A DNA stretch of 64,000 nucleotides from a virus. Below, piece by piece: positions 1 to 64,000 of this stretch. How positions within the stretch are numbered: the stretch's first letter is position 1; each line of letters starts with the position of its first letter. The notes beneath the pieces were generated by a model. That model did no database searches, was not told the origin of the DNA, and saw only the letters and a program-made list of their open reading frames with translations. The stretch covers positions 1 to 64,000 of the IMG/VR virus record IMGVR_UViG_3300021354_000450, one strand, 5' to 3'. The translations under genes were made by a program, and so were the position numbers.

Positions 1-254
1 AAGTTAAAAAAGATCTTGAAGAATTAAAAGATGAATTAACTGAAACTGAAATCAGTGACATTGAAAAAGTTATTGCAGATATTGAAGAAATTGTTAAAGG
101 TGAAGATATCGATGCAATTAAAGCCGAAGTTGAAAAATTAATACCTTTTATGACAACTCTGTATCAAAAGAAAAATAAAACAGAAGAAAGTGAAACATCA
201 ACATCTTCTTCAGAAGACAATGTAGTAGATGCAGAATTTACAGAAGCAGTTTAA
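1..254 (+). CDS. dnaK: DnaK (Hsp70) chaperone, C-terminal end only
   Basis: This is the tail of a gene entering from the left; the reading frame starts at base 3 and stops at 252-254. The last 83 residues are an acidic, helical lid region followed by a low-complexity linker rich in Ser, Thr and Glu, and end in DNVVDAEFTEAV, which matches the conserved C-terminal acidic tail of bacterial DnaK (VDADFEEV-type) used for substrate and co-chaperone contacts. The ATPase and substrate-binding domains lie outside the window. It is followed after 23 bases by groEL in the same direction, so the two main chaperone systems are neighbours. DnaK is rare in phages. Identity rests on the tail and the neighbour, not on a full domain. 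Confidence 0.8.
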   Translation, partial: VKKDLEELKDELTETEISDIEKVIADIEEIVKGEDIDAIKAEVEKLIPFMTTLYQKKNKTEESETSTSSSEDNVVDAEFTEAV

Positions 255-259
255 CTTAA

Positions 260-1925
<1,666 letters not shown>

Positions 1926-1930
1926 ATTTG

Positions 1931-1962
1931 AAAGGTAGTGCTCAATTGAGGCTACCTTTCAA
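1931..1962 (+). other. Hairpin in the hsp20 leader
   Basis: A 9-bp perfect stem (GAAAGGTAG pairing with CTACCTTTC) lies in the leader between the promoter and hsp20. It has no run of T after it, so it is not a clear terminator, and it does not cover the Shine-Dalgarno site. It could stabilise the mRNA or act as a leader structure. Confidence 0.4.
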
Positions 1963-1986
1963 TCTTGCTTATTAAGGAGAAAAATA

Positions 1987-2412
1987 ATGGCACAACTTGT
2001 TAGATTTGATACAGCAGCCTTGAATAAGGCGCTTGTTGGTTACGATCAACTGTTTTTAGATTTTGAAGGACGTTTTGCTAGTCAAGTGCAAAACAACTAT
2101 CCTCCGCATAATATTCTTAAATATGATGATGAACGTTATGAAATTCAAGTAGCAGTTGCAGGATTTCGTAAAGATGAAATTGAAGTAACAACAGAAAATA
2201 ATATATTAATTGTTAAAGGTGTAAGATTTGAAGAACCTATAAATGCAGAATATATTCATAAAGGTTTAGCTGCTCGTGATTTTGAAAGGTATTTTAAACT
2301 TGAAGGATATCTTGAAGTTTATAATGCAGAAATAAAAGATGGATTGTTAATAATTAAATTAATTAGAAATGTTCCTGAAGAAAAGAAACCTAAAACAATT
2401 AAAATTAAGTAA
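1987..2412 (+). CDS. Small heat-shock protein, Hsp20/alpha-crystallin family
   Basis: A 141-residue protein with the alpha-crystallin fold pattern: PPHNILKYDDERYEIQVAVAGFRKDEIEV in the first third, the beta strand ENNILIVKG, and a C-terminal basic tail ending KTIKIK. These match IbpA-type small heat-shock proteins, which hold unfolding proteins for DnaK and GroEL. Marine T4-like phages commonly carry Hsp20, so this is an expected gene. A strong AAGGAGA ribosome site sits 8 bases before the ATG. It follows its own consensus promoter and precedes clpS, consistent with a small stress operon. Confidence 0.93.
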   Translation: MAQLVRFDTAALNKALVGYDQLFLDFEGRFASQVQNNYPPHNILKYDDERYEIQVAVAGFRKDEIEVTTENNILIVKGVRFEEPINAEYIHKGLAARDFERYFKLEGYLEVYNAEIKDGLLIIKLIRNVPEEKKPKTIKIK

Positions 2413-2431
2413 TCATTAAAAAGGAATCACT

Positions 2432-2734
2432 ATGTCAGATACGATAACAAAAACACGAGAAAAAACTAAAACTGTAATCCTAGAACCTGGAAAATACAAA
2501 GTTTTACTTATAAACGATGACAAAACTACTTATGAATTTGTTATGTCATTATTGATGACGGTGTTTCGACATAGTGAAGTTTCAGCTGCCGATATTACAT
2601 TAAAAGTACATAACGAAGGTAGTGGTGTTGCTGGAATTTATAGTCATGAAATTGCTGAACAAAAAGGTGTTGAAGGAACAACACTTGCTCGTAAATTTGG
2701 ATACCCATTAGTAATTAAAGTTGAACCAGAATAA
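2432..2734 (+). CDS. clpS: ClpS, N-degron adaptor for ClpAP
   Basis: A 100-residue ClpS homologue of normal length. The motifs YKVLLINDDKTTYEFVM (the Asn-Asp-Asp that binds the N-terminal residue of substrates) and VHNEGSGVAGIYSHEIAE are the two signature stretches of the family. ClpS hands proteins with destabilising N-terminal residues to ClpA. A phage ClpP is encoded about 40 kb downstream, so the phage may steer host or its own proteolysis; that link is inference. The gene sits between hsp20 and heme oxygenase with short gaps, probably one transcript. Confidence 0.95.
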   Translation: MSDTITKTREKTKTVILEPGKYKVLLINDDKTTYEFVMSLLMTVFRHSEVSAADITLKVHNEGSGVAGIYSHEIAEQKGVEGTTLARKFGYPLVIKVEPE

Positions 2735-2742
2735 GGATAAAA

Positions 2743-3285
2743 ATGAGTTTAAAAGATTTAACAAAAGATAAACATACAGAAGCAGAACATACAGCATTTA
2801 TGAAAGCTGTTTTTAAAAATGCAATGCCATTAAGTGTATGGGCAGATTTTACATATCAAAAATCAAATCTATATGCAAGTATTGAAACAGTTGCACGTGA
2901 CGCAGGGATTACATTAGATTTTTTAGAAATCGAACGTGCATTAAAATTGTATCATGATGCAAAAACAATGACAAACGGTAACTATCCTAAATTAAGAGCT
3001 GTCACAATTGAGTATAGTCGTTATTTGTTAGATTTAGTTGGTCAGACAGATAAAATCTTAGCACACTTATATGTATGGCATATGGGTGATTTACATGGTG
3101 GGCAAATGATTAAGAAAGTAATTGATGCTCCTCATACTAATTTAGACTTTGAAAACATTGAAGAACTTAAAACAAAGATTCGTTTAAAATTAAATGACAA
3201 TCTTGCTGAAGAAGCAAACGTTGCTTTTGATTGGGCAATTCGTATTATGAAAAGCTATGACGAAGAATTTTCAACAAATGAATGA
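2743..3285 (+). CDS. Heme oxygenase (biliverdin-forming)
   Basis: A 180-residue heme oxygenase. The N-terminal KDKHTEAEH stretch supplies the likely proximal heme-ligand histidine at about residue 11, and GDLHGGQMIKK corresponds to the distal helix, which in the family is usually GDLSGGQ; the Ser to His change is visible here. The enzyme opens heme to biliverdin, CO and free iron using reductant, typically ferredoxin. The next gene encodes a ferredoxin-dependent bilin reductase and overlaps its end, the same pairing known from cyanophages and other marine phages. The product can feed bilin synthesis and also releases iron. Confidence 0.93.
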   Translation: MSLKDLTKDKHTEAEHTAFMKAVFKNAMPLSVWADFTYQKSNLYASIETVARDAGITLDFLEIERALKLYHDAKTMTNGNYPKLRAVTIEYSRYLLDLVGQTDKILAHLYVWHMGDLHGGQMIKKVIDAPHTNLDFENIEELKTKIRLKLNDNLAEEANVAFDWAIRIMKSYDEEFSTNE

Positions 3286-3949
3286 AGTTTGGTCTAAAGT
3301 AATTTCATGTTCAGATGCAATTATTGAAAGGTTAAGCCATACAGGTGTTGAATCAACGGGCATCAATGATGCTCGTTTTCCTTGGAAAGATCGATTATAC
3401 AGCAGTCATATATATCGAAGGGCACACTTAAATATTGTCGATGCACGTGATTCACATAAATTGTGGATGATGCATTGTACAATATTTCCTCATTTACATG
3501 ATTCTAGTCCTATTTTTGGATTAGACATTATTGCTGGACCAACTCGTATCAGTGGTGCATTTCATGATTTCTCTAAAACAGGAAATCCTAACCATTCTAT
3601 GATGCATTGGTTTGATCAACGTGTTGTAGATCTAAATTGGAAGAAAGAACGAGAATTGCCAGACTGGGCAAAACAAATCTTTAGTCCTGCAATGGTTGCA
3701 ATAGGAGCTGTTGATAATTTAGATGAGATTGATCAACTTATTGAAGTTGTATTAACAAACTTAGATTATTATTTAGAAAATGTTGGTTCAACTCAAGATG
3801 ACTTATTTGGATATATAGATGAGCAAAATCGGTATTGCTATTATCAAAAACAGAATCCACATAATCCTCGTGTAATGCAAAGTTTAGGATTAAGTGAAGA
3901 AGATGCTAAATCTTTTGTTGAGGAAATAATGTTTCCAGAAATAAGATAA
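3278..3949 (+). CDS. Ferredoxin-dependent bilin reductase (PcyA/PebS/PcyX family)
   Basis: A 223-residue member of the HY2 family of ferredoxin-dependent bilin reductases, which reduce biliverdin to coloured open-chain tetrapyrroles. The core block HDSSPIFGLDIIAG followed by GAFHDFSKTG matches the conserved substrate pocket, including the two Asp residues after IFG and in HDFS. Phage members (PebS in cyanophages, PcyX from marine phage contigs) make phycoerythrobilin; linkage to a heme oxygenase in an otherwise non-cyanophage-like setting favours the PcyX type, but I cannot prove this by eye. I chose the ATG at 3278, overlapping heme oxygenase by 8 bases; an in-frame ATG at 3257 is possible. 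Confidence 0.88.
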   Translation: MNEVWSKVISCSDAIIERLSHTGVESTGINDARFPWKDRLYSSHIYRRAHLNIVDARDSHKLWMMHCTIFPHLHDSSPIFGLDIIAGPTRISGAFHDFSKTGNPNHSMMHWFDQRVVDLNWKKERELPDWAKQIFSPAMVAIGAVDNLDEIDQLIEVVLTNLDYYLENVGSTQDDLFGYIDEQNRYCYYQKQNPHNPRVMQSLGLSEEDAKSFVEEIMFPEIR

Positions 3950-3952
3950 ATA
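3945..3952 (+). promoter_or_regulatory. T4-late-like box GATAAATA
   Basis: The octamer GATAAATA fits the T4-like late promoter consensus NATAAATA. It lies 6 bases before the ATG of the 452-aa gene, closer than usual, so a start here would give almost no leader. Confidence 0.35.
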
Positions 3953-3958
3953 GTTTTT

Positions 3959-5317
3959 ATGAAAATACGTGAAGTTTTAAGTGAAGCAAAAGGAACATTT
4001 GGAAGAAAATCTGGTGATATCTATAAAGATGAAACAGGTAAAGAATATAGTTTTGTAAAATTAGAAACATTTCCAACTCAAGGAAAATTTAAATCTCTTG
4101 AAGAATTTCAAAATGCAGTTGAACAGGTTACACAAGAATATAAAGATTTAATTTGGGTTGATAAATCGCCAAGAAGTTTTGGTTCATTTGCGGTTGTTAC
4201 ATTGTCAGCTCAAAATGGAGAATTAAAACATTTTGCAAAAATATTTTCTGAAATTTCAGGAAACATGTTTAATAAATGGAGTAATAGTGGATTACCAGGA
4301 TTAACTTATCAAGGAAAAGGATCAAAAAAATCAGAAGCAGGATTTAAACCTCAACAGTTATTCCCTCAATCTGCTTCTTCATTTAACTCAGGTGAAGAGT
4401 TAGTCCAATCATTAATTTCTTCACCTTCACTTAATAATCATATTAAAGAAGGAATACAACAATTATCAAGTGGACAACTTCCGATATTTAAAGATGAAAA
4501 AGAAAATTTTGAAGCAATAAGAGATTTCTTAGGTGAAACACTTCAAGTAATAGCAATTACAAATAGTCCGCAATTAGTTACTGGTCAATTAGAAGTTGCA
4601 AGATCGAAGATAATGGGAAATATTCAATGGAAAGACTGTTCAATTGAATTTCCAAGAAATCAAAATTATGGATTAGTTGATAGTTTAATAACTGCACCAT
4701 CAGGAGAACAAATTGGAATAAGTTCAAAAGGTGGTTCAGGTGCAAATGCAAGTATTAAAAATATCTATGATTCGTTAACAAAATTATCCAAAGAACTTAA
4801 AGCAGAACTAACTATAAAATATCCTCTTACTACACAAGTTATTTCAGTTATTGCAACAAATTCAGCACTTAATGGACCAATTGAGTTAGGAAAAATTCTT
4901 AATTTAATAGATGATAACAACGGTTTAGAAATTAAGAAACATATTGCATCACACGAAAAAAACATTGACAATATTTCACCTTGGGCAAAAGAATTTATAA
5001 AATTATATAAAATGAAAGAACCACAAGGATGGAATTACGGTTATTGGTTATTAGCAAATCTTGCAAAAGAATGTGCAAAAAATGTAAATCAAGATCCTTT
5101 GTTTAGTGAAGGTTGTTTAGCATTTTTAAATAATACAAGTATTGTTCAAGTGTATACAAATGCTTCAATTTCTGAAAATGATGTAAAATTACAAAACTTT
5201 AAAGCAATTTATCCACCAAAATTTTCAGGAAGAATTTTACTCGATGGTGCAAAAATGTATAATGCAAGAGGAATTATCGGGCGTTTTGGGTTTGGTCCTG
5301 ATAAAAAACACATCTAA
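3959..5317 (+). CDS. Unknown 452-aa phage protein
   Basis: I do not recognise the family. The protein is soluble by composition, with no signal peptide or membrane segment. It opens MKIREVLSEAKGTFGRKSGD, a start style (MKIRE.LSE) common among T4-like phage structural or DNA-associated proteins. The stretch YGLVDSLITAPSGEQIGISSKGG (about residues 237-259) resembles the D...xSxK core of PD-(D/E)XK nucleases, but the match is loose. It lies alone between the stress cluster and the curli operon and carries a late-like box just upstream, so a virion or late role is possible. Function is not assigned. Confidence 0.7.
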   Translation: MKIREVLSEAKGTFGRKSGDIYKDETGKEYSFVKLETFPTQGKFKSLEEFQNAVEQVTQEYKDLIWVDKSPRSFGSFAVVTLSAQNGELKHFAKIFSEISGNMFNKWSNSGLPGLTYQGKGSKKSEAGFKPQQLFPQSASSFNSGEELVQSLISSPSLNNHIKEGIQQLSSGQLPIFKDEKENFEAIRDFLGETLQVIAITNSPQLVTGQLEVARSKIMGNIQWKDCSIEFPRNQNYGLVDSLITAPSGEQIGISSKGGSGANASIKNIYDSLTKLSKELKAELTIKYPLTTQVISVIATNSALNGPIELGKILNLIDDNNGLEIKKHIASHEKNIDNISPWAKEFIKLYKMKEPQGWNYGYWLLANLAKECAKNVNQDPLFSEGCLAFLNNTSIVQVYTNASISENDVKLQNFKAIYPPKFSGRILLDGAKMYNARGIIGRFGFGPDKKHI

Positions 5318-5343
5318 TTAAACACCTATAGAACTTAGTCATT

Positions 5344-5370
5344 CTCCTTTGTAAATATACAACAAAGGAG
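5344..5370 (+). promoter_or_regulatory. Hairpin covering the csgF ribosome-binding site
   Basis: CTCCTTTGT (5344-5352) pairs perfectly with ACAAAGGAG (5362-5370) across a 9-base loop. The 3' arm contains the AAGGAG Shine-Dalgarno of csgF, 7 bases from its ATG, so the hairpin would hide the ribosome site of the first curli gene. A TGTAAATA late-like box lies inside the loop side. Confidence 0.55.
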
Positions 5371-5377
5371 CATTTTA

Positions 5378-5866
5378 ATGACTAAAGTATTTGGGTTTTT
5401 TTTATTTCTTGCATCTTCACTTTCATTTGCAAATGAACTTCAGTTTCAATTTAATAGTCCTTCATTTAGTGGGATTGGTTATAGTTCTCATATTTTAACT
5501 ATCCAACAATTAGAAAATCAAGCAGTTTCTCAAAATCAAGCAGCCGCACAATCATTAGCAGCACAAGCAGCCGCAGCTTCTGCAAATACTCCACAAGCAC
5601 AATTTGTTTCAAATTTACAATCAAGAATTTATTCACAACTTGCTCAACAAATTACAAATAGTTTATTTGGCGATAATGGTTCATCAAGTTGTACAACTTC
5701 TACTACATGTCCAAGTGGTGAAGTAGATGTTGGCGGAAATACAATTTCTTGGAAATTAGGTGTAACAGGTACACCAGATGCAGGAATAATTATTATTCAT
5801 ATTCAAAGTGATTCTACAGGTCAATATACAAATATGAAAATCCCAGTTGGAACTTTTTATTTTTAA
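5378..5866 (+). CDS. csgF: CsgF-like curli assembly factor
   Basis: A 162-residue secreted protein. The first 18 residues form a Sec signal peptide ending SFANE. The mature N-terminus NELQFQFNSPSFSGIG matches the CsgF N-terminus (FQFRNPNFGG-type), the part that plugs into the CsgG pore in the curli system. The middle is an Ala/Gln-rich linker. The C-terminal part ends in a beta-rich GTFYF. In bacteria CsgF caps the outer face of the CsgG pore and positions the nucleator. csgG follows 2 bases later, supporting the call. The gene's ribosome site is inside a hairpin. Confidence 0.88.
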   Translation: MTKVFGFFLFLASSLSFANELQFQFNSPSFSGIGYSSHILTIQQLENQAVSQNQAAAQSLAAQAAAASANTPQAQFVSNLQSRIYSQLAQQITNSLFGDNGSSSCTTSTTCPSGEVDVGGNTISWKLGVTGTPDAGIIIIHIQSDSTGQYTNMKIPVGTFYF

Positions 5867-5868
5867 TT

Positions 5869-6669
5869 ATGAAAATACTTATATTATTAGTTTTATTATT
5901 ACAAGGTTGTGCAACAGGTAGTGCATTGAATAATTTAATAACCGGAAATCAATTTGATGATCCTGTTAACGAAAGTACTAGCAAATATCTTAATAAACAA
6001 GAAAATCATTTAAAACCTCCTGCTAATGGCCCAGTTCCTGTTGCAGTTTATGGATTCTTAGATAAAACAGGACAACGAAAATCAGTAACCGGTATTGCTA
6101 GTCTTAGTTCTGCTGTTACACAAGGTGGTGAAGGTTATTTAATTAAAGCACTTCAAGATGTAGGTGACTCGAGATGGTTTAGAGTTGTTGAACGTGTTGG
6201 TCTTGAAAATTTAGTTAAAGAAAGACAAATGATAAGACAAATGCGTGAACAGTTTCAAGGTAAAGATGCAGTTGCTTTACCACCTATGACATTTGCTGGT
6301 ATTATTGTCGAAGGATCAATAGTTGGATATGATTCAAATACGATTACAGGTGGTGCTGGCGTAAGAATTTTTGGTATTGGTGCTGATACACAATATCAAA
6401 GTGATACAGTTACAATTTGTTTAAGAACTGTTTCTGTTAATAATGGTGAAGTTTTAACAAGTGTGACTATAACAAAAACTGTATTGAGCTATATTGATAG
6501 AGTTGGTCTTTTGAAATTTATTGATGCTGGAACAATGGCAATTGAAGCAGAAGTTGGAGGATCAATAAATGAAAGTATTAATAGAGCAACTAATAAAGCA
6601 ATACAAGCCGCAGTTTTAGAAACAATTAAAGAAGGTGTCCGTAAAGGGTTATGGTCATTTAAAGACTAA
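5869..6669 (+). CDS. csgG: CsgG-like outer-membrane curli secretion pore
   Basis: A 266-residue lipoprotein very close in length to bacterial CsgG (277). The leader has a lipobox LLLQGCATG with lipidated Cys at about residue 14. The domain pattern PVPVAVYGFLDKTGQRK, then RWFRVVERVGLENLVKERQ, and the membrane-hairpin region follow the CsgG fold, and the C-terminal helix ends GVRKGLWSF. CsgG forms a nonameric pore that exports unfolded curlin subunits through the outer membrane. Marine T4-like phages are known to carry CsgG homologues. Here it is directly flanked by csgF and curlin-repeat genes, which argues for a complete export unit. No CsgE was seen. Confidence 0.93.
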   Translation: MKILILLVLLLQGCATGSALNNLITGNQFDDPVNESTSKYLNKQENHLKPPANGPVPVAVYGFLDKTGQRKSVTGIASLSSAVTQGGEGYLIKALQDVGDSRWFRVVERVGLENLVKERQMIRQMREQFQGKDAVALPPMTFAGIIVEGSIVGYDSNTITGGAGVRIFGIGADTQYQSDTVTICLRTVSVNNGEVLTSVTITKTVLSYIDRVGLLKFIDAGTMAIEAEVGGSINESINRATNKAIQAAVLETIKEGVRKGLWSFKD

Positions 6670-6684
6670 GGAGCGAAATAAAAA

Positions 6685-7473
6685 ATGAAAAAAATAATGT
6701 TAACTTTGTTGTTTATATCACAATCTGTATTTGCAGGAGATATATTAACAACAGGTCCAAATAATGTATATATTGAACAAATAGGTACATCAAATACAAT
6801 TACAATTGAACAGGTTGGTGGAACTAATAGTGTTGGCGGAATAACTGGAACAACTTCAGTTGATGCAGCTGGTGTAACAACTTTAACTCCGGCAGCCGCT
6901 AGTACATTAAACTATGCAATGATTATTGGTAGCAATAATATTTTTGCAATTACTCAACATGGAAATAACGATTGGGCACAATATAGTATTTTTGGAAATA
7001 ACAATACTTATAATAGCACAGTTACTGGAAGCAATAACCAAACTCAATTAACAATCGGTGATCAGTTAAATTCAAACAATTTACACAATATAATTAATGA
7101 AACATTTTCTGGTGACAGCAACATGTCTTTTCATCACATTATTGGAAATTATATTACAAGTAACTTAACAGTAGCTGGAAATCTTAACCAAGTTACGCAA
7201 AATTTAAATGGTGTTACCGGTACTGCAAGTTTTTCTGATTCAAGTAACATTAATGTTTCTGGTAATAGCAATATTTTAAATACACAACAAACTGATGTCG
7301 GTATTCATTCAGTAACTGAAACCGTTGTTGGAAGTAATAATGCAATTTATACTCAACAACAAGGTGCAAATAATACTAATGTTGATATTAACACACAAGG
7401 AAGTTATAACACAGTTACTATTAGAACAAGTTCTTCTTCAATAGTATCTCCACAATCTGCTATCGCAAGATAA
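6685..7473 (+). CDS. Curlin-repeat protein (CsgA/CsgB-like amyloid subunit)
   Basis: A 262-residue secreted protein: an 18-residue signal peptide ends VFAGD. The mature part carries repeated N-x-I/V-x-Q-x-G-x-x-N curlin motifs, for example NVYIEQIGTSNTITIEQVG, and later NAIYTQQQGANNTNVDINTQG. Such repeats stack as a beta solenoid and polymerise as amyloid in curli. It is probably the major or nucleating fibre subunit exported by the adjacent CsgG. A GGAGCGAAA ribosome site lies upstream. The protein ends immediately before the next gene with a one-base overlap, so it is cotranscribed and coupled. Confidence 0.9.
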   Translation: MKKIMLTLLFISQSVFAGDILTTGPNNVYIEQIGTSNTITIEQVGGTNSVGGITGTTSVDAAGVTTLTPAAASTLNYAMIIGSNNIFAITQHGNNDWAQYSIFGNNNTYNSTVTGSNNQTQLTIGDQLNSNNLHNIINETFSGDSNMSFHHIIGNYITSNLTVAGNLNQVTQNLNGVTGTASFSDSSNINVSGNSNILNTQQTDVGIHSVTETVVGSNNAIYTQQQGANNTNVDINTQGSYNTVTIRTSSSSIVSPQSAIAR

Positions 7474-8558
7474 TGTTTTGGGTTGTTTTATTCTTAGTAT
7501 CTATTAATGTATATGCTGATATTGGTTCAGTTGTAGATACTAAGGGTAACTCCTGCCAAATAGAACGTAACAAACAAAAACTTTCAGGTGAAAAAGGTTC
7601 AAAAATTGAAAGTATGGACATTTATTCAACAGCCGGCTGTGTTGCAAATATTACCTTTAAAGATGATACTAAAGTAAAGATTAATGAAAATAGTAGACTT
7701 CTTATTGATGATTTTGTTTTTGATCCTAAACAATCAGATGCCAGTAAACTTGCACTTAAGATAGGAATAGGAACTGTTCGGTATGCTTCCGGACAAATTG
7801 CTAAGAATAATCCACAACAAGTAGGAATAAAAACTCCAACTGCTACAATTGCTGTTAGAGGCACAGATTTCTCAATGACTGTTGATGAAACTGGTCAATC
7901 ATTAATAATGCTAGTACCAAGTTGCAAAGATGAAAAAGATGTTAAAAAATATGAATTACAAGAAAACACTTGCAAAGTTGGTCAAATTGATGTTACAACA
8001 CTTAGTGGTACTGTTTCACTTGATAAAGCTTTTGAAGCAACCTTTGTGCAAAGTGCAACAAATAATCCCACTCCACCTATTGTTGTTAATATTGTTGAAA
8101 CAAAAATCAGTAATAATTTAATAATAGTAAAGCCACCTGAAGTTCAAAATGCAATTAAAGAAGCTAAGAAAACGCAAAAAGATAAAGAAAATCAATCAAT
8201 GGAAGATGAAGTTACCCGAAGGTTAGCTACTCAAATTTCTAAAAATTCTGAAAGTTCTGATGCAAGAATATTACAATTAATGGAAGAAGCAAGAAATTCT
8301 AGGTGTAATCCAACAACCGGTATTTGTGTATCTTGGGAACATCCTAGTACAGAAACACAACAAAGTAAAGGTAAAGGTACTGCTTTTAGAATATTAGGTA
8401 CAGAGGATTATGCTGAAGTTAAGACACTTGGATACTCTTCAAATACTTCTGTTACAATAATTCAAAATTTTTCAACAGCAACAATGTTAATCGGAGATGG
8501 TTCGCCGGGCGGAAACAAAATTACTATTTTACAAAATCCTGGAGTTATTAAACCATGA
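7473..8558 (+). CDS. FecR-domain periplasmic protein
   Basis: A 361-residue exported protein with a 14-residue signal peptide (ends VYAD). A FecR-type domain spans about residues 35-150: a strand-rich region with CVANITFKDDTKVKINENS and the family hallmark KTPTATIAVRGTDFSM near residue 120. The second half is a charged helical stretch and a Cys-containing tail. In bacteria, stand-alone FecR-domain proteins are often found beside CHASE2 signalling proteins and surface-fibre genes, as is the case here. It overlaps both neighbours by 1-4 bases, so it belongs to the curli operon. The role is likely sensing or anchoring; this is inferred. Confidence 0.82.
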   Translation: MFWVVLFLVSINVYADIGSVVDTKGNSCQIERNKQKLSGEKGSKIESMDIYSTAGCVANITFKDDTKVKINENSRLLIDDFVFDPKQSDASKLALKIGIGTVRYASGQIAKNNPQQVGIKTPTATIAVRGTDFSMTVDETGQSLIMLVPSCKDEKDVKKYELQENTCKVGQIDVTTLSGTVSLDKAFEATFVQSATNNPTPPIVVNIVETKISNNLIIVKPPEVQNAIKEAKKTQKDKENQSMEDEVTRRLATQISKNSESSDARILQLMEEARNSRCNPTTGICVSWEHPSTETQQSKGKGTAFRILGTEDYAEVKTLGYSSNTSVTIIQNFSTATMLIGDGSPGGNKITILQNPGVIKP

Positions 8559-9682
8559 AATTCTTAATTTTATTTTTTATACTTTGTTCAAATCTTTATG
8601 CTGACGGTATGGCTGGTTTGAATTATACAGTTTATGCAGCAGGCGGTGCTACTCCAACAATGACAACTAATAGAACTGTTCTTGCTACAGGTGTTACAAC
8701 TTCACTCGATTATAATTGGGGTTCTGGTGTTGTTATGAATAGTGGAAGATCAGATGGTGTTATCATTCATTTTACCGGTAATGTATTATGGCCTGGTGTA
8801 AATGGTAGTGGAAACAAATCTATAACATTTTATGATAGAAGTGACGATGGCTTCTATATGACAATCAATAATACGTTAGTAATTAATAATTGGAAAGAAC
8901 AAGGGCCTGCAAATTATAATAGTTCCGGAACTTTAAGTTTAACAGCTGGTCAAGTTTATGCAATAGATATTTGGTATTATGAAAATGGAGGAGGAGCAGT
9001 TGTTCAACTTAATTGGAATATTGGAAATGGAATAGTTGTTATACCAACTGCAAATTTAGGAACATTGCCAACATTCTTTGCCCCTGTTTTATGTTGTGGA
9101 GGTTCATCTGCAAGTTTTGTTGCAAATGCAATTGATGTTGCTAATCTGCAAACATTTATTAATAGATCAACTGCGGATAGTGAAGTATATATTAAACAAA
9201 TTGGCACATCAAATACAATTACTGTTAATCAAACCGGAACTAAAAATAATTACGCAAAGTATATAGGAAATGGTTCTAATAATAATGTAAGTATCAACGA
9301 ATCTGCAACAAATTCAGCTGCATCTAATTATTCAACATTAAATATCGTAGGTAATAATAATTCAACATCTATTATTCAACAAAATTCTGGAACAGGAAGT
9401 AAACAAGTATCTTCTAATATTATCGGTGATAATAGTTCATTAATAATAAACCAATCTGGAACAGGTAGTCAGTATATTGAAACGACGTTAAATGGAAATA
9501 GTAAACATGTTGATATAAGTCAAGTTGGAGCTGGAAATCATATGGCAAATGTTACTTTATCTGGAACACCAGTTGATTTAAGTTTAACACAAAGTGGTAA
9601 TTTACAACAATCATTTTCGATCGATTTTAATAGTACAGCAGTTGGTGGTAGTCCTAAAATCACAGTCCAACAAGGACCTTGA
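8555..9682 (+). CDS. PA14-domain protein with curlin repeats
   Basis: A 375-residue secreted protein (signal peptide ends LYADG). Residues about 20-170 form a PA14-type beta-barrel: DDGFYMTINNTLVINNWKEQ and YYENGGGAVVQLNW are the typical PA14 signatures, a carbohydrate-binding fold. After a Cys-Cys-Gly-Gly linker, the C-terminal part carries curlin-type repeats such as VYIKQIGTSNTITVNQTG. The fusion suggests an adhesin that joins or caps the amyloid fibre and binds a glycan. It shares the IGTSNTIT repeat wording with the gene at 6685, so both are probably built from the same repeat source. Confidence 0.85.
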   Translation: MKFLILFFILCSNLYADGMAGLNYTVYAAGGATPTMTTNRTVLATGVTTSLDYNWGSGVVMNSGRSDGVIIHFTGNVLWPGVNGSGNKSITFYDRSDDGFYMTINNTLVINNWKEQGPANYNSSGTLSLTAGQVYAIDIWYYENGGGAVVQLNWNIGNGIVVIPTANLGTLPTFFAPVLCCGGSSASFVANAIDVANLQTFINRSTADSEVYIKQIGTSNTITVNQTGTKNNYAKYIGNGSNNNVSINESATNSAASNYSTLNIVGNNNSTSIIQQNSGTGSKQVSSNIIGDNSSLIINQSGTGSQYIETTLNGNSKHVDISQVGAGNHMANVTLSGTPVDLSLTQSGNLQQSFSIDFNSTAVGGSPKITVQQGP

Positions 9683-9683
9683 C

Positions 9684-9691
9684 ACTAAATA
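9684..9691 (+). promoter_or_regulatory. Late-like box ACTAAATA
   Basis: ACTAAATA sits 4 bases before the ATG of the small lipoprotein gene. It resembles the NATAAATA late box of T4-like phages with one change. Weak evidence. Confidence 0.25.
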
Positions 9692-9695
9692 TTTG

Positions 9696-9914
9696 ATGCT
9701 TAAGATTTTAATAGTATCAGTAATTTTTTTAACAGGATGTGCAACACAACACATTGCTGAACCTTTAAATGAATTTAAAATAATTCAACCACTTCCACAA
9801 AAACTTCCGTGTGATTATAAAATTGCCGGAAAATGCAAACAATCAACCGCAACAGAAATTTCTGGTGCAACAACATTAGGACATTTGAATGAAGAACCCA
9901 AAATTAATCCTTAG
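9696..9914 (+). CDS. Small lipoprotein of the curli operon
   Basis: A 72-residue lipoprotein. The start is the ATG at 9696, because the leader MLKILIVSVIFLTGCATQ then has a clean lipobox (LTGC, Cys near residue 15). The mature part contains a Cys pair (PCDYKIAGKCK) and is otherwise unstructured. It overlaps the cyclase gene by 26 bases, which argues for translational coupling. I do not recognise a family. Its position suggests an accessory of CsgG or an anchor for the FecR protein. Confidence 0.75.
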   Translation: MLKILIVSVIFLTGCATQHIAEPLNEFKIIQPLPQKLPCDYKIAGKCKQSTATEISGATTLGHLNEEPKINP

Positions 9915-11961
9915 ACAAATTTTAACAAGTCCATGGACCGCATTAATTACTTTGGCATTAATATTAAGTATTAGAATATCTGACCCTTCATTTGTAGAAT
10001 CAGTTAGATTAAGGTATTTTGATACATTAATTACAAGTAAAGAACAAACTGAAAACAATATTGTTACAGTCAACATTGATGAAGAATCATTAACAAAATA
10101 TGGACAATGGCCTTTCCCTCGCGGAGAATATGCTAAAATTATCGATGACTTATATTCAAAAAATGCAAGTTTAGTTGTTTGGAATATTCTTATGCCAGAT
10201 ACTGATCGTAGCAAGCAAGATGAAAAACTTGCAAAAGCATTTTCAAAATTTCCAGTTGTTTTAGGAAATGTTCCTTCACAACAAACAAAAAATCAACCAG
10301 TTGCACCTGGTAGTGTTGTTATTGGATCTGAATTTCAAAATCGTATTGTACAATATCCTGGACTTATTGCAAATATTCAAACATTAGAACTAAATGCAGC
10401 AGGTATTGGGACAACTAATACACTTCCTGAAATTGATGGAGTTAATAGACGTATTCCGCTTATTGTTTCTGTTAATGACCACATTTATCCGAGTTTGTCA
10501 ATAGAAACTGTTCGTGTTGCTGTAGACGAATCAACAGTTCAAGTAAAGTTAAATGAATTAGGTGTTGAAAAACTTAGAATACCAGCGATTGGTCCGATTG
10601 ATACAGATAACCTAGGACGTATTTGGATTGACTGGAGTCAACAACATCAATCATATAGTTTAGAACATTTACCAGATAGTCTTGAAGGTTCGATTGTTAT
10701 TGTCGGAACAAGTGCAGCTGGTTTAGGCAATCCAGTTCCGACAAGTATCGGAAGTGTTTGGCCTCAAGATATGCAAGCAACTGTTATTGGTACAATGCTT
10801 AATAAAGTAAATATTCAACGTCCTTATTGGGCCGATGCTGCTGAAGAAGGAATATTACTTGTTGCTAGCTTACTTCTTTTATTTTTAACAAGATGGATTT
10901 ATGTCGGATTAGCAAGTACAATCATTCTTACAGTTGGTGCAGTTGTGGGAAGTAAATTTGCATTTACTGAATATTTGTATTTGTTAGATGCAACTGTATT
11001 AGTTGGTGGAATTGTTCTTGTTGCGTTACATGCATATGGTGTTAAATTTGTAAGTGAATTTCTACAAAAACAACAAATTAAGAAACAATTTGGTAGTTAT
11101 GTTAATCCTACAATTGTTGAAAAGTTACAAAAAGATCCTAGCTTAATTAAACTAGGAGGAGAACGTAAAGAACTTTCAATTGTAATGACAGACCTTAGAG
11201 GTTTTACAACACTAGGAGAATCGTTTGGTGATGACGTTGAAGGACTGACTCAAATAATGAACGATTATATGACAGCATTAAGTGTACCTGTTTTAAAAAA
11301 TGATGGAACACTTATTAAATTTATTGGTGATGCAAGTTTACATGTGCATGGAGCTCCTTTAAACGATCCTGATCATGCAATAACCGCTGTTAAAACTGCA
11401 CAACAAATGATTAAAGCAATTGATGAATTTAACGTTGAACTAACAGCAAAAGGTCGTCCGCCAGTTGGTATGGGTGCAGGTGTTAATACAGGTGAAACAC
11501 TAATCGGAAACATTGGTTCAAAAGATAAGTTTGGATATGATGTATTAGGTGATAGTGTAAGTACTGCTGCACGGTTAGAAGGTCAAACTAAATCTTATGG
11601 TGTTTTGTTAATTATAGGTCCTAAAACAAATGAACTTGTTAAAGATAAAATATTTACATTAGAACTTGATAATATTGCTGTTAAAGGTAAGACAATTGGA
11701 TTAAGAATATATACTCCATTATTAACAGAAGATGTTGATTTAGAATCTTATGAAGAAAGCAGAAAATTTCATAATGAAATGTTAGACGCTTATCGTAACC
11801 AACAGTTTGATGAAGCAATCAAAATGTCAAGACTCCTTATGAAACATTTTGATGGTCAAATGGAACATAGCTACGAGCTATGGATCGAAAGATGCGAACA
11901 AATGAAGAAAACAAACCTACCTATGATTTGGGATGGAATTTTTAGAGCCACATCAAAATAA
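9889..11961 (+). CDS. CHASE2-domain class III adenylate/guanylate cyclase
   Basis: A 690-residue membrane enzyme. A first membrane segment (about residues 13-30) is followed by a periplasmic CHASE2 sensor domain (about 35-310), three membrane segments (about 320-385) and a cytoplasmic class III cyclase domain (about 425-600). Metal-binding Asp residues are visible in VMTDLRGFTTL (about 433) and KFIGDASLHVHG (about 476); the Lys of KFIGD fits purine recognition. In GDSVSTAARLE (about 553) the usual catalytic Asn of VNxAARLE is Ser, while the Arg is kept, so activity is uncertain. It would make cAMP or cGMP in response to an extracytoplasmic signal, and closes the curli operon. Confidence 0.9.
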   Translation: MKNPKLILRQILTSPWTALITLALILSIRISDPSFVESVRLRYFDTLITSKEQTENNIVTVNIDEESLTKYGQWPFPRGEYAKIIDDLYSKNASLVVWNILMPDTDRSKQDEKLAKAFSKFPVVLGNVPSQQTKNQPVAPGSVVIGSEFQNRIVQYPGLIANIQTLELNAAGIGTTNTLPEIDGVNRRIPLIVSVNDHIYPSLSIETVRVAVDESTVQVKLNELGVEKLRIPAIGPIDTDNLGRIWIDWSQQHQSYSLEHLPDSLEGSIVIVGTSAAGLGNPVPTSIGSVWPQDMQATVIGTMLNKVNIQRPYWADAAEEGILLVASLLLLFLTRWIYVGLASTIILTVGAVVGSKFAFTEYLYLLDATVLVGGIVLVALHAYGVKFVSEFLQKQQIKKQFGSYVNPTIVEKLQKDPSLIKLGGERKELSIVMTDLRGFTTLGESFGDDVEGLTQIMNDYMTALSVPVLKNDGTLIKFIGDASLHVHGAPLNDPDHAITAVKTAQQMIKAIDEFNVELTAKGRPPVGMGAGVNTGETLIGNIGSKDKFGYDVLGDSVSTAARLEGQTKSYGVLLIIGPKTNELVKDKIFTLELDNIAVKGKTIGLRIYTPLLTEDVDLESYEESRKFHNEMLDAYRNQQFDEAIKMSRLLMKHFDGQMEHSYELWIERCEQMKKTNLPMIWDGIFRATSK

Positions 11962-12294
11962 TTAACTTTCACTAGCGGCAGCAGATTTTGTGTCGTCGCT
12001 AGTTTCTGTTTTATTAATTCTAGAATTAATTTCTTTTTCAGCTTCGACTCGTTCGTATTCAATAGTTTTACCACGTAAATGTAATACAGTATTAACTTTT
12101 TGATTTAATCTAATAAGATCATTATCTAACATACGAATACGATCAATTAGTGCAATTAATACAGTATTTGCGTCACTTATAACCGGTTTTACTTCTTTTG
12201 TAGCCCATTCCCATACATATTTGATAATAAAACCCATACCTACTGCCATTACTATAGGAAAGCCGTATTTGTTTACTAATTCTACAATATCCAT
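11962..12294 (-). CDS. Small membrane protein with coiled coil
   Basis: A 110-residue protein with one N-terminal membrane segment (residues about 10-30), then a helical, probably coiled-coil, stretch and a Ser/Ala-rich tail. It resembles the protein at 12704-12985 in layout (membrane helix, then a helix with heptad-like RIRMLDNDLIRLNQKVN), suggesting duplication or a common fold. It converges on the cyclase gene with no spacer. A holin, spanin-like or membrane-anchoring role is possible; no family is recognised. Confidence 0.65.
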   Translation of the reverse strand: MDIVELVNKYGFPIVMAVGMGFIIKYVWEWATKEVKPVISDANTVLIALIDRIRMLDNDLIRLNQKVNTVLHLRGKTIEYERVEAEKEINSRINKTETSDDTKSAAASES

Positions 12295-12326
12295 TCTATA
12301 TCCTTGATAAATTCACGTGCTTTCAT

Positions 12327-12560
12327 TTATTGATCCGTTCCCTTTTCTTTGTTACTTGTTTCTGTATGATTAAGAGTTAAAATTTTCTTTGCAATCTCAC
12401 TTCCGCCTACAACGGCCATGTAAACTAAAAGCAATTCCCAACTATTTGCATCATGTGCTGTTGTTAGTACAATATAAGTTGATACACCGTATGCGATATG
12501 TGTCCATAACTTTGAACTACTTGGTTTTCCTGTATGCGAATCGATAAATAAAAATTTCAT
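12327..12560 (-). CDS. Small two-helix membrane protein, holin-like
   Basis: A 77-residue protein: a polar start (FIDSHTGKPSSSKLW), two probable membrane helices (HIAYGVSTYIVLTTA and LLLVYMAVVGGSEIAKKIL), then a charged tail. This layout is common in phage holin-like proteins and in small T4-like marine phage proteins of unknown role. A GAGGATAAC ribosome site precedes the ATG. It lies within a run of four small membrane-protein genes that could be a lysis cassette. Confidence 0.6.
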   Translation of the reverse strand: MKFLFIDSHTGKPSSSKLWTHIAYGVSTYIVLTTAHDANSWELLLVYMAVVGGSEIAKKILTLNHTETSNKEKGTDQ

Positions 12561-12564
12561 ATCG

Positions 12565-12720
12565 TTATCCTCTTACATAAGAAAGAGGTAATTCAATATG
12601 CCATCTTTCATATCCAATTTCTATTCCAAATACAATTCCAACAATTAATCCAAATATAACAGCAATAAAAAGTTCAGGTGTGGACCAAACCCATTTTTTA
12701 TAATTAGTCTCTTCGCGCAT
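12565..12720 (-). CDS. Tiny single-helix membrane protein
   Basis: A 51-residue protein with one strong membrane helix (LFIAVIFGLIVGIVFGIEIGY). I chose the second of two adjacent ATG codons (12720) because GGGAAGA then sits at a good distance; 12723 is possible. It overlaps the upstream gene by about 17 bases. Function unknown; membrane or lysis role inferred from context only. Confidence 0.5.
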   Translation of the reverse strand: MREETNYKKWVWSTPELFIAVIFGLIVGIVFGIEIGYERWHIELPLSYVRG

Positions 12721-12985
12721 CATTCTTCCCGTCAGCACGAGCAATACGATCAACGTCAGGTTTTAAACCAAGAGCATTTGATACGATTGTATCTATTCTT
12801 ACAACATCATGATTCATCGTTTTAACACGGTTATCTAATGCGGTAATGATTCCAGCCATGCCTTTGATTGATCCTAATACACCTTGTAACAGTAGTTTGA
12901 TAGTTAGATACACAAAGTATCCACCTGCTAATGCTGCTGCTACAGGCATGCCAAGATCGCCTATAATTTTAAAGATATCACCCAT
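12704..12985 (-). CDS. Small membrane protein with coiled coil
   Basis: A 93-residue protein: a glycine-rich membrane segment (residues about 10-40) followed by a helix with regular hydrophobic spacing (ALDNRVKTMNHDVVRIDTIVSNAL) and a charged tail. It parallels the protein at 11962-12294. A TGGAGTAGACA ribosome site precedes the start and a GTAAATA box lies further upstream on this strand, hinting at late expression. Function unknown. Confidence 0.6.
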   Translation of the reverse strand: MGDIFKIIGDLGMPVAAALAGGYFVYLTIKLLLQGVLGSIKGMAGIITALDNRVKTMNHDVVRIDTIVSNALGLKPDVDRIARADGKNDARRD

Positions 12986-13064
12986 TGTCTACTCCAGAAA
13001 AAGTTTATTGTATTTACTGGGTAGATAACGATTAATATCTATGCACTTAATTGTATTATTTTTC

Positions 13065-14006
13065 TTACCAGATAAAGTTTTGTTTATAATAGTCTACTAT
13101 TTTTGCAAGTTCGATGTTAAAGTTTGCTTCAGTTTTCCATCCTAACGCTTTGAGTTTGCTATCATCAATTGCATAACGAACATCTTGCCCTAATCGATTA
13201 AGTGGTGTGATATAATTTTCAACATCTGTTCTTCCATTATATAATTCTAATATCTTTTTTACAACTGTTAAATTATCAATTTCATAATTTCCGGAAATAT
13301 TATAAATCTCATTAACTTTCCCTGAATTAATAATAGTAATAACAGCATTAGCAGTATCTTCAGCATGTAACCAAGTACGCACAGGAGTACCATTATTATG
13401 TAACTCTATATTCTTACCTACAGTTAGATACTTAACTGACTTTGGAATAAGTTTTTCAACATATTGTCCAATGCCGTAGTTATTAGTAGGACGTACAATA
13501 ACGTACGGTAAGTCAAATGTACGAGCCCAAGCAAGTACTAACATATCTGCCGCGGCCTTTGTAGCAGAGTACGGATTACTAGGTTTAAGCAAATCTGTTT
13601 CAGTATGGAAGCCACTAATAATATCACCGTATACTTCATCTGTTGAAAAATGTAGCAACACTGGCATTTTAATCTTAGGTTTTTGATTAATCAATTTTAG
13701 TATGTGATGAATACCGTCAATGTTCGAATGTACAAAATGATCCGAACGTTCAATTGAGTTATCAACGTGTGTCTCTGCGGCTGTGTTAATAAAGTAATCG
13801 CAATCGTATAACATTTCTAAATCGTTAATGTCGCTTTGAATAAATTTAAAGTTAGTATATTCTTTAAACTTAGATAAGAATTGAATGTTACTAGCATAAG
13901 TTAATTTGTCTACACCGATTACATACCACCCAAGTTCCAAACATTGACGAGTTACGTGTGTTCCTATAAATCCTAAACAACCTGTTACATATACGATTTT
14001 TTTCAT
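13065..14006 (-). CDS. dTDP-glucose 4,6-dehydratase-like SDR
   Basis: A 313-residue extended short-chain dehydrogenase. It has the NAD-binding GCLGFIGTHV near the N-terminus, DKLTYASN and AAETHVDNSI that are typical of dTDP-glucose 4,6-dehydratase (RmlB), the catalytic STDEVYGD stretch and the YSATKAA active-site YxxxK. The enzyme makes a 4-keto-6-deoxy nucleotide sugar, the entry to most deoxy sugars. It is the last gene of the minus-strand sugar cassette and overlaps the upstream glycosyltransferase by 4 bases. The nucleotide carried by the sugar (dTDP or CDP) cannot be fixed by eye. Confidence 0.85.
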   Translation of the reverse strand: MKKIVYVTGCLGFIGTHVTRQCLELGWYVIGVDKLTYASNIQFLSKFKEYTNFKFIQSDINDLEMLYDCDYFINTAAETHVDNSIERSDHFVHSNIDGIHHILKLINQKPKIKMPVLLHFSTDEVYGDIISGFHTETDLLKPSNPYSATKAAADMLVLAWARTFDLPYVIVRPTNNYGIGQYVEKLIPKSVKYLTVGKNIELHNNGTPVRTWLHAEDTANAVITIINSGKVNEIYNISGNYEIDNLTVVKKILELYNGRTDVENYITPLNRLGQDVRYAIDDSKLKALGWKTEANFNIELAKIVDYYKQNFIW

Positions 14007-14890
14007 ATTACTCCTTTGTAAATAAAATTTTGTAAACTATCTAGATTATCCACAATCCACTTAGGATGTGTTTCCTCTGTAATTTCTACTTTCTGTAATG
14101 CATAATCATGAAACAGTCTTGCTACTGCTTCTTCTTTAGTTGTATGATCAAACTTTGTTTTCATTCCAGAATATACGTCTCTAGAATGTGCCCAACTACG
14201 TTGTTTCTCTAGTACAAGTTCTCCATCAGTTGGATCTAAGAAAGTAAAGTGCCATCCTGCGTTAAGTACAGCAGGGTGTGTACTAATACTTGCTTGACGA
14301 ATAGTTGAAGGCATAATCAACTTAAAGTTGCTGTATTCAGTTAATGTTCCGACCATATGTTGCGTCCAATGCTTGTGCAATAAATTCATTTTATAAGCAT
14401 AGATATAAACTTGCAAAAAGAAAATAGGACGAAGACCGCGATTATCTCTAAAATTCTTATCAGCAAATGCCGGCAAGCAACTTTCAAAAGCAGACTTTCT
14501 TAAAAGTTCATCTAGACACGAAATATAAACAATGTCGTCATCCTGTGCACCTATTTCTGCCAATACCTGTGTTATGTAGTTGTGCTGAAAATGATCTCTT
14601 TTCCAGTCCATAGGATTTGGCGTATGCTGATATGCTTCTAAAGTATGCTGATCGAGTAAATGAGGATACTTAGGCATTTCTGTAGCAAAACTTTCAATAC
14701 ATCTGTATTCAATTTTACTAGCATAGGGTTTAAACCTCTCGTGATCAAACTTAGGTTGTTTTGGTAATCCTGTGTGCGTTTCTGCAGCTTCAACTACAAT
14801 AAACTTGTCAACAAAATCCCAATGAGATTTAAGTCTAATCTCATATAGATCATTTTCATTTAAAAACATACAGCAATCATATACTGCCAT
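14003..14890 (-). CDS. Glycosyltransferase family 17-like
   Basis: A 295-residue protein matching the GT17 family (N-acetylglucosaminyltransferase-like), with the characteristic N-terminal DCCMFLNENDLYEIRL, the FIVVEAAETHTG block and DDIVYISCLDELLR. GT17-like genes are frequent in marine phages and in surface polysaccharide clusters. It would add a sugar to a glycan in the cytoplasm. It lies between two nucleotide-sugar SDR genes with overlapping or touching ends, so it belongs to the same transcript. Confidence 0.8.
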   Translation of the reverse strand: MAVYDCCMFLNENDLYEIRLKSHWDFVDKFIVVEAAETHTGLPKQPKFDHERFKPYASKIEYRCIESFATEMPKYPHLLDQHTLEAYQHTPNPMDWKRDHFQHNYITQVLAEIGAQDDDIVYISCLDELLRKSAFESCLPAFADKNFRDNRGLRPIFFLQVYIYAYKMNLLHKHWTQHMVGTLTEYSNFKLIMPSTIRQASISTHPAVLNAGWHFTFLDPTDGELVLEKQRSWAHSRDVYSGMKTKFDHTTKEEAVARLFHDYALQKVEITEETHPKWIVDNLDSLQNFIYKGVI

Positions 14891-15697
14891 TCAACCCTCT
14901 GTAAAATATTGTTTGATACTTTCTTTGATGCCAACTAAGGGCAATCCAACGACAGCTAATTTCTCTCCACTTCCGGTATAGTTTATATTGCTAACACTTT
15001 GGATATTTACTGTTGTAGTAACTCCGTGTGCCTGACGGAACATTTCAAGTAGCTCACTAACTGTATTCTTTTTTTGATAAACACAGTTAATGTCCTTCAT
15101 TGGCTCATTGTTACTATTTAAGTAATGTGAAACTACCTGGAGGAAATCTTGGAGACCAAAGTAATCTACTTGTCTATCGATTATGTCAATAGTTTTTTGT
15201 TGTGTAAATCTACTGAATAATCTACGAGGTAATTCCTTAACTCCAAAGCAACTAAACAATCTAAGATTGTAGAAGCCTTCTTTACCTAAACATAGTCTAG
15301 CAATTACATTCTTACTGTATCCGTAACTGTCTTTTGGATTAACTTCTAAGATGCGTTCTTCGGGAGTATTGTCTAAGGAATCTTCTCTGCCAAATTCACT
15401 GCCGCTGGCAATATTAATAAACCGATTGAATAAATGACTGTTATTATAAAAGTTTAAAAACACATTCAAGTTGTTTTGAATGTCTTCATAGCACCGATCT
15501 TCAGCACGGTCATTGCTAGTCATTGTAGCACAGTTGATTACTACATCGGGGCGATTAGTAGTAAGCCATTCAGTGACTTGAAGAAAATTAGTAAGATCTA
15601 CGTCTTTTCTAGTGACAGATATTTTTTCGCAGTTTTTTAAATTACGAACAAGATATCCGCCAATAAAACCACTTCCACCTAAGACTGCTACTCGCAT
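14891..15697 (-). CDS. NAD-dependent epimerase/dehydratase (SDR)
   Basis: A 268-residue extended SDR with GGSGFIGGYLV at the N-terminus, VINCATMTSND, and a YGYSKN active-site YxxxK-type motif. It looks like an RmlD/epimerase-type reductase of nucleotide sugars, somewhat short for the family. Its substrate is not predictable by eye. The stop of the aldolase gene overlaps its start by one base. It could reduce the 4-keto group of the branched or deoxy sugar made by the cassette. Confidence 0.8.
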   Translation of the reverse strand: MRVAVLGGSGFIGGYLVRNLKNCEKISVTRKDVDLTNFLQVTEWLTTNRPDVVINCATMTSNDRAEDRCYEDIQNNLNVFLNFYNNSHLFNRFINIASGSEFGREDSLDNTPEERILEVNPKDSYGYSKNVIARLCLGKEGFYNLRLFSCFGVKELPRRLFSRFTQQKTIDIIDRQVDYFGLQDFLQVVSHYLNSNNEPMKDINCVYQKKNTVSELLEMFRQAHGVTTTVNIQSVSNINYTGSGEKLAVVGLPLVGIKESIKQYFTEG

Positions 15698-16737
15698 TAT
15701 ACCAACGTTAAGTTAGATCCTGCTACATTTTCTTTTGCGGCAGCAAGTTCTTGTGCTACTTCAAAGATTAAACTTTCTTGTCCGGCAACTGCTTTACGCT
15801 TTCCTAGTTCCATAAAAATGTCTCTAGGGTCTACATTGTAATCTTTTGCCGCAGTCGCAACGTGTTTAGCAAAGCCAGAAAATACTCCACTTAATCCACT
15901 AATAATAGACATTGGGCTACTAAACGGCGGAACGGGATTAAACTCTTTGCCAGCAAGATCAGCCGCATCAAGCAACTTGTACAAGTCGATACCTGTATGA
16001 TAACCTAAACGATGTAGCACAGCAATCAATACTTCTAATTGTGTATTACCTGCGCCGGCACCAAACCCACGGATACTGGCATCAAGGATAGAAGCACCGG
16101 CACGGATAGCGGCAACGCTATTAGCAGTACCCATACCTAAATTGTTGTGGCCATGAAACCCAACTGGAATGTCAAGTCCTTCAACGAGTGCTGTAATACG
16201 TGCAGTAACGTCCTCTAGGAAGTATGTTCCTGACGAATCCATAATCACTAATGCTTGAGCACCGTAGTTCTGCATCTTGCGAGCTTCTTCTACAAGTTTG
16301 TCAATACTGGCCATGTGACTCATCATTAGAATACCATATGCTGTTTTATTTGCTTTACGAACATACTCAATATGACGTTGGCAAATGTCTGCTTCAGTGA
16401 CATGTGATGCTACTCGAAATACATCAACCCCTAAATCAATTGCTTTGATTAGATCTCGCTTGATTGTAGCAAAGCCTGGAATAACGTGCATTGACAAGTT
16501 TGCGTTCTTTAAGTTTTCACGAGCAATAGTAATAATTCTTTCATCGCTTACTAATGCTTCGCCAACTAGCATAGAACTTGCGCCAAGCCCGTTTCCGTGT
16601 CCTATTTCTATGTTTGGCACTCCCGCGGCATCTGCTGCAATACAATACTTACGAATGTTGTCTTCGGTTAGTTGATGACGAACTGCGTGATTGCCGTCTC
16701 GTAAAGTAGGATCGTGAATAACAATGTGTTTGTTCAT
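15697..16737 (-). CDS. 4-hydroxy-2-oxovalerate aldolase-like
   Basis: A 346-residue DRE-TIM aldolase. The start HDPTLRDGNHAVRHQL is the family signature (catalytic Arg-Asp and metal-binding Asp), HGHNNLGMG holds the metal-binding His pair, and SIRGFGAGAGNTQLE is the usual C-terminal block. The enzyme splits or forms 4-hydroxy-2-oxoacids using pyruvate and an aldehyde. It is paired with the acetaldehyde dehydrogenase that normally forms a channelling complex with it. In this surface-sugar setting the pair is more likely to provide a carbon unit for a sugar than to degrade aromatics; that is inference. Confidence 0.92.
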   Translation of the reverse strand: MNKHIVIHDPTLRDGNHAVRHQLTEDNIRKYCIAADAAGVPNIEIGHGNGLGASSMLVGEALVSDERIITIARENLKNANLSMHVIPGFATIKRDLIKAIDLGVDVFRVASHVTEADICQRHIEYVRKANKTAYGILMMSHMASIDKLVEEARKMQNYGAQALVIMDSSGTYFLEDVTARITALVEGLDIPVGFHGHNNLGMGTANSVAAIRAGASILDASIRGFGAGAGNTQLEVLIAVLHRLGYHTGIDLYKLLDAADLAGKEFNPVPPFSSPMSIISGLSGVFSGFAKHVATAAKDYNVDPRDIFMELGKRKAVAGQESLIFEVAQELAAAKENVAGSNLTLV

Positions 16738-16738
16738 A

Positions 16739-17623
16739 TTAATGTTTCCTTGCTTGAGCCATTAGCTCTAATACTTTAATTGCTGCACAGTTAATAATAT
16801 CTAAATTACCTGCATACTGTGGCAAGAAGTCTCCTGCGCCAAGAACTTTAACAGTTACAATAACTGTATCGTCTTTAACGATAGGTGGAACTAATAGTTG
16901 ATATCCGGGAACATATTTGCGAATTGTTTCAACCATGTCGTTTACTGATTCTGTAATACGTGCCAAGTCTGGATTTTTAATCTTGGCGTAGATAGTTGTG
17001 TCCATATCAATCGGAGGACTTGCTGGATTAAGGATTAAGATTGCCTTACTACGTTTGGCACCACTGAACTTACGTAATGCTTCTTCTGTGGTGTTTACAT
17101 ACTCATCTAAGTTTTGTCTAGTAGCAGGTCCAGCACTTAATGAAGCAATACTAGATGCGACTTCAACATATTCAATATTTTTGTGAACACGGGCTAGAGC
17201 CGCCGCAATAGGAACAGTAGTTTGGCCGCCGCAGGTAATCATATTGACATTAACAACATTATCATTTCCCCATGTGCCTGTAGCAAGTGCTGGTACACAA
17301 GTTTCCCCTAGTTTAGCAGGAGTCATGTCGATGACTGGTTTGCCTAATTCTTTTAGTACCCGCCAATGTTCGACGTGTGCTTGTGCAGATGTGCAGTCAA
17401 CAACAATATCGCAAATACTAGGATTATTAATAATTGCTTGAATGCCTTGATCTGTAATAGGTACGTTTAGTGACTTAGCACGGAGCATACCTTTCGAGTC
17501 TAATGTACGTCCGGCAAATAAAGTACAAACAAGATTTTCAGATCTTGTAATCTTAATTAAAAGATCTGTACCAATATTGCCTGTACCTATAATTGCTATT
17601 TTAACTTTATCGTGAGTAGTCAT
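16739..17623 (-). CDS. Acetaldehyde dehydrogenase (acylating)
   Basis: A 294-residue enzyme of the MhpF/BphJ family. IAIIGTGNIGTDL is the NAD-binding start, MITCGGQTTVPI contains the catalytic Cys, and the C-terminal LGAGDFLPQYAGNLDIINCAA matches the family. It interconverts acetaldehyde plus CoA and acetyl-CoA. I chose the ATG at 17623, one base after the stop of the ThDP gene, over an upstream in-frame start that would overlap that gene. It sits next to its usual aldolase partner. Confidence 0.92.
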   Translation of the reverse strand: MTTHDKVKIAIIGTGNIGTDLLIKITRSENLVCTLFAGRTLDSKGMLRAKSLNVPITDQGIQAIINNPSICDIVVDCTSAQAHVEHWRVLKELGKPVIDMTPAKLGETCVPALATGTWGNDNVVNVNMITCGGQTTVPIAAALARVHKNIEYVEVASSIASLSAGPATRQNLDEYVNTTEEALRKFSGAKRSKAILILNPASPPIDMDTTIYAKIKNPDLARITESVNDMVETIRKYVPGYQLLVPPIVKDDTVIVTVKVLGAGDFLPQYAGNLDIINCAAIKVLELMAQARKH

Positions 17624-17624
17624 A

Positions 17625-19442
17625 TTACTCTTTTGATTTTTCGTGAACACCGATGATCATTGCTTTTTCTAACGCATCGCGTGGAATTAGCGGACCAAGG
17701 TCTTCTAATGGACTGGATACTTGAGTACCGTCTTCTTTAATTATCCAACCTAACTTTGGAGTAAATGGTTGCTTAGGATGCATGAATACTTCGCAAATAA
17801 CGGGACCATTATGTGCTTGCACTTTGGCAATAATTTCATCGCAGTTGTCCCACGATCTGATTTGATAAGCTGGAATGTCAAATGCTACTGCTAACTTACT
17901 GTAGTCTGGACATGTTACTCCAGTTGATTTGTCTACACCTGTACGACTATCTTTAAACAATGCGTTCTGTGTGTGTTTGATCATTAAGTATCCATCGTTA
18001 TTAAAGATGAAAAGTTTAATAGGCAACTTGTGATGTACCATTGTCTGTAATTCTTGTAAGTTCATCATCATGCCACCATCGCAGTTTAAACACATAACTT
18101 CGCCACGGTCAGTAGCAAAGCTCGCACCAATTGCGCCAGGAAGTCCATAACCCATTTCGCCTAAACCTGTACTTGTCATTAAGCGTTGGCCTGGTTTAAA
18201 TTTTAATACTTGATGTCCACTTAACAGCGCAGTACCCATATCAGTTACAACAATCTGATCAGATTTAAAATGTTTATTGAGACGTTCCATGAATAAATAC
18301 GAGTTAATAAATCCATCTTTATCTTCGTGTTCTTTATCAACCCAAGGATAGTCTTTACGATATACATTACATTGGTCGATCCATTCTTTTTTGCTAGTCA
18401 TATCAACTGTGGCTATTTTTGCTAATAACATGTCAATAAACACTCCAGCATCGCATACAATACTTTCACGTGTGCGTGGCTTATTTTTAGCCGCTTCAAT
18501 AGCATCAATGTCCACAACGTCAATAGCCGCATCTCGAGCAAGTTCTGACAAGTTGTAACCAATCTGCGGAATTGCTAGTCGTGTGCCAATTGCTAAAACG
18601 TAACTGCTGTTCTGTAGTACAAAATTTGCACATCTCTGTCCATAAACGCCAGCACGACCATATACTAATGGATGATCGCTGTCAACCATGTCAATCCCTG
18701 CCCAACTTACAATTGCAGGAGATCCTAATTTTTCCAACAGCTCTGGAATACGATGTTTCGCACCTGCAAGACGAATGCCATGTCCTAACCAAAGCACAGG
18801 ACGAGGATTACTTATTAGACTTTGAACTACACGATCAATCTGACTTTCTAGTTCTAAGGTCTCGTAGCTCTTGGCAGGCACAGTAGCAAACTCATCGCAC
18901 ATCGCAGGATCTACTATGCTACTTTGTATGTCCATAGGAATTTCGACCCACACTGGTCCTGGACGTTGATCTAAAGAAATATAAGATGCTTTTTGTAATT
19001 CGTATTTTGTTTGCAATGGATCGACAACTCGAGTAGCATACTTGGTAACTTTTTTAACCATGTCGACGCTATCATAACCTTGTACTCCCCACATACGATA
19101 AGGACTGTGTGGTTGTGTGTGTTTTGAGTTTTCATTTCCTGAAATAATCAATCCAGGAATGCTGTCTGCCCAAGCAGAAACTACGCCAGTTACTCCATTA
19201 GTTGATCCAGCACCTGTTGTTAGTAAACAAGCGGCAAGTTTTCCTGTAGTACGATAGTAAGTTTGCATAGCCATTGTTGCGGCTTGCTCATGATGAACAC
19301 AGACAATTTCTGTAAAACCTCGTTTAGCAATGGCCTCAAAAATATGAACATCACCAGCACCAATAATGCCAAATGCGTGTTCGATACCTAGGTTCTCTAG
19401 GCATTCTGCGATAAGGTCTGCGACTTTAACTTTATTTGTCAT
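17625..19442 (-). CDS. ThDP-dependent enzyme, acetolactate synthase-like
   Basis: A 605-residue thiamine-diphosphate enzyme with the three expected domains. HHEQAATMAMQTYYRTTGK carries the cofactor-activating Glu; the ThDP/Mg motif is GEVMCLNCDGGMMMN (GDGxxxN type). It resembles acetolactate synthase large subunits and YerE-type enzymes, which attach a two-carbon unit from pyruvate to a keto sugar. Presence beside an RfbH-like 3-dehydrase, as in yersiniose-type branched sugar synthesis, supports the second reading. No small regulatory subunit is nearby, which also argues against amino-acid synthesis. Confidence 0.85.
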   Translation of the reverse strand: MTNKVKVADLIAECLENLGIEHAFGIIGAGDVHIFEAIAKRGFTEIVCVHHEQAATMAMQTYYRTTGKLAACLLTTGAGSTNGVTGVVSAWADSIPGLIISGNENSKHTQPHSPYRMWGVQGYDSVDMVKKVTKYATRVVDPLQTKYELQKASYISLDQRPGPVWVEIPMDIQSSIVDPAMCDEFATVPAKSYETLELESQIDRVVQSLISNPRPVLWLGHGIRLAGAKHRIPELLEKLGSPAIVSWAGIDMVDSDHPLVYGRAGVYGQRCANFVLQNSSYVLAIGTRLAIPQIGYNLSELARDAAIDVVDIDAIEAAKNKPRTRESIVCDAGVFIDMLLAKIATVDMTSKKEWIDQCNVYRKDYPWVDKEHEDKDGFINSYLFMERLNKHFKSDQIVVTDMGTALLSGHQVLKFKPGQRLMTSTGLGEMGYGLPGAIGASFATDRGEVMCLNCDGGMMMNLQELQTMVHHKLPIKLFIFNNDGYLMIKHTQNALFKDSRTGVDKSTGVTCPDYSKLAVAFDIPAYQIRSWDNCDEIIAKVQAHNGPVICEVFMHPKQPFTPKLGWIIKEDGTQVSSPLEDLGPLIPRDALEKAMIIGVHEKSKE

Positions 19443-19451
19443 GTAAATCCT

Positions 19452-20774
19452 TTATAGATATAAACTCATGAATCTGTCAACCTTCTCTCCAATATAAGCA
19501 ATTTGCTCCGGAGTAATAACTGGACTACACCCATGGAAGTACGTATTCACCATTGTGTGGGTAGCAACTGGGTAATTATCACGTGCATCCGCAGGATTCA
19601 TTAAATGTGAATACGCAGGTTGCAACATAATGTTACCAGCAAAATACGGACGAGTTTGAATTAGATTTTCTTCTAGATAATCAACAATGTCCATACGTGT
19701 AAATGGTGCGCCTTTACGAATTGTTAACGGAAACGCAAACCAACTTACATCTGCTTTGTCTTGAGCACGTGGCAAGTGGAAAAACTCTTCGTACTTTTCA
19801 TAAATTGCAAATAGCAATTCGTAGTTGCGTTGACGTAGTGTATGGATCTCTGGTAACTTCTTAATTTGCTCTAAGCCCATTGCGGCTTGCATTTCAATTG
19901 GCTTTAGATTGTAGCCAATTTCATCGTAGACATATTTGTGATCAAACACAACATCTGGCATTTCTGGAATCCAGTTGCTAAATCGACTCTTGCAAGTTCC
20001 GCACTTTAGTTTATTAGCTTCTGGACCTACGCAATAGCATCCACGACCCCATTCACGAATTGAACGAACAATGACTTCTGTTTGAGGATCGTTCATAGCA
20101 ACAAATCCGCCTTCGCCCATTGTCATGTGATGTGCAGGATAGAAACTACACGATGCCATTTCACCAAATGAGCCTAACGGCTTGCCGTCATAAGTTGTGC
20201 CTAAGCCATCACAGCAGTCTTCAAGCAATACAAGATTGTGCTTGTTGACTAATTCCATAACCTTGTCCATGTTAGGCGGATTGCCTAGCACGTGAGCAAA
20301 TGTTATAATCTTAATGTCTGGATCTGCCGAAAGCAATCGCTCTGCATGATCTAGATCAATGTTAAGTGTGTCAATTTCGATATCGCAGAACACTGGAGTA
20401 AACCCATTCTGAATAGTTGGATTAAGTGTTGTAGGAAAGCCTGCAATAGGCATTAATACTTTAGTACCTTCCGGAAAGTTATGTCCACGCTTGGATTTCA
20501 TTGCTGTCATCATAAGCAGGTTAGCAGAGCTACCTGAGTTAGTTAGAACACCACGTGACTTGCCAAACTCTTTAGGAAACTGGTGTTCAAAGCGTAGGCT
20601 CTTTTTGCCCATTACTAACCAGCCGTTAAGTAATATCTCAGCAGCCGCTACATATTCATCTGATGTAAAATGAGGTCCTGCGTAGTTAACAAAGTCCTTG
20701 CCAGCTACCCAAGTCTTATCAGCGTGTTTAGCGTCGATGTATTGTTTGATATCTTCTAATATTTTTTTCATCAT
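19452..20774 (-). CDS. RfbH-like nucleotide-sugar 3-dehydrase (PLP, Fe-S)
   Basis: A 440-residue DegT/DnrJ/EryC1-fold protein. The usual PLP-binding Lys is replaced by His in SFYPAHHMTMGEGG, the hallmark of RfbH/E1 and ColD 3-dehydratases that keep PLP non-covalently. A Cys cluster GCYCVGPEANKLKCGTC matches the [2Fe-2S] site of RfbH (CDP-6-deoxy-4-hexulose-3-dehydrase). It would remove the 3-hydroxyl of a 4-keto-6-deoxy sugar with help from an electron donor. It overlaps the upstream glycosyltransferase by an ATGA. Confidence 0.9.
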   Translation of the reverse strand: MMKKILEDIKQYIDAKHADKTWVAGKDFVNYAGPHFTSDEYVAAAEILLNGWLVMGKKSLRFEHQFPKEFGKSRGVLTNSGSSANLLMMTAMKSKRGHNFPEGTKVLMPIAGFPTTLNPTIQNGFTPVFCDIEIDTLNIDLDHAERLLSADPDIKIITFAHVLGNPPNMDKVMELVNKHNLVLLEDCCDGLGTTYDGKPLGSFGEMASCSFYPAHHMTMGEGGFVAMNDPQTEVIVRSIREWGRGCYCVGPEANKLKCGTCKSRFSNWIPEMPDVVFDHKYVYDEIGYNLKPIEMQAAMGLEQIKKLPEIHTLRQRNYELLFAIYEKYEEFFHLPRAQDKADVSWFAFPLTIRKGAPFTRMDIVDYLEENLIQTRPYFAGNIMLQPAYSHLMNPADARDNYPVATHTMVNTYFHGCSPVITPEQIAYIGEKVDRFMSLYL

Positions 20775-21478
20775 TCGATTATATACTCTTTATAAAAATT
20801 ATACAACTGTATTCGCATTTCTACAGAAATAGCTGGCCAGTGGATTAACCAATCTCCTAATTGCCAATTGCCGTCCCACCCGAATCGATCGTTGTTGTGA
20901 TCCGAATAATGGTCTCCGTAGAGCTTGTAGTTATAACTATTCATGTAACGTTGTGGAACTAACTTTACAATGTCTTTATACTGATCGCAAATTTCAGTAT
21001 CCTCTGTCCAAGGTTCAGCCGTTGGAGGAATTCCTAGTGCTACTGACATAGCACGTTGTTCTCCATCCCAATGCTTAGAACATTCTTCTTCAATGTCTAG
21101 TAAATGATGGATGTAGCCTCTGCCTTCCGGTGTGTTGCGAACAAGGAAACTGTCTGCGTTAATGCCGTTAATGTCAACGGCAACAATAAAATGATATTGC
21201 GTGTCAATACGATCTTGAATACGTGTACCAAAGTTAGTAATCATTGTATCAGTGCCCGTCCACCAAAACCATTCTACTTCTGGATGAGTTTCTAACAACT
21301 CTTTAACATAGTGAATCTTTTGGTAACCAATTCCTACATTAAGTACAAAGTCTGCGGCATCAGATCGACAGAACGTTTTGTATCCGTGTAACTCTGCGTA
21401 AGGAACTTTATTTTGTTCCCAGGTTAAATTTGCTAATTCTTGATAGTTAGCATCGTGTAGTTCGACTAGTGCGTACAT
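20771..21478 (-). CDS. Glycosyltransferase, GT34-like
   Basis: A 235-residue protein resembling galactosyl/mannosyltransferases of the GMA12/MNN10 (GT34) type: VEWFWWTGTDTMITN occupies the place of the WxDxD metal-binding motif, with part of the acidic pair replaced, and DIEEECSKHWDGEQRAM follows. Such genes are frequent in marine phage surface cassettes. The 5' end of this gene and the 3' end of its upstream neighbour are repeated 3.7 kb away at 25220-25282, suggesting local recombination. Confidence 0.65.
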   Translation of the reverse strand: MYALVELHDANYQELANLTWEQNKVPYAELHGYKTFCRSDAADFVLNVGIGYQKIHYVKELLETHPEVEWFWWTGTDTMITNFGTRIQDRIDTQYHFIVAVDINGINADSFLVRNTPEGRGYIHHLLDIEEECSKHWDGEQRAMSVALGIPPTAEPWTEDTEICDQYKDIVKLVPQRYMNSYNYKLYGDHYSDHNNDRFGWDGNWQLGDWLIHWPAISVEMRIQLYNFYKEYIIE

Positions 21479-21502
21479 AAATTCCTAGAAATAATTACCG
21501 TT
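21440..21502. repeat. 63-bp direct repeat, copy 1
   Basis: This stretch spans the start of the GT34-like gene and the stop of the gene upstream. A copy with about 6 changes lies at 25220-25282 where no intact gene exists. Confidence 0.8.
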
Positions 21503-22279
21503 AATACGGGGGAACCAGGTATCACCATATCCACCGTGCGGAGTTTTTGTTGATTCATAATCCTTGCGTACTTCACACCAATATGTTTTACCTAAACCTA
21601 TTGCTATGCTAAGTGCGACTGATTGGTTACCCATAAACTGCTCACATCCTTGTATAACTTGAGCAAGTTCTAATAGATCTTTAGTTTTGTAGTGTTCGAT
21701 CTTACAGAATATTTTTTCAAAATCTGCATGTTCTTCTTCATTACCTACAAATACAGCATAGTTAGCTAAGCCGTTGTCAACCCAGCGGAACCATTCTTCA
21801 CTTGGTTCACCATACAAATACCGTCCTGTTCTGTTCACAACGAAAGGCTTGCCTGGTATAACGATAGGTGTTACAGGAGTAAGCCATGGTTCTAATAAGA
21901 GTTGTTTTTTAATTTCTAAAGAATGAATATCTAACCCTTGAGTTAGCGCATAACATTCAGTTTGATTACCTTTCCATCCGTCGATTAAATGAAATTTCCA
22001 ATGATCACTTAAATCATAATCAAATGTTTCATCTTTCCAAATTGCAACTTCATTTAAATATTGTTGTGCTTTTAACAACGGTTCGATGATTTCATAATCA
22101 CGTTGTGTATATCGTCCACTTCCGAGACCTGCATCTTTCCACCCTAAAACTTCTTGTACAAATTTGTCTAAGGCATCTAACTTAATATACATATTGCCTC
22201 CGCCTAGCATCTTTACTAAACATAAGGAATAAATAGTATCACCAAATGTTCCAATGGTGTAAAAATTGTTTGTTTTCAA
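21485..22279 (-). CDS. Glycosyltransferase-like protein (GT9/heptosyltransferase-like)
   Basis: A 264-residue protein with an N-terminal GTFGDTIYSLCLVKML, the GDxI pattern of heptosyltransferase-like GT-B enzymes, and a C-terminal FMGNQSVALSIAIGLGKTYW that fits the nucleotide-sugar binding half. It starts with TTG at 22277-22279 behind a strong AAGGAGAAAG ribosome site; no better ATG exists before the conserved GDTI. It is the first gene of the minus-strand sugar transcript. Its exact donor and acceptor are unknown. Confidence 0.65.
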   Translation of the reverse strand: MKTNNFYTIGTFGDTIYSLCLVKMLGGGNMYIKLDALDKFVQEVLGWKDAGLGSGRYTQRDYEIIEPLLKAQQYLNEVAIWKDETFDYDLSDHWKFHLIDGWKGNQTECYALTQGLDIHSLEIKKQLLLEPWLTPVTPIVIPGKPFVVNRTGRYLYGEPSEEWFRWVDNGLANYAVFVGNEEEHADFEKIFCKIEHYKTKDLLELAQVIQGCEQFMGNQSVALSIAIGLGKTYWCEVRKDYESTKTPHGGYGDTWFPRINGNYF

Positions 22280-22403
22280 ATCTTTCTCCTTTTAAAATAA
22301 AACATATTGTATGATATTTACATTAAAAGAGCAAGTGAAATCTTATTATTGATTAGAGAAATATTGAAGTAACAACAAAAGAAATTCCAGCTATTTCTAA
22401 TCC

Positions 22404-22428
22404 TTATAAATAAAGTATTATATAAATA
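22404..22428 (+). promoter_or_regulatory. Two T4-late-like boxes TATAAATA
   Basis: TTATAAATA at 22404-22412 and TATAAATA at 22421-22428 match the T4 late promoter consensus. The second ends 4 bases before the ATG of the methyltransferase-like gene. The upstream copy leaves a usable leader. Confidence 0.45.
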
Positions 22429-22432
22429 TTTA

Positions 22433-23563
22433 ATGATTATGAATTTACCAAAATTAATTTCAAGACCATCGTGTGTACTAACAGGTAAACCGGACATTCA
22501 ACTAGTACATTCGTTTAAACAATTCCCAATCTACATGGGATGTGTTAACAAAGAAGATTCAAATAATGATATGTTCTGTGACATGGATTGGGGGGTATCT
22601 ACGAGTTCAGGAAGTTTGCAATTAATGAACTTACTTGATCCTTCCTTGTTGTACAAAGAACATCACAACCCTGGTACAATAGGCAAGATTTGGCAACAAC
22701 ATCATAAAAAGTTTCATGACTTCATTAACAAAAGCCCATTTCAAAATGTTTTAGAAATAGGCGGAGCCAGCGGATCTTTAATAAACCTTTTTCTTCCTAA
22801 ATTGCAAAATTTTAATTGGACCATCATAGAACCATCAACTCAAAAATGTACTAATGATCCTAGAGTCAAATTTATTCAAGAATTTTTTGAGGACTATAAT
22901 TTTGATCAAAAGTTTGATGCAGTAGTCCACTCTCATTTATTTGAACATATCTATAACCCAATGACATTTTTAGATAAAGTGTATAACATATTAGAAGATG
23001 GTGGTAATCACTATATTACGATGCCCAATCTTCGACATTGGGTAGAACAAGGGTACCTTAATGCGTTGATGCTCGAGCATACCCTTTATATCGACGAAAC
23101 TGTAATAGAATATATGTTAAACACCGCAGGATTTGAAATTGTTGATAAAATAATTGAACCTCATTCTATATTTGTTCACTGCAAAAAAGTTAATAAAGTT
23201 ACTGTTCCGGTGCCTGACCTTGGCTATATTAAAGAAATGTTTACAAAGTTCACTGATAACTTGAATGCATCTATCAATACTATCAAAACTGCTATCGGTG
23301 ATCATCAGGTATACTTGTTTGGTGGACATGTATTTTCTCAATATTTGTTAAATGCAGGGCTACCTGAATCACAGATAGTAAGCATTTTAGACAACGATCC
23401 TAAAAAACATAACATGCGGTTATACGGAACAAACTTGATAGTAACCTTGCCTTCTTGCTTAATTGATCTTGATCAACCTATTGTAGTACTGCGAGGCGGT
23501 CCTTATACTAATGAAATAAAAGAATCTCTTCTTAAAATTAATCCTACAACAATCTTTGTCTAA
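22433..23563 (+). CDS. SAM-dependent (sugar C-)methyltransferase-like protein
   Basis: A 376-residue protein with the layout of sugar C-methyltransferases: an N-terminal Cys-containing domain, a Rossmann methyltransferase core with VLEIGGASGSLINLF (SAM motif I) and FDAVVHSHLFEHIYNP (motif II/III region), and a C-terminal second Rossmann-like domain starting VYLFGGHVFSQYLL. Such enzymes methylate a 3-keto or 4-keto deoxy sugar. It fits the adjacent deoxy-sugar cassette although it is on the opposite strand. A second ATG two codons downstream is possible. Confidence 0.78.
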   Translation: MIMNLPKLISRPSCVLTGKPDIQLVHSFKQFPIYMGCVNKEDSNNDMFCDMDWGVSTSSGSLQLMNLLDPSLLYKEHHNPGTIGKIWQQHHKKFHDFINKSPFQNVLEIGGASGSLINLFLPKLQNFNWTIIEPSTQKCTNDPRVKFIQEFFEDYNFDQKFDAVVHSHLFEHIYNPMTFLDKVYNILEDGGNHYITMPNLRHWVEQGYLNALMLEHTLYIDETVIEYMLNTAGFEIVDKIIEPHSIFVHCKKVNKVTVPVPDLGYIKEMFTKFTDNLNASINTIKTAIGDHQVYLFGGHVFSQYLLNAGLPESQIVSILDNDPKKHNMRLYGTNLIVTLPSCLIDLDQPIVVLRGGPYTNEIKESLLKINPTTIFV

Positions 23564-23564
23564 A

Positions 23565-24284
23565 ATGAATATAATAATCCCAATGGCCGGGTTAGGCTCC
23601 AGATTTTTAACCAAGGGATTTCATCTCCCAAAACCGTTAATAGATGTCAATGGCACTCCGATGATTATCAAAGCAATAACTAGTCTCGGTATACAAGACG
23701 CAAAATACTTGTTTATTATAAAACATGATGCGTTTGCTGAAGAAATTAAAGAAGAGATTTTAAAATTTGTCGATAGCAAATTTATAGAAATTGACTATAT
23801 TACCGAAGGTCCCGCTTGCTCTGCGCTACTGTTTGAAAGTATAATTAACAACGACCAAGAGCTTGTTATTGCAAACTGTGATCAAATTATGGAATGGAAT
23901 AGTGATTCGTTTTTAATGAATGTGCGTCAGTACGACGGTGCTGTAGTTACATATCACGAAACCACCAACAAGAACAGTTACGCTAGACTTGACGATCACG
24001 GATTTGTAACAGAAATAAAAGAAAAACAAGTAATCAGTAATGTATCGTTGAACGGAATACATTATTGGAAAAAGGGTAGTTTTTTTATAGATAGCGCAAA
24101 GGACATGATTGCAGAAGATGACCGTGCTCCAAACGGTGAGTTTTATGTTGGACCTTCATATAATTATATGATTAGAAAAGGACTTAAAGTGGGCATTTAT
24201 CATATACCGAACCAAATGCATCACCCTGTAGGCGTACCTGACGATTTAGAAAAATATATACAACATGAAAACAGCAAAACTTAA
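23565..24284 (+). CDS. Sugar nucleotidyltransferase-like
   Basis: A 239-residue nucleotidyltransferase with the N-terminal signature IIPMAGLGSRFLTKGFHLPKPLI (GxGxRF...PKP), a glucose-1-phosphate thymidylyl/cytidylyl-transferase pattern, and NCDQIM in place of the usual DxD. It would activate a sugar phosphate with NTP for the surface cassette. The ATG at 23565 directly follows the methyltransferase stop; an upstream TTG is unlikely. It gives the cassette a possible first step, but the nucleotide is not predictable. Confidence 0.8.
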   Translation: MNIIIPMAGLGSRFLTKGFHLPKPLIDVNGTPMIIKAITSLGIQDAKYLFIIKHDAFAEEIKEEILKFVDSKFIEIDYITEGPACSALLFESIINNDQELVIANCDQIMEWNSDSFLMNVRQYDGAVVTYHETTNKNSYARLDDHGFVTEIKEKQVISNVSLNGIHYWKKGSFFIDSAKDMIAEDDRAPNGEFYVGPSYNYMIRKGLKVGIYHIPNQMHHPVGVPDDLEKYIQHENSKT

Positions 24285-24307
24285 ATATTACAAAAGGAAA
24301 GTTTAAT

Positions 24308-24364
24308 ATGCAATATACAGAAATTTTTGATTGGATTGTAAAGTTTGTGTCGTTACAAGTATGA
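24308..24364 (+). CDS. 18-aa ORF, possibly a remnant
   Basis: A very short ORF (18 residues, MQYTEIFDWIVKF...) behind a good AAAGGAAAG ribosome site. It overlaps the next small ORF by ATGA. Its size suggests a decayed gene rather than a product. Confidence 0.25.
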   Translation: MQYTEIFDWIVKFVSLQV

Positions 24365-24456
24365 AGTTTAACCGACATAGAAGTGAAACTGATTTAACCA
24401 AGTATCTTATTGCTACTTATCAGATGACAAGCAATTGCAACGTGAGGTCTTATTAA
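24361..24456 (+). CDS. 31-aa ORF, possibly a truncated radical-SAM start
   Basis: 31 residues, ending directly before the next gene's ATG. The segment ATYQMTSNCNVRSY faintly recalls the MTxxCNxRCxxC start of radical-SAM proteins but lacks the second and third Cys. It may be the remnant of a replaced gene. Confidence 0.25.
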   Translation: MKFNRHRSETDLTKYLIATYQMTSNCNVRSY

Positions 24457-25173
24457 ATGAAAATAGCAGTAGTATTTACTGGCCATGCAAGAGGTTACAA
24501 GAAAATATATGAAAACTTTAAAAAACATCTATTAGATGTGCATGATGTAGATTTATATATCAGTACATGGTCCGTCGATAATCCTGGAAGAGCAGCAGGA
24601 CACGCATGGGCTGAAACACCACCAATCGATCTATCTCCAATGATCGAAATGTATAAGCCTAAAAAAATATTCATAGAAGATCATAACAAGTATTACGCAA
24701 ACAGATTTTCTCCGATTGACATTCACTCGTCGCTCCGCCCTGATGATGTATTCAAAGTAGACCCACACGCTATTAACGAAGGCTCCCTATGGGTAGAAAG
24801 AATGCGAGATATGTGGCATATTATTAAACAAGGGTTTGATTTAATTGATAATCCAACCGATTATGATATTTTAATTCGATTAAGATTTGATATAATTCTT
24901 AATTCTTTTGTAATACAAGATACAATAGGTACAAATAATTTAGTGGCAATGTTTGTCAAAGATTTAGAAGTTCATGATCTGTTAATGTATGGTCTGCCTG
25001 CTTCTATGATGGCATACTCTAAACTTTTTGATTACATTGAGCTAATGTATGTTAACAACAATGTGAATATTTCTCATTCGGATTTAATGTTAGGTACGTA
25101 TCTAAAAAAATACTGCAATATAACTACAATTGGAGATCCTAGTATTAGTGTAAGTCATGCTCCTTGGAACTAA
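24457..25173 (+). CDS. Putative glycosyltransferase-like phage protein
   Basis: A 238-residue protein starting KIAVVFTGHARGYKKIYENF, a start seen in many phage and algal-virus proteins thought to act on glycans. DILIRLRFDIIL could be a DxD-like site (RFD). No clear family assignment is possible. It closes the plus-strand part of the sugar region. TAA-ATG contact with the preceding 31-aa ORF suggests it once had a longer upstream partner. Confidence 0.55.
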   Translation: MKIAVVFTGHARGYKKIYENFKKHLLDVHDVDLYISTWSVDNPGRAAGHAWAETPPIDLSPMIEMYKPKKIFIEDHNKYYANRFSPIDIHSSLRPDDVFKVDPHAINEGSLWVERMRDMWHIIKQGFDLIDNPTDYDILIRLRFDIILNSFVIQDTIGTNNLVAMFVKDLEVHDLLMYGLPASMMAYSKLFDYIELMYVNNNVNISHSDLMLGTYLKKYCNITTIGDPSISVSHAPWN

Positions 25174-25330
25174 TAATAAAATGATTTTAATAGCATATCG
25201 TGGACTGATCCAATGGTCCTTGATAATTAGCATCGTGTAGTTCTACTAATGCGTACATACGTTCTTAGAAATAATTACCGTTGAAACAAATGCAAAGCAA
25301 GAATTATAAATGTAAAATTTGTAATCGGGG
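25174..25330. other. Gene-free stretch with a gene remnant
   Basis: This stretch has no credible gene. It contains the 63-bp copy of the glycosyltransferase boundary and otherwise AT-rich sequence leading to two promoters. Confidence 0.6.
25220..25282. repeat. 63-bp direct repeat, copy 2 (remnant)
   Basis: About 57 of 63 bases match 21440-21502. Here the glycosyltransferase reading frames are not continued, so it is a scar of duplication or of a cassette exchange covering 21.5-25.2 kb. Confidence 0.8.
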
Positions 25331-25359
25331 TTGACAAGACTATAAATAGATTATAATAT
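25331..25359 (+). promoter_or_regulatory. Promoter TTGACA ... TAATAT
   Basis: TTGACA at 25331-25336 with TAATAT at 25354-25359 (17-base spacer; TATAAT two bases earlier gives 15). First of two promoters in tandem upstream of the 48-aa gene. Confidence 0.55.
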
Positions 25360-25415
25360 ATACACATGTTGTTAGAACTGCTTAAAAAATATTTTTAAAT
25401 TTTTTAAAATAAAGG

Positions 25416-25444
25416 TTGACAACAGGGATAAATAAACGTATAAT
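25416..25444 (+). promoter_or_regulatory. Consensus promoter TTGACA-N17-TATAAT
   Basis: TTGACA at 25416-25421 and TATAAT at 25439-25444, spacer 17. It drives a leader of about 42 bases and the 48-aa gene, which ends in a terminator. Confidence 0.75.
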
Positions 25445-25492
25445 TTACACAACTGCTAGAAATAGCAATAAACATTTTTAAACGAGAAAACA

Positions 25493-25639
25493 ATGCAAAC
25501 TAACTTTAGACAACATTTTAATTTATTAGCGAAACAAGGCGGCTCGATGTCTCCTGTATGGCAAACGATTAATTGTCTAACAAGTGATCGTGCACCGGAG
25601 AGCTATCATAGCTTAGGGTTTTTGAGGATTACTGTGTAA
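25493..25639 (+). CDS. 48-aa protein with own promoter and terminator
   Basis: A 48-residue ORF flanked by a consensus promoter and a strong terminator, so it forms a separate short transcript. The end, SDRAPESYHSLGF followed by RITV, together with an upstream GGS and Cys, faintly recalls the extreme C-terminus of formylglycine-generating-enzyme-type domains (GGSW...C...R...LGFR), but the rest of such a domain is absent. It may be a true small protein, a remnant, or a small RNA that happens to be open. Ribosome site is weak (ACGAGAAAAC). Confidence 0.5.
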   Translation: MQTNFRQHFNLLAKQGGSMSPVWQTINCLTSDRAPESYHSLGFLRITV

Positions 25640-25666
25640 AAGTATAAAATACAACACAGCAAAATT

Positions 25667-25707
25667 TAAAAACCCTGGAACTTAAAAAACTCCGGGGTTT
25701 TTTGTTT
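25667..25707 (+). terminator. Rho-independent terminator
   Basis: AAAAACCCTGGA pairs with TCCGGGGTTTTT (one G-T pair) over a short loop, followed by a T-rich run TTTTTTGTTTTT. This is the clearest terminator in the window. Confidence 0.85.
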
Positions 25708-25738
25708 TTAGCATGAAAGAAAAGTGAAAAATTTTAAT

Positions 25739-26254
25739 ATGGGAAAATTAGTAAGAAACAAAATATATAAAAGTAATCTTCAACGTCTTAAAGAAGATGT
25801 ATATAAAAAACCAAAATTAACGAAACATAAAACTAATAAAAAGCTAATAGAAAATTTAAAACAATCTATTGTTAATGAACAAAAAATAGAAATTAAAGAA
25901 ATATCATTACATGATCATTTAAACAGAATAAGACAGACAATTTTAAATGAGAATGTAATAAGTGGAAAACAAACAACTATTACAGAAGGATTTATTTATT
26001 TAATAGTAAATCCGGTTTGGAATGGATGGATTAAAGCAGGAATGACTGTTGATTTTGAAGAAAGATTAACTTCATACAATATATATGATCCGATAGGAAT
26101 GTATTCATATATTGATATAAAATGGACCAATGATAGGAAGCAAGCAGAAAAACAATTATTAGATTTTTTGAATATTCATTCAAAAAAACGAAAAGGTGAA
26201 TGGTTTAAAATAGAACATACCAAAGCACAAATATTAATGACACTAACAGTGTAA
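25739..26254 (+). CDS. GIY-YIG-like nuclease (T5orf172/MUG113 type)
   Basis: A protein of 171 residues (176 if the GTG at 25724 is used). The first 100 residues are basic and helical, probably DNA- or RNA-binding. The C-terminal domain begins GFIYLIVNPVWNGWIKAGMT, the GIY-YIG-like core of T5orf172/MUG113 nucleases, with FEERLTSYN carrying the conserved Arg. It lies at the edge of the tRNA array, a usual position for homing or free-standing phage endonucleases. Confidence 0.7.
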   Translation: MGKLVRNKIYKSNLQRLKEDVYKKPKLTKHKTNKKLIENLKQSIVNEQKIEIKEISLHDHLNRIRQTILNENVISGKQTTITEGFIYLIVNPVWNGWIKAGMTVDFEERLTSYNIYDPIGMYSYIDIKWTNDRKQAEKQLLDFLNIHSKKRKGEWFKIEHTKAQILMTLTV

Positions 26255-26335
26255 GAGATCACTGTATAATAAAAACTGGACCGCGATGAATCAGTCGAGT
26301 ACTCTTCAGACTGCCGAGTGCGATAAAGGGATTGC

Positions 26336-26409
26336 AATATTAAAATACATTATAGTCGATGGAAGGAATCGATACAAGACGTCTGTCCTTGTGTATGTGT
26401 TTTAATATT
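26336..26409. repeat. Long-stem inverted repeat H1
   Basis: AATATTAAAATACAT pairs with ATGTGTTTTAATATT with one G-T pair. The loop holds two smaller hairpins. Same stem family as 26404-26486 and 28266-28320. Confidence 0.65.
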
Positions 26410-26486
26410 AAAGCATACTTAATGCTATATAATAGCTAGGCCAGCAGAGTCTCGGTAATAAAATTCTGTTAAGTGTGTTTTAATAT
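26404..26486. repeat. Long-stem inverted repeat H2
   Basis: AATATTAAAGCATACTT pairs with AAGTGTGTTTTAATAT using two G-T pairs. Its right arm is identical over 16 bases to the right arm of H3 at 28266-28320. Confidence 0.6.
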
Positions 26487-26548
26487 ACGTTCTCCACCCC
26501 GGCAAAAGGTTAAAATGCATAGCAGGAGAACGTTATAAATGTAGAATT

Positions 26549-26634
26549 GGGTGTTTATACCGTTAAGGAGACGGTTCCGGCTGTAACCCGGACGCTTTAT
26601 CGCTCTGATGGATCGTTACCATCAACACCCACCA
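26549..26634 (+). tRNA. tRNA-Tyr(GTA)
   Basis: Acceptor GGGTGTT/AACACCC, anticodon arm TCCGG-CTGTAAC-CCGGA, long variable arm as expected for Tyr, and encoded CCA. The T-loop is ATCGTTA, with A54 and T58 in place of T54 and A58. Confidence 0.88.
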
Positions 26635-26640
26635 ATTTTT

Positions 26641-26715
26641 GCTCCTTAAGCATTGATGGCGATGCGCATGACTTGTAATCATGATAACTCGGTTCGATTC
26701 CGGGCAGGAGCTCCA
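26641..26715 (+). tRNA. tRNA-Thr(TGT)
   Basis: Anticodon arm CATGA-CTTGTAA-TCATG, canonical T-loop TTCGATT, encoded CCA. The last acceptor pair is a T-C mismatch. Confidence 0.9.
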
Positions 26716-26725
26716 AACAAAAAGG

Positions 26726-26753
26726 TTGTTAAAACCTAAAATTGTAGTATAAT
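26726..26753 (+). promoter_or_regulatory. Promoter TTGTTA-N16-TATAAT before a gene-free region
   Basis: TTGTTA at 26726-26731 and TATAAT at 26748-26753. The next 360 bases hold no ORF but many helices, so this promoter probably makes an RNA that is not translated. Confidence 0.5.
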
Positions 26754-26754
26754 A

Positions 26755-27115
26755 GAACTTGTTACTTAGTAACAATACGGCATCGTAAAGTGTCGTGGGA
26801 TGGTAAAAGCTGGATACATGTCTTTAACGTGAAATCAATTATGTGTTAATATGAGCCCAATTAAATATCAAGTACACTTGAGGCATGTATTAACAATGAG
26901 ATTGAAAGTAATTAAGAGTGGGGCTATTGGAGTTGATCACCAAAAACCTTGCAAGAAGAATGTTGAAACGCCAGCAACTTTACACCATTTTTAAATTATG
27001 AAGTAGTTTGTTGATACCAAAGTGAGACCAACCTGGTGATAAGGTATATATGAGGCAGAAGCCCATAATGTATATACAAACTCCGTAGCGGCGTAAAGGC
27101 GAATTACTTCATTTT
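26755..27115 (+). ncRNA. Candidate structured RNA between tRNA-Thr and tRNA-Glu
   Basis: About 360 bases without a credible ORF behind a promoter. Visible helices include GTTACT/AGTAAC right after the start, ACGGCA/TGTCGT, TACATG/CATGTA, AGCCC/GGGCT and CAAGT/ACTTG. The last 115 bases form a closed domain: ATGAAGTA (26998-27005) pairs with TACTTCAT (27105-27112), enclosing GTTTG/CAAAC and GATACC-type stems. Large ornate RNAs (GOLLD, ROOL) are known next to phage tRNAs, but I cannot match this to a family by eye. Confidence 0.5.
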
Positions 27116-27125
27116 ATATTTTTAT

Positions 27126-27202
27126 GTCCCTATAGTTTACGCTGTTTAGAACACTACCCTTTCACGGTAGTAGACCCGGATAGTCGCCGGGTAGGGACGC
27201 CA
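27126..27202 (+). tRNA. tRNA-Glu(TTC)
   Basis: Acceptor GTCCCTA/TAGGGAC with G73 and CCA; anticodon arm CTACC-CTTTCAC-GGTAG. The T-loop ATAGTCG departs from the norm at 54, 56 and 58, and the D-loop lacks the usual GG pair that contacts it. Confidence 0.82.
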
Positions 27203-27207
27203 ATTTT

Positions 27208-27287
27208 TGTAGTGAAGCCACAGTCGTAACTGTCCGGACAGGAGAAGACAAAATACTTAAATGTGCAGATGGGTTCGCACTGCTACA
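27208..27287 (+). ncRNA. 80-nt tRNA-like structured element
   Basis: TGTAGTG (27208-27214) can pair with TGCTACA (27281-27287) with two G-T pairs, enclosing ACAGT-CGTA-ACTGT and GTGC/GCAC hairpins. It has tRNA length and sits between two tRNAs, but no anticodon arm or CCA is recognisable. It may be a decayed tRNA or a small RNA. Confidence 0.3.
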
Positions 27288-27298
27288 TAATATTTTAA

Positions 27299-27375
27299 CT
27301 CTCATTAGCTCAGTTTGGTAGAGCGATCCGTTTGGGGCGGATAGGTCGGAGGTTCAAATCCTTTATGAGAGACCA
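27299..27375 (+). tRNA. tRNA-Pro(TGG)
   Basis: Acceptor CTCTCAT/ATGAGAG, anticodon arm ATCCG-TTTGGGG-CGGAT, canonical T-loop TTCAAAT, CCA encoded. Confidence 0.93.
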
Positions 27376-27381
27376 ATTTAT

Positions 27382-27457
27382 AAGTAGGTAGTTTAAGTAG
27401 GCAAAACTTTGGACTCCAAACCCAACATTTCCGGATCGTGGCCGGACCTACTTGCCA
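27382..27457 (+). tRNA. tRNA-Trp(CCA)
   Basis: Acceptor AAGTAGG/CCTACTT with G73; anticodon loop CTCCAAA is typical of Trp although the top stem pair is A-C. T-loop is ATCGTGG (A54, T58). Confidence 0.82.
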
Positions 27458-27465
27458 ATTTAAAT

Positions 27466-27540
27466 GGCTCGTTCGTATAAAGGTTATTACGGGGGATTGT
27501 CTATCCCTTTATAAGAGTTCGAATCTCTTACGAGTCGCCA
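27466..27540 (+). tRNA. tRNA-Asp(GTC)
   Basis: Acceptor GGCTCGT/ACGAGTC, anticodon arm GGGGA-TTGTCTA-TCCCT, canonical T-loop TTCGAAT, CCA encoded. Confidence 0.92.
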
Positions 27541-27554
27541 ATTTTAGGAATAAC

Positions 27555-27788
27555 ATGAAATTTATTATTGAAGGTTATAAAGAAAAAAATGATATTCGTA
27601 AAAAATTATTAACCATGGGACTTACTCCAAATACAGTAATTGAAGTTATTCGAAAAGCACCTTTAGGTGATCCATTAGAAATTAAAGTTCGTGGTTATAG
27701 TTTAACAATTAGACAATCTGAATTTGATTTATTAAAGTTACAACTTATGTGTTGTGGTTGTTCTAATAAAAAACAAAGATGTGGTTAA
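27555..27788 (+). CDS. feoA: FeoA-domain protein
   Basis: A 77-residue SH3-like FeoA protein: IRKKLLTMGLTPNTVIEVI and DPLEIKVRGYSLTIRQSE are the two signature halves. In bacteria FeoA supports the FeoB ferrous-iron transporter. No feoB is present, so it would act on the host system or has been repurposed. The C-terminal tail has four Cys (CCGCSNKKQRCG), beyond the normal FeoA end, which could bind metal. It sits inside the tRNA array behind an AGGAATAAC ribosome site. Confidence 0.88.
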   Translation: MKFIIEGYKEKNDIRKKLLTMGLTPNTVIEVIRKAPLGDPLEIKVRGYSLTIRQSEFDLLKLQLMCCGCSNKKQRCG

Positions 27789-27811
27789 CTGATCACTAAA
27801 GTTTAAAATAT

Positions 27812-27887
27812 TCCTAAGTAGCTCAGTTGGTAGAGCGTCAAGTTGCCAACCTGAATGTCGGGGGATCGTGACCCTCCTTAGGAGCCA
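27812..27887 (+). tRNA. tRNA-Gly(GCC), first copy, atypical acceptor
   Basis: Anticodon arm TCAAG-TTGCCAA-CCTGA is identical to the second Gly tRNA at 28877. However the acceptor is TCCTAAG/CTTAGGA with G73 rather than the G1-C72, T73 expected for Gly, and the T-loop is ATCGTGA (A54, T58). It looks chimeric. Confidence 0.78.
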
Positions 27888-27894
27888 ATTTATT

Positions 27895-27968
27895 GGGGAT
27901 TTAGTTAAATGGTATAACAACGCCCTTGCACGGCGTTATCAAGAGTTCGATTCTCTTAATCTCCACCA
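27895..27968 (+). tRNA. tRNA-Ala(TGC)
   Basis: Acceptor GGGGATT/AATCTCC with A73, anticodon arm ACGCC-CTTGCAC-GGCGT, T-loop TTCGATT, CCA encoded. Confidence 0.92.
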
Positions 27969-27977
27969 ATTTGTAAT

Positions 27978-28055
27978 GCCTCCTTATCCCAACTTGGTAG
28001 AGGAAACGGGTTTAGATTCCGTAAAGTCTCAGTTCGAATCTGAGAGGAGGTACCA
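27978..28055 (+). tRNA. tRNA-Leu(TAG)
   Basis: Acceptor GCCTCCT/AGGAGGT, anticodon arm ACGGG-TTTAGAT-TCCGT, three-pair D-stem like class II tRNAs, T-loop TTCGAAT. The variable loop is only about 5 bases, unlike the long arm normal for Leu. Confidence 0.8.
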
Positions 28056-28062
28056 ATAACTT

Positions 28063-28129
28063 GCTTTAAATGGAAAGGCCGTTCGTTTACACCGAGCAGA
28101 CAGAGGTTCGATTCCTTTCTAAAGCACCA
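28063..28129 (+). tRNA. tRNA-Val(TAC), D-arm truncated
   Basis: Anticodon arm GTTCG-TTTACAC-CGAGC, T-arm with TTCGATT and CCA are intact. Only 11 bases (ATGGAAAGGCC) separate acceptor and anticodon stems, so the D-arm is mostly missing and the RNA is 67 nt. Either a minimal tRNA or a decaying gene. Confidence 0.65.
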
Positions 28130-28187
28130 AAATTTTAATAGGAAAATAAAATGAAACGAAAACAAAAGAAAGAAACTGACAAATTAT

Positions 28188-28266
28188 GGGAGTATAGTGT
28201 TTAACGGTTTAGCACAGCGGTCTTTTAAATCGCCAGGTGTAGGTTCAAATCCTACTACTCCTACCA
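28188..28266 (+). tRNA. tRNA-Lys(TTT)
   Basis: Acceptor GGGAGTA/TACTCCT, anticodon arm GCGGT-CTTTTAA-ATCGC, T-loop TTCAAAT, CCA encoded. Its last base joins the left arm of inverted repeat H3. Confidence 0.92.
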
Positions 28267-28320
28267 TATATTAAAACACATTAAAAAATAACATAACTTA
28301 TCAAGTGTGTTTTAATATAT
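28266..28320. repeat. Long-stem inverted repeat H3 filling a tRNA spacer
   Basis: A 15-bp perfect stem (core ATATTAAAACACA with TGTGTTTTAATAT) with a 25-base loop. It runs exactly from the CCA end of tRNA-Lys to the first base before tRNA-Met. Same stem family as the two repeats at 26336-26486. Confidence 0.75.
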
Positions 28321-28395
28321 GGTAATATAGCATAATAGTAGTGCAACGTTTTCATACGGCGTTAGATGTTAGTGCAATTCTAACTATTACCACCA
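28321..28395 (+). tRNA. tRNA-Met(CAT), elongator or Ile2 type
   Basis: Acceptor GGTAATA/TATTACC, anticodon loop TTCATAC, T-loop TGCAATT, CCA encoded. It lacks the GGG/CCC anticodon stem of initiators. A CAT anticodon could also be an Ile tRNA needing lysidine; the sequence alone does not decide. Confidence 0.85.
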
Positions 28396-28401
28396 ATTTA
28401 T

Positions 28402-28476
28402 GCTTTTGTAGTTAAATGGTTATAACCATCGGCTGATAACCGATAATTACAAGTTCGATTCTTGTCAAAAGCACCA
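28402..28476 (+). tRNA. tRNA-Ile(GAT)
   Basis: Acceptor GCTTTTG/CAAAAGC, anticodon arm ATCGG-CTGATAA-CCGAT, T-loop TTCGATT, CCA encoded. Confidence 0.92.
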
Positions 28477-28567
28477 ATAATGGTTGTAAATACTAATGAA
28501 AGATATTATAATAAATTAAAAATTAAAAGAAAATAAAAGTTCTTACTAAAAAAGATTTAAATTTAAT

Positions 28568-28642
28568 TGGGATTAAATCGAGAGGCTCAGATATCACTCT
28601 TTGAAAGTGAGTAGGATGGATCGTTACCATCAATCCCGGCCA
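28568..28642 (+). tRNA. tRNA-Gln(TTG)
   Basis: Acceptor TGGGATT/AATCCCG with G73, anticodon arm TCACT-CTTTGAA-AGTGA. T-arm GATGG-ATCGTTA-CCATC is identical to that of tRNA-Tyr and has A54/T58. Confidence 0.85.
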
Positions 28643-28686
28643 ATTTAAAACTAGTAAAATCAATTTAACAATAAAGAGGAAATATT

Positions 28687-28869
28687 ATGGCAAATGAAAG
28701 TAAAGCAAACAGACCAAGATCTACTCCATTACTAACAAGAAATGGAAAAACAAAGTTAAAGCCATTAAATTTAAAACAATTAAATGAATTACTTGCGAGG
28801 TCAGGTAGACCAAAAGATAAAGCTAAAGTTCAACGAAGAATTAGACTTGTTGAAAGTAGATTAGCTTAA
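28687..28869 (+). CDS. Small basic protein, unknown
   Basis: A 60-residue highly basic protein (many Lys and Arg; KDKAKVQRRIRLVESRL at the C-terminal helix). It has a good AAAGAGGAAAT ribosome site and lies between tRNA genes. A nucleic-acid-binding role is plausible from charge only. No family recognised. Confidence 0.7.
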   Translation: MANESKANRPRSTPLLTRNGKTKLKPLNLKQLNELLARSGRPKDKAKVQRRIRLVESRLA

Positions 28870-28876
28870 AGTATAT

Positions 28877-28951
28877 GCGGGTGTAGCTCAGTGGTAGAGC
28901 GTCAAGTTGCCAACCTGAATGTCGAGGGTTCAAACCCCTTCACCCGCTCCA
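28877..28951 (+). tRNA. tRNA-Gly(GCC), second copy
   Basis: Acceptor GCGGGTG/CACCCGC with T73, as expected for Gly; anticodon arm identical to the copy at 27812; canonical T-loop TTCAAAC; CCA encoded. Confidence 0.93.
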
Positions 28952-28957
28952 AAAAAT

Positions 28958-29048
28958 GGAAGGTTATCTAACCGGGGATGTTAGCCTAGTCTTGAAAACT
29001 AGTGGAGCCTGTAAGGGCCAGGGGATCGATACCGCCAACCTTCCGCCA
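28958..29048 (+). tRNA. tRNA-Ser(TGA)
   Basis: Acceptor GGAAGGT/ACCTTCC with G73, anticodon arm CTAGT-CTTGAAA-ACTAG, long variable arm. T-loop reads ATCGATA (A54 but A58 kept) and the T-stem has mismatches. Confidence 0.85.
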
Positions 29049-29176
29049 AACAAATGACATAGAAATATGTCCAATGGTTGTAAGTTACAATGGGTGGTTA
29101 TAGGAACTTTCAAGTATTTCAATGATAAGCGACAGTTTACGCAACTGTAGCATAAATACATTCATAGGAGAACATT

Positions 29177-29620
29177 ATGAATGTAAATGAAAAAGGGGCC
29201 GTAGGTCTGATTGAAGTAATCAGAGACCTAGCCAAAAAAGGATATGAGTGCTTCACTCCTATCCATGACTATAGTAAAGTAGATTTGATAGTGATGGACA
29301 AGTTAGCAAACACCTTCAAGATACAGATTAAGTATAGGACTACTGTACGAGATAAGATTGAAGTAGGGTTTCATTCAGTAGTTAATGGTAAGAAGATTCC
29401 GATGGACTTATCTTCTATTGACGGCTGGGCAGTATACTGTCCTGAAATAGACAAAGTAATTTATGTTCATACAAGTGAAATAAACGCAGAATTATGTGGT
29501 TTTAGTTTTAGACTAGAACCTGGAAAAACAACATTCAATACTAGTGACGGAAGAACTAGATTGAAATTGTTTAACGAATATGGAGACGTGGCCGAGTGGC
29601 CTAAGGCAGCAGGTTGCTAA
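29177..29620 (+). CDS. PD-(D/E)XK endonuclease-like protein ending inside tRNA-Ser
   Basis: A 147-residue protein that fits the PDDEXK_11 type: EKGAVGLIEVIRDLAKKGYE, HDYSKVDLIVMD and FKIQIKYRT give the E...D...QxK nuclease core. Such genes behave like free-standing homing endonucleases in phages. The last 12 residues (GDVAEWPKAAGC) are translated from tRNA-Ser(GCT) sequence, and the stop codon lies in the anticodon arm of that tRNA. An AGGAGAACATT ribosome site precedes the ATG. The overlap suggests insertion next to the tRNA. Confidence 0.82.
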   Translation: MNVNEKGAVGLIEVIRDLAKKGYECFTPIHDYSKVDLIVMDKLANTFKIQIKYRTTVRDKIEVGFHSVVNGKKIPMDLSSIDGWAVYCPEIDKVIYVHTSEINAELCGFSFRLEPGKTTFNTSDGRTRLKLFNEYGDVAEWPKAAGC

Positions 29621-29673
29621 CCTGTCGTGTCAAGTAATTGGCACCGTGAGTTCGAATCTCACCGTCTCCGCCA
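29582..29673 (+). tRNA. tRNA-Ser(GCT)
   Basis: Acceptor GGAGACG/CGTCTCC with G73, anticodon loop TTGCTAA, long variable arm, T-loop TTCGAAT, CCA encoded. Its first 39 bases overlap the nuclease gene. Confidence 0.93.
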
Positions 29674-29681
29674 AACATATA

Positions 29682-29712
29682 AGTCTAGGTTCGAATCCTA
29701 TACCTTTCGCCA
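29682..29712 (+). pseudogene. 3' half of a tRNA (relic)
   Basis: A T-arm (CTAGG-TTCGAAT-CCTAT) followed by an acceptor 3' strand and GCCA, with no matching 5' half. It lies directly after tRNA-Ser(GCT), probably left by recombination or nuclease-driven insertion. Confidence 0.7.
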
Positions 29713-29717
29713 AATAT

Positions 29718-29795
29718 GCACAGGTGCCAGAGTGATCAAATGGAGCGGTCCGCAAAATCGTAAAGTCGCGGGTTTGAATCCCGCCCTGTGCTCCA
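29718..29795 (+). tRNA. tRNA-Cys(GCA)
   Basis: Acceptor GCACAGG/CCTGTGC with T73; anticodon loop CCGCAAA has C33 in place of the nearly invariant T33. T-loop TTTGAAT. CCA encoded. Confidence 0.85.
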
Positions 29796-29845
29796 GTATT
29801 GTCTAATTTATAAATATTATTATCCCACATTAGGAGTAATGTATT

Positions 29846-29983
29846 ATGAAAGCAATACCATTAATTATATTAGCAATATTGTTGTTTCTGTATATTAACA
29901 TAGAAATAGCTTCATTAAATCCATGTTCGAACTTTTCACGTGATCCAAGTTCATGTAATTCAGATCATGACTTTGAAGAATAA
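29846..29983 (+). CDS. Small exported or membrane-anchored peptide
   Basis: A 45-residue ORF with an N-terminal hydrophobic helix (IPLIILAILLFLYIN) and a short Cys- and Asp-rich tail (NPCSNFSRDPSSCNSD). AGGAGTAAT ribosome site upstream. Unknown function; the two Cys could form a disulfide outside the membrane. Confidence 0.55.
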   Translation: MKAIPLIILAILLFLYINIEIASLNPCSNFSRDPSSCNSDHDFEE

Positions 29984-29997
29984 ACTTTAAATAGAAG

Positions 29998-30025
29998 TTG
30001 ACAAATAGTTTAAAGAGTTTATAAT
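29998..30025 (+). promoter_or_regulatory. Promoter TTGACA-N16-TATAAT abutting tRNA-Arg
   Basis: TTGACA at 29998-30003 and TATAAT at 30020-30025. The -10 box ends at the base before tRNA-Arg(TCT), so a start here would fall inside that tRNA and serve the genes behind it. Confidence 0.6.
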
Positions 30026-30101
30026 ACGGTTGTAGTCTAACGGATAAGGCAACACTCTTCTAAAGTGTTCTATGTGAGTTCAAATCTCACCAACCGTGCC
30101 A
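30026..30101 (+). tRNA. tRNA-Arg(TCT)
   Basis: Acceptor ACGGTTG/CAACCGT, anticodon arm ACACT-CTTCTAA-AGTGT, T-loop TTCAAAT, CCA encoded. Reads AGA, a frequent codon in AT-rich genomes. Confidence 0.93.
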
Positions 30102-30106
30102 ATAAT

Positions 30107-30181
30107 GCCCTTGTAGTTTAATGGAAAGAATACCTGGCTACGAACTAGATGATGGGAGTTCGATTCTCTCCGAGGGTGCCA
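30107..30181 (+). tRNA. tRNA-Arg(ACG)
   Basis: Acceptor GCCCTTG/CGAGGGT, anticodon loop CTACGAA, T-loop TTCGATT, CCA encoded. The anticodon stem has one mismatch. A34 would need conversion to inosine by the host. Confidence 0.88.
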
Positions 30182-30210
30182 TTTTTTAACAACAAAAGGA
30201 AATAAAATAA

Positions 30211-30456
30211 ATGAAATACTTAATAATCTTAGCAACATTGCTTGTAATGTCTGGTTGTGCTTCAACTGGTGATTTAGAAGCATTACAAACTCGTGTTGAT
30301 ACCTTTGAAGCAGGTCATAAAACTTTAGTAGCTGATCATGAAGCAATTAAAGCCGATCATGAAGCAATTAAAGCTGATATTAGTGCGATTAAAACTGAAC
30401 ATTCGCGTTATACAGTTAAATTAGATAATCTTTTTAAAAAAATTCAATTAAAATAA
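30211..30456 (+). CDS. Small coiled-coil lipoprotein (Lpp- or spanin-like)
   Basis: An 81-residue lipoprotein: signal peptide with lipobox VMSGCAST (Cys near 16), then a continuous helix with repeated DHEAIKAD units, ending in a basic LFKKIQLK. The layout resembles the outer-membrane lipoprotein Lpp or a phage outer-membrane spanin. The tandem DHEAIKA repeat shows recent slippage. Behind an AAAGGAAAT ribosome site. A lysis role is possible but not shown. Confidence 0.7.
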   Translation: MKYLIILATLLVMSGCASTGDLEALQTRVDTFEAGHKTLVADHEAIKADHEAIKADISAIKTEHSRYTVKLDNLFKKIQLK

Positions 30457-30469
30457 TCAATTGATTTTT

Positions 30470-30493
30470 CTACGCTACTTTTCAGTAGCGTAG
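30470..30493. other. Nine-pair hairpin after the lipoprotein gene
   Basis: CTACGCTAC pairs with GTAGCGTAG over TTTTCA. It follows the lipoprotein stop but has no T-run on either side, so it may be a weak terminator or a processing hairpin before tRNA-His. Confidence 0.5.
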
Positions 30494-30513
30494 TTAAAAA
30501 AGATATGTTAGGT

Positions 30514-30587
30514 GTGGACGTGATGGAATTGGTAGACATCTCATACTGTGAATATGAATTTTGCGGGTTCAAGTCCCGTCGTTCACC
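30514..30587 (+). tRNA. tRNA-His(GTG)
   Basis: Acceptor GTGGACG/CGTTCAC with C73, anticodon arm TCATA-CTGTGAA-TATGA, T-loop TTCAAGT. Unlike the rest of the array no CCA is encoded (CCCTAA follows), and the base before position 1 is T, so G-1 is not encoded. Confidence 0.8.
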
Positions 30588-30617
30588 CCTAACTTATTTT
30601 AATCAATAAATTTTAAT

Positions 30618-31163
30618 ATGAAAACATATATAACTTCAGATTTACATTTTGGACACAAACGAATTAAAAAATTCTGTCCGGAAGCAAGGGCACGTTTTAA
30701 CACAAATATTGATATCATGAATCAAGAAATGATTGCAGAATGGAATGCAATTGTTGATTCAACTGATTTAGTATATATTTTAGGTGATATTGCATTTTTA
30801 CCTTCTGATCAAACTGTTGACATTTTAAATCAATTAAATGGTACTAAAATTTTAATTGAAGGCAACCATGATCGTAAGTTATTAAAAGATCCTAATTTCT
30901 GTGCATGTTTTTCTGAAATACACAAATACTTTGTTACAGAGTATGACGGAAAATATGTTGTGATGTTTCATTATCCTATTGCAGAATTTGATCAAATGCA
31001 CAGAGGTGCAGTTCATTTTCATGGACATTTACATGGTTCAGAAAGTGGATTAGAACATTATCGTGTTAGAGATATGGGAATGGATGCAACTGGACAAATT
31101 GTAACTTTAATGGAAACTGCAATTTCAAGTGCATTAACTGGAAAAATTAAAGAACATCATTGA
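30618..31163 (+). CDS. Calcineurin-like metallophosphoesterase
   Basis: A 181-residue phosphoesterase with the full motif set: TSDLHFGH (metal site 1), LGDIAF, GNHDRK (catalytic His-Asp), HYPIAEF and HFHGHLHG. The family hydrolyses phosphodiesters or monoesters of nucleotides or RNA ends. In front of a polynucleotide kinase and RNA ligase it may take part in RNA-end repair, as a 2',3'-phosphate remover; substrate is inferred only. Many T4-like phages carry it. Confidence 0.9.
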   Translation: MKTYITSDLHFGHKRIKKFCPEARARFNTNIDIMNQEMIAEWNAIVDSTDLVYILGDIAFLPSDQTVDILNQLNGTKILIEGNHDRKLLKDPNFCACFSEIHKYFVTEYDGKYVVMFHYPIAEFDQMHRGAVHFHGHLHGSESGLEHYRVRDMGMDATGQIVTLMETAISSALTGKIKEHH

Positions 31164-31192
31164 TTGACAGGTTGATAAAACCGTGTTATAAT
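31164..31192 (+). promoter_or_regulatory. Consensus promoter before the RNA ligase
   Basis: TTGACA at 31164-31169 and TATAAT at 31187-31192, 17-base spacer, 26 bases before the ligase ATG. It directly follows the phosphoesterase stop. Confidence 0.75.
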
Positions 31193-31218
31193 TTATTTTT
31201 ATTTAAGAGCTAAACAAA

Positions 31219-32103
31219 ATGAATAACTTAGAACAATTTATAATTGATAATTCGTCCTTGGTTAAAAAACGAGAATGCAAAAATTATCCAGAATTATTTG
31301 TTTTGAAATATAGCAAGAAAGTATTTTATGATAACTTATGGAATGATCATTTAGAAGAATGTCGTGGTACTATTGTAGATGAAAATTTTAATTTAATATC
31401 ATATCCGTTTACTAAAATTTACAATTATGGTATTGAATCTAAAGCACCAGTTTTAGACTTAGATACTATTGTAGATGCATATCGTAAAGTAAATGGTTTT
31501 ATGGTTGCTGTAACATGGTATGATGGTGATATTTTAGTATCAACTACTGGATCTACTGATTCTGATTATGTAACAATGGCTCGTGAATTAATCGAACCAA
31601 ATTTAGAAAAATATCGTAATACTTGCAAACGTTTGCCAGAATATACTTTTATGTTTGAATGTGTTCACAGAAATGATCCACATATTATTCCTGAAACAGA
31701 AGGAATGTATTTGTTAGGATGTAGAATTAAACTTTTTGGATCAAAAATTGAAAGACCAAATTACAGCGATGCAAATATTGATTTTGGAAGTTTTGACGTT
31801 GATAGTATTACATGTACTATACGTGAATTGTTAGATTTAGTTAAAACTGTAAAGCATGAAGGTTTTGTATTTTATACTCACGATGGCATAAGTTCTAAAA
31901 TCAAAAGTCCATACTACTTAATTTCAAAATGGTTGGCACGTAATCCAAAAACTGATAAATTATTAACAGATGAGTTTAAAAAGAAAATTGATGAAGAATA
32001 TTATCCGTTACTTAACGCAATACGTGAAAACATTGAAGAATATACTTTAATGAATGAACAAGAAAGATTATCTTGGATTCAAAATTATTTTGAAAAAGGT
32101 TAG
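31219..32103 (+). CDS. T4 RnlA-like RNA ligase
   Basis: A 294-residue ATP-dependent RNA ligase. The nucleotidyl-Lys motif I is YRKVNGFM (KxNG), followed by FECVHRNDPHI (motif III area), HEGFVFY (motif IV) and KIKSPYYL (motif V). It seals broken RNA, classically tRNA anticodon loops cut by host defence nucleases. It belongs with the P-loop kinase three genes later and the large tRNA array. Shorter than T4 RnlA (374 residues), missing part of the C-terminal domain. Confidence 0.88.
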   Translation: MNNLEQFIIDNSSLVKKRECKNYPELFVLKYSKKVFYDNLWNDHLEECRGTIVDENFNLISYPFTKIYNYGIESKAPVLDLDTIVDAYRKVNGFMVAVTWYDGDILVSTTGSTDSDYVTMARELIEPNLEKYRNTCKRLPEYTFMFECVHRNDPHIIPETEGMYLLGCRIKLFGSKIERPNYSDANIDFGSFDVDSITCTIRELLDLVKTVKHEGFVFYTHDGISSKIKSPYYLISKWLARNPKTDKLLTDEFKKKIDEEYYPLLNAIRENIEEYTLMNEQERLSWIQNYFEKG

Positions 32104-32104
32104 T

Positions 32105-32308
32105 ATGACTGAATTAGAAATAGCAACTGAGAAAGTAAGATTAATATACAAAGCAATTGATTCAGTTAAAGATTGTGCTAAACAAGCTCAACAAATTAGT
32201 CACGATAAACATATTGAAGAACATTATACTACTGCACTTTATCATTTAGATATTTGTCGTACTAGAACAGAAATATTATTAACTAGAATTAAATTGATTG
32301 GAAAGTAA
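32105..32308 (+). CDS. Unknown 67-aa helical protein
   Basis: A helical protein rich in Ile, Lys and Glu with His/Cys scattered (DKHIEEHYTTALYHLDICRT). The ATG at 32105 is one base after the ligase stop; a longer start would overlap the ligase. Part of the RNA-repair operon by position only. Confidence 0.65.
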   Translation: MTELEIATEKVRLIYKAIDSVKDCAKQAQQISHDKHIEEHYTTALYHLDICRTRTEILLTRIKLIGK

Positions 32309-32309
32309 T

Positions 32310-32690
32310 ATGTCATATGAAGAACAAGAAAAGTTAAATCAAGAAGCACTAGAATCTCCCAAAGCTGGTGATTATTGGCAAGAAATGTTTTGTCCGTATT
32401 TTATTGTTGTTAGAGTTAACGGTGACGAAATAACAGTAATTGATCAAAAATTAAAAGTTGATGAAAACTATTGGACTTGGGATTTATCTGCACATAAGAT
32501 TGTAAGTCGTAGTTGGGTTAAATCACAAGTAAATTATAATCAAGGTAAATCCGATAAATTTGTTGCTGATGTAGTTCGTAATGATAAACATCGACAGTTT
32601 GCTGAAGAATGGCGAGTTCATGAAGTAACACGGTTAAGAAAAGAGTGGGAAGAATTATCAGGTTGGACTTTACTTAAGGAAGAAGCTTAA
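32310..32690 (+). CDS. Unknown 126-aa phage protein
   Basis: A soluble protein rich in Trp (YWQEMFCPYFIVVRVNG, NYWTWDLSAH). The pattern PKAGDYWQEMFCPYFIVV suggests a small beta domain of the type found in many T4-like marine phages. Start at ATG 32310 behind GGAAAG; a TTG further up is less likely. It overlaps the kinase gene by one base. Function unknown. Confidence 0.7.
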   Translation: MSYEEQEKLNQEALESPKAGDYWQEMFCPYFIVVRVNGDEITVIDQKLKVDENYWTWDLSAHKIVSRSWVKSQVNYNQGKSDKFVADVVRNDKHRQFAEEWRVHEVTRLRKEWEELSGWTLLKEEA

Positions 32691-33154
32691 TGCCAAAAGT
32701 TTATATATTAGTAGGTATTCCCGGAAGTGGAAAATCAACATGGGTGGAAGGACAACAGTGGGCAAAGAAGTGTGCTTATATATCTACAGATAAACATATT
32801 ACAGAATATGCAAAATCTCAAGGAAAAACATATTCGGAAGTATTTGACGAATATATGCCCGAAGCAATTAATTTAATGACTGCAGAAGTTGTTAAAGCAC
32901 GTAAAGCAGGAAAAGATATAATTTGGGATCAAACTAGCACAACTGTAAAAAGTCGTGCTAGAAAATTTAAAATGTTGCCTGATTATTATGCGATTGCAGT
33001 TGTATTTAAAACACCAGATCGAGAAGAATTAAATATTAGATTAAAAAGTCGTCCTGATAAGATTATTCCTCAACGTGTTATTATTCAAATGATAGAAGAT
33101 TGGCAAAATCCAACAACTGAAGAAGGATTTAAAGAAATTTGGTTTGGTTCATGA
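32690..33154 (+). CDS. P-loop polynucleotide kinase (T4 Pnk kinase domain-like)
   Basis: A 154-residue P-loop kinase: GIPGSGKST Walker A near residues 9-17, ISTDKHI with the Asp that binds the 5'-OH, and IWDQTSTTVKSRARK in the lid region, as in the T4 Pnk kinase domain. The phosphatase domain of T4 Pnk is missing; the phosphoesterase at 30618 could supply that activity. Together with the ligase it forms a probable tRNA-repair set. Confidence 0.85.
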   Translation: MPKVYILVGIPGSGKSTWVEGQQWAKKCAYISTDKHITEYAKSQGKTYSEVFDEYMPEAINLMTAEVVKARKAGKDIIWDQTSTTVKSRARKFKMLPDYYAIAVVFKTPDREELNIRLKSRPDKIIPQRVIIQMIEDWQNPTTEEGFKEIWFGS

Positions 33155-33375
33155 TCGAACATTACGATAAATTTAAAAGATTAATTAAAGTAGGTGATTG
33201 TATTGCATTTGCAAATCACAATACAATAGAATGTGGAATAGTTAAAAAACTTACCGCTAAAATGGTAAGATTTAGTTTAATTGGACGAACTTCATTACAT
33301 TATAGATATCCAAATGATATGATAGTAATAGATGGTCCTGAAATTACAATGTATATACTTAAACAAAAAACATGA
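33151..33375 (+). CDS. Unknown 74-aa small beta protein
   Basis: A small protein with a KOW/SH3-like beta pattern (IKVGDCIAFANHNTIECGIVKKLT). It overlaps the kinase gene by ATGA, so it is coupled to it. Function unknown; such folds often bind nucleic acid. Confidence 0.65.
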   Translation: MIEHYDKFKRLIKVGDCIAFANHNTIECGIVKKLTAKMVRFSLIGRTSLHYRYPNDMIVIDGPEITMYILKQKT

Positions 33376-33530
33376 CAAGATTAGATAAAGTAGCAGTAAT
33401 AATTTTTGGGTTAGTAGCAATAACTTTGTTTATTGGAATTGGTGTAGAACAATACATGTTATATTCATGTAAACAAACAGCCATTAAACAACATTTTTCA
33501 ATAATTGCAATACAGGAAATCTGTAAATGA
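33372..33530 (+). CDS. Unknown 52-aa membrane peptide
   Basis: One membrane helix near the N-terminus (VAVIIFGLVAITLFIGIGV) and a short Cys-containing tail. ATGA overlap with the gene before and with the next. Unknown. Confidence 0.5.
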   Translation: MTRLDKVAVIIFGLVAITLFIGIGVEQYMLYSCKQTAIKQHFSIIAIQEICK

Positions 33531-33610
33531 AAAAATATTTAATTATAGCGGCAATCTTATGTATTCTTTTAATATTACCGTTTTGTGCAGTTACTGGTTT
33601 CCCACAATAA
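33527..33610 (+). CDS. 27-aa hydrophobic peptide
   Basis: A tiny ORF with a signal-like helix (KKYLIIAAILCILLILPFC). Coupled by ATGA to the previous gene. It may be a small membrane peptide or chance; low confidence. Confidence 0.35.
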   Translation: MKKYLIIAAILCILLILPFCAVTGFPQ

Positions 33611-33615
33611 AAAGG

Positions 33616-33644
33616 TTGACATAAAATTTTAAAGACTATATAAT
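33616..33644 (+). promoter_or_regulatory. Consensus promoter before tRNA-Gly/fMet
   Basis: TTGACA at 33616-33621 and TATAAT at 33639-33644, 17-base spacer. It is 30 bases before tRNA-Gly(TCC) and may also make the gene-free RNA that follows tRNA-fMet. Confidence 0.75.
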
Positions 33645-33674
33645 ATACACTTAAATAGTTAGAAAATAAATTTT

Positions 33675-33749
33675 GCGGATGTAACTCAGTGGTAGAGTTT
33701 TTGACTTCCAATCAAGATGTCGTGGGTTCAAATCCCATCGTCCGCTCCA
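33675..33749 (+). tRNA. tRNA-Gly(TCC)
   Basis: Acceptor GCGGATG/CGTCCGC with T73, anticodon arm TTTGA-CTTCCAA-TCAAG, T-loop TTCAAAT, CCA encoded. Confidence 0.92.
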
Positions 33750-33755
33750 AACAAT

Positions 33756-33831
33756 TGCGGGGTATATCAGAGGCAGATGGCCGGGCTCATAACCCGGAGG
33801 TCGTTGGTTCGAGTCCAACCCACCGCTACCA
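33756..33831 (+). tRNA. Initiator tRNA-fMet(CAT)
   Basis: The anticodon arm CCGGG-CTCATAA-CCCGG has the three G-C pairs typical of bacterial initiators, and position 1-72 is an unpaired T-T, in place of the usual C-A mismatch. T-loop TTCGAGT, CCA encoded. A phage-borne initiator tRNA is unusual. Confidence 0.85.
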
Positions 33832-34215
33832 AAAACCCGCTTACACTTTAGCGTATAAAAAGTGAGGCAAGACTAGGCCAGATTAGTCGGGTGCATGTGA
33901 TCTACCTTTTAGACCTTTTATAAAGGAAACTATAGAAATCATAGGACGGAATTAGAACCGTCCAAAGAAAAATACTAACGGACAGGGCAACACCTCAGTT
34001 TAGGGCTCGTGTGGTGCGTGTAGCTAAACCCTTTAAGGTTTTGAAAACTAGTTTAATCTAGTTTTCCAGTAAAGTAACAGAGATGAAAGATAGCTCCAAT
34101 ATAAGATCTTAACAATCTTATGCCATGGCTAATCGTAACTTAGTGCTCTGGGATTAAATGCAGTGAAATGCGATGTCTATTGTCCCCAGTAATAATAAGT
34201 TCTCTGTTTTTTGTT
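33832..34215 (+). ncRNA. Candidate large structured RNA after tRNA-fMet
   Basis: About 385 bases without an ORF. Perfect hairpins include GGACGG/CCGTCC (33944-33963), GTTTAG/CTAAAC (33998-34029), GAAAACTAG/CTAGTTTTC (34043-34066, nine pairs) and ATAAGAT/ATCTTAT (34101-34121); CTGGGA can pair with TCCCAG near the end. Base composition is more even than in neighbouring genes. It lies behind the tRNA promoter. I cannot match it to RNase P, tmRNA or a known family by eye. Confidence 0.5.
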
Positions 34216-34323
34216 TGTTGAATGCGGCTAATTAAAATAGCCCTGTTGTTTTTTGCATATTGTCCTGCTATCAACTTTCTGTTATTTTTACTGTTTTTAT
34301 TTTTTTGTTTAGGAGACACACAT

Positions 34324-34890
34324 ATGAAAATTACATTACGAAAAGCAAATGCTTTACAGCAAAACATACAAGACGCAATTCGTCAAATTGATGTTGTAGT
34401 TAAAGTAGATCTTAACGAATTTGAAGATCCAGAAACGCTTTTAATACGAGCAAATGAACAACTCATTAAAAATGATAAACGCAGATTTGAGTTAACACAA
34501 GCATTGTATGATATCCGTACTTTAATTGGGCAAGCAAACGATCAAGTTGGAATTAATGTTCGCTTATCAAAAGCAGCTTTTATTGATAAAAGAATTTCAC
34601 AACTTTCTAATTTAATTCTACCTGTAGCTTTACAAGAAAGTCAAGTTGTTATTACAGGTAAACTTCAAAAGTTAAAAGATCAAGATAATCGAAGTTATGG
34701 ATTTGGTAGTAATTCAGTTACAACTGGTGTTTTAACTCAAGATCAAATTGATAATTTTAAATCTCATCAACTGTCTTTAAAAAAGGATAAACAAAAATTA
34801 AATGATGAAATTCTTGAACTTAATGTTCGAACTGAAATTTCATTAAGTAATGAAATTGAAGAAATTTTATTAGTTGAAAATTTATTATAA
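34324..34890 (+). CDS. Unknown 188-aa coiled-coil protein
   Basis: A mainly helical protein with heptad patterns (LILPVALQESQVVITGKLQKLKDQ and LSLKKDKQKLNDEILEL) and no membrane segment. I start at ATG 34324, behind AGGAGACAC; an upstream in-frame start at 34222 would add a hydrophobic stretch but runs into the structured region and lacks a ribosome site. Similar helical proteins are common in T4-like phages; function unknown. Confidence 0.72.
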   Translation: MKITLRKANALQQNIQDAIRQIDVVVKVDLNEFEDPETLLIRANEQLIKNDKRRFELTQALYDIRTLIGQANDQVGINVRLSKAAFIDKRISQLSNLILPVALQESQVVITGKLQKLKDQDNRSYGFGSNSVTTGVLTQDQIDNFKSHQLSLKKDKQKLNDEILELNVRTEISLSNEIEEILLVENLL

Positions 34891-34933
34891 TTCAAAATAA
34901 TTCTTACAGTCATGTAAATATGTAAATAGATAT

Positions 34934-35036
34934 GTGACTGTAAGCAAATCAGGCAAAGCTCTTAACTCAAATGGTTAAGGAACAGGCAACGTTATAAACA
35001 ACGCCTTTGTAGGTTCAACTCCTACCAGTCATACCA
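34934..35036 (+). tRNA. Oversized class II tRNA, perhaps tRNA-Leu(CAA)
   Basis: Acceptor GTGACTG/CAGTCAT with A73 and CCA, three-pair D-stem with GG in the loop, an anticodon arm CTTAA(C)TCAAATG(G)TTAAG and canonical T-arm GTAGG-TTCAACT-CCTAC. Between them lies a 30-nt variable region, giving 103 nt. The anticodon reads CAA if the inner C-G pair is open; otherwise the loop is odd. Confidence 0.55.
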
Positions 35037-35068
35037 AAAATTCCCCTTATAATTATTTTTAAAATCAA

Positions 35069-35097
35069 TTGACATAGTAATAGATTTATGGTATAAT
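35069..35097 (+). promoter_or_regulatory. Consensus promoter, 5 nt before an ATG
   Basis: TTGACA at 35069-35074 and TATAAT at 35092-35097, 17-base spacer. The ATG of the next gene is at 35103, so transcription should start at or within a few bases of the ATG (leaderless mRNA). Confidence 0.75.
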
Positions 35098-35102
35098 ACA
35101 TT

Positions 35103-35270
35103 ATGAATACAGATTTTTCTAATACACAAACAGTTGTCATTGTAGAACCAAATTTTGCAATTGAGACCGTTTTAGACGATAAATTAGACTATACAGGTGC
35201 AAAACTGTTATCACATAGTCAAAAAAAGCTCATTTCAACATTAAAGGAAAAAAATGAAAAACAAAGGTAA
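35103..35270 (+). CDS. Unknown 55-aa protein, predicted leaderless
   Basis: A 55-residue ORF starting right behind a consensus promoter with no room for a ribosome site. It is acidic at first and basic at the end (SHSQKKLISTLKEKNEKQR). It overlaps the next gene by 17 bases. No family recognised. Confidence 0.6.
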   Translation: MNTDFSNTQTVVIVEPNFAIETVLDDKLDYTGAKLLSHSQKKLISTLKEKNEKQR

Positions 35271-35991
35271 ACTTCAAATTCCAATTCGTACTACACCACC
35301 TCAACCAAAATTAAACATTCCACAACAACCGCAAAGTCAACCAGTTCCTGCTCCTGCAACTGGTAAAACACCAAGTGTTATGATTTTAGTTCCAGCAATG
35401 GAAATGGTAAATGCAGAATTTGCACAACATCTAGCTATGGCGTGTGCGAATTTAGTTGCAAATGGTATTAAAATTAACTGCGCATTTAACATTGGTTCTG
35501 TTATAACTATTGCAAGACGAAATTTAACTGATATTTTTATGAACAGTGATTTTGATTATGCATGGTGGATTGATTCAGATATGAAATTTCCAATTGATAC
35601 TCCGATGAGATTATTACAAAGAGGAGTTCCATTAGTTGGTGCAAATTATCGTAGACGTCGTTTTCCAAATCCAGGATTTACTGGAATGAAGGGACAACCT
35701 GGAAATTTTACAGAATTGGTAACTGATGATAATAGTCCAGCAATGGAAGATGTTGATGTTTTACCACATGGTTGTGTAATGGTACACCGTTCAGTTTATG
35801 AGAAAACTCCTCAACCGCATTACTTACAAGATTTTGTTAAAGATTTAAACCTTGAAATTGGTGAAGATATTTACTTTTGTCGTAAAGCAAGAGATTCGGG
35901 ATTTCAAGTTTGGTGTGATCACGAATTAAGTAGAGAAATATCACACATTGGTATTTTTCATTTTAATTACAATCTTTCTGTTCCTCAGTAA
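35254..35991 (+). CDS. Glycosyltransferase (GT-A fold, GT2-like)
   Basis: A 245-residue protein. After a Pro/Gln-rich N-terminal tail, the GT-A core shows VMILVPAMEMVNAEF, TIARRNLTDIFMNS, and the metal-binding DYAWWIDSDMKFP (DxD-type), then PHGCVMVHRSVYE. Such enzymes in marine phages may modify virion proteins, DNA or host surface glycans. Target unknown. Ribosome site AAAGGAAAAA. Confidence 0.75.
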   Translation: MKNKGKLQIPIRTTPPQPKLNIPQQPQSQPVPAPATGKTPSVMILVPAMEMVNAEFAQHLAMACANLVANGIKINCAFNIGSVITIARRNLTDIFMNSDFDYAWWIDSDMKFPIDTPMRLLQRGVPLVGANYRRRRFPNPGFTGMKGQPGNFTELVTDDNSPAMEDVDVLPHGCVMVHRSVYEKTPQPHYLQDFVKDLNLEIGEDIYFCRKARDSGFQVWCDHELSREISHIGIFHFNYNLSVPQ

Positions 35992-36009
35992 TTTAAACAA
36001 GGTATCGTA

Positions 36010-36174
36010 ATGAATTTTGAATCAGTAGAAGTACGCAAAGTTAAAAATGGTGTTGTAGTTGCATTACGCACCGAAGATGAAGATTCAGAGTATGTTTTTG
36101 ATACAAATCGTAAAGCTTTACGATTTGTTAAAGACTTACTTGATGGAAAACATAAAGTTGAAGATTTTGAATAA
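36010..36174 (+). CDS. Unknown 54-aa protein
   Basis: A small acidic protein (VVALRTEDEDSEYVFDTNRKALRFVKDLL). Open frame with a helix-strand pattern; no family recognised. Confidence 0.6.
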   Translation: MNFESVEVRKVKNGVVVALRTEDEDSEYVFDTNRKALRFVKDLLDGKHKVEDFE

Positions 36175-36219
36175 TTAATCTTTTTGTTTATTTTACTGAT
36201 TTAATTTTAGGATTTAAAA

Positions 36220-36459
36220 ATGGCAGATGTAATAACTTATAACGATACATGTAAGATACGAATGAGTCAAAAATCAAGAGAATCGGATGCAGTAGTAACT
36301 GGTTTTAAAGAACATGATTACTTACATGTTATTGTTAATAAGTCTGTTAAAATTAGTTTAAAATGGAATGGCTCAGCATATGAAGGTCGTTCAGCAGGTA
36401 TGGACTTTGAAAGTGATGGTCCAACAATATCAAAAATAGTAACAGGATCGAGAAGATGA
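36220..36459 (+). CDS. Unknown 79-aa protein
   Basis: A small beta-rich protein (YLHVIVNKSVKISLKWNGSAYEGRSAGMDF). Resembles short proteins common in T4-like marine phages. It overlaps the next gene by ATGA. Function unknown. Confidence 0.65.
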   Translation: MADVITYNDTCKIRMSQKSRESDAVVTGFKEHDYLHVIVNKSVKISLKWNGSAYEGRSAGMDFESDGPTISKIVTGSRR

Positions 36460-36695
36460 CAAAGAAGAAAATTGAAATAAAAGTTGAATTCATTCCTGGA
36501 TGTTTTGATGACTTTGAAGGTACTCCGGAAGAATTAGAAAATTTAATTGCTGAAATTAATCGTATGGCTCAAAGCGGTGAACTTCAAAAAAAAGCTCGTC
36601 CTATTGACATGAGAGATCCAGATCAGTTTGATATTGAAGTAATGACTCGTTTGATCAATCATGAACTTCAAGAAACTCAAAAGAAATTTGAGTAA
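36456..36695 (+). CDS. Unknown 79-aa acidic protein
   Basis: Begins with a strand (KKKIEIKVEFIPGCFDDFEG) followed by helices. The wording FEGTPEELENLIAEI is common in small T4-like phage proteins. Coupled to both neighbours. Function unknown. Confidence 0.65.
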   Translation: MTKKKIEIKVEFIPGCFDDFEGTPEELENLIAEINRMAQSGELQKKARPIDMRDPDQFDIEVMTRLINHELQETQKKFE

Positions 36696-36862
36696 TGCAT
36701 AGTTTAACAGAGCTTAAAAAACTCTTAGAACAAAAGTTTGAAATAATAAAATTTGATGGCATGTATATGTATACAATACATGGAAAATGGAGCATGACAT
36801 TAGATGAATATCGATTAAATGGTTTTGTTATTTCACGTGAAGATATTAAAAAATTACTATAA
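36695..36862 (+). CDS. Unknown 55-aa protein
   Basis: A small helical protein. Its ATG overlaps the preceding stop by one base, so it is probably translated by coupling. No family recognised. Confidence 0.55.
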   Translation: MHSLTELKKLLEQKFEIIKFDGMYMYTIHGKWSMTLDEYRLNGFVISREDIKKLL

Positions 36863-36879
36863 ATTTAATTAGAGGAATA

Positions 36880-37677
36880 ATGGCTTATCACATCAATTAT
36901 TGGTCATGCTCAACGTTTGCAGACTGTCTTAGAGGTACAAAAAAACTTAGTTATGGAACTTCTGAAGAATGGGAAAAATGGAGAATCTCTGCAAAAATTT
37001 CACATCCATTTAGATATTGGATTTCTGAAACAGGATTAGACAAATTACAAGATTTTGTAACATGGCCTGTAAGAACAATTTATGGTATTAAATATTATAT
37101 TATAAATCGTTGGTTTATACAAACTCATAATCTAACTGCAAGTTCAAAACATTTACCACGTGGTAAATGGCGTGATGTCGGTGATCGTTTTCTTCCTTGT
37201 TTGTTTAACGAATTAGTTGATTTTGTTGAAATTGAATTAGCTTCACATGAAATTGCATGGAATAAAAAGTTTAATAAAAAATATAAAGTTTCTTTTTGGT
37301 CAAACAGATGTAAACAGGCAGGATTAGATAGTTTAGAATGGCAACGTAAACTTGTTTGGGATGAAGATAAAGAAACGGGAAAACTTTCACCACAAGCTGT
37401 TGATGCACAAGAAATATTTGATCTTTATACATGGTGGACTGAAAATTATCCACGTCGACCTGATCCTATGGAAGAAAGTGGGTGGAGTGATTACTGTGAT
37501 AAGATGAGAAAAAAATACGGTGAGAATCTTTCATGGTTTAATAAAAATACACCTGAAGAAAAAATTATCTCAGATAATGCAACCAAACTTATGCATATTA
37601 TAGAAGATGATTACAGACAAGAAGATGAAGATATGTTAATTCGATTGATTCGTATTAGAGAAAGACTTTGGACATAA
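36880..37677 (+). CDS. Conserved-looking 265-aa phage protein
   Basis: A Trp- and Tyr-rich soluble protein (HINYWSCSTFADCLRG at the start; CKQAGLDSLEWQRKLVWDED in the middle; a charged C-terminus). It looks like a conserved uncharacterised protein of large T4-like marine phages, but no motif tells its job. A GAGGAATA ribosome site precedes the ATG. Confidence 0.75.
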   Translation: MAYHINYWSCSTFADCLRGTKKLSYGTSEEWEKWRISAKISHPFRYWISETGLDKLQDFVTWPVRTIYGIKYYIINRWFIQTHNLTASSKHLPRGKWRDVGDRFLPCLFNELVDFVEIELASHEIAWNKKFNKKYKVSFWSNRCKQAGLDSLEWQRKLVWDEDKETGKLSPQAVDAQEIFDLYTWWTENYPRRPDPMEESGWSDYCDKMRKKYGENLSWFNKNTPEEKIISDNATKLMHIIEDDYRQEDEDMLIRLIRIRERLWT

Positions 37678-37690
37678 CTAGGAAAATAAC

Positions 37691-37876
37691 ATGTTAATAA
37701 AATTATCAAAAGTAAATGATTCTTTTACCATTAATCGATACGATAATGGTTGGATGGTTGAAATCGGCGGGCGAGATAAAAGTGGTGAATGGGCAACTAC
37801 TAAACTATTGTGTAACACAGAAAACGACTTAATTGAAATAATTAAAGAATACAACCAAACACCTATTGATTCGTAA
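37691..37876 (+). CDS. Unknown 61-aa protein
   Basis: A small beta-rich protein (RYDNGWMVEIGGRDKSGEWATTKLLC). Its style matches small conserved proteins of T4-like cyanophages. Function unknown. Confidence 0.65.
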   Translation: MLIKLSKVNDSFTINRYDNGWMVEIGGRDKSGEWATTKLLCNTENDLIEIIKEYNQTPIDS

Positions 37877-37879
37877 ATT

Positions 37880-38407
37880 ATGACAGAAATAAGTAAAAGT
37901 GAAAAAATAAACACCTTCCTTAAAGAATCATTTATTAAACGTGCAGAAGAAGCAGGACAACAACCTGCTAGTGAATATATCGAAATGTGGGATGATTGGG
38001 ATTCACTTCTAAATGAAAAAGAAAATGATCCTAAATGGAAAGAAAATAACTTAGAACATGATCTGCGAAGCACAAATTGGATTTTAGAAAAAGTTCGTGC
38101 TAGTGAAGGTTATGCTCAAAATCTTTATGCGGCAATGTGTAATATGCGTTTTTGCAAATTATCAAAAGACAATACATTTAATATCCTAAAAGATGAATTA
38201 TGGTCTTGCAGTTGGAGAAGTTCAGGCGGTATTATTGCTAATATGCGTCAAGAAGGCGATTATATTGATTGGTATTGTAGCGGAATGGGCGAAAAAACAG
38301 AAGGTGATATGTCAGTTTCAGAAGGAATTATAACTGACGAAATTAAGGAAGATCTTTTAAAACTTGGATGGATGCCAGTTCCTTGGCCGGAAGATAATTT
38401 AATTTAA
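37880..38407 (+). CDS. Unknown 175-aa protein
   Basis: A soluble acidic protein with several Trp and Cys (ELWSCSWRSSGGIIANMRQEGDYIDWYCSG). It follows the 61-aa gene by 3 bases, same transcript. No family recognised. Confidence 0.7.
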   Translation: MTEISKSEKINTFLKESFIKRAEEAGQQPASEYIEMWDDWDSLLNEKENDPKWKENNLEHDLRSTNWILEKVRASEGYAQNLYAAMCNMRFCKLSKDNTFNILKDELWSCSWRSSGGIIANMRQEGDYIDWYCSGMGEKTEGDMSVSEGIITDEIKEDLLKLGWMPVPWPEDNLI

Positions 38408-38409
38408 GG

Positions 38410-38438
38410 TTGACAAAACCATCAAGTGACTGTATAAT
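38410..38438 (+). promoter_or_regulatory. Consensus promoter before the 399-aa gene
   Basis: TTGACA at 38410-38415 and TATAAT at 38433-38438, 17-base spacer, followed by an AAAGGAG ribosome site. It points to strong early-type expression. Confidence 0.78.
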
Positions 38439-38468
38439 AACTACATACACTAAAAGAAAGGAGTTAAT

Positions 38469-39668
38469 ATGGCAGTTTTAAAAGCAAAAGCAAAAAAATC
38501 CCCTGCAAAACGCATCACAAGTCAAACTATCCGTGAAAACAGAACAAAAGATAACAGTCCAAAATGGGATGATATAGAAAATCTTTCTGAATTTGACTTT
38601 AACAAAAAGTTTCGAGATGCAATGGACTGGTATCGTTTAGACTGTCCTGATAAATCATTAAAACCAAAAGTTATCGAATGGATGGAAAAAGTTGAATACG
38701 AAAAATCAACAATTCAAACATTTAAAGAAACAAAAGACAACCGTTGCAGTCAAACAATTGGTGCTGTTGCGGCATGTTTATTAAAAGGTATGCCAGCACA
38801 ACGTCAAGGATTTAATCAAGGACGAAATTCAGAAGATTGGCTGAAAGAAAAAATTGAAGAAATTATCAAAGACGGAAAAAATGATATTAATGATTCTGAA
38901 GAAGAAACTACAAAAAAGAAAATTGATGCTCCGGTTGTAACAATTCAAGATCGTGTACGTGAATCAGCATGTCAAATGACTGAAGACATTGAAAATGTTA
39001 TCGATCAATGGATCATTGATAAAGAAAAGTTTGATCCAAAAGCATTTAAGATTGCAGGTTTATTACGTGGCAAAAGTGTTAAAGCTGCTCATGCACGTAT
39101 TATTAAAGGGTTTTATGAAACTTCACTTGCGGAATTTACAGAAGTTTTAACTAAAGAATGTGAAGAACAACTTGCTGAAGCATATAATCATGTGAGTAAG
39201 AAAAATCTCAAAAAGATGCATGATTTTTTAATTAGTTTAATGGCAGCTTGTGACCAAATTATTGACGAAGCAAAATTAACTAAAAAGAAAAAAGTTGTTC
39301 CTGCAGATAAACTTGTTGCTAAACTTAAATTTAAAGTAACAGATGATAAGTTAAATGTTGCTTCAGTACCTCCTGTACAACTTATCGGTGCTCAGGCTTG
39401 TGTAGTTTATAACACAAAAACACGAAAGATCGGGTTTTATTACTCGTCAAATATTTCAGGACTTACTGTTAAAGGTTCAAGTATTTCAAACTTTACAGAA
39501 ATGTCAAAACAAAAGACATTACGTAAACCAGAAATACAATTACGCGATTTTAAAGAACAAAATACACAGAAAAAAGCTGAAACATGGATTAAGAATATTA
39601 AATCAACTGAAATTTTACTTACTGGTCGATTAAACGAAGATACTATGATATTAAAGGTGTTTAAATGA
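38469..39668 (+). CDS. Unknown 399-aa Lys-rich protein
   Basis: A long, strongly expressed (consensus promoter, AAAGGAG) soluble protein. The N-terminus is basic (KAKAKKSPAKRITSQTIRENR), the middle acidic and helical, and the C-terminal part is beta-rich (QACVVYNTKTRKIGFYYSSNISGLTVKGSS). The basic tail suggests nucleic-acid or complex binding. I do not recognise the family; strong promoter and size suggest an abundant early protein. Confidence 0.75.
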   Translation: MAVLKAKAKKSPAKRITSQTIRENRTKDNSPKWDDIENLSEFDFNKKFRDAMDWYRLDCPDKSLKPKVIEWMEKVEYEKSTIQTFKETKDNRCSQTIGAVAACLLKGMPAQRQGFNQGRNSEDWLKEKIEEIIKDGKNDINDSEEETTKKKIDAPVVTIQDRVRESACQMTEDIENVIDQWIIDKEKFDPKAFKIAGLLRGKSVKAAHARIIKGFYETSLAEFTEVLTKECEEQLAEAYNHVSKKNLKKMHDFLISLMAACDQIIDEAKLTKKKKVVPADKLVAKLKFKVTDDKLNVASVPPVQLIGAQACVVYNTKTRKIGFYYSSNISGLTVKGSSISNFTEMSKQKTLRKPEIQLRDFKEQNTQKKAETWIKNIKSTEILLTGRLNEDTMILKVFK

Positions 39669-39835
39669 GTTTAAAACAACGATGGATTAACTTTAATAAC
39701 TGGTTAGATCCAAGATGTGGTGTTCATATTTTGTGGTTAATGCCTGTGTTTTACATAATTGTAGTTTTTGAGTTTTTTGAAGAAATTGTTTTTAGATTTG
39801 TAAAACGTAAAACACAAGATAATATTGAATGGTAA
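39665..39835 (+). CDS. Unknown 56-aa membrane protein
   Basis: One membrane helix (ILWLMPVFYIIVVFEFF) between charged ends. ATGA overlap with the gene before. Unknown. Confidence 0.55.
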   Translation: MSLKQRWINFNNWLDPRCGVHILWLMPVFYIIVVFEFFEEIVFRFVKRKTQDNIEW

Positions 39836-39837
39836 AA

Positions 39838-40083
39838 ATGAATAAACAGATTAAAGAGCTTGCAAGACAAGCAGGAATGAAACCACAAGCCGATCTTAAT
39901 AATAAATTTGGATTAGATGAAAATTTAAACCCATTTAATGCTCAAGGGTTTATGTTAGAAGAATTTGCAAATTTAATAGTTCGAGAATGTATCGGAACAA
40001 TATCTAAAAGATATTCTGGACCAATTCCAGATGAAGTTAGACAAGCATTACATAACTTACAAGCTCAGTTTGGAGTAAATTAA
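39838..40083 (+). CDS. Unknown 81-aa protein of T4-like phages
   Basis: The N-terminus NKQIKELARQAGMKP and the block LEEFANLIVRECIGTI are typical of a small protein widespread in cyanophages and other T4-like phages. I start at the second ATG (39838), where that family begins. Function unknown. Confidence 0.7.
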   Translation: MNKQIKELARQAGMKPQADLNNKFGLDENLNPFNAQGFMLEEFANLIVRECIGTISKRYSGPIPDEVRQALHNLQAQFGVN

Positions 40084-40343
40084 TGAAATTATGGTATTTT
40101 ATAAAATGGTGTTTTGTTAATGTCGCATATTCAATACTAAAGTTTAAATTTTGGCAATGGGCAAATATTGTTTCTGGGTTTTGGTTTGGTTGGGCAATTT
40201 TTGGGGATAAAGAAGATACTAAACATTGGTTAATAGCTATGTTGGTATTTTGGGGGTGTGCGGCAATCTTTACCGGAATAAGATATTTTTGGCGTAAATT
40301 TAACGAAGAACAACAATCGATTATTAACACTTTGAAAAAGTAA
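40083..40343 (+). CDS. Unknown 86-aa membrane protein
   Basis: Trp- and Phe-rich with two probable membrane helices (WANIVSGFWFGWAIF and WLIAMLVFWGCAAIF). It shares a base with the preceding stop, and the next gene follows at once. Unknown. Confidence 0.6.
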   Translation: MKLWYFIKWCFVNVAYSILKFKFWQWANIVSGFWFGWAIFGDKEDTKHWLIAMLVFWGCAAIFTGIRYFWRKFNEEQQSIINTLKK

Positions 40344-40811
40344 ATGAAAAAAACATATTACGAAAAAATTGGAAGAAAATATGTTCCTATCAGTGAATAT
40401 GACAGCGATTTTATGAATAGTTTTCCAGATGGATCTCATCTTGTTATAGTTAGACCCGGATGTACTTCACGCAAATATAAAATCGATCCTGACTATGCTT
40501 CTTTAGTTGCTGCCGGAGTTGTTGCAGAGGATGCTATTTGTAAAGCACTTATTAATGGAAGTAGTATCCGAAGAAAGAATTCAAATACTCCACTTACTGA
40601 TGAACAGAAAGAAGCTTGGGAAAGATTAATTGACCTATTTGGAGATGAAGCAAAATCATTAGAATGGCCAAGTGCAAAAGATATTGCTGAAACAGCAATT
40701 TTTTCAATGATTAAAGAATCTGAAAAATTGTACGCAAATCCTATTGTTAAAAAAGCATACGACCATTTTTTATTAATGTGTAAACTAACTAAAGAAGAAT
40801 CACTTGATTAA
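40344..40811 (+). CDS. Unknown 155-aa protein
   Basis: Begins KKTYYEKIGRKYVPISEYD, a strand-rich start, with the pattern GSHLVIVRPGCTSRKYKIDPDYASLVAA typical of a conserved protein of large marine phages. The C-terminal half is helical. Function unknown. Confidence 0.7.
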   Translation: MKKTYYEKIGRKYVPISEYDSDFMNSFPDGSHLVIVRPGCTSRKYKIDPDYASLVAAGVVAEDAICKALINGSSIRRKNSNTPLTDEQKEAWERLIDLFGDEAKSLEWPSAKDIAETAIFSMIKESEKLYANPIVKKAYDHFLLMCKLTKEESLD

Positions 40812-40830
40812 ATATCGCACAATTATAATA

Positions 40831-40962
40831 ATGTTATTTACTTACTTGATAAGTGTATATTTTGGATTTTATTATTTTTTTCAAACGCATCATTTGGATT
40901 TAATGTCGATTGTATTTGGCATTGTTTCTATGTTATACTTACTTTCAGTTGTACTTTTTTAA
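40831..40962 (+). CDS. 43-aa hydrophobic peptide
   Basis: A tiny membrane protein (two hydrophobic stretches). An in-frame TTG at 40804 overlapping the gene before would make it 52 residues. Weak evidence. Confidence 0.35.
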   Translation: MLFTYLISVYFGFYYFFQTHHLDLMSIVFGIVSMLYLLSVVLF

Positions 40963-40974
40963 TAGGAAAATAAA

Positions 40975-41259
40975 GTGTTTTGGAACAAAGACAAAGATAA
41001 AGAAAAAGTTAAAAAAGAAGATAATGTTATTCCTTTTAAACCTAAACTTGTTAAATTACCTAAACCTACTGATAATTTTAAAGAAGATATTAAACAAGAT
41101 CCTCCAGTTTACCAAATTGGTAAAACAGAAGATGGACGAACATCATTTGTGATTGGTAATCCTTATTATAATGCAACACTTTACTTAACAGATTATGGTG
41201 TTAGAAGTCTTATACGGTTATTAGAAGCATCAATTGATCCTAATGAGGATGATGAATGA
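40975..41259 (+). CDS. Unknown 94-aa protein, GTG start
   Basis: GTG start behind AGGAAAATAAA. A basic N-terminus (KDKDKEKVKKEDNVIPFKPK) precedes a small alpha/beta domain (YYNATLYLTDYGVRSLIRLLEASI). Similar proteins with a polar start occur in T4-like marine phages. ATGA overlap with the next gene. Function unknown. Confidence 0.65.
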   Translation: MFWNKDKDKEKVKKEDNVIPFKPKLVKLPKPTDNFKEDIKQDPPVYQIGKTEDGRTSFVIGNPYYNATLYLTDYGVRSLIRLLEASIDPNEDDE

Positions 41260-41477
41260 TAACAGCTAAAGATCTCGAAGAAATGGAACAAGATCTTATT
41301 GAAATTGATCGTGATAATTTAATTGAACTTTTTCAACTTAGAGATGAACTTAATCAAATTAACGAAGGAACACGTATTGTTTTACCAAAAAGTAGTGATC
41401 ATGCTAAGTTTATGCTACTTGTTGCAATGAATTATCTAGGACTTAGCACATCAAATGAACCAGTTACTTATCATTAA
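41256..41477 (+). CDS. Unknown 73-aa acidic protein
   Basis: Helical and acidic (EEMEQDLIEIDRDNLIELFQL). Coupled by ATGA to the gene before. No family recognised. Confidence 0.6.
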   Translation: MITAKDLEEMEQDLIEIDRDNLIELFQLRDELNQINEGTRIVLPKSSDHAKFMLLVAMNYLGLSTSNEPVTYH

Positions 41478-41488
41478 AAGAGGAAATT

Positions 41489-41674
41489 ATGTCATTAAAA
41501 GTTAGTAATAAAAATAGAAAGAAAAAAGTTAAGTATGATACTATTTTAAATCCTGTTCAATCAAACGTAACCTTTGACTTTAGTGAAAAACCAAAATATC
41601 CGCCACTTCTTTCTTTTCAAGTTATTTTACCATTAATTGGTTTTTTATTCGTTTTAAGTTTGTTTTTTGTTTAA
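41489..41674 (+). CDS. Unknown 61-aa C-terminally anchored protein
   Basis: A basic N-terminus (NKNRKKKVKYD) and one C-terminal membrane helix (LPLIGFLFVLSLFFV). AGAGGAAAT ribosome site. Unknown. Confidence 0.55.
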   Translation: MSLKVSNKNRKKKVKYDTILNPVQSNVTFDFSEKPKYPPLLSFQVILPLIGFLFVLSLFFV

Positions 41675-41676
41675 AT

Positions 41677-41859
41677 ATGAGTGGACGTGGGATAATTGCA
41701 ACAGAACCAGAGCAGTTTTGTGAAGTTTGTGGTATTCTTGCAGAATGTCGTCCGTATGGGCCAAACGATGAACAAATTTGCTTTGACTGTGCAATGAAAG
41801 ACGAAGAAACAACTCATCGTAAAATGGTCAAATATATTTTTGGAGATAACGATGATTGA
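41677..41859 (+). CDS. Small zinc-ribbon protein
   Basis: A 60-residue protein with two Cys pairs, CEVCGILAEC and CFDCAMKD, which fit a single zinc ribbon. Such small zinc proteins in phages often bind nucleic acid or host enzymes. It overlaps the next gene by 8 bases. Confidence 0.65.
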   Translation: MSGRGIIATEPEQFCEVCGILAECRPYGPNDEQICFDCAMKDEETTHRKMVKYIFGDNDD

Positions 41860-42091
41860 AAGTATTATAGGGTTAATGTTTGTTTTTTTTGTACCTACAA
41901 TGGTAATGTTGTTTTTTGTTTATGAAAATTACATTGTTTATAAACATAATAAGCATTATAAAGAAATTGATGAAAAACGTAAAAAAGAACGAGATGAATG
42001 GTTTGATCACATTCAAGATCATGTTGAACAAAGAATTATCAATTTTGAACGTTTGAAAGAAATGTCAACTCACACTTCGGTAACAAAATAG
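41852..42091 (+). CDS. Unknown 79-aa membrane protein with charged helix
   Basis: An N-terminal membrane helix (IIGLMFVFFVPTMVMLFFVY) then a charged helix. I start at ATG 41852; a TTG at 41840 is less likely. Unknown. Confidence 0.6.
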   Translation: MIESIIGLMFVFFVPTMVMLFFVYENYIVYKHNKHYKEIDEKRKKERDEWFDHIQDHVEQRIINFERLKEMSTHTSVTK

Positions 42092-42120
42092 TTGCACTAT
42101 TCCTTATATAGTGTTATAAT
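42092..42120 (+). promoter_or_regulatory. Promoter TTGCAC-N17-TATAAT
   Basis: TTGCAC at 42092-42097 and TATAAT at 42115-42120 with 17-base spacer, 26 bases before the next ATG. It starts right behind the preceding stop codon. Confidence 0.65.
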
Positions 42121-42146
42121 ATTAATTTTACAACAATTGAAACAAT

Positions 42147-42551
42147 ATGAAAATAGGTTTATCATATTCACGATGCGTTAGAGACATTGTTTTAGGTGTA
42201 GTTGATATTAAAGATGTTTTGGTTATTATAGGCCGCACTAATTTTAATCCAAAAATTTTAGAAGAATGGGAAGATATTTGGACTTATTATACCTCAAGAC
42301 ATATCGAATGGGGTGATCTTTTAATTTATAAAGACGATGTTAGACAAGTTAGTATTGCATTGTGGGAACAAGGTAAATTTCACCAACCTCGTAAATATGG
42401 TTCACATTCTCATCGCCGACCTGAAATTTGGCTAGAAACGGTATTGCCAAATAGTGAACTGGAAAATAATACAGCCGCTAAGAAAGCATGGGATGATTTT
42501 CAAATAATTGCTGGACTTACCAGTGTAACCCTCGATAAGGAGTACCAATGA
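42147..42551 (+). CDS. Unknown 134-aa protein of T4-like phages
   Basis: The pattern KIGLSYSRCVRDIVLGVVDIKDVLVIIGRTNF is typical of a small conserved protein of T4-like cyanophages. Soluble, with several His and Trp residues. Its gene is followed by an overlapping ATGA start. Function unknown. Confidence 0.7.
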   Translation: MKIGLSYSRCVRDIVLGVVDIKDVLVIIGRTNFNPKILEEWEDIWTYYTSRHIEWGDLLIYKDDVRQVSIALWEQGKFHQPRKYGSHSHRRPEIWLETVLPNSELENNTAAKKAWDDFQIIAGLTSVTLDKEYQ

Positions 42552-43060
42552 TTAGTTTAAAAGAATGGATGGAACTTGTTGACTTTCGTATTACTGACGG
42601 TAGTGACTTTTGTTGGCATTGTTTTGGCGATGATGCTTATACATTAGATAGCTGGAATGGTGATAATGAAACAGGACATAGTTTAAGCATCTGTTTTGAT
42701 ACCAAAACACAAGAAGTTTATCAAGTTGATATCAATGATTATAAAAATCAACGTGCATATCGTTTAATAAATCCAAAATATGTTTCAAAATATCAACAAG
42801 AAGCTACTAATCGTAATATCCGAGTGAATGGAGCTTGGGATGATATTGACTATGTTGATCTTGAAATCGATGCTGATTTAATTGAAAAAGGTAAAGCAGT
42901 TATTGCTGGAAAAGAGTATGATACAAATGTGCAAATTCAAATTGAATTTACAGATGAAGAGTTATTAACATATATGAAAATGGCACATTCAATGAACATT
43001 ACTTTTAATAATTTTGTTGAAAATGCATTACAACACGCAATAAAAGAAGGAAAAATTTAA
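42548..43060 (+). CDS. Unknown 170-aa phage protein
   Basis: Begins [26 protein letters not shown], resembling a conserved T4-like phage protein. The C-terminal end is helical with [21 protein letters not shown]. It overlaps clpP by one base and is thus translationally coupled to it. Function unknown. Confidence 0.7.
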
Positions 43061-43659
43061 TGCTAGTACCTATGGTGGTTGAAAAAACAAGTGGTGGAGA
43101 ACGTGCTTATGACATATATTCAAGATTACTTAAAGAACGAATTGTATTTTTAAATGGACCGGTTGATGATAACTCTGCAAATTTAATTGTAGCACAATTA
43201 TTATTTTTAGAATCAGAAGATTCTGACAAGGATATTAACTTTTATATAAACAGTCCTGGCGGTGTTATTACATCTGGTATGAGCATTTATGATGTAATGC
43301 AGTTTGTTAAATGTGATGTTGCAACTTATGTTATGGGACAGGCTTGTAGTATGGGGAGTTTCTTAGCACAAGCAGGTACTCCAGGAAAACGCTTTATGCT
43401 TCCATATGCACGTCATATGATTCATCAACCTAGTGGCGGTGCTGGTGGTAAACAAAGCGATATTGAGATTCAATATAAAGAAATTACTAAAATGAAAACA
43501 ATGCTTACTGAATTGTATGTTCATCACAACACCGCAGGCAAAACATATGAAGACTTTGCCCGAGATATGGATCGTGATACTTTTATGAGTGCTCAAGAGG
43601 CACTTGAATATGGTTTAGTTGATATTATAGTTGATAAACGCCCAACAGAACTATTGTAG
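43060..43659 (+). CDS. clpP: ClpP protease subunit
   Basis: A 199-residue ClpP of normal length with all catalytic parts: [14 protein letters not shown] (Ser), HMIHQPSGG (His) and a downstream Asp in the DRDTFMS block. [15 protein letters not shown] forms the oxyanion region. It lacks a long propeptide. With a host Clp ATPase it would degrade chosen proteins, and the phage ClpS at 2432 could pick N-degron substrates. Phage ClpP can also serve as a prohead protease in some phages, an alternative I cannot exclude. Confidence 0.93.
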
Positions 43660-43674
43660 TATAGCTTAATTTGT

Positions 43675-43726
43675 ACCTTTGAGGTGATAATTACATATGT
43701 TGTTGCTTAATCAACATCTCAAAGGT
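43675..43726 (+). promoter_or_regulatory. Hairpin covering a ribosome-binding site
   Basis: ACCTTTGAGGTG (43675-43686) pairs with CATCTCAAAGGT (43715-43726), 12 pairs with one G-T. The 3' arm contains AAAGG, the Shine-Dalgarno of the gene at 43731. It is comparable with the hairpin at csgF. Confidence 0.55.
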
Positions 43727-43730
43727 TCCA

Positions 43731-44060
43731 ATGAATTCGAATAAATTAAAAATACATATTGAAAAATTAAATGAGATAAGCAATCAAAGGAAAGGATGGT
43801 TATTCTTTAGTTTTTTTGTATCTATTTCAATAATAGGAATTATTTTTGGTTGGAATTTAATTCACGAAAATCAATTTTTTTGGATTCTTACTTGTTTAGG
43901 TTTATTAATTTCAATGATTTGGTGGTATTGGACTATAAAGGTACTTCGTCATTTACTTGAACACAAGAAAATGGAATCTGAGATCTTAGGAGAAATAATT
44001 GAAGAAATCCGTAAGATTAAAGATGATGTTAGAAAACCTCCTTATATAAAACTTGACTAA
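43731..44060 (+). CDS. Unknown 109-aa membrane protein
   Basis: Two membrane helices (WLFFSFFVSISIIGIIFGW and FWILTCLGLLISMIWWYW) between charged, helical ends. Its ribosome site is inside a 12-pair hairpin, so translation may be conditional. Function unknown. Confidence 0.65.
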   Translation: MNSNKLKIHIEKLNEISNQRKGWLFFSFFVSISIIGIIFGWNLIHENQFFWILTCLGLLISMIWWYWTIKVLRHLLEHKKMESEILGEIIEEIRKIKDDVRKPPYIKLD

Positions 44061-44081
44061 ATGAATAATCCCTGCTATACT
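44053..44081 (+). promoter_or_regulatory. Promoter TTGACT-N17-TATACT
   Basis: TTGACT at 44053-44058, TATACT at 44076-44081, spacer 17, overlapping the stop of the previous gene. It would drive the QueD-like gene. Confidence 0.6.
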
Positions 44082-44122
44082 ATTCGTTTAGTATTTCTTT
44101 TTTAAATTTATAGGTAAACAAA

Positions 44123-44674
44123 ATGACTTGGATCATTGACAAAACTTTTGAATTTTGTTATGGACACAGAGTTCATACACAGACGCTTAATGGTGAATAT
44201 GCTGACGATTTAAAATGTGCATGTCGTCATCTTCACGGGCACGAAGGAAAAATGCAGGTGTTTTTATCTGCACCTATTTTAGACAATACAGGAATGGTTA
44301 CTGACTTTAGACATTTAGAATGGCTAAAGCAATGGATTAACAAATATATTGATCATCAATTCGTAATTGACAAAAATGATCCGTTATATCCTCAATTAAT
44401 TGGTAATAGAAATTTAATTCCTGTACTTGTACCAGGTACTGAGCATGTTGCAGGTTATCACTTAGATTTGAGCGATCTGCAAGAAAAGACTCCTGAATAC
44501 GAATATTTTGAAGGATTTTTAATTGTTGATTTTGTTCCAACAAGTGAACAATTATCAAAATGGATGGCTGAACTTGTGCAAGTAAAAATGTCTAAGTTAG
44601 GCGTAACTGTTCAACGAATTGAATGGTGGGAAACTCCAAAATCAAGAGCTGTTTATTACAGAAATGGTTTATAA
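44123..44674 (+). CDS. queD: QueD-like 6-carboxytetrahydropterin/6-pyruvoyl-tetrahydropterin synthase
   Basis: A 183-residue protein with the three zinc-binding His in FCYGHRVH and CRHLHGHEGK, and the catalytic Cys just before HLHGH. This is the QueD/PTPS fold, which makes 6-carboxytetrahydropterin, an early step to preQ0 and 7-deazaguanine (queuosine in tRNA, or modified DNA bases in phages). No QueC or QueE appears in this window, so the pathway is either completed elsewhere or supplied by the host. Confidence 0.88.
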   Translation: MTWIIDKTFEFCYGHRVHTQTLNGEYADDLKCACRHLHGHEGKMQVFLSAPILDNTGMVTDFRHLEWLKQWINKYIDHQFVIDKNDPLYPQLIGNRNLIPVLVPGTEHVAGYHLDLSDLQEKTPEYEYFEGFLIVDFVPTSEQLSKWMAELVQVKMSKLGVTVQRIEWWETPKSRAVYYRNGL

Positions 44675-44688
44675 ATTACAAATTGTAG

Positions 44689-44717
44689 TTGTAAATTTTT
44701 ACCAGTAGTGTTATAAT
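44689..44717 (+). promoter_or_regulatory. Promoter TTGTAA-N17-TATAAT, 5 nt before an ATG
   Basis: TTGTAA at 44689-44694 and TATAAT at 44712-44717. The ATG at 44723 follows after 5 bases, so the mRNA should be leaderless. Confidence 0.6.
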
Positions 44718-44722
44718 ATCTT

Positions 44723-44890
44723 ATGAAAACATATACTTCAACGTTAGAAACAGATCCTAATACAGGTGAATTAATGTTGCCTATTCCATCTGAACTTTTA
44801 GAAAATTTAGGATGGAATGAAGGTGATACAATAATTTTTTCTTTTTTAGATAACGAAACTATAACACTACGTAAAAAAACTAATGAATAA
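44723..44890 (+). CDS. AbrB/SpoVT-like small DNA-binding protein
   Basis: A 55-residue protein with the swapped-hairpin AbrB layout: a strand, then LPIPSELLENLGWNEGDTI and the closing strand ETITLRKK. Such proteins are MazE-type antitoxin or transcription-regulator folds. No toxin is adjacent. It may control the promoter it sits on. Predicted leaderless; it overlaps the next gene by 8 bases. Confidence 0.72.
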   Translation: MKTYTSTLETDPNTGELMLPIPSELLENLGWNEGDTIIFSFLDNETITLRKKTNE

Positions 44891-45917
44891 TATTAAACGC
44901 CTCGGATTTGCATGTAAATGGATTGATGGACCAAGTCAAATTAACGGAATAAAACAAACTGATACTGCAAAAAAATACAATACCGGTACTACAACTGTTG
45001 CATGGCTTAAACGTCAATCTAAAGATGTTGCAGAACAAAAGCTTTGGGATTTAATAACTGATAATGTTGAAGCAACTCGTAAATTAATTGAAAAAGTTGG
45101 TAAATTAGATGATCATCTCCGTATGGTTCGCATTAGTAGCGACATTCTTCCTGTTTACACTCATAATGATTGGTCTTATTTTTATCGTAAGACAGATGTG
45201 TTGGCATTACTTCAACAAAAATTCAACACTGTTGGAGATATTGCTCGCAATAGTAACGTCCGTTTGTCTTTTCACCCTGGTCAATTTTGTGTATTGGCAA
45301 GTGATCGCCCTGAAGTAGTTGAACGTTCGATTGAAGAATTTGAATATCATGTTGATATGGCCCGCTGGATGGGATATGGAAAAACTTTTCAAGATATGAA
45401 AATAAATGTGCATATTGCCGGAAAAGCTGGTCCTCAAGGTTTTCTTAATACTTTAAAAAGACTATCTCCAGAAGCAAGAAATACAATTACTATCGAAAAT
45501 GAAGAAATGAAACACGGTTTAGATGATTGCCTAAGCATCGCTGATCATATACCAGTTGTACTTGATATTCATCATCATTGGATAAGAGAAGGAGAATATA
45601 TTTCTCCAGAAGATGATCGTGTTAAACGTGTTATAGAAAGTTGGCGTGGTGTTAGACCTACATGCCATTTTAGTGTTTCACGTGAAGACATTCTTGTTGG
45701 GCATGATCCTTATACTGCACCAAATCATTCGCAACTGTTGTTAGACGGATATAAAAAAGGAAAACTTAGAGCACATTCAAATTTTTACTGGAATAAACCA
45801 GTTAATAAATGGGCACTAAGTTTTCTTAAAACACATGATATTATGTGTGAGTCAAAAGCAAAAAATCTTGCTAGTTTTGCTCTTGCTGAACAAGCAAAAG
45901 TTCTTACTTTGCTTTAG
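44883..45917 (+). CDS. uvsE: UV-damage endonuclease UvsE/UVDE
   Basis: A 344-residue TIM-barrel UV endonuclease. Metal-binding signatures are visible: RLSFHPGQFCVLAS, INVHIAGKAG, ITIENEEMKHG and VLDIHHHWI. UVDE nicks 5' of UV photoproducts independently of UvrABC. It is useful for a phage in sunlit water and is found in some marine phages. It overlaps the AbrB-like gene by 8 bases and faces the AT-hook gene with 14 bases of overlap. Confidence 0.93.
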   Translation: MNNIKRLGFACKWIDGPSQINGIKQTDTAKKYNTGTTTVAWLKRQSKDVAEQKLWDLITDNVEATRKLIEKVGKLDDHLRMVRISSDILPVYTHNDWSYFYRKTDVLALLQQKFNTVGDIARNSNVRLSFHPGQFCVLASDRPEVVERSIEEFEYHVDMARWMGYGKTFQDMKINVHIAGKAGPQGFLNTLKRLSPEARNTITIENEEMKHGLDDCLSIADHIPVVLDIHHHWIREGEYISPEDDRVKRVIESWRGVRPTCHFSVSREDILVGHDPYTAPNHSQLLLDGYKKGKLRAHSNFYWNKPVNKWALSFLKTHDIMCESKAKNLASFALAEQAKVLTLL

Positions 45918-46200
45918 GTTTTCTTCCGCGAGTTTTTTTAACAACAGGTTCAGCTGTTTCTTTTAAAACTTCTAATTTAACAGCTTCTTTTTTAACACTT
46001 GGTTTTCTACCACGTGGTTTACTTGAAGGTTTTTCAGTTTGAACAGCTTCTTCAATTGTTTCAATAATTGCAGGCTCTACAATTGAAATAACTTCTTTAA
46101 TAATTGTTTCAACAACAGGGATAACATCATCAACCTTAGGAGTTTCTACCACAGGCTTAGATGATTTAATTCTAAATAATTTCTTTAAAAACTTAATCAT
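45904..46200 (-). CDS. AT-hook-type basic protein
   Basis: A 98-residue protein with two AT-hook cores (KPRGRKPS and KTRGRKPK) in a Lys-rich C-terminal half and a Val/Glu-rich helical middle. AT-hooks bind the minor groove of AT-rich DNA, suiting this genome. It may compact or mark phage DNA. It is the only minus-strand gene in this part apart from 47818. Confidence 0.7.
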   Translation of the reverse strand: MIKFLKKLFRIKSSKPVVETPKVDDVIPVVETIIKEVISIVEPAIIETIEEAVQTEKPSSKPRGRKPSVKKEAVKLEVLKETAEPVVKKTRGRKPKAK

Positions 46201-46267
46201 GATTTTTTCCTTTTAAAAGTATGCAGACTATTTAAGCCAATAAATACTACGAGATACAAAAAAAGAA

Positions 46268-46296
46268 TTGATTTATTTAAACAAATGTAGTATACT
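46268..46296 (+). promoter_or_regulatory. Promoter TTGATT-N17-TATACT, 6 nt before sufC
   Basis: TTGATT at 46268-46273, TATACT at 46291-46296, spacer 17. The sufC ATG at 46303 follows after 6 bases, predicting a leaderless mRNA. Confidence 0.55.
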
Positions 46297-46302
46297 TTAT
46301 AT

Positions 46303-47019
46303 ATGATAAAACTTAAAAAAATAACAGCAGTATCAGAAATACAACCATTAATTAAAAATATTAATTTAGAAATTAATCCTGGAGAAATACATGCTGTTAT
46401 GGGGGCAAAACACAGTGGAAAATCTGCATTGGCCCATATTATTGCAGGACATCCGAGTATTCAACTTACTGAAGGAATAATTCGGTGGAACAATAAGAAA
46501 TTTCCATCTGAAGCTGAACAAAGAGCTAAATTAGGAATTTTTGTAAGTTTTCAATATCCGCCTGAATTTGAATCAATTACAAATTTTGATTTAATAAAAG
46601 AGTGTTTAGGAACACAAGAAAAAGATATTGCTGAACTTTTTTTTAAATATAATGAATACTGTGAATTATTAGATCTTTCTCCGTATCATGGAGATTGTAC
46701 TCCAAGTTTAGGCTCGATGAATATGAGCCAGGCAAAACGCAATGAACTTTTATATATGTTTTTGTCAAATCCAAAACTAATTATTTTAGATGAAATTGAT
46801 ACAGGTTTATCAGAAGAAGAAGTTGTATTAGTTGGTTCATTATTAAAAGATTTCTTAACCACTAAAAAAGGTTGTCTTGTTATTACACATAATAAAACAT
46901 TATTATCAATTCTAAACCCAACACATGTACACGTAATGGTAGATGGAGAAATAAAACTGTCGGGCGAAACAGAACTTTACACAAGGATCATTGAAGATGG
47001 GTATTCAGAGTTTTCTTAA
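46303..47019 (+). CDS. sufC: SufC-like ABC ATPase of Fe-S assembly
   Basis: A 238-residue ABC ATPase very close to SufC. Walker A is MGAKHSGKSALAHIIAGHPS (SufC: GPNGSGKSTLAxxLAGHP), FVSFQYPPEFESI matches the SufC Q-loop, LIILDEIDTGLSEEEV is Walker B, and HVHVMVDGEIKLSGETEL is the SufC tail. The signature LSGGE is replaced by MNMSQAKRNELL, unlike functional SufC (FSGGEKKRNEIL). It normally powers SufBCD in building Fe-S clusters. The next gene is a SufB/D-like protein overlapping by 23 bases. Confidence 0.88.
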   Translation: MIKLKKITAVSEIQPLIKNINLEINPGEIHAVMGAKHSGKSALAHIIAGHPSIQLTEGIIRWNNKKFPSEAEQRAKLGIFVSFQYPPEFESITNFDLIKECLGTQEKDIAELFFKYNEYCELLDLSPYHGDCTPSLGSMNMSQAKRNELLYMFLSNPKLIILDEIDTGLSEEEVVLVGSLLKDFLTTKKGCLVITHNKTLLSILNPTHVHVMVDGEIKLSGETELYTRIIEDGYSEFS

Positions 47020-47821
47020 AGCACAAAAAGGTGATCCTGATTGGGCATTTACACCAGAAGAGTATTTTGACAAAGAATTTAAAATTATTGATGCGAGTTT
47101 AATTGAATTAGGTCAAGGAAAAACAGATAGTGTTATTCTTCGTCAAACTCCAACAGAAAAAGAAATGTTGGCTAAACATCTACATATAGATGTTCGTGAG
47201 AATGCTATTTTAGATTTAGCAATTATAAATGAAGCGACTGATAAACTTCGACAGGTTTTTATATATGATATCCGTGTAAGAGACGGTGCCCATATAAATA
47301 TGGGTGTGTTTATCAAAGGCGGTAAGTTAAATAAGCATATTATTCAAGTTACACTTGACGAAGGTGCTAATTTTAATGCATATGGTCATGCAATAAACAC
47401 TGTCGGTGGGGATTGCGAAATTGTTACAAAAGTTGATCATCAAGGTGCTTATAGTATAAGCAATCAATTCTTTACATGCGAAGCTGGAAAAAATAGTCAA
47501 ACAGTATTTCAAGGTATGGCAAATGTTTCTGCTGAATCAATTTATTCGCAAGTTGGTATTGAAAATATAAATTTAGTAACAAGCATTAGCGGTATTTGCT
47601 ATAGTATGCCTGAAGTGTTTAATCAGGTCGGATCTGTAAGAGTAAACACCGGTTCGACTACTGAAATGTTAGATTTAGAAAGAATTTATTACTTGCAAAC
47701 TAGAGGACTAACTGAATCCGCTGCTGAAGCATTATTAATTACAAATCACAGGGAACAGGTACTGGATATAATTCATAGTCCTGAGATTAAAGAAGAAATT
47801 GAACAAATTTTACTCGGTTAA
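46997..47821 (+). CDS. SufB/SufD-like Fe-S assembly protein, short form
   Basis: A 274-residue protein matching the beta-helix and C-terminal part of SufB/SufD (usually 420-480): FIYDIRVRDGAHINMGVFIKGG as stacked strands, and the SufD-type end YYLQTRGLTESAAEALLITNHREQVL. The N-terminal helical domain is reduced. I start at ATG 46997; TTG 46991 is possible. With SufC it could form a minimal or modified SufBCD scaffold, or join the host's. This is inference. Confidence 0.85.
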   Translation: MGIQSFLKAQKGDPDWAFTPEEYFDKEFKIIDASLIELGQGKTDSVILRQTPTEKEMLAKHLHIDVRENAILDLAIINEATDKLRQVFIYDIRVRDGAHINMGVFIKGGKLNKHIIQVTLDEGANFNAYGHAINTVGGDCEIVTKVDHQGAYSISNQFFTCEAGKNSQTVFQGMANVSAESIYSQVGIENINLVTSISGICYSMPEVFNQVGSVRVNTGSTTEMLDLERIYYLQTRGLTESAAEALLITNHREQVLDIIHSPEIKEEIEQILLG

Positions 47822-48108
47822 AGTTTGCTAATATCATCATTACTAGAAGCAGGGCGATCCCATATTGTCCTGCGTTCTACGCCTTTACGTTGAGCAAAAC
47901 GTTTTTGATCACATTTATTACAAACGTGAAAATAATTGTTACTTAGTCGATTTGGTGACATTTGTTCTTTTGCACGTTCGAATACCTCCCCACAATTATC
48001 ACATCTTAATATTGCAATAGTTTTTACCCTTGTATACTCATGTACGTTTCCTAACTTACTTTGTCTCGAAAAACAAGTTAAAATATTTTTAATAGTTATT
48101 AGCATCAA
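47818..48108 (-). CDS. Zinc-finger-like phage protein
   Basis: A 96-residue protein with two Cys pairs (CDNCGEVFERAKEQ and CNKCDQKRF). The wording matches a small T4-like phage zinc protein. It converges on the SufBD gene with a 4-base overlap. Role unknown; it may bind nucleic acid. Confidence 0.65.
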   Translation of the reverse strand: MMLITIKNILTCFSRQSKLGNVHEYTRVKTIAILRCDNCGEVFERAKEQMSPNRLSNNYFHVCNKCDQKRFAQRKGVERRTIWDRPASSNDDISKL

Positions 48109-48175
48109 GTATTTACATTAAGGTTACAAAATAATTTGGTAAATACTCCAAACAGCAGCCTGTTCAGGAGATACT

Positions 48176-51100
48176 ATGGCAAATAAACAAAATATTAATA
48201 TCGGAATTCAATCAAACGACGGAACTGGAGATAGTATCCGCGATGCTTTTAGAAAAACTAATGAAAACTTTGATGCATTATTTGATGCATTAGTAAGTCC
48301 TCAAGGATTTAGATTTTTCGGAACATTAGAAGACACACCACAATCAGCATTACCAAAGAAAATGCTTGTCACAGATGCACTTGGTCAACGTGTAACACAA
48401 GTTGCATTAACAAGTGGAACTGGAATTTCTATAGATTTTAATTATGGATCAAGTGAATGGGTTATTAATAATAGTGCAAGTTCGTTATTAACAGATCCAA
48501 ACCCAACTTTAGGTGCAGATTTAATTGGTTCTTCAGGAACAAGTTCATGGAGAGCAAAAGAATTTGCAAATCCTATAGCAGATCAAGATTTAGTAACTAG
48601 AAAATTTCTATATGATAACTTTTTAAATCGAGATGGTGTAACAAAATATGGAAACGAATTAAACACTACAACTAATATTGCTGGAAGTGTTTTTAGAGAA
48701 AATGTTAGTATTATTCCAAATGGTATTTTTACAGCAACTGTAACTAATAATTCTGGAAAGTATATTACTGTTCGCAATGCAAATGGGTCAACTAGCACTA
48801 TTGACTTGACTTTACAAGCAACAGAAAGCAGTCATATTACACGTAAAGATTATGTTGATTCTAAAATAAGTTTACAAGGGGTTGATACAATTGATCCTGC
48901 GACAGGCGAAATAAATTCCGGATTCGGTAAAATGACCGGTCCGTTAATACTTTCTCGTAATCCTGTAACACAAGATGATTACGATTTTAACGGTTTTATT
49001 GCAGCAACAAAACAATATGTTGATAAAAATGACTTTTATAGCGACAATAACTTGTTTATTACAAAAAAAGGTCGAGATTATCAACCAGATATTCCGCCAG
49101 ATCGACGAGGAAGAAGTCCTGCTTATGCATTTGCAAGTCTTAACAAAGCTGCACAATATGCTGAAAAACTTCAAGCTGCTGCACAAATCGAAGTAGGTGA
49201 TTATGCTAGGCTTATTACTCATACAAATGGAATTTCAGCTACTGTTATTGATTCCACTAAAAATCAGTATGGAAATAATATTTCACGTTTGCGTTTATCA
49301 GTTGGATCATATGGGTCGGATCAATTTGGAGCCGCAGCAATTGGAAAATTTACAATTTTTCCAGGACAATATGTTCAAGGGGTATCAAGTGGTGCAATTG
49401 CATTAATTGAAAACATTGAAAAAGGAACAAATAGCGGCGATCCTGAAATTTACAAAATTTCATACGTTGATTATGGTGATGATTTTAATACAAGTATCAA
49501 AACTTCAACTCCTGATTTTTCAAAACCAAATCAAATTAAAATGAGTTTTGCAAGTGAGCCTCAGCAAATTGCTCCTGTTCCAAAATTTTGGGTTGGATAT
49601 AAATTTTATACAGATACTGGAATACCAAATGGTACAATTCTTAGTGTCGGGTACGATGTTGATAACAACGGAATATATCATAATTATTTTATAGTTGAAT
49701 TTGAATCATTAAAACCTGGTAATGACATAACATTTACAGAAAAACAATGGCATGTTTATTCTGGAGATTTTTCACCTGGCGAAACTATTGTTTATAATAC
49801 AAATGTAAGTGCATTACAAATAACTTTTGTAATCGAATCAGGCGAATATTTTGAACAATATCCAATAAAACTTAGTGCAAATACATCAATTCGTGGTGAT
49901 GAATTTAGACGTGTTATTATTCGTCCTGCTCCTGGAGTATCATCAAGTAAATGGGCAAATATCTACTTCCGAAGAGATGCACAAGTTGATGGTTTACAAA
50001 CAACTGAATTAGATTATAGCACTGATTATGCTCACGGTGGAACTTTAAATAATTCAAATGCACAACCGAGTGGGTTGTCAGGATTAATTTCTGTTTCTAT
50101 TAATACCGGAAAAGTTCCGAGTGAAATCAAAGGTTATATGTTTGTCGGAAACGGCGGACAAGGTATAATTGAAACAGTTGCTTTAGATGGTAGTGGTTTT
50201 ACAGTTAATGTCGGAACTACGTTAACTTCATCTTCTCCGATTCCTTATGGAAGCTGGCATGTTTATAAACCAATCACATTTGGATACCATTATTTAAGAA
50301 ATCCTAAAAAACCAATGAACTTATTGGTAACTGAAAATAATCCAGGTGGACTGGAAAATGCAGCAACCTTATTAAAATTAAACCGAAATTTCATCAAAAG
50401 TGAAGTTATTCAATATTTAGATAATAACTATGTTATAGGACAAACATTTACATACAATACAAGTACATGTTCACGTGATGTTGGATTATTTGTTGATAGT
50501 TTTGCACATGATTTAATTTATGGTGGTTCAGAGAGATCAATATATGCCGGTGATATTTATAAAAATATTCCATTAGTACAAACAAGTGAATCAACACAAA
50601 CCGCTGCCGCAGTAACTTATTTAGGAAGTATCGCACAACAAATTATTTTAAATACGACTGTAACCTCATTAACAAGTGCTGAACAAATTTTTGATATTTC
50701 GTTAGTTGCAGAACCGACTGCTGGTATAATTTTAGCAGATTTAGTACAAGCAACTACTAGAATTATTTCAAATGATCTTGATTTTAATCCTCCAAAAGAA
50801 AATAATGAGTTAGATGTTTTCTTAATGAATGATGCAAATGTTATCCGGTATGTAAGTTGTCAAAATCATGGCGGGTTCATGCAAGTGTTGGATCCTGAAG
50901 GACAGATTAAAAATAAATCACCTTACACACAAACTGCATCATCATTTTCACAAAGTATAAGTAAACACGCTTTCCGTGGTGGTATGTTAGTTGACGGGTT
51001 TTCTGGGAATGTCCAAGCAACTACTAATAATTGGAATATTACTAATCCGTTAGAATTAGATATCACTGGATTATTAAGAAGACCACAAGTACCAACATTT

Positions 51101-54100
51101 TTTACAAATAATGGTATTAGATATGAAGTTGATTTTTTTACTAATTTTACACAAGATGGTGTTAATGAAAATAATGTTCCGTTATATTCTGCAACATTGA
51201 ACTTAAATCCGTTAAGTCCTGGTGGTATTTTAAACGAAATTTTATCTGAGGATCGTGCTTCAAATGGAAATTTTAAAGCAAACTTAACAAATATTCCAAT
51301 AACACTAGATCAACCTCAAGGAATTGGTGGAATTCCTGCAACAGGTCATGCAATATCAGATGGAACTGGTCATATCACTGGAATTGTTATTGATTTTCCA
51401 GGAATAGGTTACACCACGACTCCAAATATCAGTGTTGGAGGGGCTTTTTTAAATAATTTAAACATTGTAGATGGTAAAATAACAAGTGCGTCGATTGTTT
51501 ATGGCGGGTTAGGTTATACTAATATTACTTTAATAAAAATCATTGCAATAGGTGCATTCGGAGTTGAAACTGCACAAGGTCAAGTAACTCAAGTTGATGA
51601 AAACGGTTCAATTACTGCAATTTCGATCACAAATCAAGGAGCAAATTGGACTTCAAATACTATGTATAGAGTCGAATTTGGAAATTTATCGATTACTGTA
51701 CCGCCTCCTCAAGCAGGTTTTATTGATGTTCCTCCAACTAATATCGAACTTGTAACTGCTGGTAACCGTTCAATGTTAGCAAACGATTTTACACAGGTAA
51801 ATGACTTAGGATATGGAATTTTTGTAACAAATGGCGGTTTTATGGAAAACGTTTCTATGTTTACATATTATTGTTATCGTTCATACTTTTCGTTAAATGG
51901 TTCACAGGTTCGTTCAACTACAGGGTCATCTGCTTATGGTGAATGGGGATTAATTGCTGATGGTGTTGATCCAACTGAAGTTCCACTATCAATTACAACA
52001 GTATTTCCAATGATTCAAATTGCAACAGCATATGTTGCTAATCCATTGTTTCCTGCACAGGCAAATCAATCGTTCATTTATGTAACAATAGATCCTGATA
52101 ACGGCGGATTTCCTCCTCTTAATGCAAGCACTATTGAACTAAATCACGGAGGCATTCGTCGACAATATTCAATCGGAACAGCAAGTCCTGCTGTTAATTC
52201 AAATAATGAAATAATTCCAAATAGATATTTGCTTTCATTTAATTCAGGAAGTGTTTCTGCAAGTTCAAACGGAATTGGATTACTTGTTGAAGTAAACAAT
52301 GGTGATCCGGTTATTATTCGAACCGGAAGTTTGTTTAAAATTAAAGGGTTTGATCCTGCATCAATTTCAAGACCAATTACTTCATTAACTTGGAATGATG
52401 ATCCAACAACTGTTTATCATATAACTGATTTTTCATCCGTTCAACCAGATGGTGCTGTATTTGGTTATTCATCGGAAGAATATAATTATATTTCTTTTCG
52501 TTCAGCAGAACAAGGTCTTACACAACCAGCAATGGTTTTAGATCAAAATGGTAGTAATTATACAACTGCAACTATTGTTATTGGAACAGCAACAAATGTT
52601 ATTACTAATAATATTTTACAAACTGTATCTGGTACACAAGGAAACGGAACAATTGGAATACAAACTATCTCATTAAATAATATTTCAAATATTATTGTAG
52701 GTCATAAAGTATCAACAAGTACATATATTATCGATAATACATTTGTTACATATGTTAATACAACAACAAAACAAATCTGTATTAGTAATCCAACTGTTGG
52801 TGAAATTCTTAATGGAACAACATTAACGTTTAATGCAGTTTATCCAACGGCACATGCAAACATCTCAAGTGGCACTATTGCAAGCATTACTGTTGATAAC
52901 GGTGGGGCTGGGTGGAAATCAAGTTCTACTACTATTACAATTTCAGGTGACGGAATTAACGCGCGCGTTGAATCGCCATTAAAAATTGCAGGTATTATAG
53001 GTTCAAAAGTTGTTAAAATTTCAACATTAAATTTAATTGATCAAAATAGAATACAACAAGGATTAATATTAAATCCTCAACGTTTATATCAATTTGCTCA
53101 TGGAAACTCAATTTATAAGATAACTGGATATCGTGCACCTATTGACGAACATTCGTTGGCCGAAATTGATATCGATAAACCGTTAGTTGAAGCTATATCT
53201 TTAGGAACCTCGTTTAATGCAGGTCTTCCTGTTTATTCATATGGTGCATTAACAACAAGAATTTCAATTTTACGTGCATCAGGTCATGATTTTGTTGATA
53301 TAGGTACAGGTGGTTATGCAACAACACGTATTCCAAATGACTTATATGGACCGCCAATTCAACAACCAAATTCGAGTCATGAAGTTCTTGAACAAAATCG
53401 AGGTCGTGTTTTTTATGTATCAACTGACCAAGATGGAAATTTCCGTGTTGGAACTGCATTTGCTGTTAACCAAGCACAAGGTTCTGTAACAATATCAGCA
53501 CCAGTTGATCTTAGTAATTTAACTTCGATAGGATTACGTCGTGATTTAGGTCCGTCGATTAATGAATTTTCAATCGACAGTATGATGAATTCAGAAGCTG
53601 ATTATAAAGTTCCAACTGAACAAGCAGTTGTTAACTATATAAATCGTCGGTTAGGTATCGATCGAAATGGAAATATTTACCCTGGATCACCATTAGGTCC
53701 TCAGTTCTTATCACTTGATGGCCAATTATCAATGAAGGCTGATTTAGATATGTCCGATGATATTAATGGACCTCATCGTATTATAAATTTAAAAAATCCA
53801 ATAAATTCATCAGATGCATCAACTAAAGGTTATACTGATTCAAAATTATCAACCGATGGAACACGAGCACTTGATGCTAATGGAATAACAATTCAACCTG
53901 AATGGGGCAATATGAATGGTCCGTTGCAACTATTTGATGATCCTAAAACAAAAATTGCAACAGTTGCTAATCTTGCAGCACAGGGAGCAAATCATATTGA
54001 ATTTACAGTTGAAACAGTACAAACTTCAGAAGTGCAAGCCGGTGATTTCTTTTCAAATCAAGTTATCGGTCAAGGAATTAAAACTGGCACTATTGTAACA

Positions 54101-56815
54101 TCAATTAGTTCTTCAACATATGGATATGATTTTATTCTAAGTGATACACTTGATTCTGCAATTTCTTCTGGTACTCCGATTACTTTTGAACCGGTAAGAC
54201 AAGCAGTTACAAAAGGTTATGTTGATTTCCATGACAAATATATTACTGCAACAACTTTAACAGTTAGTGGTCAATCGATATTACATGCATTAACTGCGAC
54301 TGATGTTACTGCAACAACTTTAACAGTTAGTGGTCAATCGATATTACATGCATTAACTGCGACTGATGTTACTGCTACTACTTTAAAAGTTAGTGGTCAA
54401 TCGATATTACATGCATTAACTGCGACTGATGTTACTGCTACTACTTTAAAAGTTAGTGGTCAATCAATATTAGCAACACTTAAACTTGATTCAACTGAAA
54501 TTGCACTTGGTAAAAATGCTGGACTAACATCTCAAGGTACCAATGCAGTTGCAATCGGTGCAAGTGCTGGAAATGATACTCAAGGTACCAATGCAGTTGC
54601 AATCGGTGTATATGCTGGATATACTACTCAAAGTGATTATGCAGTTGCAATCGGTCAAAATGCTGGAGCAACAGATCAAGGTAGTAGTGCAGTTGCAATC
54701 GGTCAAAGTGCTGGACTAACAACTCAAAGTAATTATGCAGTTGCAATCGGTCAAAATGCTGGACTAACAACTCAAGGAGCAAACGCAGTTGCAATCGGTG
54801 CAAATGCTGGAGCAACAAATCAAACAGCAAATTCGATCATAATAAATGCAACTGGTGCTGCATTAAATTCATCAAATGCCGGAACATATATTGCTCCAAT
54901 ACGTGCAGATAGTTCAAATGCGGCAACTGATTGGGCTGTTCATTATAATCCAACAACTAGCGAATTAACTACTGCTACAGCAATGCATTTAACAGGTACT
55001 GCAAATGAAGTTACAGTTAGTGGTTCAACTGGTAGAGTTACTATCGGATTACCTGATTATGTTACTGTAACTAATTTAACGGTAAAAAATGAAATTAGAG
55101 GTGAAAAATATAGCTATCAACTTGCAAATGCAACTGATGGTGGTCAATATAATGCAATTGATCAAGGTTCTAATTTAGCGTATTACAACGCAATGTTTAG
55201 AAATGACGGTGACAATGTATATTTGTTAAGTTCATCTTCAGCAACTTCTCAACTTAATGCACTTAATGCAGGATGGAATTATTATAGACCATTTGCATGG
55301 AATCTTGAATCAGGAAATGTATCGATTGCAAATAATTCTAACGGAGTAGACACTAACGTTTTAATCGGTGGAGCTACAACTTTTTCTAAACAAGTTACTG
55401 CTAATACTACACTTACTGCTGCAATTTTAAGAACAACAGATACTGAAATTGCACTTGGTGATCAAGCTGGATATACTTCTCAAGGTACAAGTGCAGTTGC
55501 TATCGGAAATTCAGCTGGTACTAATTCTCAAGGTACAAGTGCAGTTGCAATCGGTTTAAGTGCTGGACTAACTTCTCAAGGTAGTAGTGCAGTTGCTATC
55601 GGAACTTCAGCTGGTACTACTTCTCAAGGTCAACAATCAGTTGCAATCGGTTATAATGCTGGATATACTACTCAAGGTATGCAAGCCGTTGCAATCGGAA
55701 ATTCAGCTGGACAAAATACTCAAAGTAATTATGCAGTTGCAATCGGTCAAAATGCTGGAGCAACAGATCAAGGTCGTAGTGCAGTTGCTATCGGAAATTC
55801 AGCTGGACAAAATACTCAAAGTAATTATGCAGTTGCAATCGGTGTAGATGCTGGATATACTTCTCAAGGCCGTAGTGCAGTTGCTATCGGAACTTCAGCT
55901 GGTACTAATTCTCAAGGTACAAGTGCAGTTGCTATCGGTTTAAGTGCTGGACTAACTTCTCAAGGTCAACAATCAGTTGCAATCGGAGCAAGTGCAGGGT
56001 ATAGCAATCAAGGAGATGACGCAGTAGCGATTGGTAATCAAGCTGGAGCAACAAATCAAACAGCAAATTCAATCATAATAAATGCAACTGGTGCTGAATT
56101 AAATTCATCAAATGCTGGAACATATATTGCTCCAATACGTGCAGATAGTTCATCTGCGGCAACTGATTGGGCTGTTCATTATAATCCAGATACAAGTGAA
56201 TTAACTACTGCTACAGCAATGCATTTATCAGGTACTACAAATGAAGTTACAGTTAGTGGTTCAACTGGTAGCGTTACTATCGGATTACCAAACTATGTTT
56301 CAATTCAATATTTAAATGTAATAACAAAATCAACAGCAACAGATTTAACTGTTAATAATTCATTGCGTTCAGATTCAAGTGGTACAATAGTATATGGAAC
56401 TTGGACATTAGCAACAGGTGCAACATTCCAAGCAACATATGCTGACTTAGCTGAATGGTATTCATCAGATGTTGAATATGAACCAGGAACTGTTCTTGTA
56501 TTTGGTGGTTCTGCTGAAGTTACAACAACAACAGAACTTGATGATATAAGAGTTGCTGGACCAGTAACTTCACATCCTGCATATGTATTAAATCAAGGAT
56601 TAACAGGAACAAGATCATGCATTGCATTAATTGGTCGTGTGCCGGTTAAAGTTAGTGGATTTGTTAAAAAAGGTGATTTATTAACAACTTCAAATACTCC
56701 AGGTTATGCTAAAAAAGCAACTTTTCCAATTTTAGGTTCGATAATTGGTAAAGCATTAGAGGATAAAACAGATCCAGGACAAGGTATAATCGAAGTAGCA
56801 GTAGGTAGACTGTAA
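48176..56815 (+). CDS. Giant virion structural protein with YadA-like repeats
   Basis: A 2879-residue protein. The N-terminus (NIGIQSNDGTGDSIRDAFRKTNENFDAL) is that of marine T4-like phage structural proteins. A long beta-rich body follows. Near residue 2025 begin 3.6 tandem 21-residue repeats, then two blocks of 16-residue QG-AVAIG-AG repeats (Hep/Hag, YadA-head type) split by a duplicated 80-residue segment. The C-terminal 120 residues (ADLAEWYSSD to VAVGRL) resemble a conserved tail-fibre chaperone/tip region. Probably a trimeric tail or baseplate fibre. Upstream GGAGATACT ribosome site. Confidence 0.85.
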   Translation: MANKQNINIGIQSNDGTGDSIRDAFRKTNENFDALFDALVSPQGFRFFGTLEDTPQSALPKKMLVTDALGQRVTQVALTSGTGISIDFNYGSSEWVINNSASSLLTDPNPTLGADLIGSSGTSSWRAKEFANPIADQDLVTRKFLYDNFLNRDGVTKYGNELNTTTNIAGSVFRENVSIIPNGIFTATVTNNSGKYITVRNANGSTSTIDLTLQATESSHITRKDYVDSKISLQGVDTIDPATGEINSGFGKMTGPLILSRNPVTQDDYDFNGFIAATKQYVDKNDFYSDNNLFITKKGRDYQPDIPPDRRGRSPAYAFASLNKAAQYAEKLQAAAQIEVGDYARLITHTNGISATVIDSTKNQYGNNISRLRLSVGSYGSDQFGAAAIGKFTIFPGQYVQGVSSGAIALIENIEKGTNSGDPEIYKISYVDYGDDFNTSIKTSTPDFSKPNQIKMSFASEPQQIAPVPKFWVGYKFYTDTGIPNGTILSVGYDVDNNGIYHNYFIVEFESLKPGNDITFTEKQWHVYSGDFSPGETIVYNTNVSALQITFVIESGEYFEQYPIKLSANTSIRGDEFRRVIIRPAPGVSSSKWANIYFRRDAQVDGLQTTELDYSTDYAHGGTLNNSNAQPSGLSGLISVSINTGKVPSEIKGYMFVGNGGQGIIETVALDGSGFTVNVGTTLTSSSPIPYGSWHVYKPITFGYHYLRNPKKPMNLLVTENNPGGLENAATLLKLNRNFIKSEVIQYLDNNYVIGQTFTYNTSTCSRDVGLFVDSFAHDLIYGGSERSIYAGDIYKNIPLVQTSESTQTAAAVTYLGSIAQQIILNTTVTSLTSAEQIFDISLVAEPTAGIILADLVQATTRIISNDLDFNPPKENNELDVFLMNDANVIRYVSCQNHGGFMQVLDPEGQIKNKSPYTQTASSFSQSISKHAFRGGMLVDGFSGNVQATTNNWNITNPLELDITGLLRRPQVPTFFTNNGIRYEVDFFTNFTQDGVNENNVPLYSATLNLNPLSPGGILNEILSEDRASNGNFKANLTNIPITLDQPQGIGGIPATGHAISDGTGHITGIVIDFPGIGYTTTPNISVGGAFLNNLNIVDGKITSASIVYGGLGYTNITLIKIIAIGAFGVETAQGQVTQVDENGSITAISITNQGANWTSNTMYRVEFGNLSITVPPPQAGFIDVPPTNIELVTAGNRSMLANDFTQVNDLGYGIFVTNGGFMENVSMFTYYCYRSYFSLNGSQVRSTTGSSAYGEWGLIADGVDPTEVPLSITTVFPMIQIATAYVANPLFPAQANQSFIYVTIDPDNGGFPPLNASTIELNHGGIRRQYSIGTASPAVNSNNEIIPNRYLLSFNSGSVSASSNGIGLLVEVNNGDPVIIRTGSLFKIKGFDPASISRPITSLTWNDDPTTVYHITDFSSVQPDGAVFGYSSEEYNYISFRSAEQGLTQPAMVLDQNGSNYTTATIVIGTATNVITNNILQTVSGTQGNGTIGIQTISLNNISNIIVGHKVSTSTYIIDNTFVTYVNTTTKQICISNPTVGEILNGTTLTFNAVYPTAHANISSGTIASITVDNGGAGWKSSSTTITISGDGINARVESPLKIAGIIGSKVVKISTLNLIDQNRIQQGLILNPQRLYQFAHGNSIYKITGYRAPIDEHSLAEIDIDKPLVEAISLGTSFNAGLPVYSYGALTTRISILRASGHDFVDIGTGGYATTRIPNDLYGPPIQQPNSSHEVLEQNRGRVFYVSTDQDGNFRVGTAFAVNQAQGSVTISAPVDLSNLTSIGLRRDLGPSINEFSIDSMMNSEADYKVPTEQAVVNYINRRLGIDRNGNIYPGSPLGPQFLSLDGQLSMKADLDMSDDINGPHRIINLKNPINSSDASTKGYTDSKLSTDGTRALDANGITIQPEWGNMNGPLQLFDDPKTKIATVANLAAQGANHIEFTVETVQTSEVQAGDFFSNQVIGQGIKTGTIVTSISSSTYGYDFILSDTLDSAISSGTPITFEPVRQAVTKGYVDFHDKYITATTLTVSGQSILHALTATDVTATTLTVSGQSILHALTATDVTATTLKVSGQSILHALTATDVTATTLKVSGQSILATLKLDSTEIALGKNAGLTSQGTNAVAIGASAGNDTQGTNAVAIGVYAGYTTQSDYAVAIGQNAGATDQGSSAVAIGQSAGLTTQSNYAVAIGQNAGLTTQGANAVAIGANAGATNQTANSIIINATGAALNSSNAGTYIAPIRADSSNAATDWAVHYNPTTSELTTATAMHLTGTANEVTVSGSTGRVTIGLPDYVTVTNLTVKNEIRGEKYSYQLANATDGGQYNAIDQGSNLAYYNAMFRNDGDNVYLLSSSSATSQLNALNAGWNYYRPFAWNLESGNVSIANNSNGVDTNVLIGGATTFSKQVTANTTLTAAILRTTDTEIALGDQAGYTSQGTSAVAIGNSAGTNSQGTSAVAIGLSAGLTSQGSSAVAIGTSAGTTSQGQQSVAIGYNAGYTTQGMQAVAIGNSAGQNTQSNYAVAIGQNAGATDQGRSAVAIGNSAGQNTQSNYAVAIGVDAGYTSQGRSAVAIGTSAGTNSQGTSAVAIGLSAGLTSQGQQSVAIGASAGYSNQGDDAVAIGNQAGATNQTANSIIINATGAELNSSNAGTYIAPIRADSSSAATDWAVHYNPDTSELTTATAMHLSGTTNEVTVSGSTGSVTIGLPNYVSIQYLNVITKSTATDLTVNNSLRSDSSGTIVYGTWTLATGATFQATYADLAEWYSSDVEYEPGTVLVFGGSAEVTTTTELDDIRVAGPVTSHPAYVLNQGLTGTRSCIALIGRVPVKVSGFVKKGDLLTTSNTPGYAKKATFPILGSIIGKALEDKTDPGQGIIEVAVGRL
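54245..54475 (+). repeat. 63-bp tandem repeat, 3.6 copies
   Basis: Copies begin at 54245, 54308, 54371 and 54434, exactly 63 bases apart, encoding ATTLTVSGQSILHALTATDV. Near-identical copies imply recent expansion. Confidence 0.9.
54530..54815 (+). repeat. 48-bp Hep/Hag repeats, block 1
   Basis: About six 16-codon units of the form QGxxAVAIGxxAGxxT. Codons of AVAIG are nearly invariant (GCAGTTGCAATCGG). Confidence 0.85.
54820..55060 (+). repeat. Duplicated 240-bp segment, copy 1
   Basis: Encodes the segment from NQTANSIIINATGA to VTIGLPDY. A near-identical copy is at 56050-56292. Confidence 0.85.
55450..56045 (+). repeat. 48-bp Hep/Hag repeats, block 2
   Basis: About twelve 16-codon QGxxAVAIGxxAG units, like block 1 but with other hypervariable positions. 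Confidence 0.85.
56050..56292 (+). repeat. Duplicated 240-bp segment, copy 2
   Basis: Second copy of the segment at 54820-55060, about 1.2 kb downstream, showing that a whole repeat module was duplicated. Confidence 0.85.
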
Positions 56816-59778
56816 TGACAAAACCTATATGGCAAACAACATCAGGGTTCTTAGGAACCCTGTCTGAAAGAATAACAATGTCTATTAATTTAACTGCAAC
56901 AAATGCTAGTTCATATTCAATAATTAGTGGACAATTACCAACTGGACTTTATCTTAACAACTCTACAGGTGTTATTTTAGGAACACCATGTTCTGTTCCA
57001 GTAGATATAGAATCAACTTTTGTTATAAGAGCAACAAATACACAAGGTGTAAGTGATAGAACTTTTAGTTTTGATGTAACCGGTCCAAGTAATCCAGTTT
57101 GGATTACTTCAAGTGGGCTACTGCCTGTTGGTCTAAATGGTGAGTTTTATTCAATTAATAAAGAATATGTTGATTATCAACTTAGAGCAGAAACTGATAT
57201 TTTAAGTAAGGGTAATACTCTTAAATATTATATAGGTGATAATGAAGGAAATTTACCCCCAAATTTAAAATTATCAACTGATGGACGAATTACAGGATAT
57301 ATTAACGATAGTTTAAAAATAGATAAAACAGTTACATTAAATGGAGGTTATGATACAGAATATTATGATGCATTTCCATATGAACACAGCTCAATTAACC
57401 AATCATTAGCTAATTCTTCAACTTATATTAAATCTTATCAAATAAATTATGTTGCAAAAGAACGTCCGGCACGTGTGATCCTTACCGAGTCACACGACAT
57501 AAAAGATAAAGATCAAATTTTTATTCAAAACATTAAAGGTATGACAACTCTTAATGGAAATTTTTATTATTGTAAAGTTATTGATATAAGAAGTATTAGT
57601 CTTTATACTAACGAAGCTCTTTCAACTCCTGTTGATGCTTTAGGATTTACTTCGTATATTTCAGATGGAAAAGTATATTGGGGAAGTACTCAACAACTTC
57701 AACCAGAGGTTATTAACCGAATTTATCAATTTTATGTAACAGTAACTGATGGAATTCAAAGTTCACGTAGATTATTTGACATTAAAGTACTCGATCACGA
57801 AAGTTTAAGAGTTGACACAACATATATGAGTGTTGATGATGCAGATCTTAATGCAAGTGCTGGTTATATATTGGCACCGATATGGCAAAGTAAATATGGT
57901 GAAAAACTTCCAAAAGTACAAAATCTCGGAACAGTTCGTGCAGGAAAACCTCAAATTTTTAGTATATATGACTACGATCCTTACCCGTTAGATGGTCCTG
58001 TACTGTATGATTGGAACACAGTTGGAGTAAATCCAGATATTAAATTGTATGTTGATAGTCAAATTAACCTTGCGCATTTACCAACAAAAAATTTAAAAGG
58101 TCAAAATGCTGTTTATTATAAAAATGCAGAAATTTTACCTGTTAAAGGGATGAAAATTCAATTTAATGAATTTATTCCTAATACAGATTCGACCATTTAC
58201 ACAATAACTGGTGTTATTAAATTAACTGAAACCACAGGTATCCTTAATATTGACCAACCATTATCTCAGCAATTGCCTGATTCGAGAATTTTTTATGTCG
58301 GAACGGTGAATCAACACCCTCCAGGTCTAACCTTAGATCCAATGAATGGTAATTTATATGGTCAATTAATGTATCAACCAGCATTTGCGTTAGGATATCG
58401 ATTTACTGTTAAAGTTATAAAAATTGATCAAGCAACAGGAGATGATACTTTATATAATGCTGTCGGTAGTAACAATGCAAGGATTGTAGGTAAAGTTTAT
58501 ACAGAAACAAACAATTCATTTCCAAGTAATGTTCTTAATGCAGAAACTTATACCGGATCAATTGGAGATATTGTGTTAGTTAGTATGACTCCAGCAGTAA
58601 ATGCTGATTTACTTCTCCCTTTAATGGACGGAACCGTACGAGCTTACGTTTTCACCGGCAATAGTTGGGTTTATCTTGGTGAAACAGTGGCATCAAATCA
58701 AATTTATCTGTTAAATGTGTTAGGTGATGTACAAAGTTCGATTCAATTTGTTAGTACAAGTTCATTAGGAACACTAATTCCAGGTGAAATTAGTGAAATT
58801 GCAATTAAGGCTATAAATCTAAATACAAATTATGCAATTGAATATGAAATAATACAAGGTCAATTACCACAAGGATTGATATTAAATCAAGATGGTACCA
58901 TTCAAGGTAAAATTGTAAACACCGGACAAACTTATTTTGATTTTACTTCAACTTCACATTCATTTGGCTCGTTATCAATCGATGGAGGACAAACTTCAGT
59001 TGATAAAAATTTAAAATTTACTGTACGTGCAAGTGATGTATATAGATTAAGTTCAATTGATAAAGAATTCTTTATTACTGTAAACACTGACACACTAACC
59101 GATTACACAAGAATATATGTGAAACCATTTTTATCAAAAGAACAACGTTTTTCATATTCAACGTTTGTTACTGATCCGATAATTTTTGATCCTGTGTTAA
59201 TATATAGACCAAACGATCCGGAATTTGGTATTCAAAAACAAATTAAAATGTTATTAGAAACCGGTATTGAACAAGTTGATATAAATTTATATGCCGAAGC
59301 AATGCAAGAATATTTTCATCGTAAAAGTTTTTATTTTGGTGAAGTTAAAAGTGTGTTGGCGCAAGATCAACACGGAAATGATATTTACGAAATAATTTAT
59401 GTTGACATTATTGATAATCAAATGATTGGAAATATTGCATCTCCACTATATGCAACATCTGTTGAAAATATGCGATATGCAATTGAATCGATTCAAATAA
59501 CTCCAAATTCAATCATTAGTGTAGATGAAAGATTATATCCAAAATATATGACAACAGTACAACAAGACACTGGTGTTCCGTTAGGGTTCATTAAAGCGGT
59601 TCCTCTTTGTTATACAATTCCTGGCGGGTCAATTAAGATACTTTCAAGAATAAAAAATGCATTAGATACTAACGCATTTGATTTTAAACAATATCATTTT
59701 GATACTGATCGTATTATTATTGAAAATGTTAAAGATACAGAAAAACCTGGGTGGTTAATGAATCCAACCGACCGCTAA
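56815..59778 (+). CDS. Virion structural protein with Ig-like domains
   Basis: A 987-residue protein coupled to the giant gene by a one-base ATGA-type overlap. It contains several putative Ig (He_PIG) modules, each marked by QLPTGLYLNNSTGVILGTP-like wording (residues about 45-65, 400s, 680s). Such proteins are surface-exposed parts of tails or baseplates of T4-like marine phages. The C-terminal part (SKEQRFSYSTFVTDPIIF and on) looks like an assembly domain. Exact place in the virion unknown. Confidence 0.8.
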   Translation: MTKPIWQTTSGFLGTLSERITMSINLTATNASSYSIISGQLPTGLYLNNSTGVILGTPCSVPVDIESTFVIRATNTQGVSDRTFSFDVTGPSNPVWITSSGLLPVGLNGEFYSINKEYVDYQLRAETDILSKGNTLKYYIGDNEGNLPPNLKLSTDGRITGYINDSLKIDKTVTLNGGYDTEYYDAFPYEHSSINQSLANSSTYIKSYQINYVAKERPARVILTESHDIKDKDQIFIQNIKGMTTLNGNFYYCKVIDIRSISLYTNEALSTPVDALGFTSYISDGKVYWGSTQQLQPEVINRIYQFYVTVTDGIQSSRRLFDIKVLDHESLRVDTTYMSVDDADLNASAGYILAPIWQSKYGEKLPKVQNLGTVRAGKPQIFSIYDYDPYPLDGPVLYDWNTVGVNPDIKLYVDSQINLAHLPTKNLKGQNAVYYKNAEILPVKGMKIQFNEFIPNTDSTIYTITGVIKLTETTGILNIDQPLSQQLPDSRIFYVGTVNQHPPGLTLDPMNGNLYGQLMYQPAFALGYRFTVKVIKIDQATGDDTLYNAVGSNNARIVGKVYTETNNSFPSNVLNAETYTGSIGDIVLVSMTPAVNADLLLPLMDGTVRAYVFTGNSWVYLGETVASNQIYLLNVLGDVQSSIQFVSTSSLGTLIPGEISEIAIKAINLNTNYAIEYEIIQGQLPQGLILNQDGTIQGKIVNTGQTYFDFTSTSHSFGSLSIDGGQTSVDKNLKFTVRASDVYRLSSIDKEFFITVNTDTLTDYTRIYVKPFLSKEQRFSYSTFVTDPIIFDPVLIYRPNDPEFGIQKQIKMLLETGIEQVDINLYAEAMQEYFHRKSFYFGEVKSVLAQDQHGNDIYEIIYVDIIDNQMIGNIASPLYATSVENMRYAIESIQITPNSIISVDERLYPKYMTTVQQDTGVPLGFIKAVPLCYTIPGGSIKILSRIKNALDTNAFDFKQYHFDTDRIIIENVKDTEKPGWLMNPTDR

Positions 59779-59784
59779 TAAATA
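59777..59784 (+). promoter_or_regulatory. T4-late-like box AATAAATA
   Basis: AATAAATA fits NATAAATA, 23 bases before the ATG of the repeat fibre gene, a normal late-promoter spacing. Confidence 0.45.
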
Positions 59785-59807
59785 TAAGTTTAAGGACAGA
59801 AAAAATT

Positions 59808-61184
59808 ATGGCAAGTAACGTAACTAACTATTCACAAAATATAGACACAAATTTTCCCGTTCAAGGTCAAGATAATCCTAGTCAAGGATTTCGAGATAAT
59901 TTTGCACAAATAAGATTAGCACTTAATACCGCGGCAGAAGAAATTTCAACGGTACAAACACTTCATTCATCATCAAATTATACGTTACTTCCTGCAACAA
60001 ATACAATACTCGGTGGTGTTATTCCTGATAATGCTACAACTTTTGTTGATTCAAATGGAAGGATACGTGCTCAAACATCTTATGTTTTACCTGTAGCAAG
60101 TCCTATAATTTTAGGTGGTGTTAAAATTGGCAGTAACATAACATATAGCTTAGATGGAACAATTAGTGTAGCAAATTTATCAACTGCTACAACAAATATT
60201 CTCGGTGGAGTTAAAATTGGTACAGGTATTTCGATTACTAGTGATGGAACTATTAGTGCAACAACTGCTTCACAATTTACATTAACAACTGCAACAGCAA
60301 GTCAATTAGGTGGGGTAAAGATTGGTACAGGTGTTTCTATTTCACAAGATGGAACTATTAGTGTAACAACTGCTTCACAATTTACATTAACAACTGCAAC
60401 AGCAAGTCAATTAGGTGGGGTAAAGATTGGTACAGGTGTTTCTATTTCACAAGATGGAACTATTTCGGTCACAACAGGAAGTTTTGCTTTACAAACTGCA
60501 ACATCGGTAATATTAGGTGGTGTTAAAATTGGTACAGGTATTTCAATTACTAGTGATGGAACTATTAGTGCAACAACTGCTTCACAATTTACATTAACAA
60601 CTGCAACAATAAATTCACTCGGCGGAGTTAAAATTGGATCAGGTGTTTCTATTTCACAAGATGGAACTATTTCAGTCACAACAGGAAGTTTTACTTTACA
60701 AACTGCAACATCAGTAATATTAGGCGGAGTTAAAATTGGATCAGGTATTTCAATTACTGGTGATGGAACTATTAGTGCATCAGTTAGTAGTTCGTTACCA
60801 TCTCGTGTACAAGTAATCGGAACATCATCATCTATTGCTAGCGGAGCAACTGGAAATTTAACAATTGTCGGATATAAAGGATATGTTTTATATAATGTAG
60901 GAGTTGTATCAGCAGTCGGCGGAGCTTGGGTAAGAATATATAGTGATACTGCTTCAAGAACAGCAGATAGCAGTCGTAGTATGTTAGTTGATCCAACTAC
61001 AACTGGAATTATTGCTGAAATAGTTACTACTAGTAGTAGCACTACAGTACCAGTTACACCAGGTGTAATAGGATTTAATAATGAATCTCCCCCAACTTCA
61101 AATATCGAGTTAGCAATTACAAATAATAATGGTTCAGCTGGTACATTTGCAATAACATTAACTTTATTACCATTGGAATCTTAA
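59808..61184 (+). CDS. Repeat-rich tail fibre-like protein
   Basis: A 458-residue protein. The N-terminus NYSQNIDTNFPVQGQDNPSQGFRDNF is the attachment module found in many marine T4-like virion proteins and is repeated in the gene at 62898. Residues about 80-325 carry repeated LGGVKIGTGISITSDGTIS units, about 35 residues each, likely a beta-solenoid shaft. The C-terminal domain is beta-rich. Start at ATG 59808 behind AAGGACAG; a longer start would overlap the gene before. Confidence 0.82.
   Translation: MASNVTNYSQNIDTNFPVQGQDNPSQGFRDNFAQIRLALNTAAEEISTVQTLHSSSNYTLLPATNTILGGVIPDNATTFVDSNGRIRAQTSYVLPVASPIILGGVKIGSNITYSLDGTISVANLSTATTNILGGVKIGTGISITSDGTISATTASQFTLTTATASQLGGVKIGTGVSISQDGTISVTTASQFTLTTATASQLGGVKIGTGVSISQDGTISVTTGSFALQTATSVILGGVKIGTGISITSDGTISATTASQFTLTTATINSLGGVKIGSGVSISQDGTISVTTGSFTLQTATSVILGGVKIGSGISITGDGTISASVSSSLPSRVQVIGTSSSIASGATGNLTIVGYKGYVLYNVGVVSAVGGAWVRIYSDTASRTADSSRSMLVDPTTTGIIAEIVTTSSSTTVPVTPGVIGFNNESPPTSNIELAITNNNGSAGTFAITLTLLPLES
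60188..60790 (+). repeat. 105-bp tandem repeats in the fibre gene
   Basis: Units of about 105 bases encode LGGVKIGxGxSIxxDGTIS plus a linker; neighbouring copies at 60261 and 60366 are almost identical. Confidence 0.85.
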
Positions 61185-61185
61185 T

Positions 61186-62856
61186 ATGTCAACTATCGCA
61201 GAATATATCGTTACATTAAAATCTTTTGATGACCTTGATCAATTTTATATTGATATGGAAACAGTTGGAGGAACAACTGAAATTCCAGAACGAGCTGTTT
61301 CAGTTTATCGTCGAAGACCGATTAGCCGAAACACGCATTATTGTTTAACGATCGACGAAGCAAATCGACTGATGCAAGATCCAAGAGTTGAAGGTGTGGA
61401 ATTAGCAGAGTTATTATTAAACTCAATAACTCCATTATGGACACAGACTGGAAATTTTGAGAAATATGCACTAAGCAGCACGGGTAAAAACTGGGGATTG
61501 TATAGATGTATCAATGGACAACAAGTACCAAATTGGGGATGGGAAGGTGTTACCGCAATTAATAATAGTGTAACTTCGGGCCTGAGCGGTAAGAATGTTG
61601 ATGTTTTAATTGTTGATGGTCATTTTGATCCAGCACATCCAGAATTTAGTGTTAACCCAGACGGCACTGGTGGATCTCGTGTGGTACAGTTAGATTGGTA
61701 TACATTAAACTCAGTTGCTGCATCAGTTGATGATGATAATGCAACATTGTTATCAGGTACATATTTGTACACTCCTTATCATTACGGCATCGGAGAAGTA
61801 GCAGATGAAAATAATCACGGTTGCCATGTTGCCGGAATAACTGCAGGTAACTCAAACGGATGGGCAAGAAGTGCAACTATTTACAATATTAACCCATATC
61901 AAAATATTCAACGTACAATGTCAGTATTAACAATGTGGGATTATATTAGAGCATTTCATCGAACAAAATCTAAAAATCCTGCGACAGGAACACGTAATCC
62001 TACAATTTGTAATTGTAGTTATGGATCATCGATTACATTTCCAACTACAGGCCAATCTGGATCTATTACTAAAACAAATTATAGAGGAACAATCCTCGGA
62101 GATGGCACAACTCCGTTGAACGCTGGACAATTACATGCAAGCGGTATATACAGTGGAGTAGTGCCTTACTTTTCAACTTCGATAGCTGCAGATATCCAAC
62201 AAGCAATTGATGATGGTATTATTGTAGTAGCAGCAGCAGGAAATGAATCTTCATTAATTGATACAGTTGGCGGGTTAGATTATAATAATACATTTGAAGC
62301 AACTTATTTCGGAATACCTAGTACATGGTATAGTAATAGAGGAACTACTCCGAGTGCAGCATCTAATGTAATATGCGTAGGATCAATAAATAATTCTGTA
62401 ATCGAACAGAAAGCAAGTTATAGTAACACAGGTCCTCGAATTTCAATTTTTGCACCTGGAACTAAGATTACAAGTTCAATAAATAATTCTTATACGACTT
62501 GGGGGGCCATTAATGATAGAAGAAATAACACATATTTTATAACGTCAATTTCAGGTACTTCAATGGCATCTCCACAAGTGTGCGGGATATTAGCATGTGT
62601 TTTAGAATTATATCCAAGAATGACGCAAGCTGATGCATTAGCATACATTCAAAAATATGCAAAACAAGGACAGATAACATCGACTTCAGGTGGAGTAGGA
62701 GATGTAACTGATATTCTTAATGCAGGTAATCGATATTTGTATTTTAATCAAGAAAGAGGTTCAATAAACACAGTATTTCCAAAAGTTAATAATTTTTTAA
62801 GACCATCTTCTGGTCTTTTGTTTCCAAGAACTTCACGTAATATTAGATTCAAATAA
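61186..62856 (+). CDS. Subtilisin-like serine protease (S8)
   Basis: A 556-residue protease. The catalytic triad is clear: Asp in VDVLIVDGHFDP (about 146), His in NNHGCHVAGITAG (about 211) and Ser in SGTSMASPQVCG (about 458), with the oxyanion Asn in AAAGNES. No signal peptide. S8 proteases occur next to tail genes in T4-like cyanophages and may be virion-borne or process virion proteins. It sits between two genes with the same attachment module, so a virion role is likely. Confidence 0.92.
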   Translation: MSTIAEYIVTLKSFDDLDQFYIDMETVGGTTEIPERAVSVYRRRPISRNTHYCLTIDEANRLMQDPRVEGVELAELLLNSITPLWTQTGNFEKYALSSTGKNWGLYRCINGQQVPNWGWEGVTAINNSVTSGLSGKNVDVLIVDGHFDPAHPEFSVNPDGTGGSRVVQLDWYTLNSVAASVDDDNATLLSGTYLYTPYHYGIGEVADENNHGCHVAGITAGNSNGWARSATIYNINPYQNIQRTMSVLTMWDYIRAFHRTKSKNPATGTRNPTICNCSYGSSITFPTTGQSGSITKTNYRGTILGDGTTPLNAGQLHASGIYSGVVPYFSTSIAADIQQAIDDGIIVVAAAGNESSLIDTVGGLDYNNTFEATYFGIPSTWYSNRGTTPSAASNVICVGSINNSVIEQKASYSNTGPRISIFAPGTKITSSINNSYTTWGAINDRRNNTYFITSISGTSMASPQVCGILACVLELYPRMTQADALAYIQKYAKQGQITSTSGGVGDVTDILNAGNRYLYFNQERGSINTVFPKVNNFLRPSSGLLFPRTSRNIRFK

Positions 62857-62897
62857 TAAATCACAATTAAATAATTTTATAAAATAGGTAAATTAAA

Positions 62898-63224
62898 ATG
62901 ACAAGTTCAATAACAAATTATAGTTCAACTATAGATGTGCAATTTCCAGTTCCTGGAGTAGATAATGATACTCAAGGTTTTAGAGATAATTTTGGTAATA
63001 TTAAAAATGCATTAGATGCTGCTTCATCAGAAATATCTGATCTGCAAATCATTCAATCCGCATTAGTTTCATTAGTTTCAACTGAACCTTTATATTCATA
63101 CGGACAACCTGGTGATTTACAAGGTCAGATTTATGCAACAACACAAACTGTTTACATTTGTACCCAATCATATGTAAATACTTCAACAAAAATTTGGGCA
63201 AAAATTAATTGTATTAATTGGTAA
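62898..63224 (+). CDS. Small virion attachment-module protein
   Basis: A 108-residue protein made of the NYSSTIDVQFPVPGVDNDTQGFRDNF module (as at 59808) plus a short beta domain. It may cap or attach the fibre. AAATTAAA precedes the start; no strong ribosome site. Confidence 0.78.
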   Translation: MTSSITNYSSTIDVQFPVPGVDNDTQGFRDNFGNIKNALDAASSEISDLQIIQSALVSLVSTEPLYSYGQPGDLQGQIYATTQTVYICTQSYVNTSTKIWAKINCINW

Positions 63225-63230
63225 CAATAT

Positions 63231-63473
63231 ATGTTTAATCCTTTGATAGAAGATTTTACGCATCTAAAAGATAATGAACTTGATGCTAAAATTACAGATT
63301 TAAATAAAAAATATAGTATTTCTTTAAGAACAGGAAATAGTGCCCTTGCAATGCAAATAGCCATCATCCTCGAATCATTGAAAGAAGAAATTCAAAGACG
63401 TCAATACGAAGCTTCTAAGAAACTCATGCAAAAACAAAATAAAGACCTTGATGGTCTAATCAATGTCGGTTGA
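63231..63473 (+). CDS. Unknown 80-aa helical protein
   Basis: The wording FTHLKDNELDAKITDLNKKYSISLR and NSALAMQIAIILESLKEEIQRR is typical of a conserved small helical protein of T4-like marine phages. Function unknown. It follows the attachment protein by 6 bases. Confidence 0.72.
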   Translation: MFNPLIEDFTHLKDNELDAKITDLNKKYSISLRTGNSALAMQIAIILESLKEEIQRRQYEASKKLMQKQNKDLDGLINVG

Positions 63474-63498
63474 TCTTTCTTAAAAAATATGCTATACT
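63470..63498 (+). promoter_or_regulatory. Promoter TTGATC-N17-TATACT, 6 nt before an ATG
   Basis: TTGATC at 63470-63475, TATACT at 63493-63498, spacer 17. The polymerase ATG at 63505 follows after 6 bases, predicting a leaderless mRNA. Confidence 0.55.
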
Positions 63499-63504
63499 TA
63501 GACA

Positions 63505-64000
63505 ATGAAATCAACAGAATTTGGCGAAATTATTTTATCAGAACAGGATATAGTCCAAGGCCTATATTCTGGTAAAATTACAGATTTAAACAATCTAAAT
63601 ATTGACAATCTGAAATTAATTGAACAATTTAATTTTGCACGTAAACAAAATGCAGATGTATTTCAAGATTTAAAAAGTTTTCAAAATTTATATACTTCAG
63701 TTAAATTGTTTGATAAATCAAACCAATCAAATTGGTTCATGCCAGAAGATTATTGTACAAATTTAGTAGAATTTTTATACGATCAATGTACGACCAAAGA
63801 ACAACAAACAAGAGTAGACCAAGAATTAACTTTGTTTATTCAACATAACATGTTTGATCTATTATTTTATCTTAAATACCTAGTTGACACAATGCGAGAA
63901 CATAATGTTGTTTGGGGTGTTGGTCGAGGAAGTAGTGTTGCAAGTTATGTATTATACTTAATCGGAATACATAAAGTTGACAGCATTAAGTATGATTTAG
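63505..64000 (+). CDS. C-family DNA polymerase III alpha-like protein, N-terminal part
   Basis: The first 165 residues of a gene that runs off the window. After a helical N-terminus, VVWGVGRGSSVASYVLYLIGIHKVDSIKYDL matches the G-x-GRGS...YxLGI-xxxDPLxxxL block at the start of the DnaE/PolC polymerase domain, where the incoming-nucleotide site begins. The N-terminal PHP domain of bacterial DnaE is absent or reduced. T4-like phages normally use a B-family polymerase, so this is notable. Whether it is a replicase or an extra enzyme needs the rest of the gene. Confidence 0.8.
   Translation, partial: MKSTEFGEIILSEQDIVQGLYSGKITDLNNLNIDNLKLIEQFNFARKQNADVFQDLKSFQNLYTSVKLFDKSNQSNWFMPEDYCTNLVEFLYDQCTTKEQQTRVDQELTLFIQHNMFDLLFYLKYLVDTMREHNVVWGVGRGSSVASYVLYLIGIHKVDSIKYDL

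Follow-up and report, generated by a model that had tools for sequence, protein, structure and literature searches.

The 64,000-nucleotide stretch of viral DNA that we analyzed (positions 1 to 64,000 of IMG/VR record IMGVR_UViG_3300021354_000450; hereafter, the window) contains an operon at positions 5378-11961 that we read as a mobile late phage module, in which curli (type VIII) secretion is coupled with a FecR/CHASE2-cyclase sensing pair of cellular type and which would serve to build an adhesive coat. We give this reading a probability of about one half. Phage csgF/csgG operons were reported in 2020 and 2022 (PMC7029224, PMC9004378), and a full curli gene set with a cyclase was described in 2022 for SAR11 podo- and myophages (PMC9599517). 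The first-pass annotation regarded the complete set, cyclase included, as a step past single curli genes; this view is thus superseded. What is new with respect to the published set is a predicted late-only switch, two additional membrane proteins, putatively interchangeable heads on the second curlin, a curlin-like strand in the FecR protein, and the probable bacterial origin of the sensor pair.

The first-pass annotation had described seven genes, in the order csgF, csgG, curlin, FecR, PA14-curlin, lipoprotein and CHASE2-cyclase, as touching or overlapping. We found exactly this order, with all genes on a single strand and neighbours either overlapping or 2-15 nt apart. Pfam searches matched CsgF, CsgG, FecR, PA14 and CHASE2; the curlin repeat was detected in relatives (5.2e-8) but stayed below threshold in both subunits of the window itself (0.004 and 0.03). 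The first gene, csgF (5378..5866, plus strand), encodes a homologue of the pore-associated chaperone that matches PF10614 above its curated cut-off (2.1e-9) as well as phrog_35372 (3e-31). The product of csgG (5869..6669, plus strand) is a homologue of the outer-membrane pore lipoprotein (PF03783, 9.4e-48), and its lipobox Cys14 is invariant among 20 relatives. From these similarities we infer that the phage copies form a curli-type pore and fibre system. The small lipoprotein gene (9696..9914, plus strand; 72 aa, ATG at 9696, lipobox LTGC) overlaps the start of the cyclase gene and is confined to a few close relatives, with homologues in loci L003, L004 and L078. A heme oxygenase/bilin reductase gene pair is located directly upstream of the operon.

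The same gene order was found in dozens of other phage contigs. The arrangement csgF-csgG-curlin-FecR-(curlin)-cyclase is present in the majority of 80 IMG/VR loci, and also in phages HTVC008M and Melnitz. Neither of the outcomes that the first-pass annotation named as refuting, a failure of the CsgF and CsgG profiles or a lack of joint recurrence, was observed. When cyclase records were searched whole, csgG was present in 16 of 31, and in the long records lacking csgG the cyclase gene lies at most about 8 kb from the contig start. The closest known system is the pelagiphage T8SS module (PMC9599517; HTVC008M, KC465899; Methylophilales phage Melnitz, MZ577096), which shares six genes in identical order with the cyclase last. 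Compared with HTVC008M and Melnitz, the window phage adds the small lipoprotein and the linked heme oxygenase/bilin reductase pair, and it is remote outside the module, the replication genes being 24-35% identical. Profiles of T4 Gp20 and Gp23 were uninformative for typing the window phage.

Homologues of CsgG and CsgF and curlin-repeat subunits are shared with the bacterial curli system (csgBAC/csgDEFG), from which the phage differs by lacking CsgE, by adding FecR, the cyclase and the membrane-protein pair, and by having a second subunit with lectin heads. No match to CsgE (PF10627) was found in the record, whereas the E. coli control was positive, so the pore may be ungated; CsgE has been reported to be non-essential for curli (PMC7029224). 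We also considered, and rejected, the possibility that the operon as a whole came from bacteria. The candidates were genome loci in which csgG is accompanied by FecR and a cyclase (L094-L096 and L124, and partially L097, L101-L103 and L109). Their CsgF scores are phage-like (about 147-186 bits, versus about 20-60 for true bacteria), and most have the membrane-protein pair, for which reasons we take them to be phage contigs that were misbinned; L096 also looks phage-like in its gene list.

This membrane-protein pair lies outside the region described in the first-pass annotation, at 11962-12985 on the minus strand. It consists of tm2 (12704..12985), whose product ends in DARRD, and tm1 (11962..12294), as the first and second genes, respectively, of a probable late unit. 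As the pair accompanies the module in all 41 fully flanked loci, these previously unrecognised proteins belong to the curli module. In HTVC008M and Melnitz their homologues are located directly upstream of csgF, whereas in the window the pair follows the operon and is encoded on the opposite strand. No "histidine kinase" like the one placed before csgF in the podophages of PMC9599517 was seen in the window; this published gene may be the tm1/tm2 pair, being short, sometimes two, and in the same place. The sequence 023Pt_psg01 was not among the csgG matches. The best match of tm1/tm2 members to Pfam YvrJ was 0.012.

Upstream of csgF, we identified a putative late switch of the T4 gene e type (5344..5370, plus strand), formed by an 8-bp inverted repeat (CTCCTTTG...CAAAGGAG). 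The loop of the hairpin contains TAAATA (5352-5357), the core of a late promoter, and the 3' arm includes the csgF Shine-Dalgarno sequence. The hairpin has a predicted energy of -19.2 kcal/mol (z -3.9). Pairing of the ribosome site across TAAATA occurs in 35 of 96 csgF leaders versus 16 of 798 controls; an upstream TAAATA precedes csgF in 39 of 54 cases and csgG in none of 54, and about 39% of csgF leaders have no TAAATA. A gp55-like ORF is present in the same record. The full T4 late promoter TATAAATA occurs six times in the window, which is below chance, and not at the operon, so that the TAAATA core was the informative signal. A scan for sigma-70 promoters gave about as many as in shuffled sequences, and an Rfam search of positions 1-26000 yielded no matches, and hence no known riboswitch in that region. 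The idea that TAAATA flanked by inverted repeats is a phage-wide device was discarded, as the rest of the record shows no enrichment of this arrangement (5 versus 9.8 in shuffles). In T4, where the switch has been demonstrated only for e, soc, 49 and I-TevI (PMC3014915, PMC2988022), the late-promoter core likewise lies inside a hairpin that sequesters the Shine-Dalgarno sequence; the phage version would differ in having TAAATA rather than the full TATAAATA and in controlling a curli operon. Thus, csgF is predicted to be preceded by a late-only switch of the T4 lysozyme type, which is a new point.

Such a switch is typical of late genes that are not to be made early, such as lysozyme (PMC3014915), and would also suit a lysis device, in which CsgG/CsgF act as a late gated pore or a pinholin-like trigger with participation of tm1/tm2, and curlin and FecR as gate or plug. 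A pore or pinholin-like role is the hypothesis of the Melnitz authors (PMC9004378); in addition, there is no CsgE gate, and 17 of 28 tm1/tm2 members weakly match the PHROG holin family phrog_4898 (best 1.1e-4). However, the tm1 match spans only about 20 residues, an outer-membrane pore alone does not reach the peptidoglycan, and it would be left unexplained why a cyclase and two curlin subunits with swappable lectin heads are all retained. We consider a lysis function unlikely.

In our reading, the two curlin subunits would serve a fibre. The first, cur1 (6685..7473, plus strand; PF07012, 0.004), has a ladder of repeats that is conserved among 30 relatives. The second, cur2 (8555..9682, plus strand), carries a PA14 head (PF07691, 1.1e-11) fused to curlin repeats, which are detectable in 17 of 24 relatives; in its AlphaFold model, the head is followed by about 14 short strands in regular succession, and Foldseek matched the head to the sugar-binding PA14 domain of a bacterial adhesin. 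Among 35 long cur2 proteins, nine match PA14 and about ten match F5/8-type galactose-binding domains, and related heads also occur on ORFs with outer-membrane-barrel-like ends in or near the same slot. These data suggest that the second curlin bears interchangeable lectin-type, sugar-binding heads. The head is not essential, because cur2 is headless in Melnitz and short and headless in 25 of 63 cur2 clusters. The PA14-tipped subunit had been put forward as a novelty, but the second curlin of HTVC008M also has a PA14-like head, which is unannotated.

The FecR protein (7473..8558, plus strand; PF04773, 5.8e-11) consists of a signal peptide followed by the FecR domain only, and its model matches the periplasmic domain of PupR in Foldseek. 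Its C-terminus resembles a curlin strand, as judged from sequence: a strict strand-Gln ending is present in 78 of 103 FecR tails versus 11 of 1445 other ORFs, the last Gln is invariant (30/30), and a profile of the tail detects cur1 with an E-value of 0.0015 (0.17-0.94 with shuffled columns), the homology to curlin being weak (hhalign probability 16.5%). The FecR model also matches the adhesin anchor 5ix9 over 63 columns (E 0.012).

It has been proposed that an ungated CsgG pore admits larger solutes and that FecR is an iron-responsive regulator (PMC7029224, PMC9599517), so that the module would function in nutrient or iron uptake. The absence of CsgE and the heme oxygenase/bilin reductase pair directly upstream fit this proposal. 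On the other hand, the cytoplasmic anti-sigma part of FecR is missing and no match to ECF sigma region 4 (PF08281) was found in the record, for which we rejected an iron or anti-sigma regulatory role of FecR; moreover, the predicted strictly late expression would come too late to feed replication, and curlin subunits and lectin heads would have no explanation. Uptake therefore seems highly improbable.

The last gene of the operon (9889..11961, plus strand) encodes a CHASE2-sensor class III cyclase (PF05226, 4.5e-41; Guanylate_cyc PF00211, 1.3e-16), predicted to be an adenylyl cyclase. The catalytic residues D435, K477, D481 and R562 (the metal Asp pair, the purine Lys and the transition-state Arg) are present in all 83 sequences, and the transition-state Asn is replaced by Ser in 43, including that of the window. 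The output had been given as cAMP or cGMP; the conserved Lys and Asp/Thr favour cAMP as the probable product and make cGMP less favoured. No cNMP-binding receptor was found in the record, and hence the cAMP would have to act on host targets.

In 11 of 20 alphaproteobacterial genomes, FecR and CHASE2 genes lie no more than 5 kb apart (0.2 expected), and such pairs occur in bacteria without curli; in those true bacterial curli loci that were examined, csgG had neither FecR nor a cyclase in its vicinity. The phage module would thus join two cellular systems, and we propose, as a new point, that the sensor pair is of bacterial origin. In Sinorhizobium meliloti (CyaD/CyaK), the outer-membrane protein NsrA activates CHASE2 cyclases (PMC13001267), and CyaD1 without CHASE2 is constitutive (PMC5498481); in Burkholderia, biofilm is regulated by a FecR/CHASE2-kinase operon, BiofilmReg (PMC5192318). 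Both resemble the phage pair in that the gene for a periplasmic FecR-domain protein neighbours that for a CHASE2 sensor of the inner membrane, whose cytoplasmic output domain is a kinase in Burkholderia and a cyclase in the phage. Unlike the bacterial pairs, the phage pair is joined to a curli operon and its FecR has a curlin-like tail.

The existence of these pairs without curli could also mean that cyclase and FecR have nothing to do with the fibre and are carried along as passengers, with cAMP independently affecting host metabolism. The cyclase gene indeed has a TAAATA of its own in 40 of 82 loci, and in some loci its orientation is opposite to that of the curli genes. Yet its linkage to csgG is kept in many divergent phages, and the FecR tail resembles curlin ends, which makes mere passengers quite unlikely.

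For the module that joins curli secretion to sensing, we envisage the following mechanism. Read-through messages would fold the hairpin, in which the ribosome site of csgF is hidden; from the T4-type late promoter that lies within the hairpin, messages without its 5' half are predicted to arise, so that the operon would be translated only late. The outer-membrane pore of CsgG and CsgF would then pass Sec-exported cur1 and cur2, as in homologous systems, with cur1 as the fibre and cur2 providing the interchangeable sugar-binding head, giving an adhesive layer on the cell. Periplasmic FecR, with its curlin-strand-like C-terminus, may bind the exporter or the fibre and signal to CHASE2, altering cytoplasmic cAMP production. 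The phage could benefit if cells or released virions are kept together, or if rival phages are blocked. The lack of clumping in Melnitz-infected cultures (PMC9004378) counts against this reading, as do the missing CsgE and cNMP receptor, the weak homology of the FecR tail to curlin, the dispensable cur2 head and the csgF leaders without TAAATA. A fuller version, which we regard as tentative, is a closed-loop fibre machine: a late-locked, lectin-headed amyloid coat whose state of assembly or contact is read by FecR and relayed via CHASE2 to host cAMP, with a dedicated membrane-protein pair, moving as a unit between remote phages.

So far, the competing guesses for phage curli genes have been sibling capture, exclusion, uptake and lysis. 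Specific points for tests in the cultured phages HTVC008M and Melnitz are offered by the predicted late switch, by the swappable sugar-binding heads of cur2, by the tail of FecR and by the additional pair of membrane proteins. If our reading is true, the bacterial FecR/CHASE2 pairing would gain a concrete ligand candidate, and a virus would equip abundant aquatic bacteria, which have no such coat of their own, with an adhesive amyloid layer that also senses.

All seven genes named by the first-pass annotation in a curli-like operon (5378-11961, plus strand) are present in the window, the first 64 kb of an IMG/VR record of 141,321 bases. Pfam matches were obtained for csgF (CsgF, 2.1e-9), csgG (CsgG, 9.4e-48), fecR (FecR, 5.8e-11), the head of the second curlin, cur2 (PA14, 1.1e-11), and the cyclase (CHASE2, 4.5e-41; class III cyclase, 1.3e-16), whose gene is directly preceded by that of a small lipoprotein of 72 aa (start 9696). 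The curlin repeat scores weakly in Pfam in both of the window's own subunits, cur1 and cur2; it is clear in 17 of 24 cur2 relatives (best 5.2e-8), and a Gln/Gly/Asn ladder is conserved across 30 cur1 relatives. These subunits would be candidates for export and fibre formation.

A scan of viral contigs with the window's cyclase as query yielded 350 relatives. The expected recurrence of the gene order in other phages was borne out: csgF-csgG-curlin-FecR-(second curlin)-cyclase is the usual arrangement in 80 loci fetched from viral contigs. Many of them have insertions ahead of the cyclase, and a few have a cyclase that runs opposite to the curli genes. When 31 cyclase records were searched over their full length, csgG turned up in 16; each of the others is either short or has its cyclase no further than about 8 kb from the start of the contig. 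The full set with a cyclase had been considered new, but the cultured phages HTVC008M (Pelagibacter) and Melnitz (Methylophilales) match the window in six genes and their order and, together with earlier papers, make the operon one of a kind already known. For phage curli genes, sibling capture (PMC7029224) and a role in lysis (PMC9004378) have been proposed; A text search for PA14 had no result in either paper, nor in PMC9599517, which described the pelagiphage module. In four fetched loci (L002, L021, L056 and L072), the slot that follows fecR or cur2 and precedes the cyclase encodes secreted proteins of 660-790 aa that are related to each other ('ENEYIRAGVN..TTGTLGSGG') and have an aromatic last residue, as in outer-membrane barrels.

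Just 5' of csgF, the inverted arms CTCCTTTG and CAAAGGAG (5344-5370) surround the motif TAAATA, and the second arm is the csgF ribosome-binding site. The predicted fold of this leader RNA has an energy of -19.2 kcal/mol (z -3.9). In 39 of 54 loci, csgF has TAAATA in the 55 bases ahead of it, as compared with 0/54 for csgG, 2/59 for cur1, 2/61 for fecR and 195/911 among other ORFs; for the cyclase, which is often separated from the rest of the operon, the count is 40/82. Among 96 distinct csgF leaders, 59 contain TAAATA and 35 have the ribosome site paired across it (110 and 16, respectively, of 798 control leaders), and this arrangement is kept although the stem sequences vary widely. The T4 genes e, soc, 49 and I-TevI have the same layout, which silences them until late transcription (PMC3014915, PMC2988022). 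The csgF leader is predicted from sequence to act like the late switch of T4 lysozyme; a gp55-like ORF was found in the record. A late switch is compatible with the curli module being a lysis device, and also with a late adhesive coat.

Two paralogous genes for small membrane proteins, tm1 (11962-12294) and tm2 (12704-12985), both on the minus strand, are linked to the module. They are present in nearly all loci, either just 5' of csgF and in its orientation or beyond the cyclase on the opposite strand, and in a scan with tm2 only, all 41 loci with complete 10-kb flanks contained curli-module genes. Their holin matches are weak. Among phage records, tm2 was found only in HTVC008M and Melnitz, and csgG only in these two and one unannotated 1.5-kb record. 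The module appears to travel as one block between otherwise remote phages, because the only window ORFs with an HTVC008M homologue at 1e-6 are Hsp20 and the module genes, tm1 and tm2 included, and identity is 47-50% for csgG and tm2 versus 24-35% for replication genes elsewhere in the record. Since TAAATA precedes 94 of 129 tm2-type genes and only 6 of 138 tm1-type genes, tm2-tm1 may constitute a second late unit.

Consecutive GroEL, Hsp20 and ClpS-like genes (278-2734) precede a phage cassette of the PcyX/PcyA type (2743-3949), which lies a short distance 5' of the curli module and consists of a heme oxygenase gene (PF01126, 4e-13) followed by one for a ferredoxin-dependent bilin reductase (PF05996, 7e-18). 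Unusually for phage DNA, a surface-sugar-like cluster (13065-22279, minus strand) encodes a TPP enzyme, an apparent acylating aldehyde dehydrogenase and a DmpG-like aldolase alongside a DegT-type aminotransferase and epimerases. Overlapping genes for a SufC-like ABC ATPase and a SufBD-core protein (46303-47821) represent phage-borne iron-sulphur assembly genes, and a subtilase-family peptidase (61186-62856; PF00082, 1e-29) adjoins repeat-rich tail-fibre-like proteins.

The FecR protein has an N-terminal signal peptide, as judged from its sequence, and a periplasmic FecR fold matching PupR. It lacks the anti-sigma part, and no ECF sigma region-4 match was found anywhere in the record. Its C-terminus carries a strand-Gln motif resembling curlin ends, present in strict form in 78 of 103 tails versus 11 of 1445 other ORFs; the tail matches the cur1 profile weakly (E 0.0015, probability 16.5%; shuffled columns 0.17-0.94). 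In the cyclase, both metal-binding Asp residues, the purine Lys and the Arg are kept in 83 of 83 sequences, and positions 551/558 are Asp/Ser or Thr/Asn, defining two subgroups. Judged by known class III cyclases, these residues favour cAMP as the predicted product; with Ser instead of the usual Asn, the rate would be uncertain.

In the 80 genome loci with the greatest similarity to phage CsgG, FecR and cyclase genes lie beside csgG only in phage-like MAG contigs. Four of six alphaproteobacterial CsgF regions contain csgF, csgG and curlin together, and none yielded a FecR or cyclase match within about 10 kb. Of 20 alphaproteobacterial genomes, 11 have a FecR gene no more than 5 kb away from their best CHASE2 gene (0.2 expected), and FecR/CHASE2 is therefore a pre-existing cellular pairing, which the phage module joins to a curli exporter. 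A Burkholderia biofilm operon has FecR/CHASE2 with a kinase output (PMC5192318), CHASE2 cyclases of S. meliloti respond via an outer-membrane protein (PMC13001267), and CyaD1 without its CHASE2 domain synthesizes cAMP constitutively (PMC5498481). The phage pair may serve in sensing, with cAMP as output. Apparent phage curli contigs (L094-L097, L101-L103, L109 and L124) are binned into MAGs labelled Flavobacteriaceae, Rhodobacteraceae, Pirellulales, Maricaulis, Pelagibacter, Synechococcus and Saprospirales, a trap for studies on the origin of the curli-module genes.

In the AlphaFold model of cur2 (pLDDT 80.5), about 14 strands form a ladder that bears the PA14 head, and this modelled head is matched by the sugar-binding PA14 domain of an adhesin from Marinomonas (E about 7e-8). 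Heads are diverse: 25 of 63 cur2 clusters are short and headless, and 35 long cur2 proteins include nine with PA14 and about ten with F5/8-type galactose-binding domains. Some ORFs at or close to the cur2 slot, with ends resembling those of outer-membrane barrels, carry related heads too. In the simplest reading, the cur2 slot would be a cassette through which variable adhesive heads are displayed. A lysis device leaves the curlins and lectin heads unexplained, and for this reason we consider it more likely that the module provides a late adhesive coat, from which a benefit may follow.
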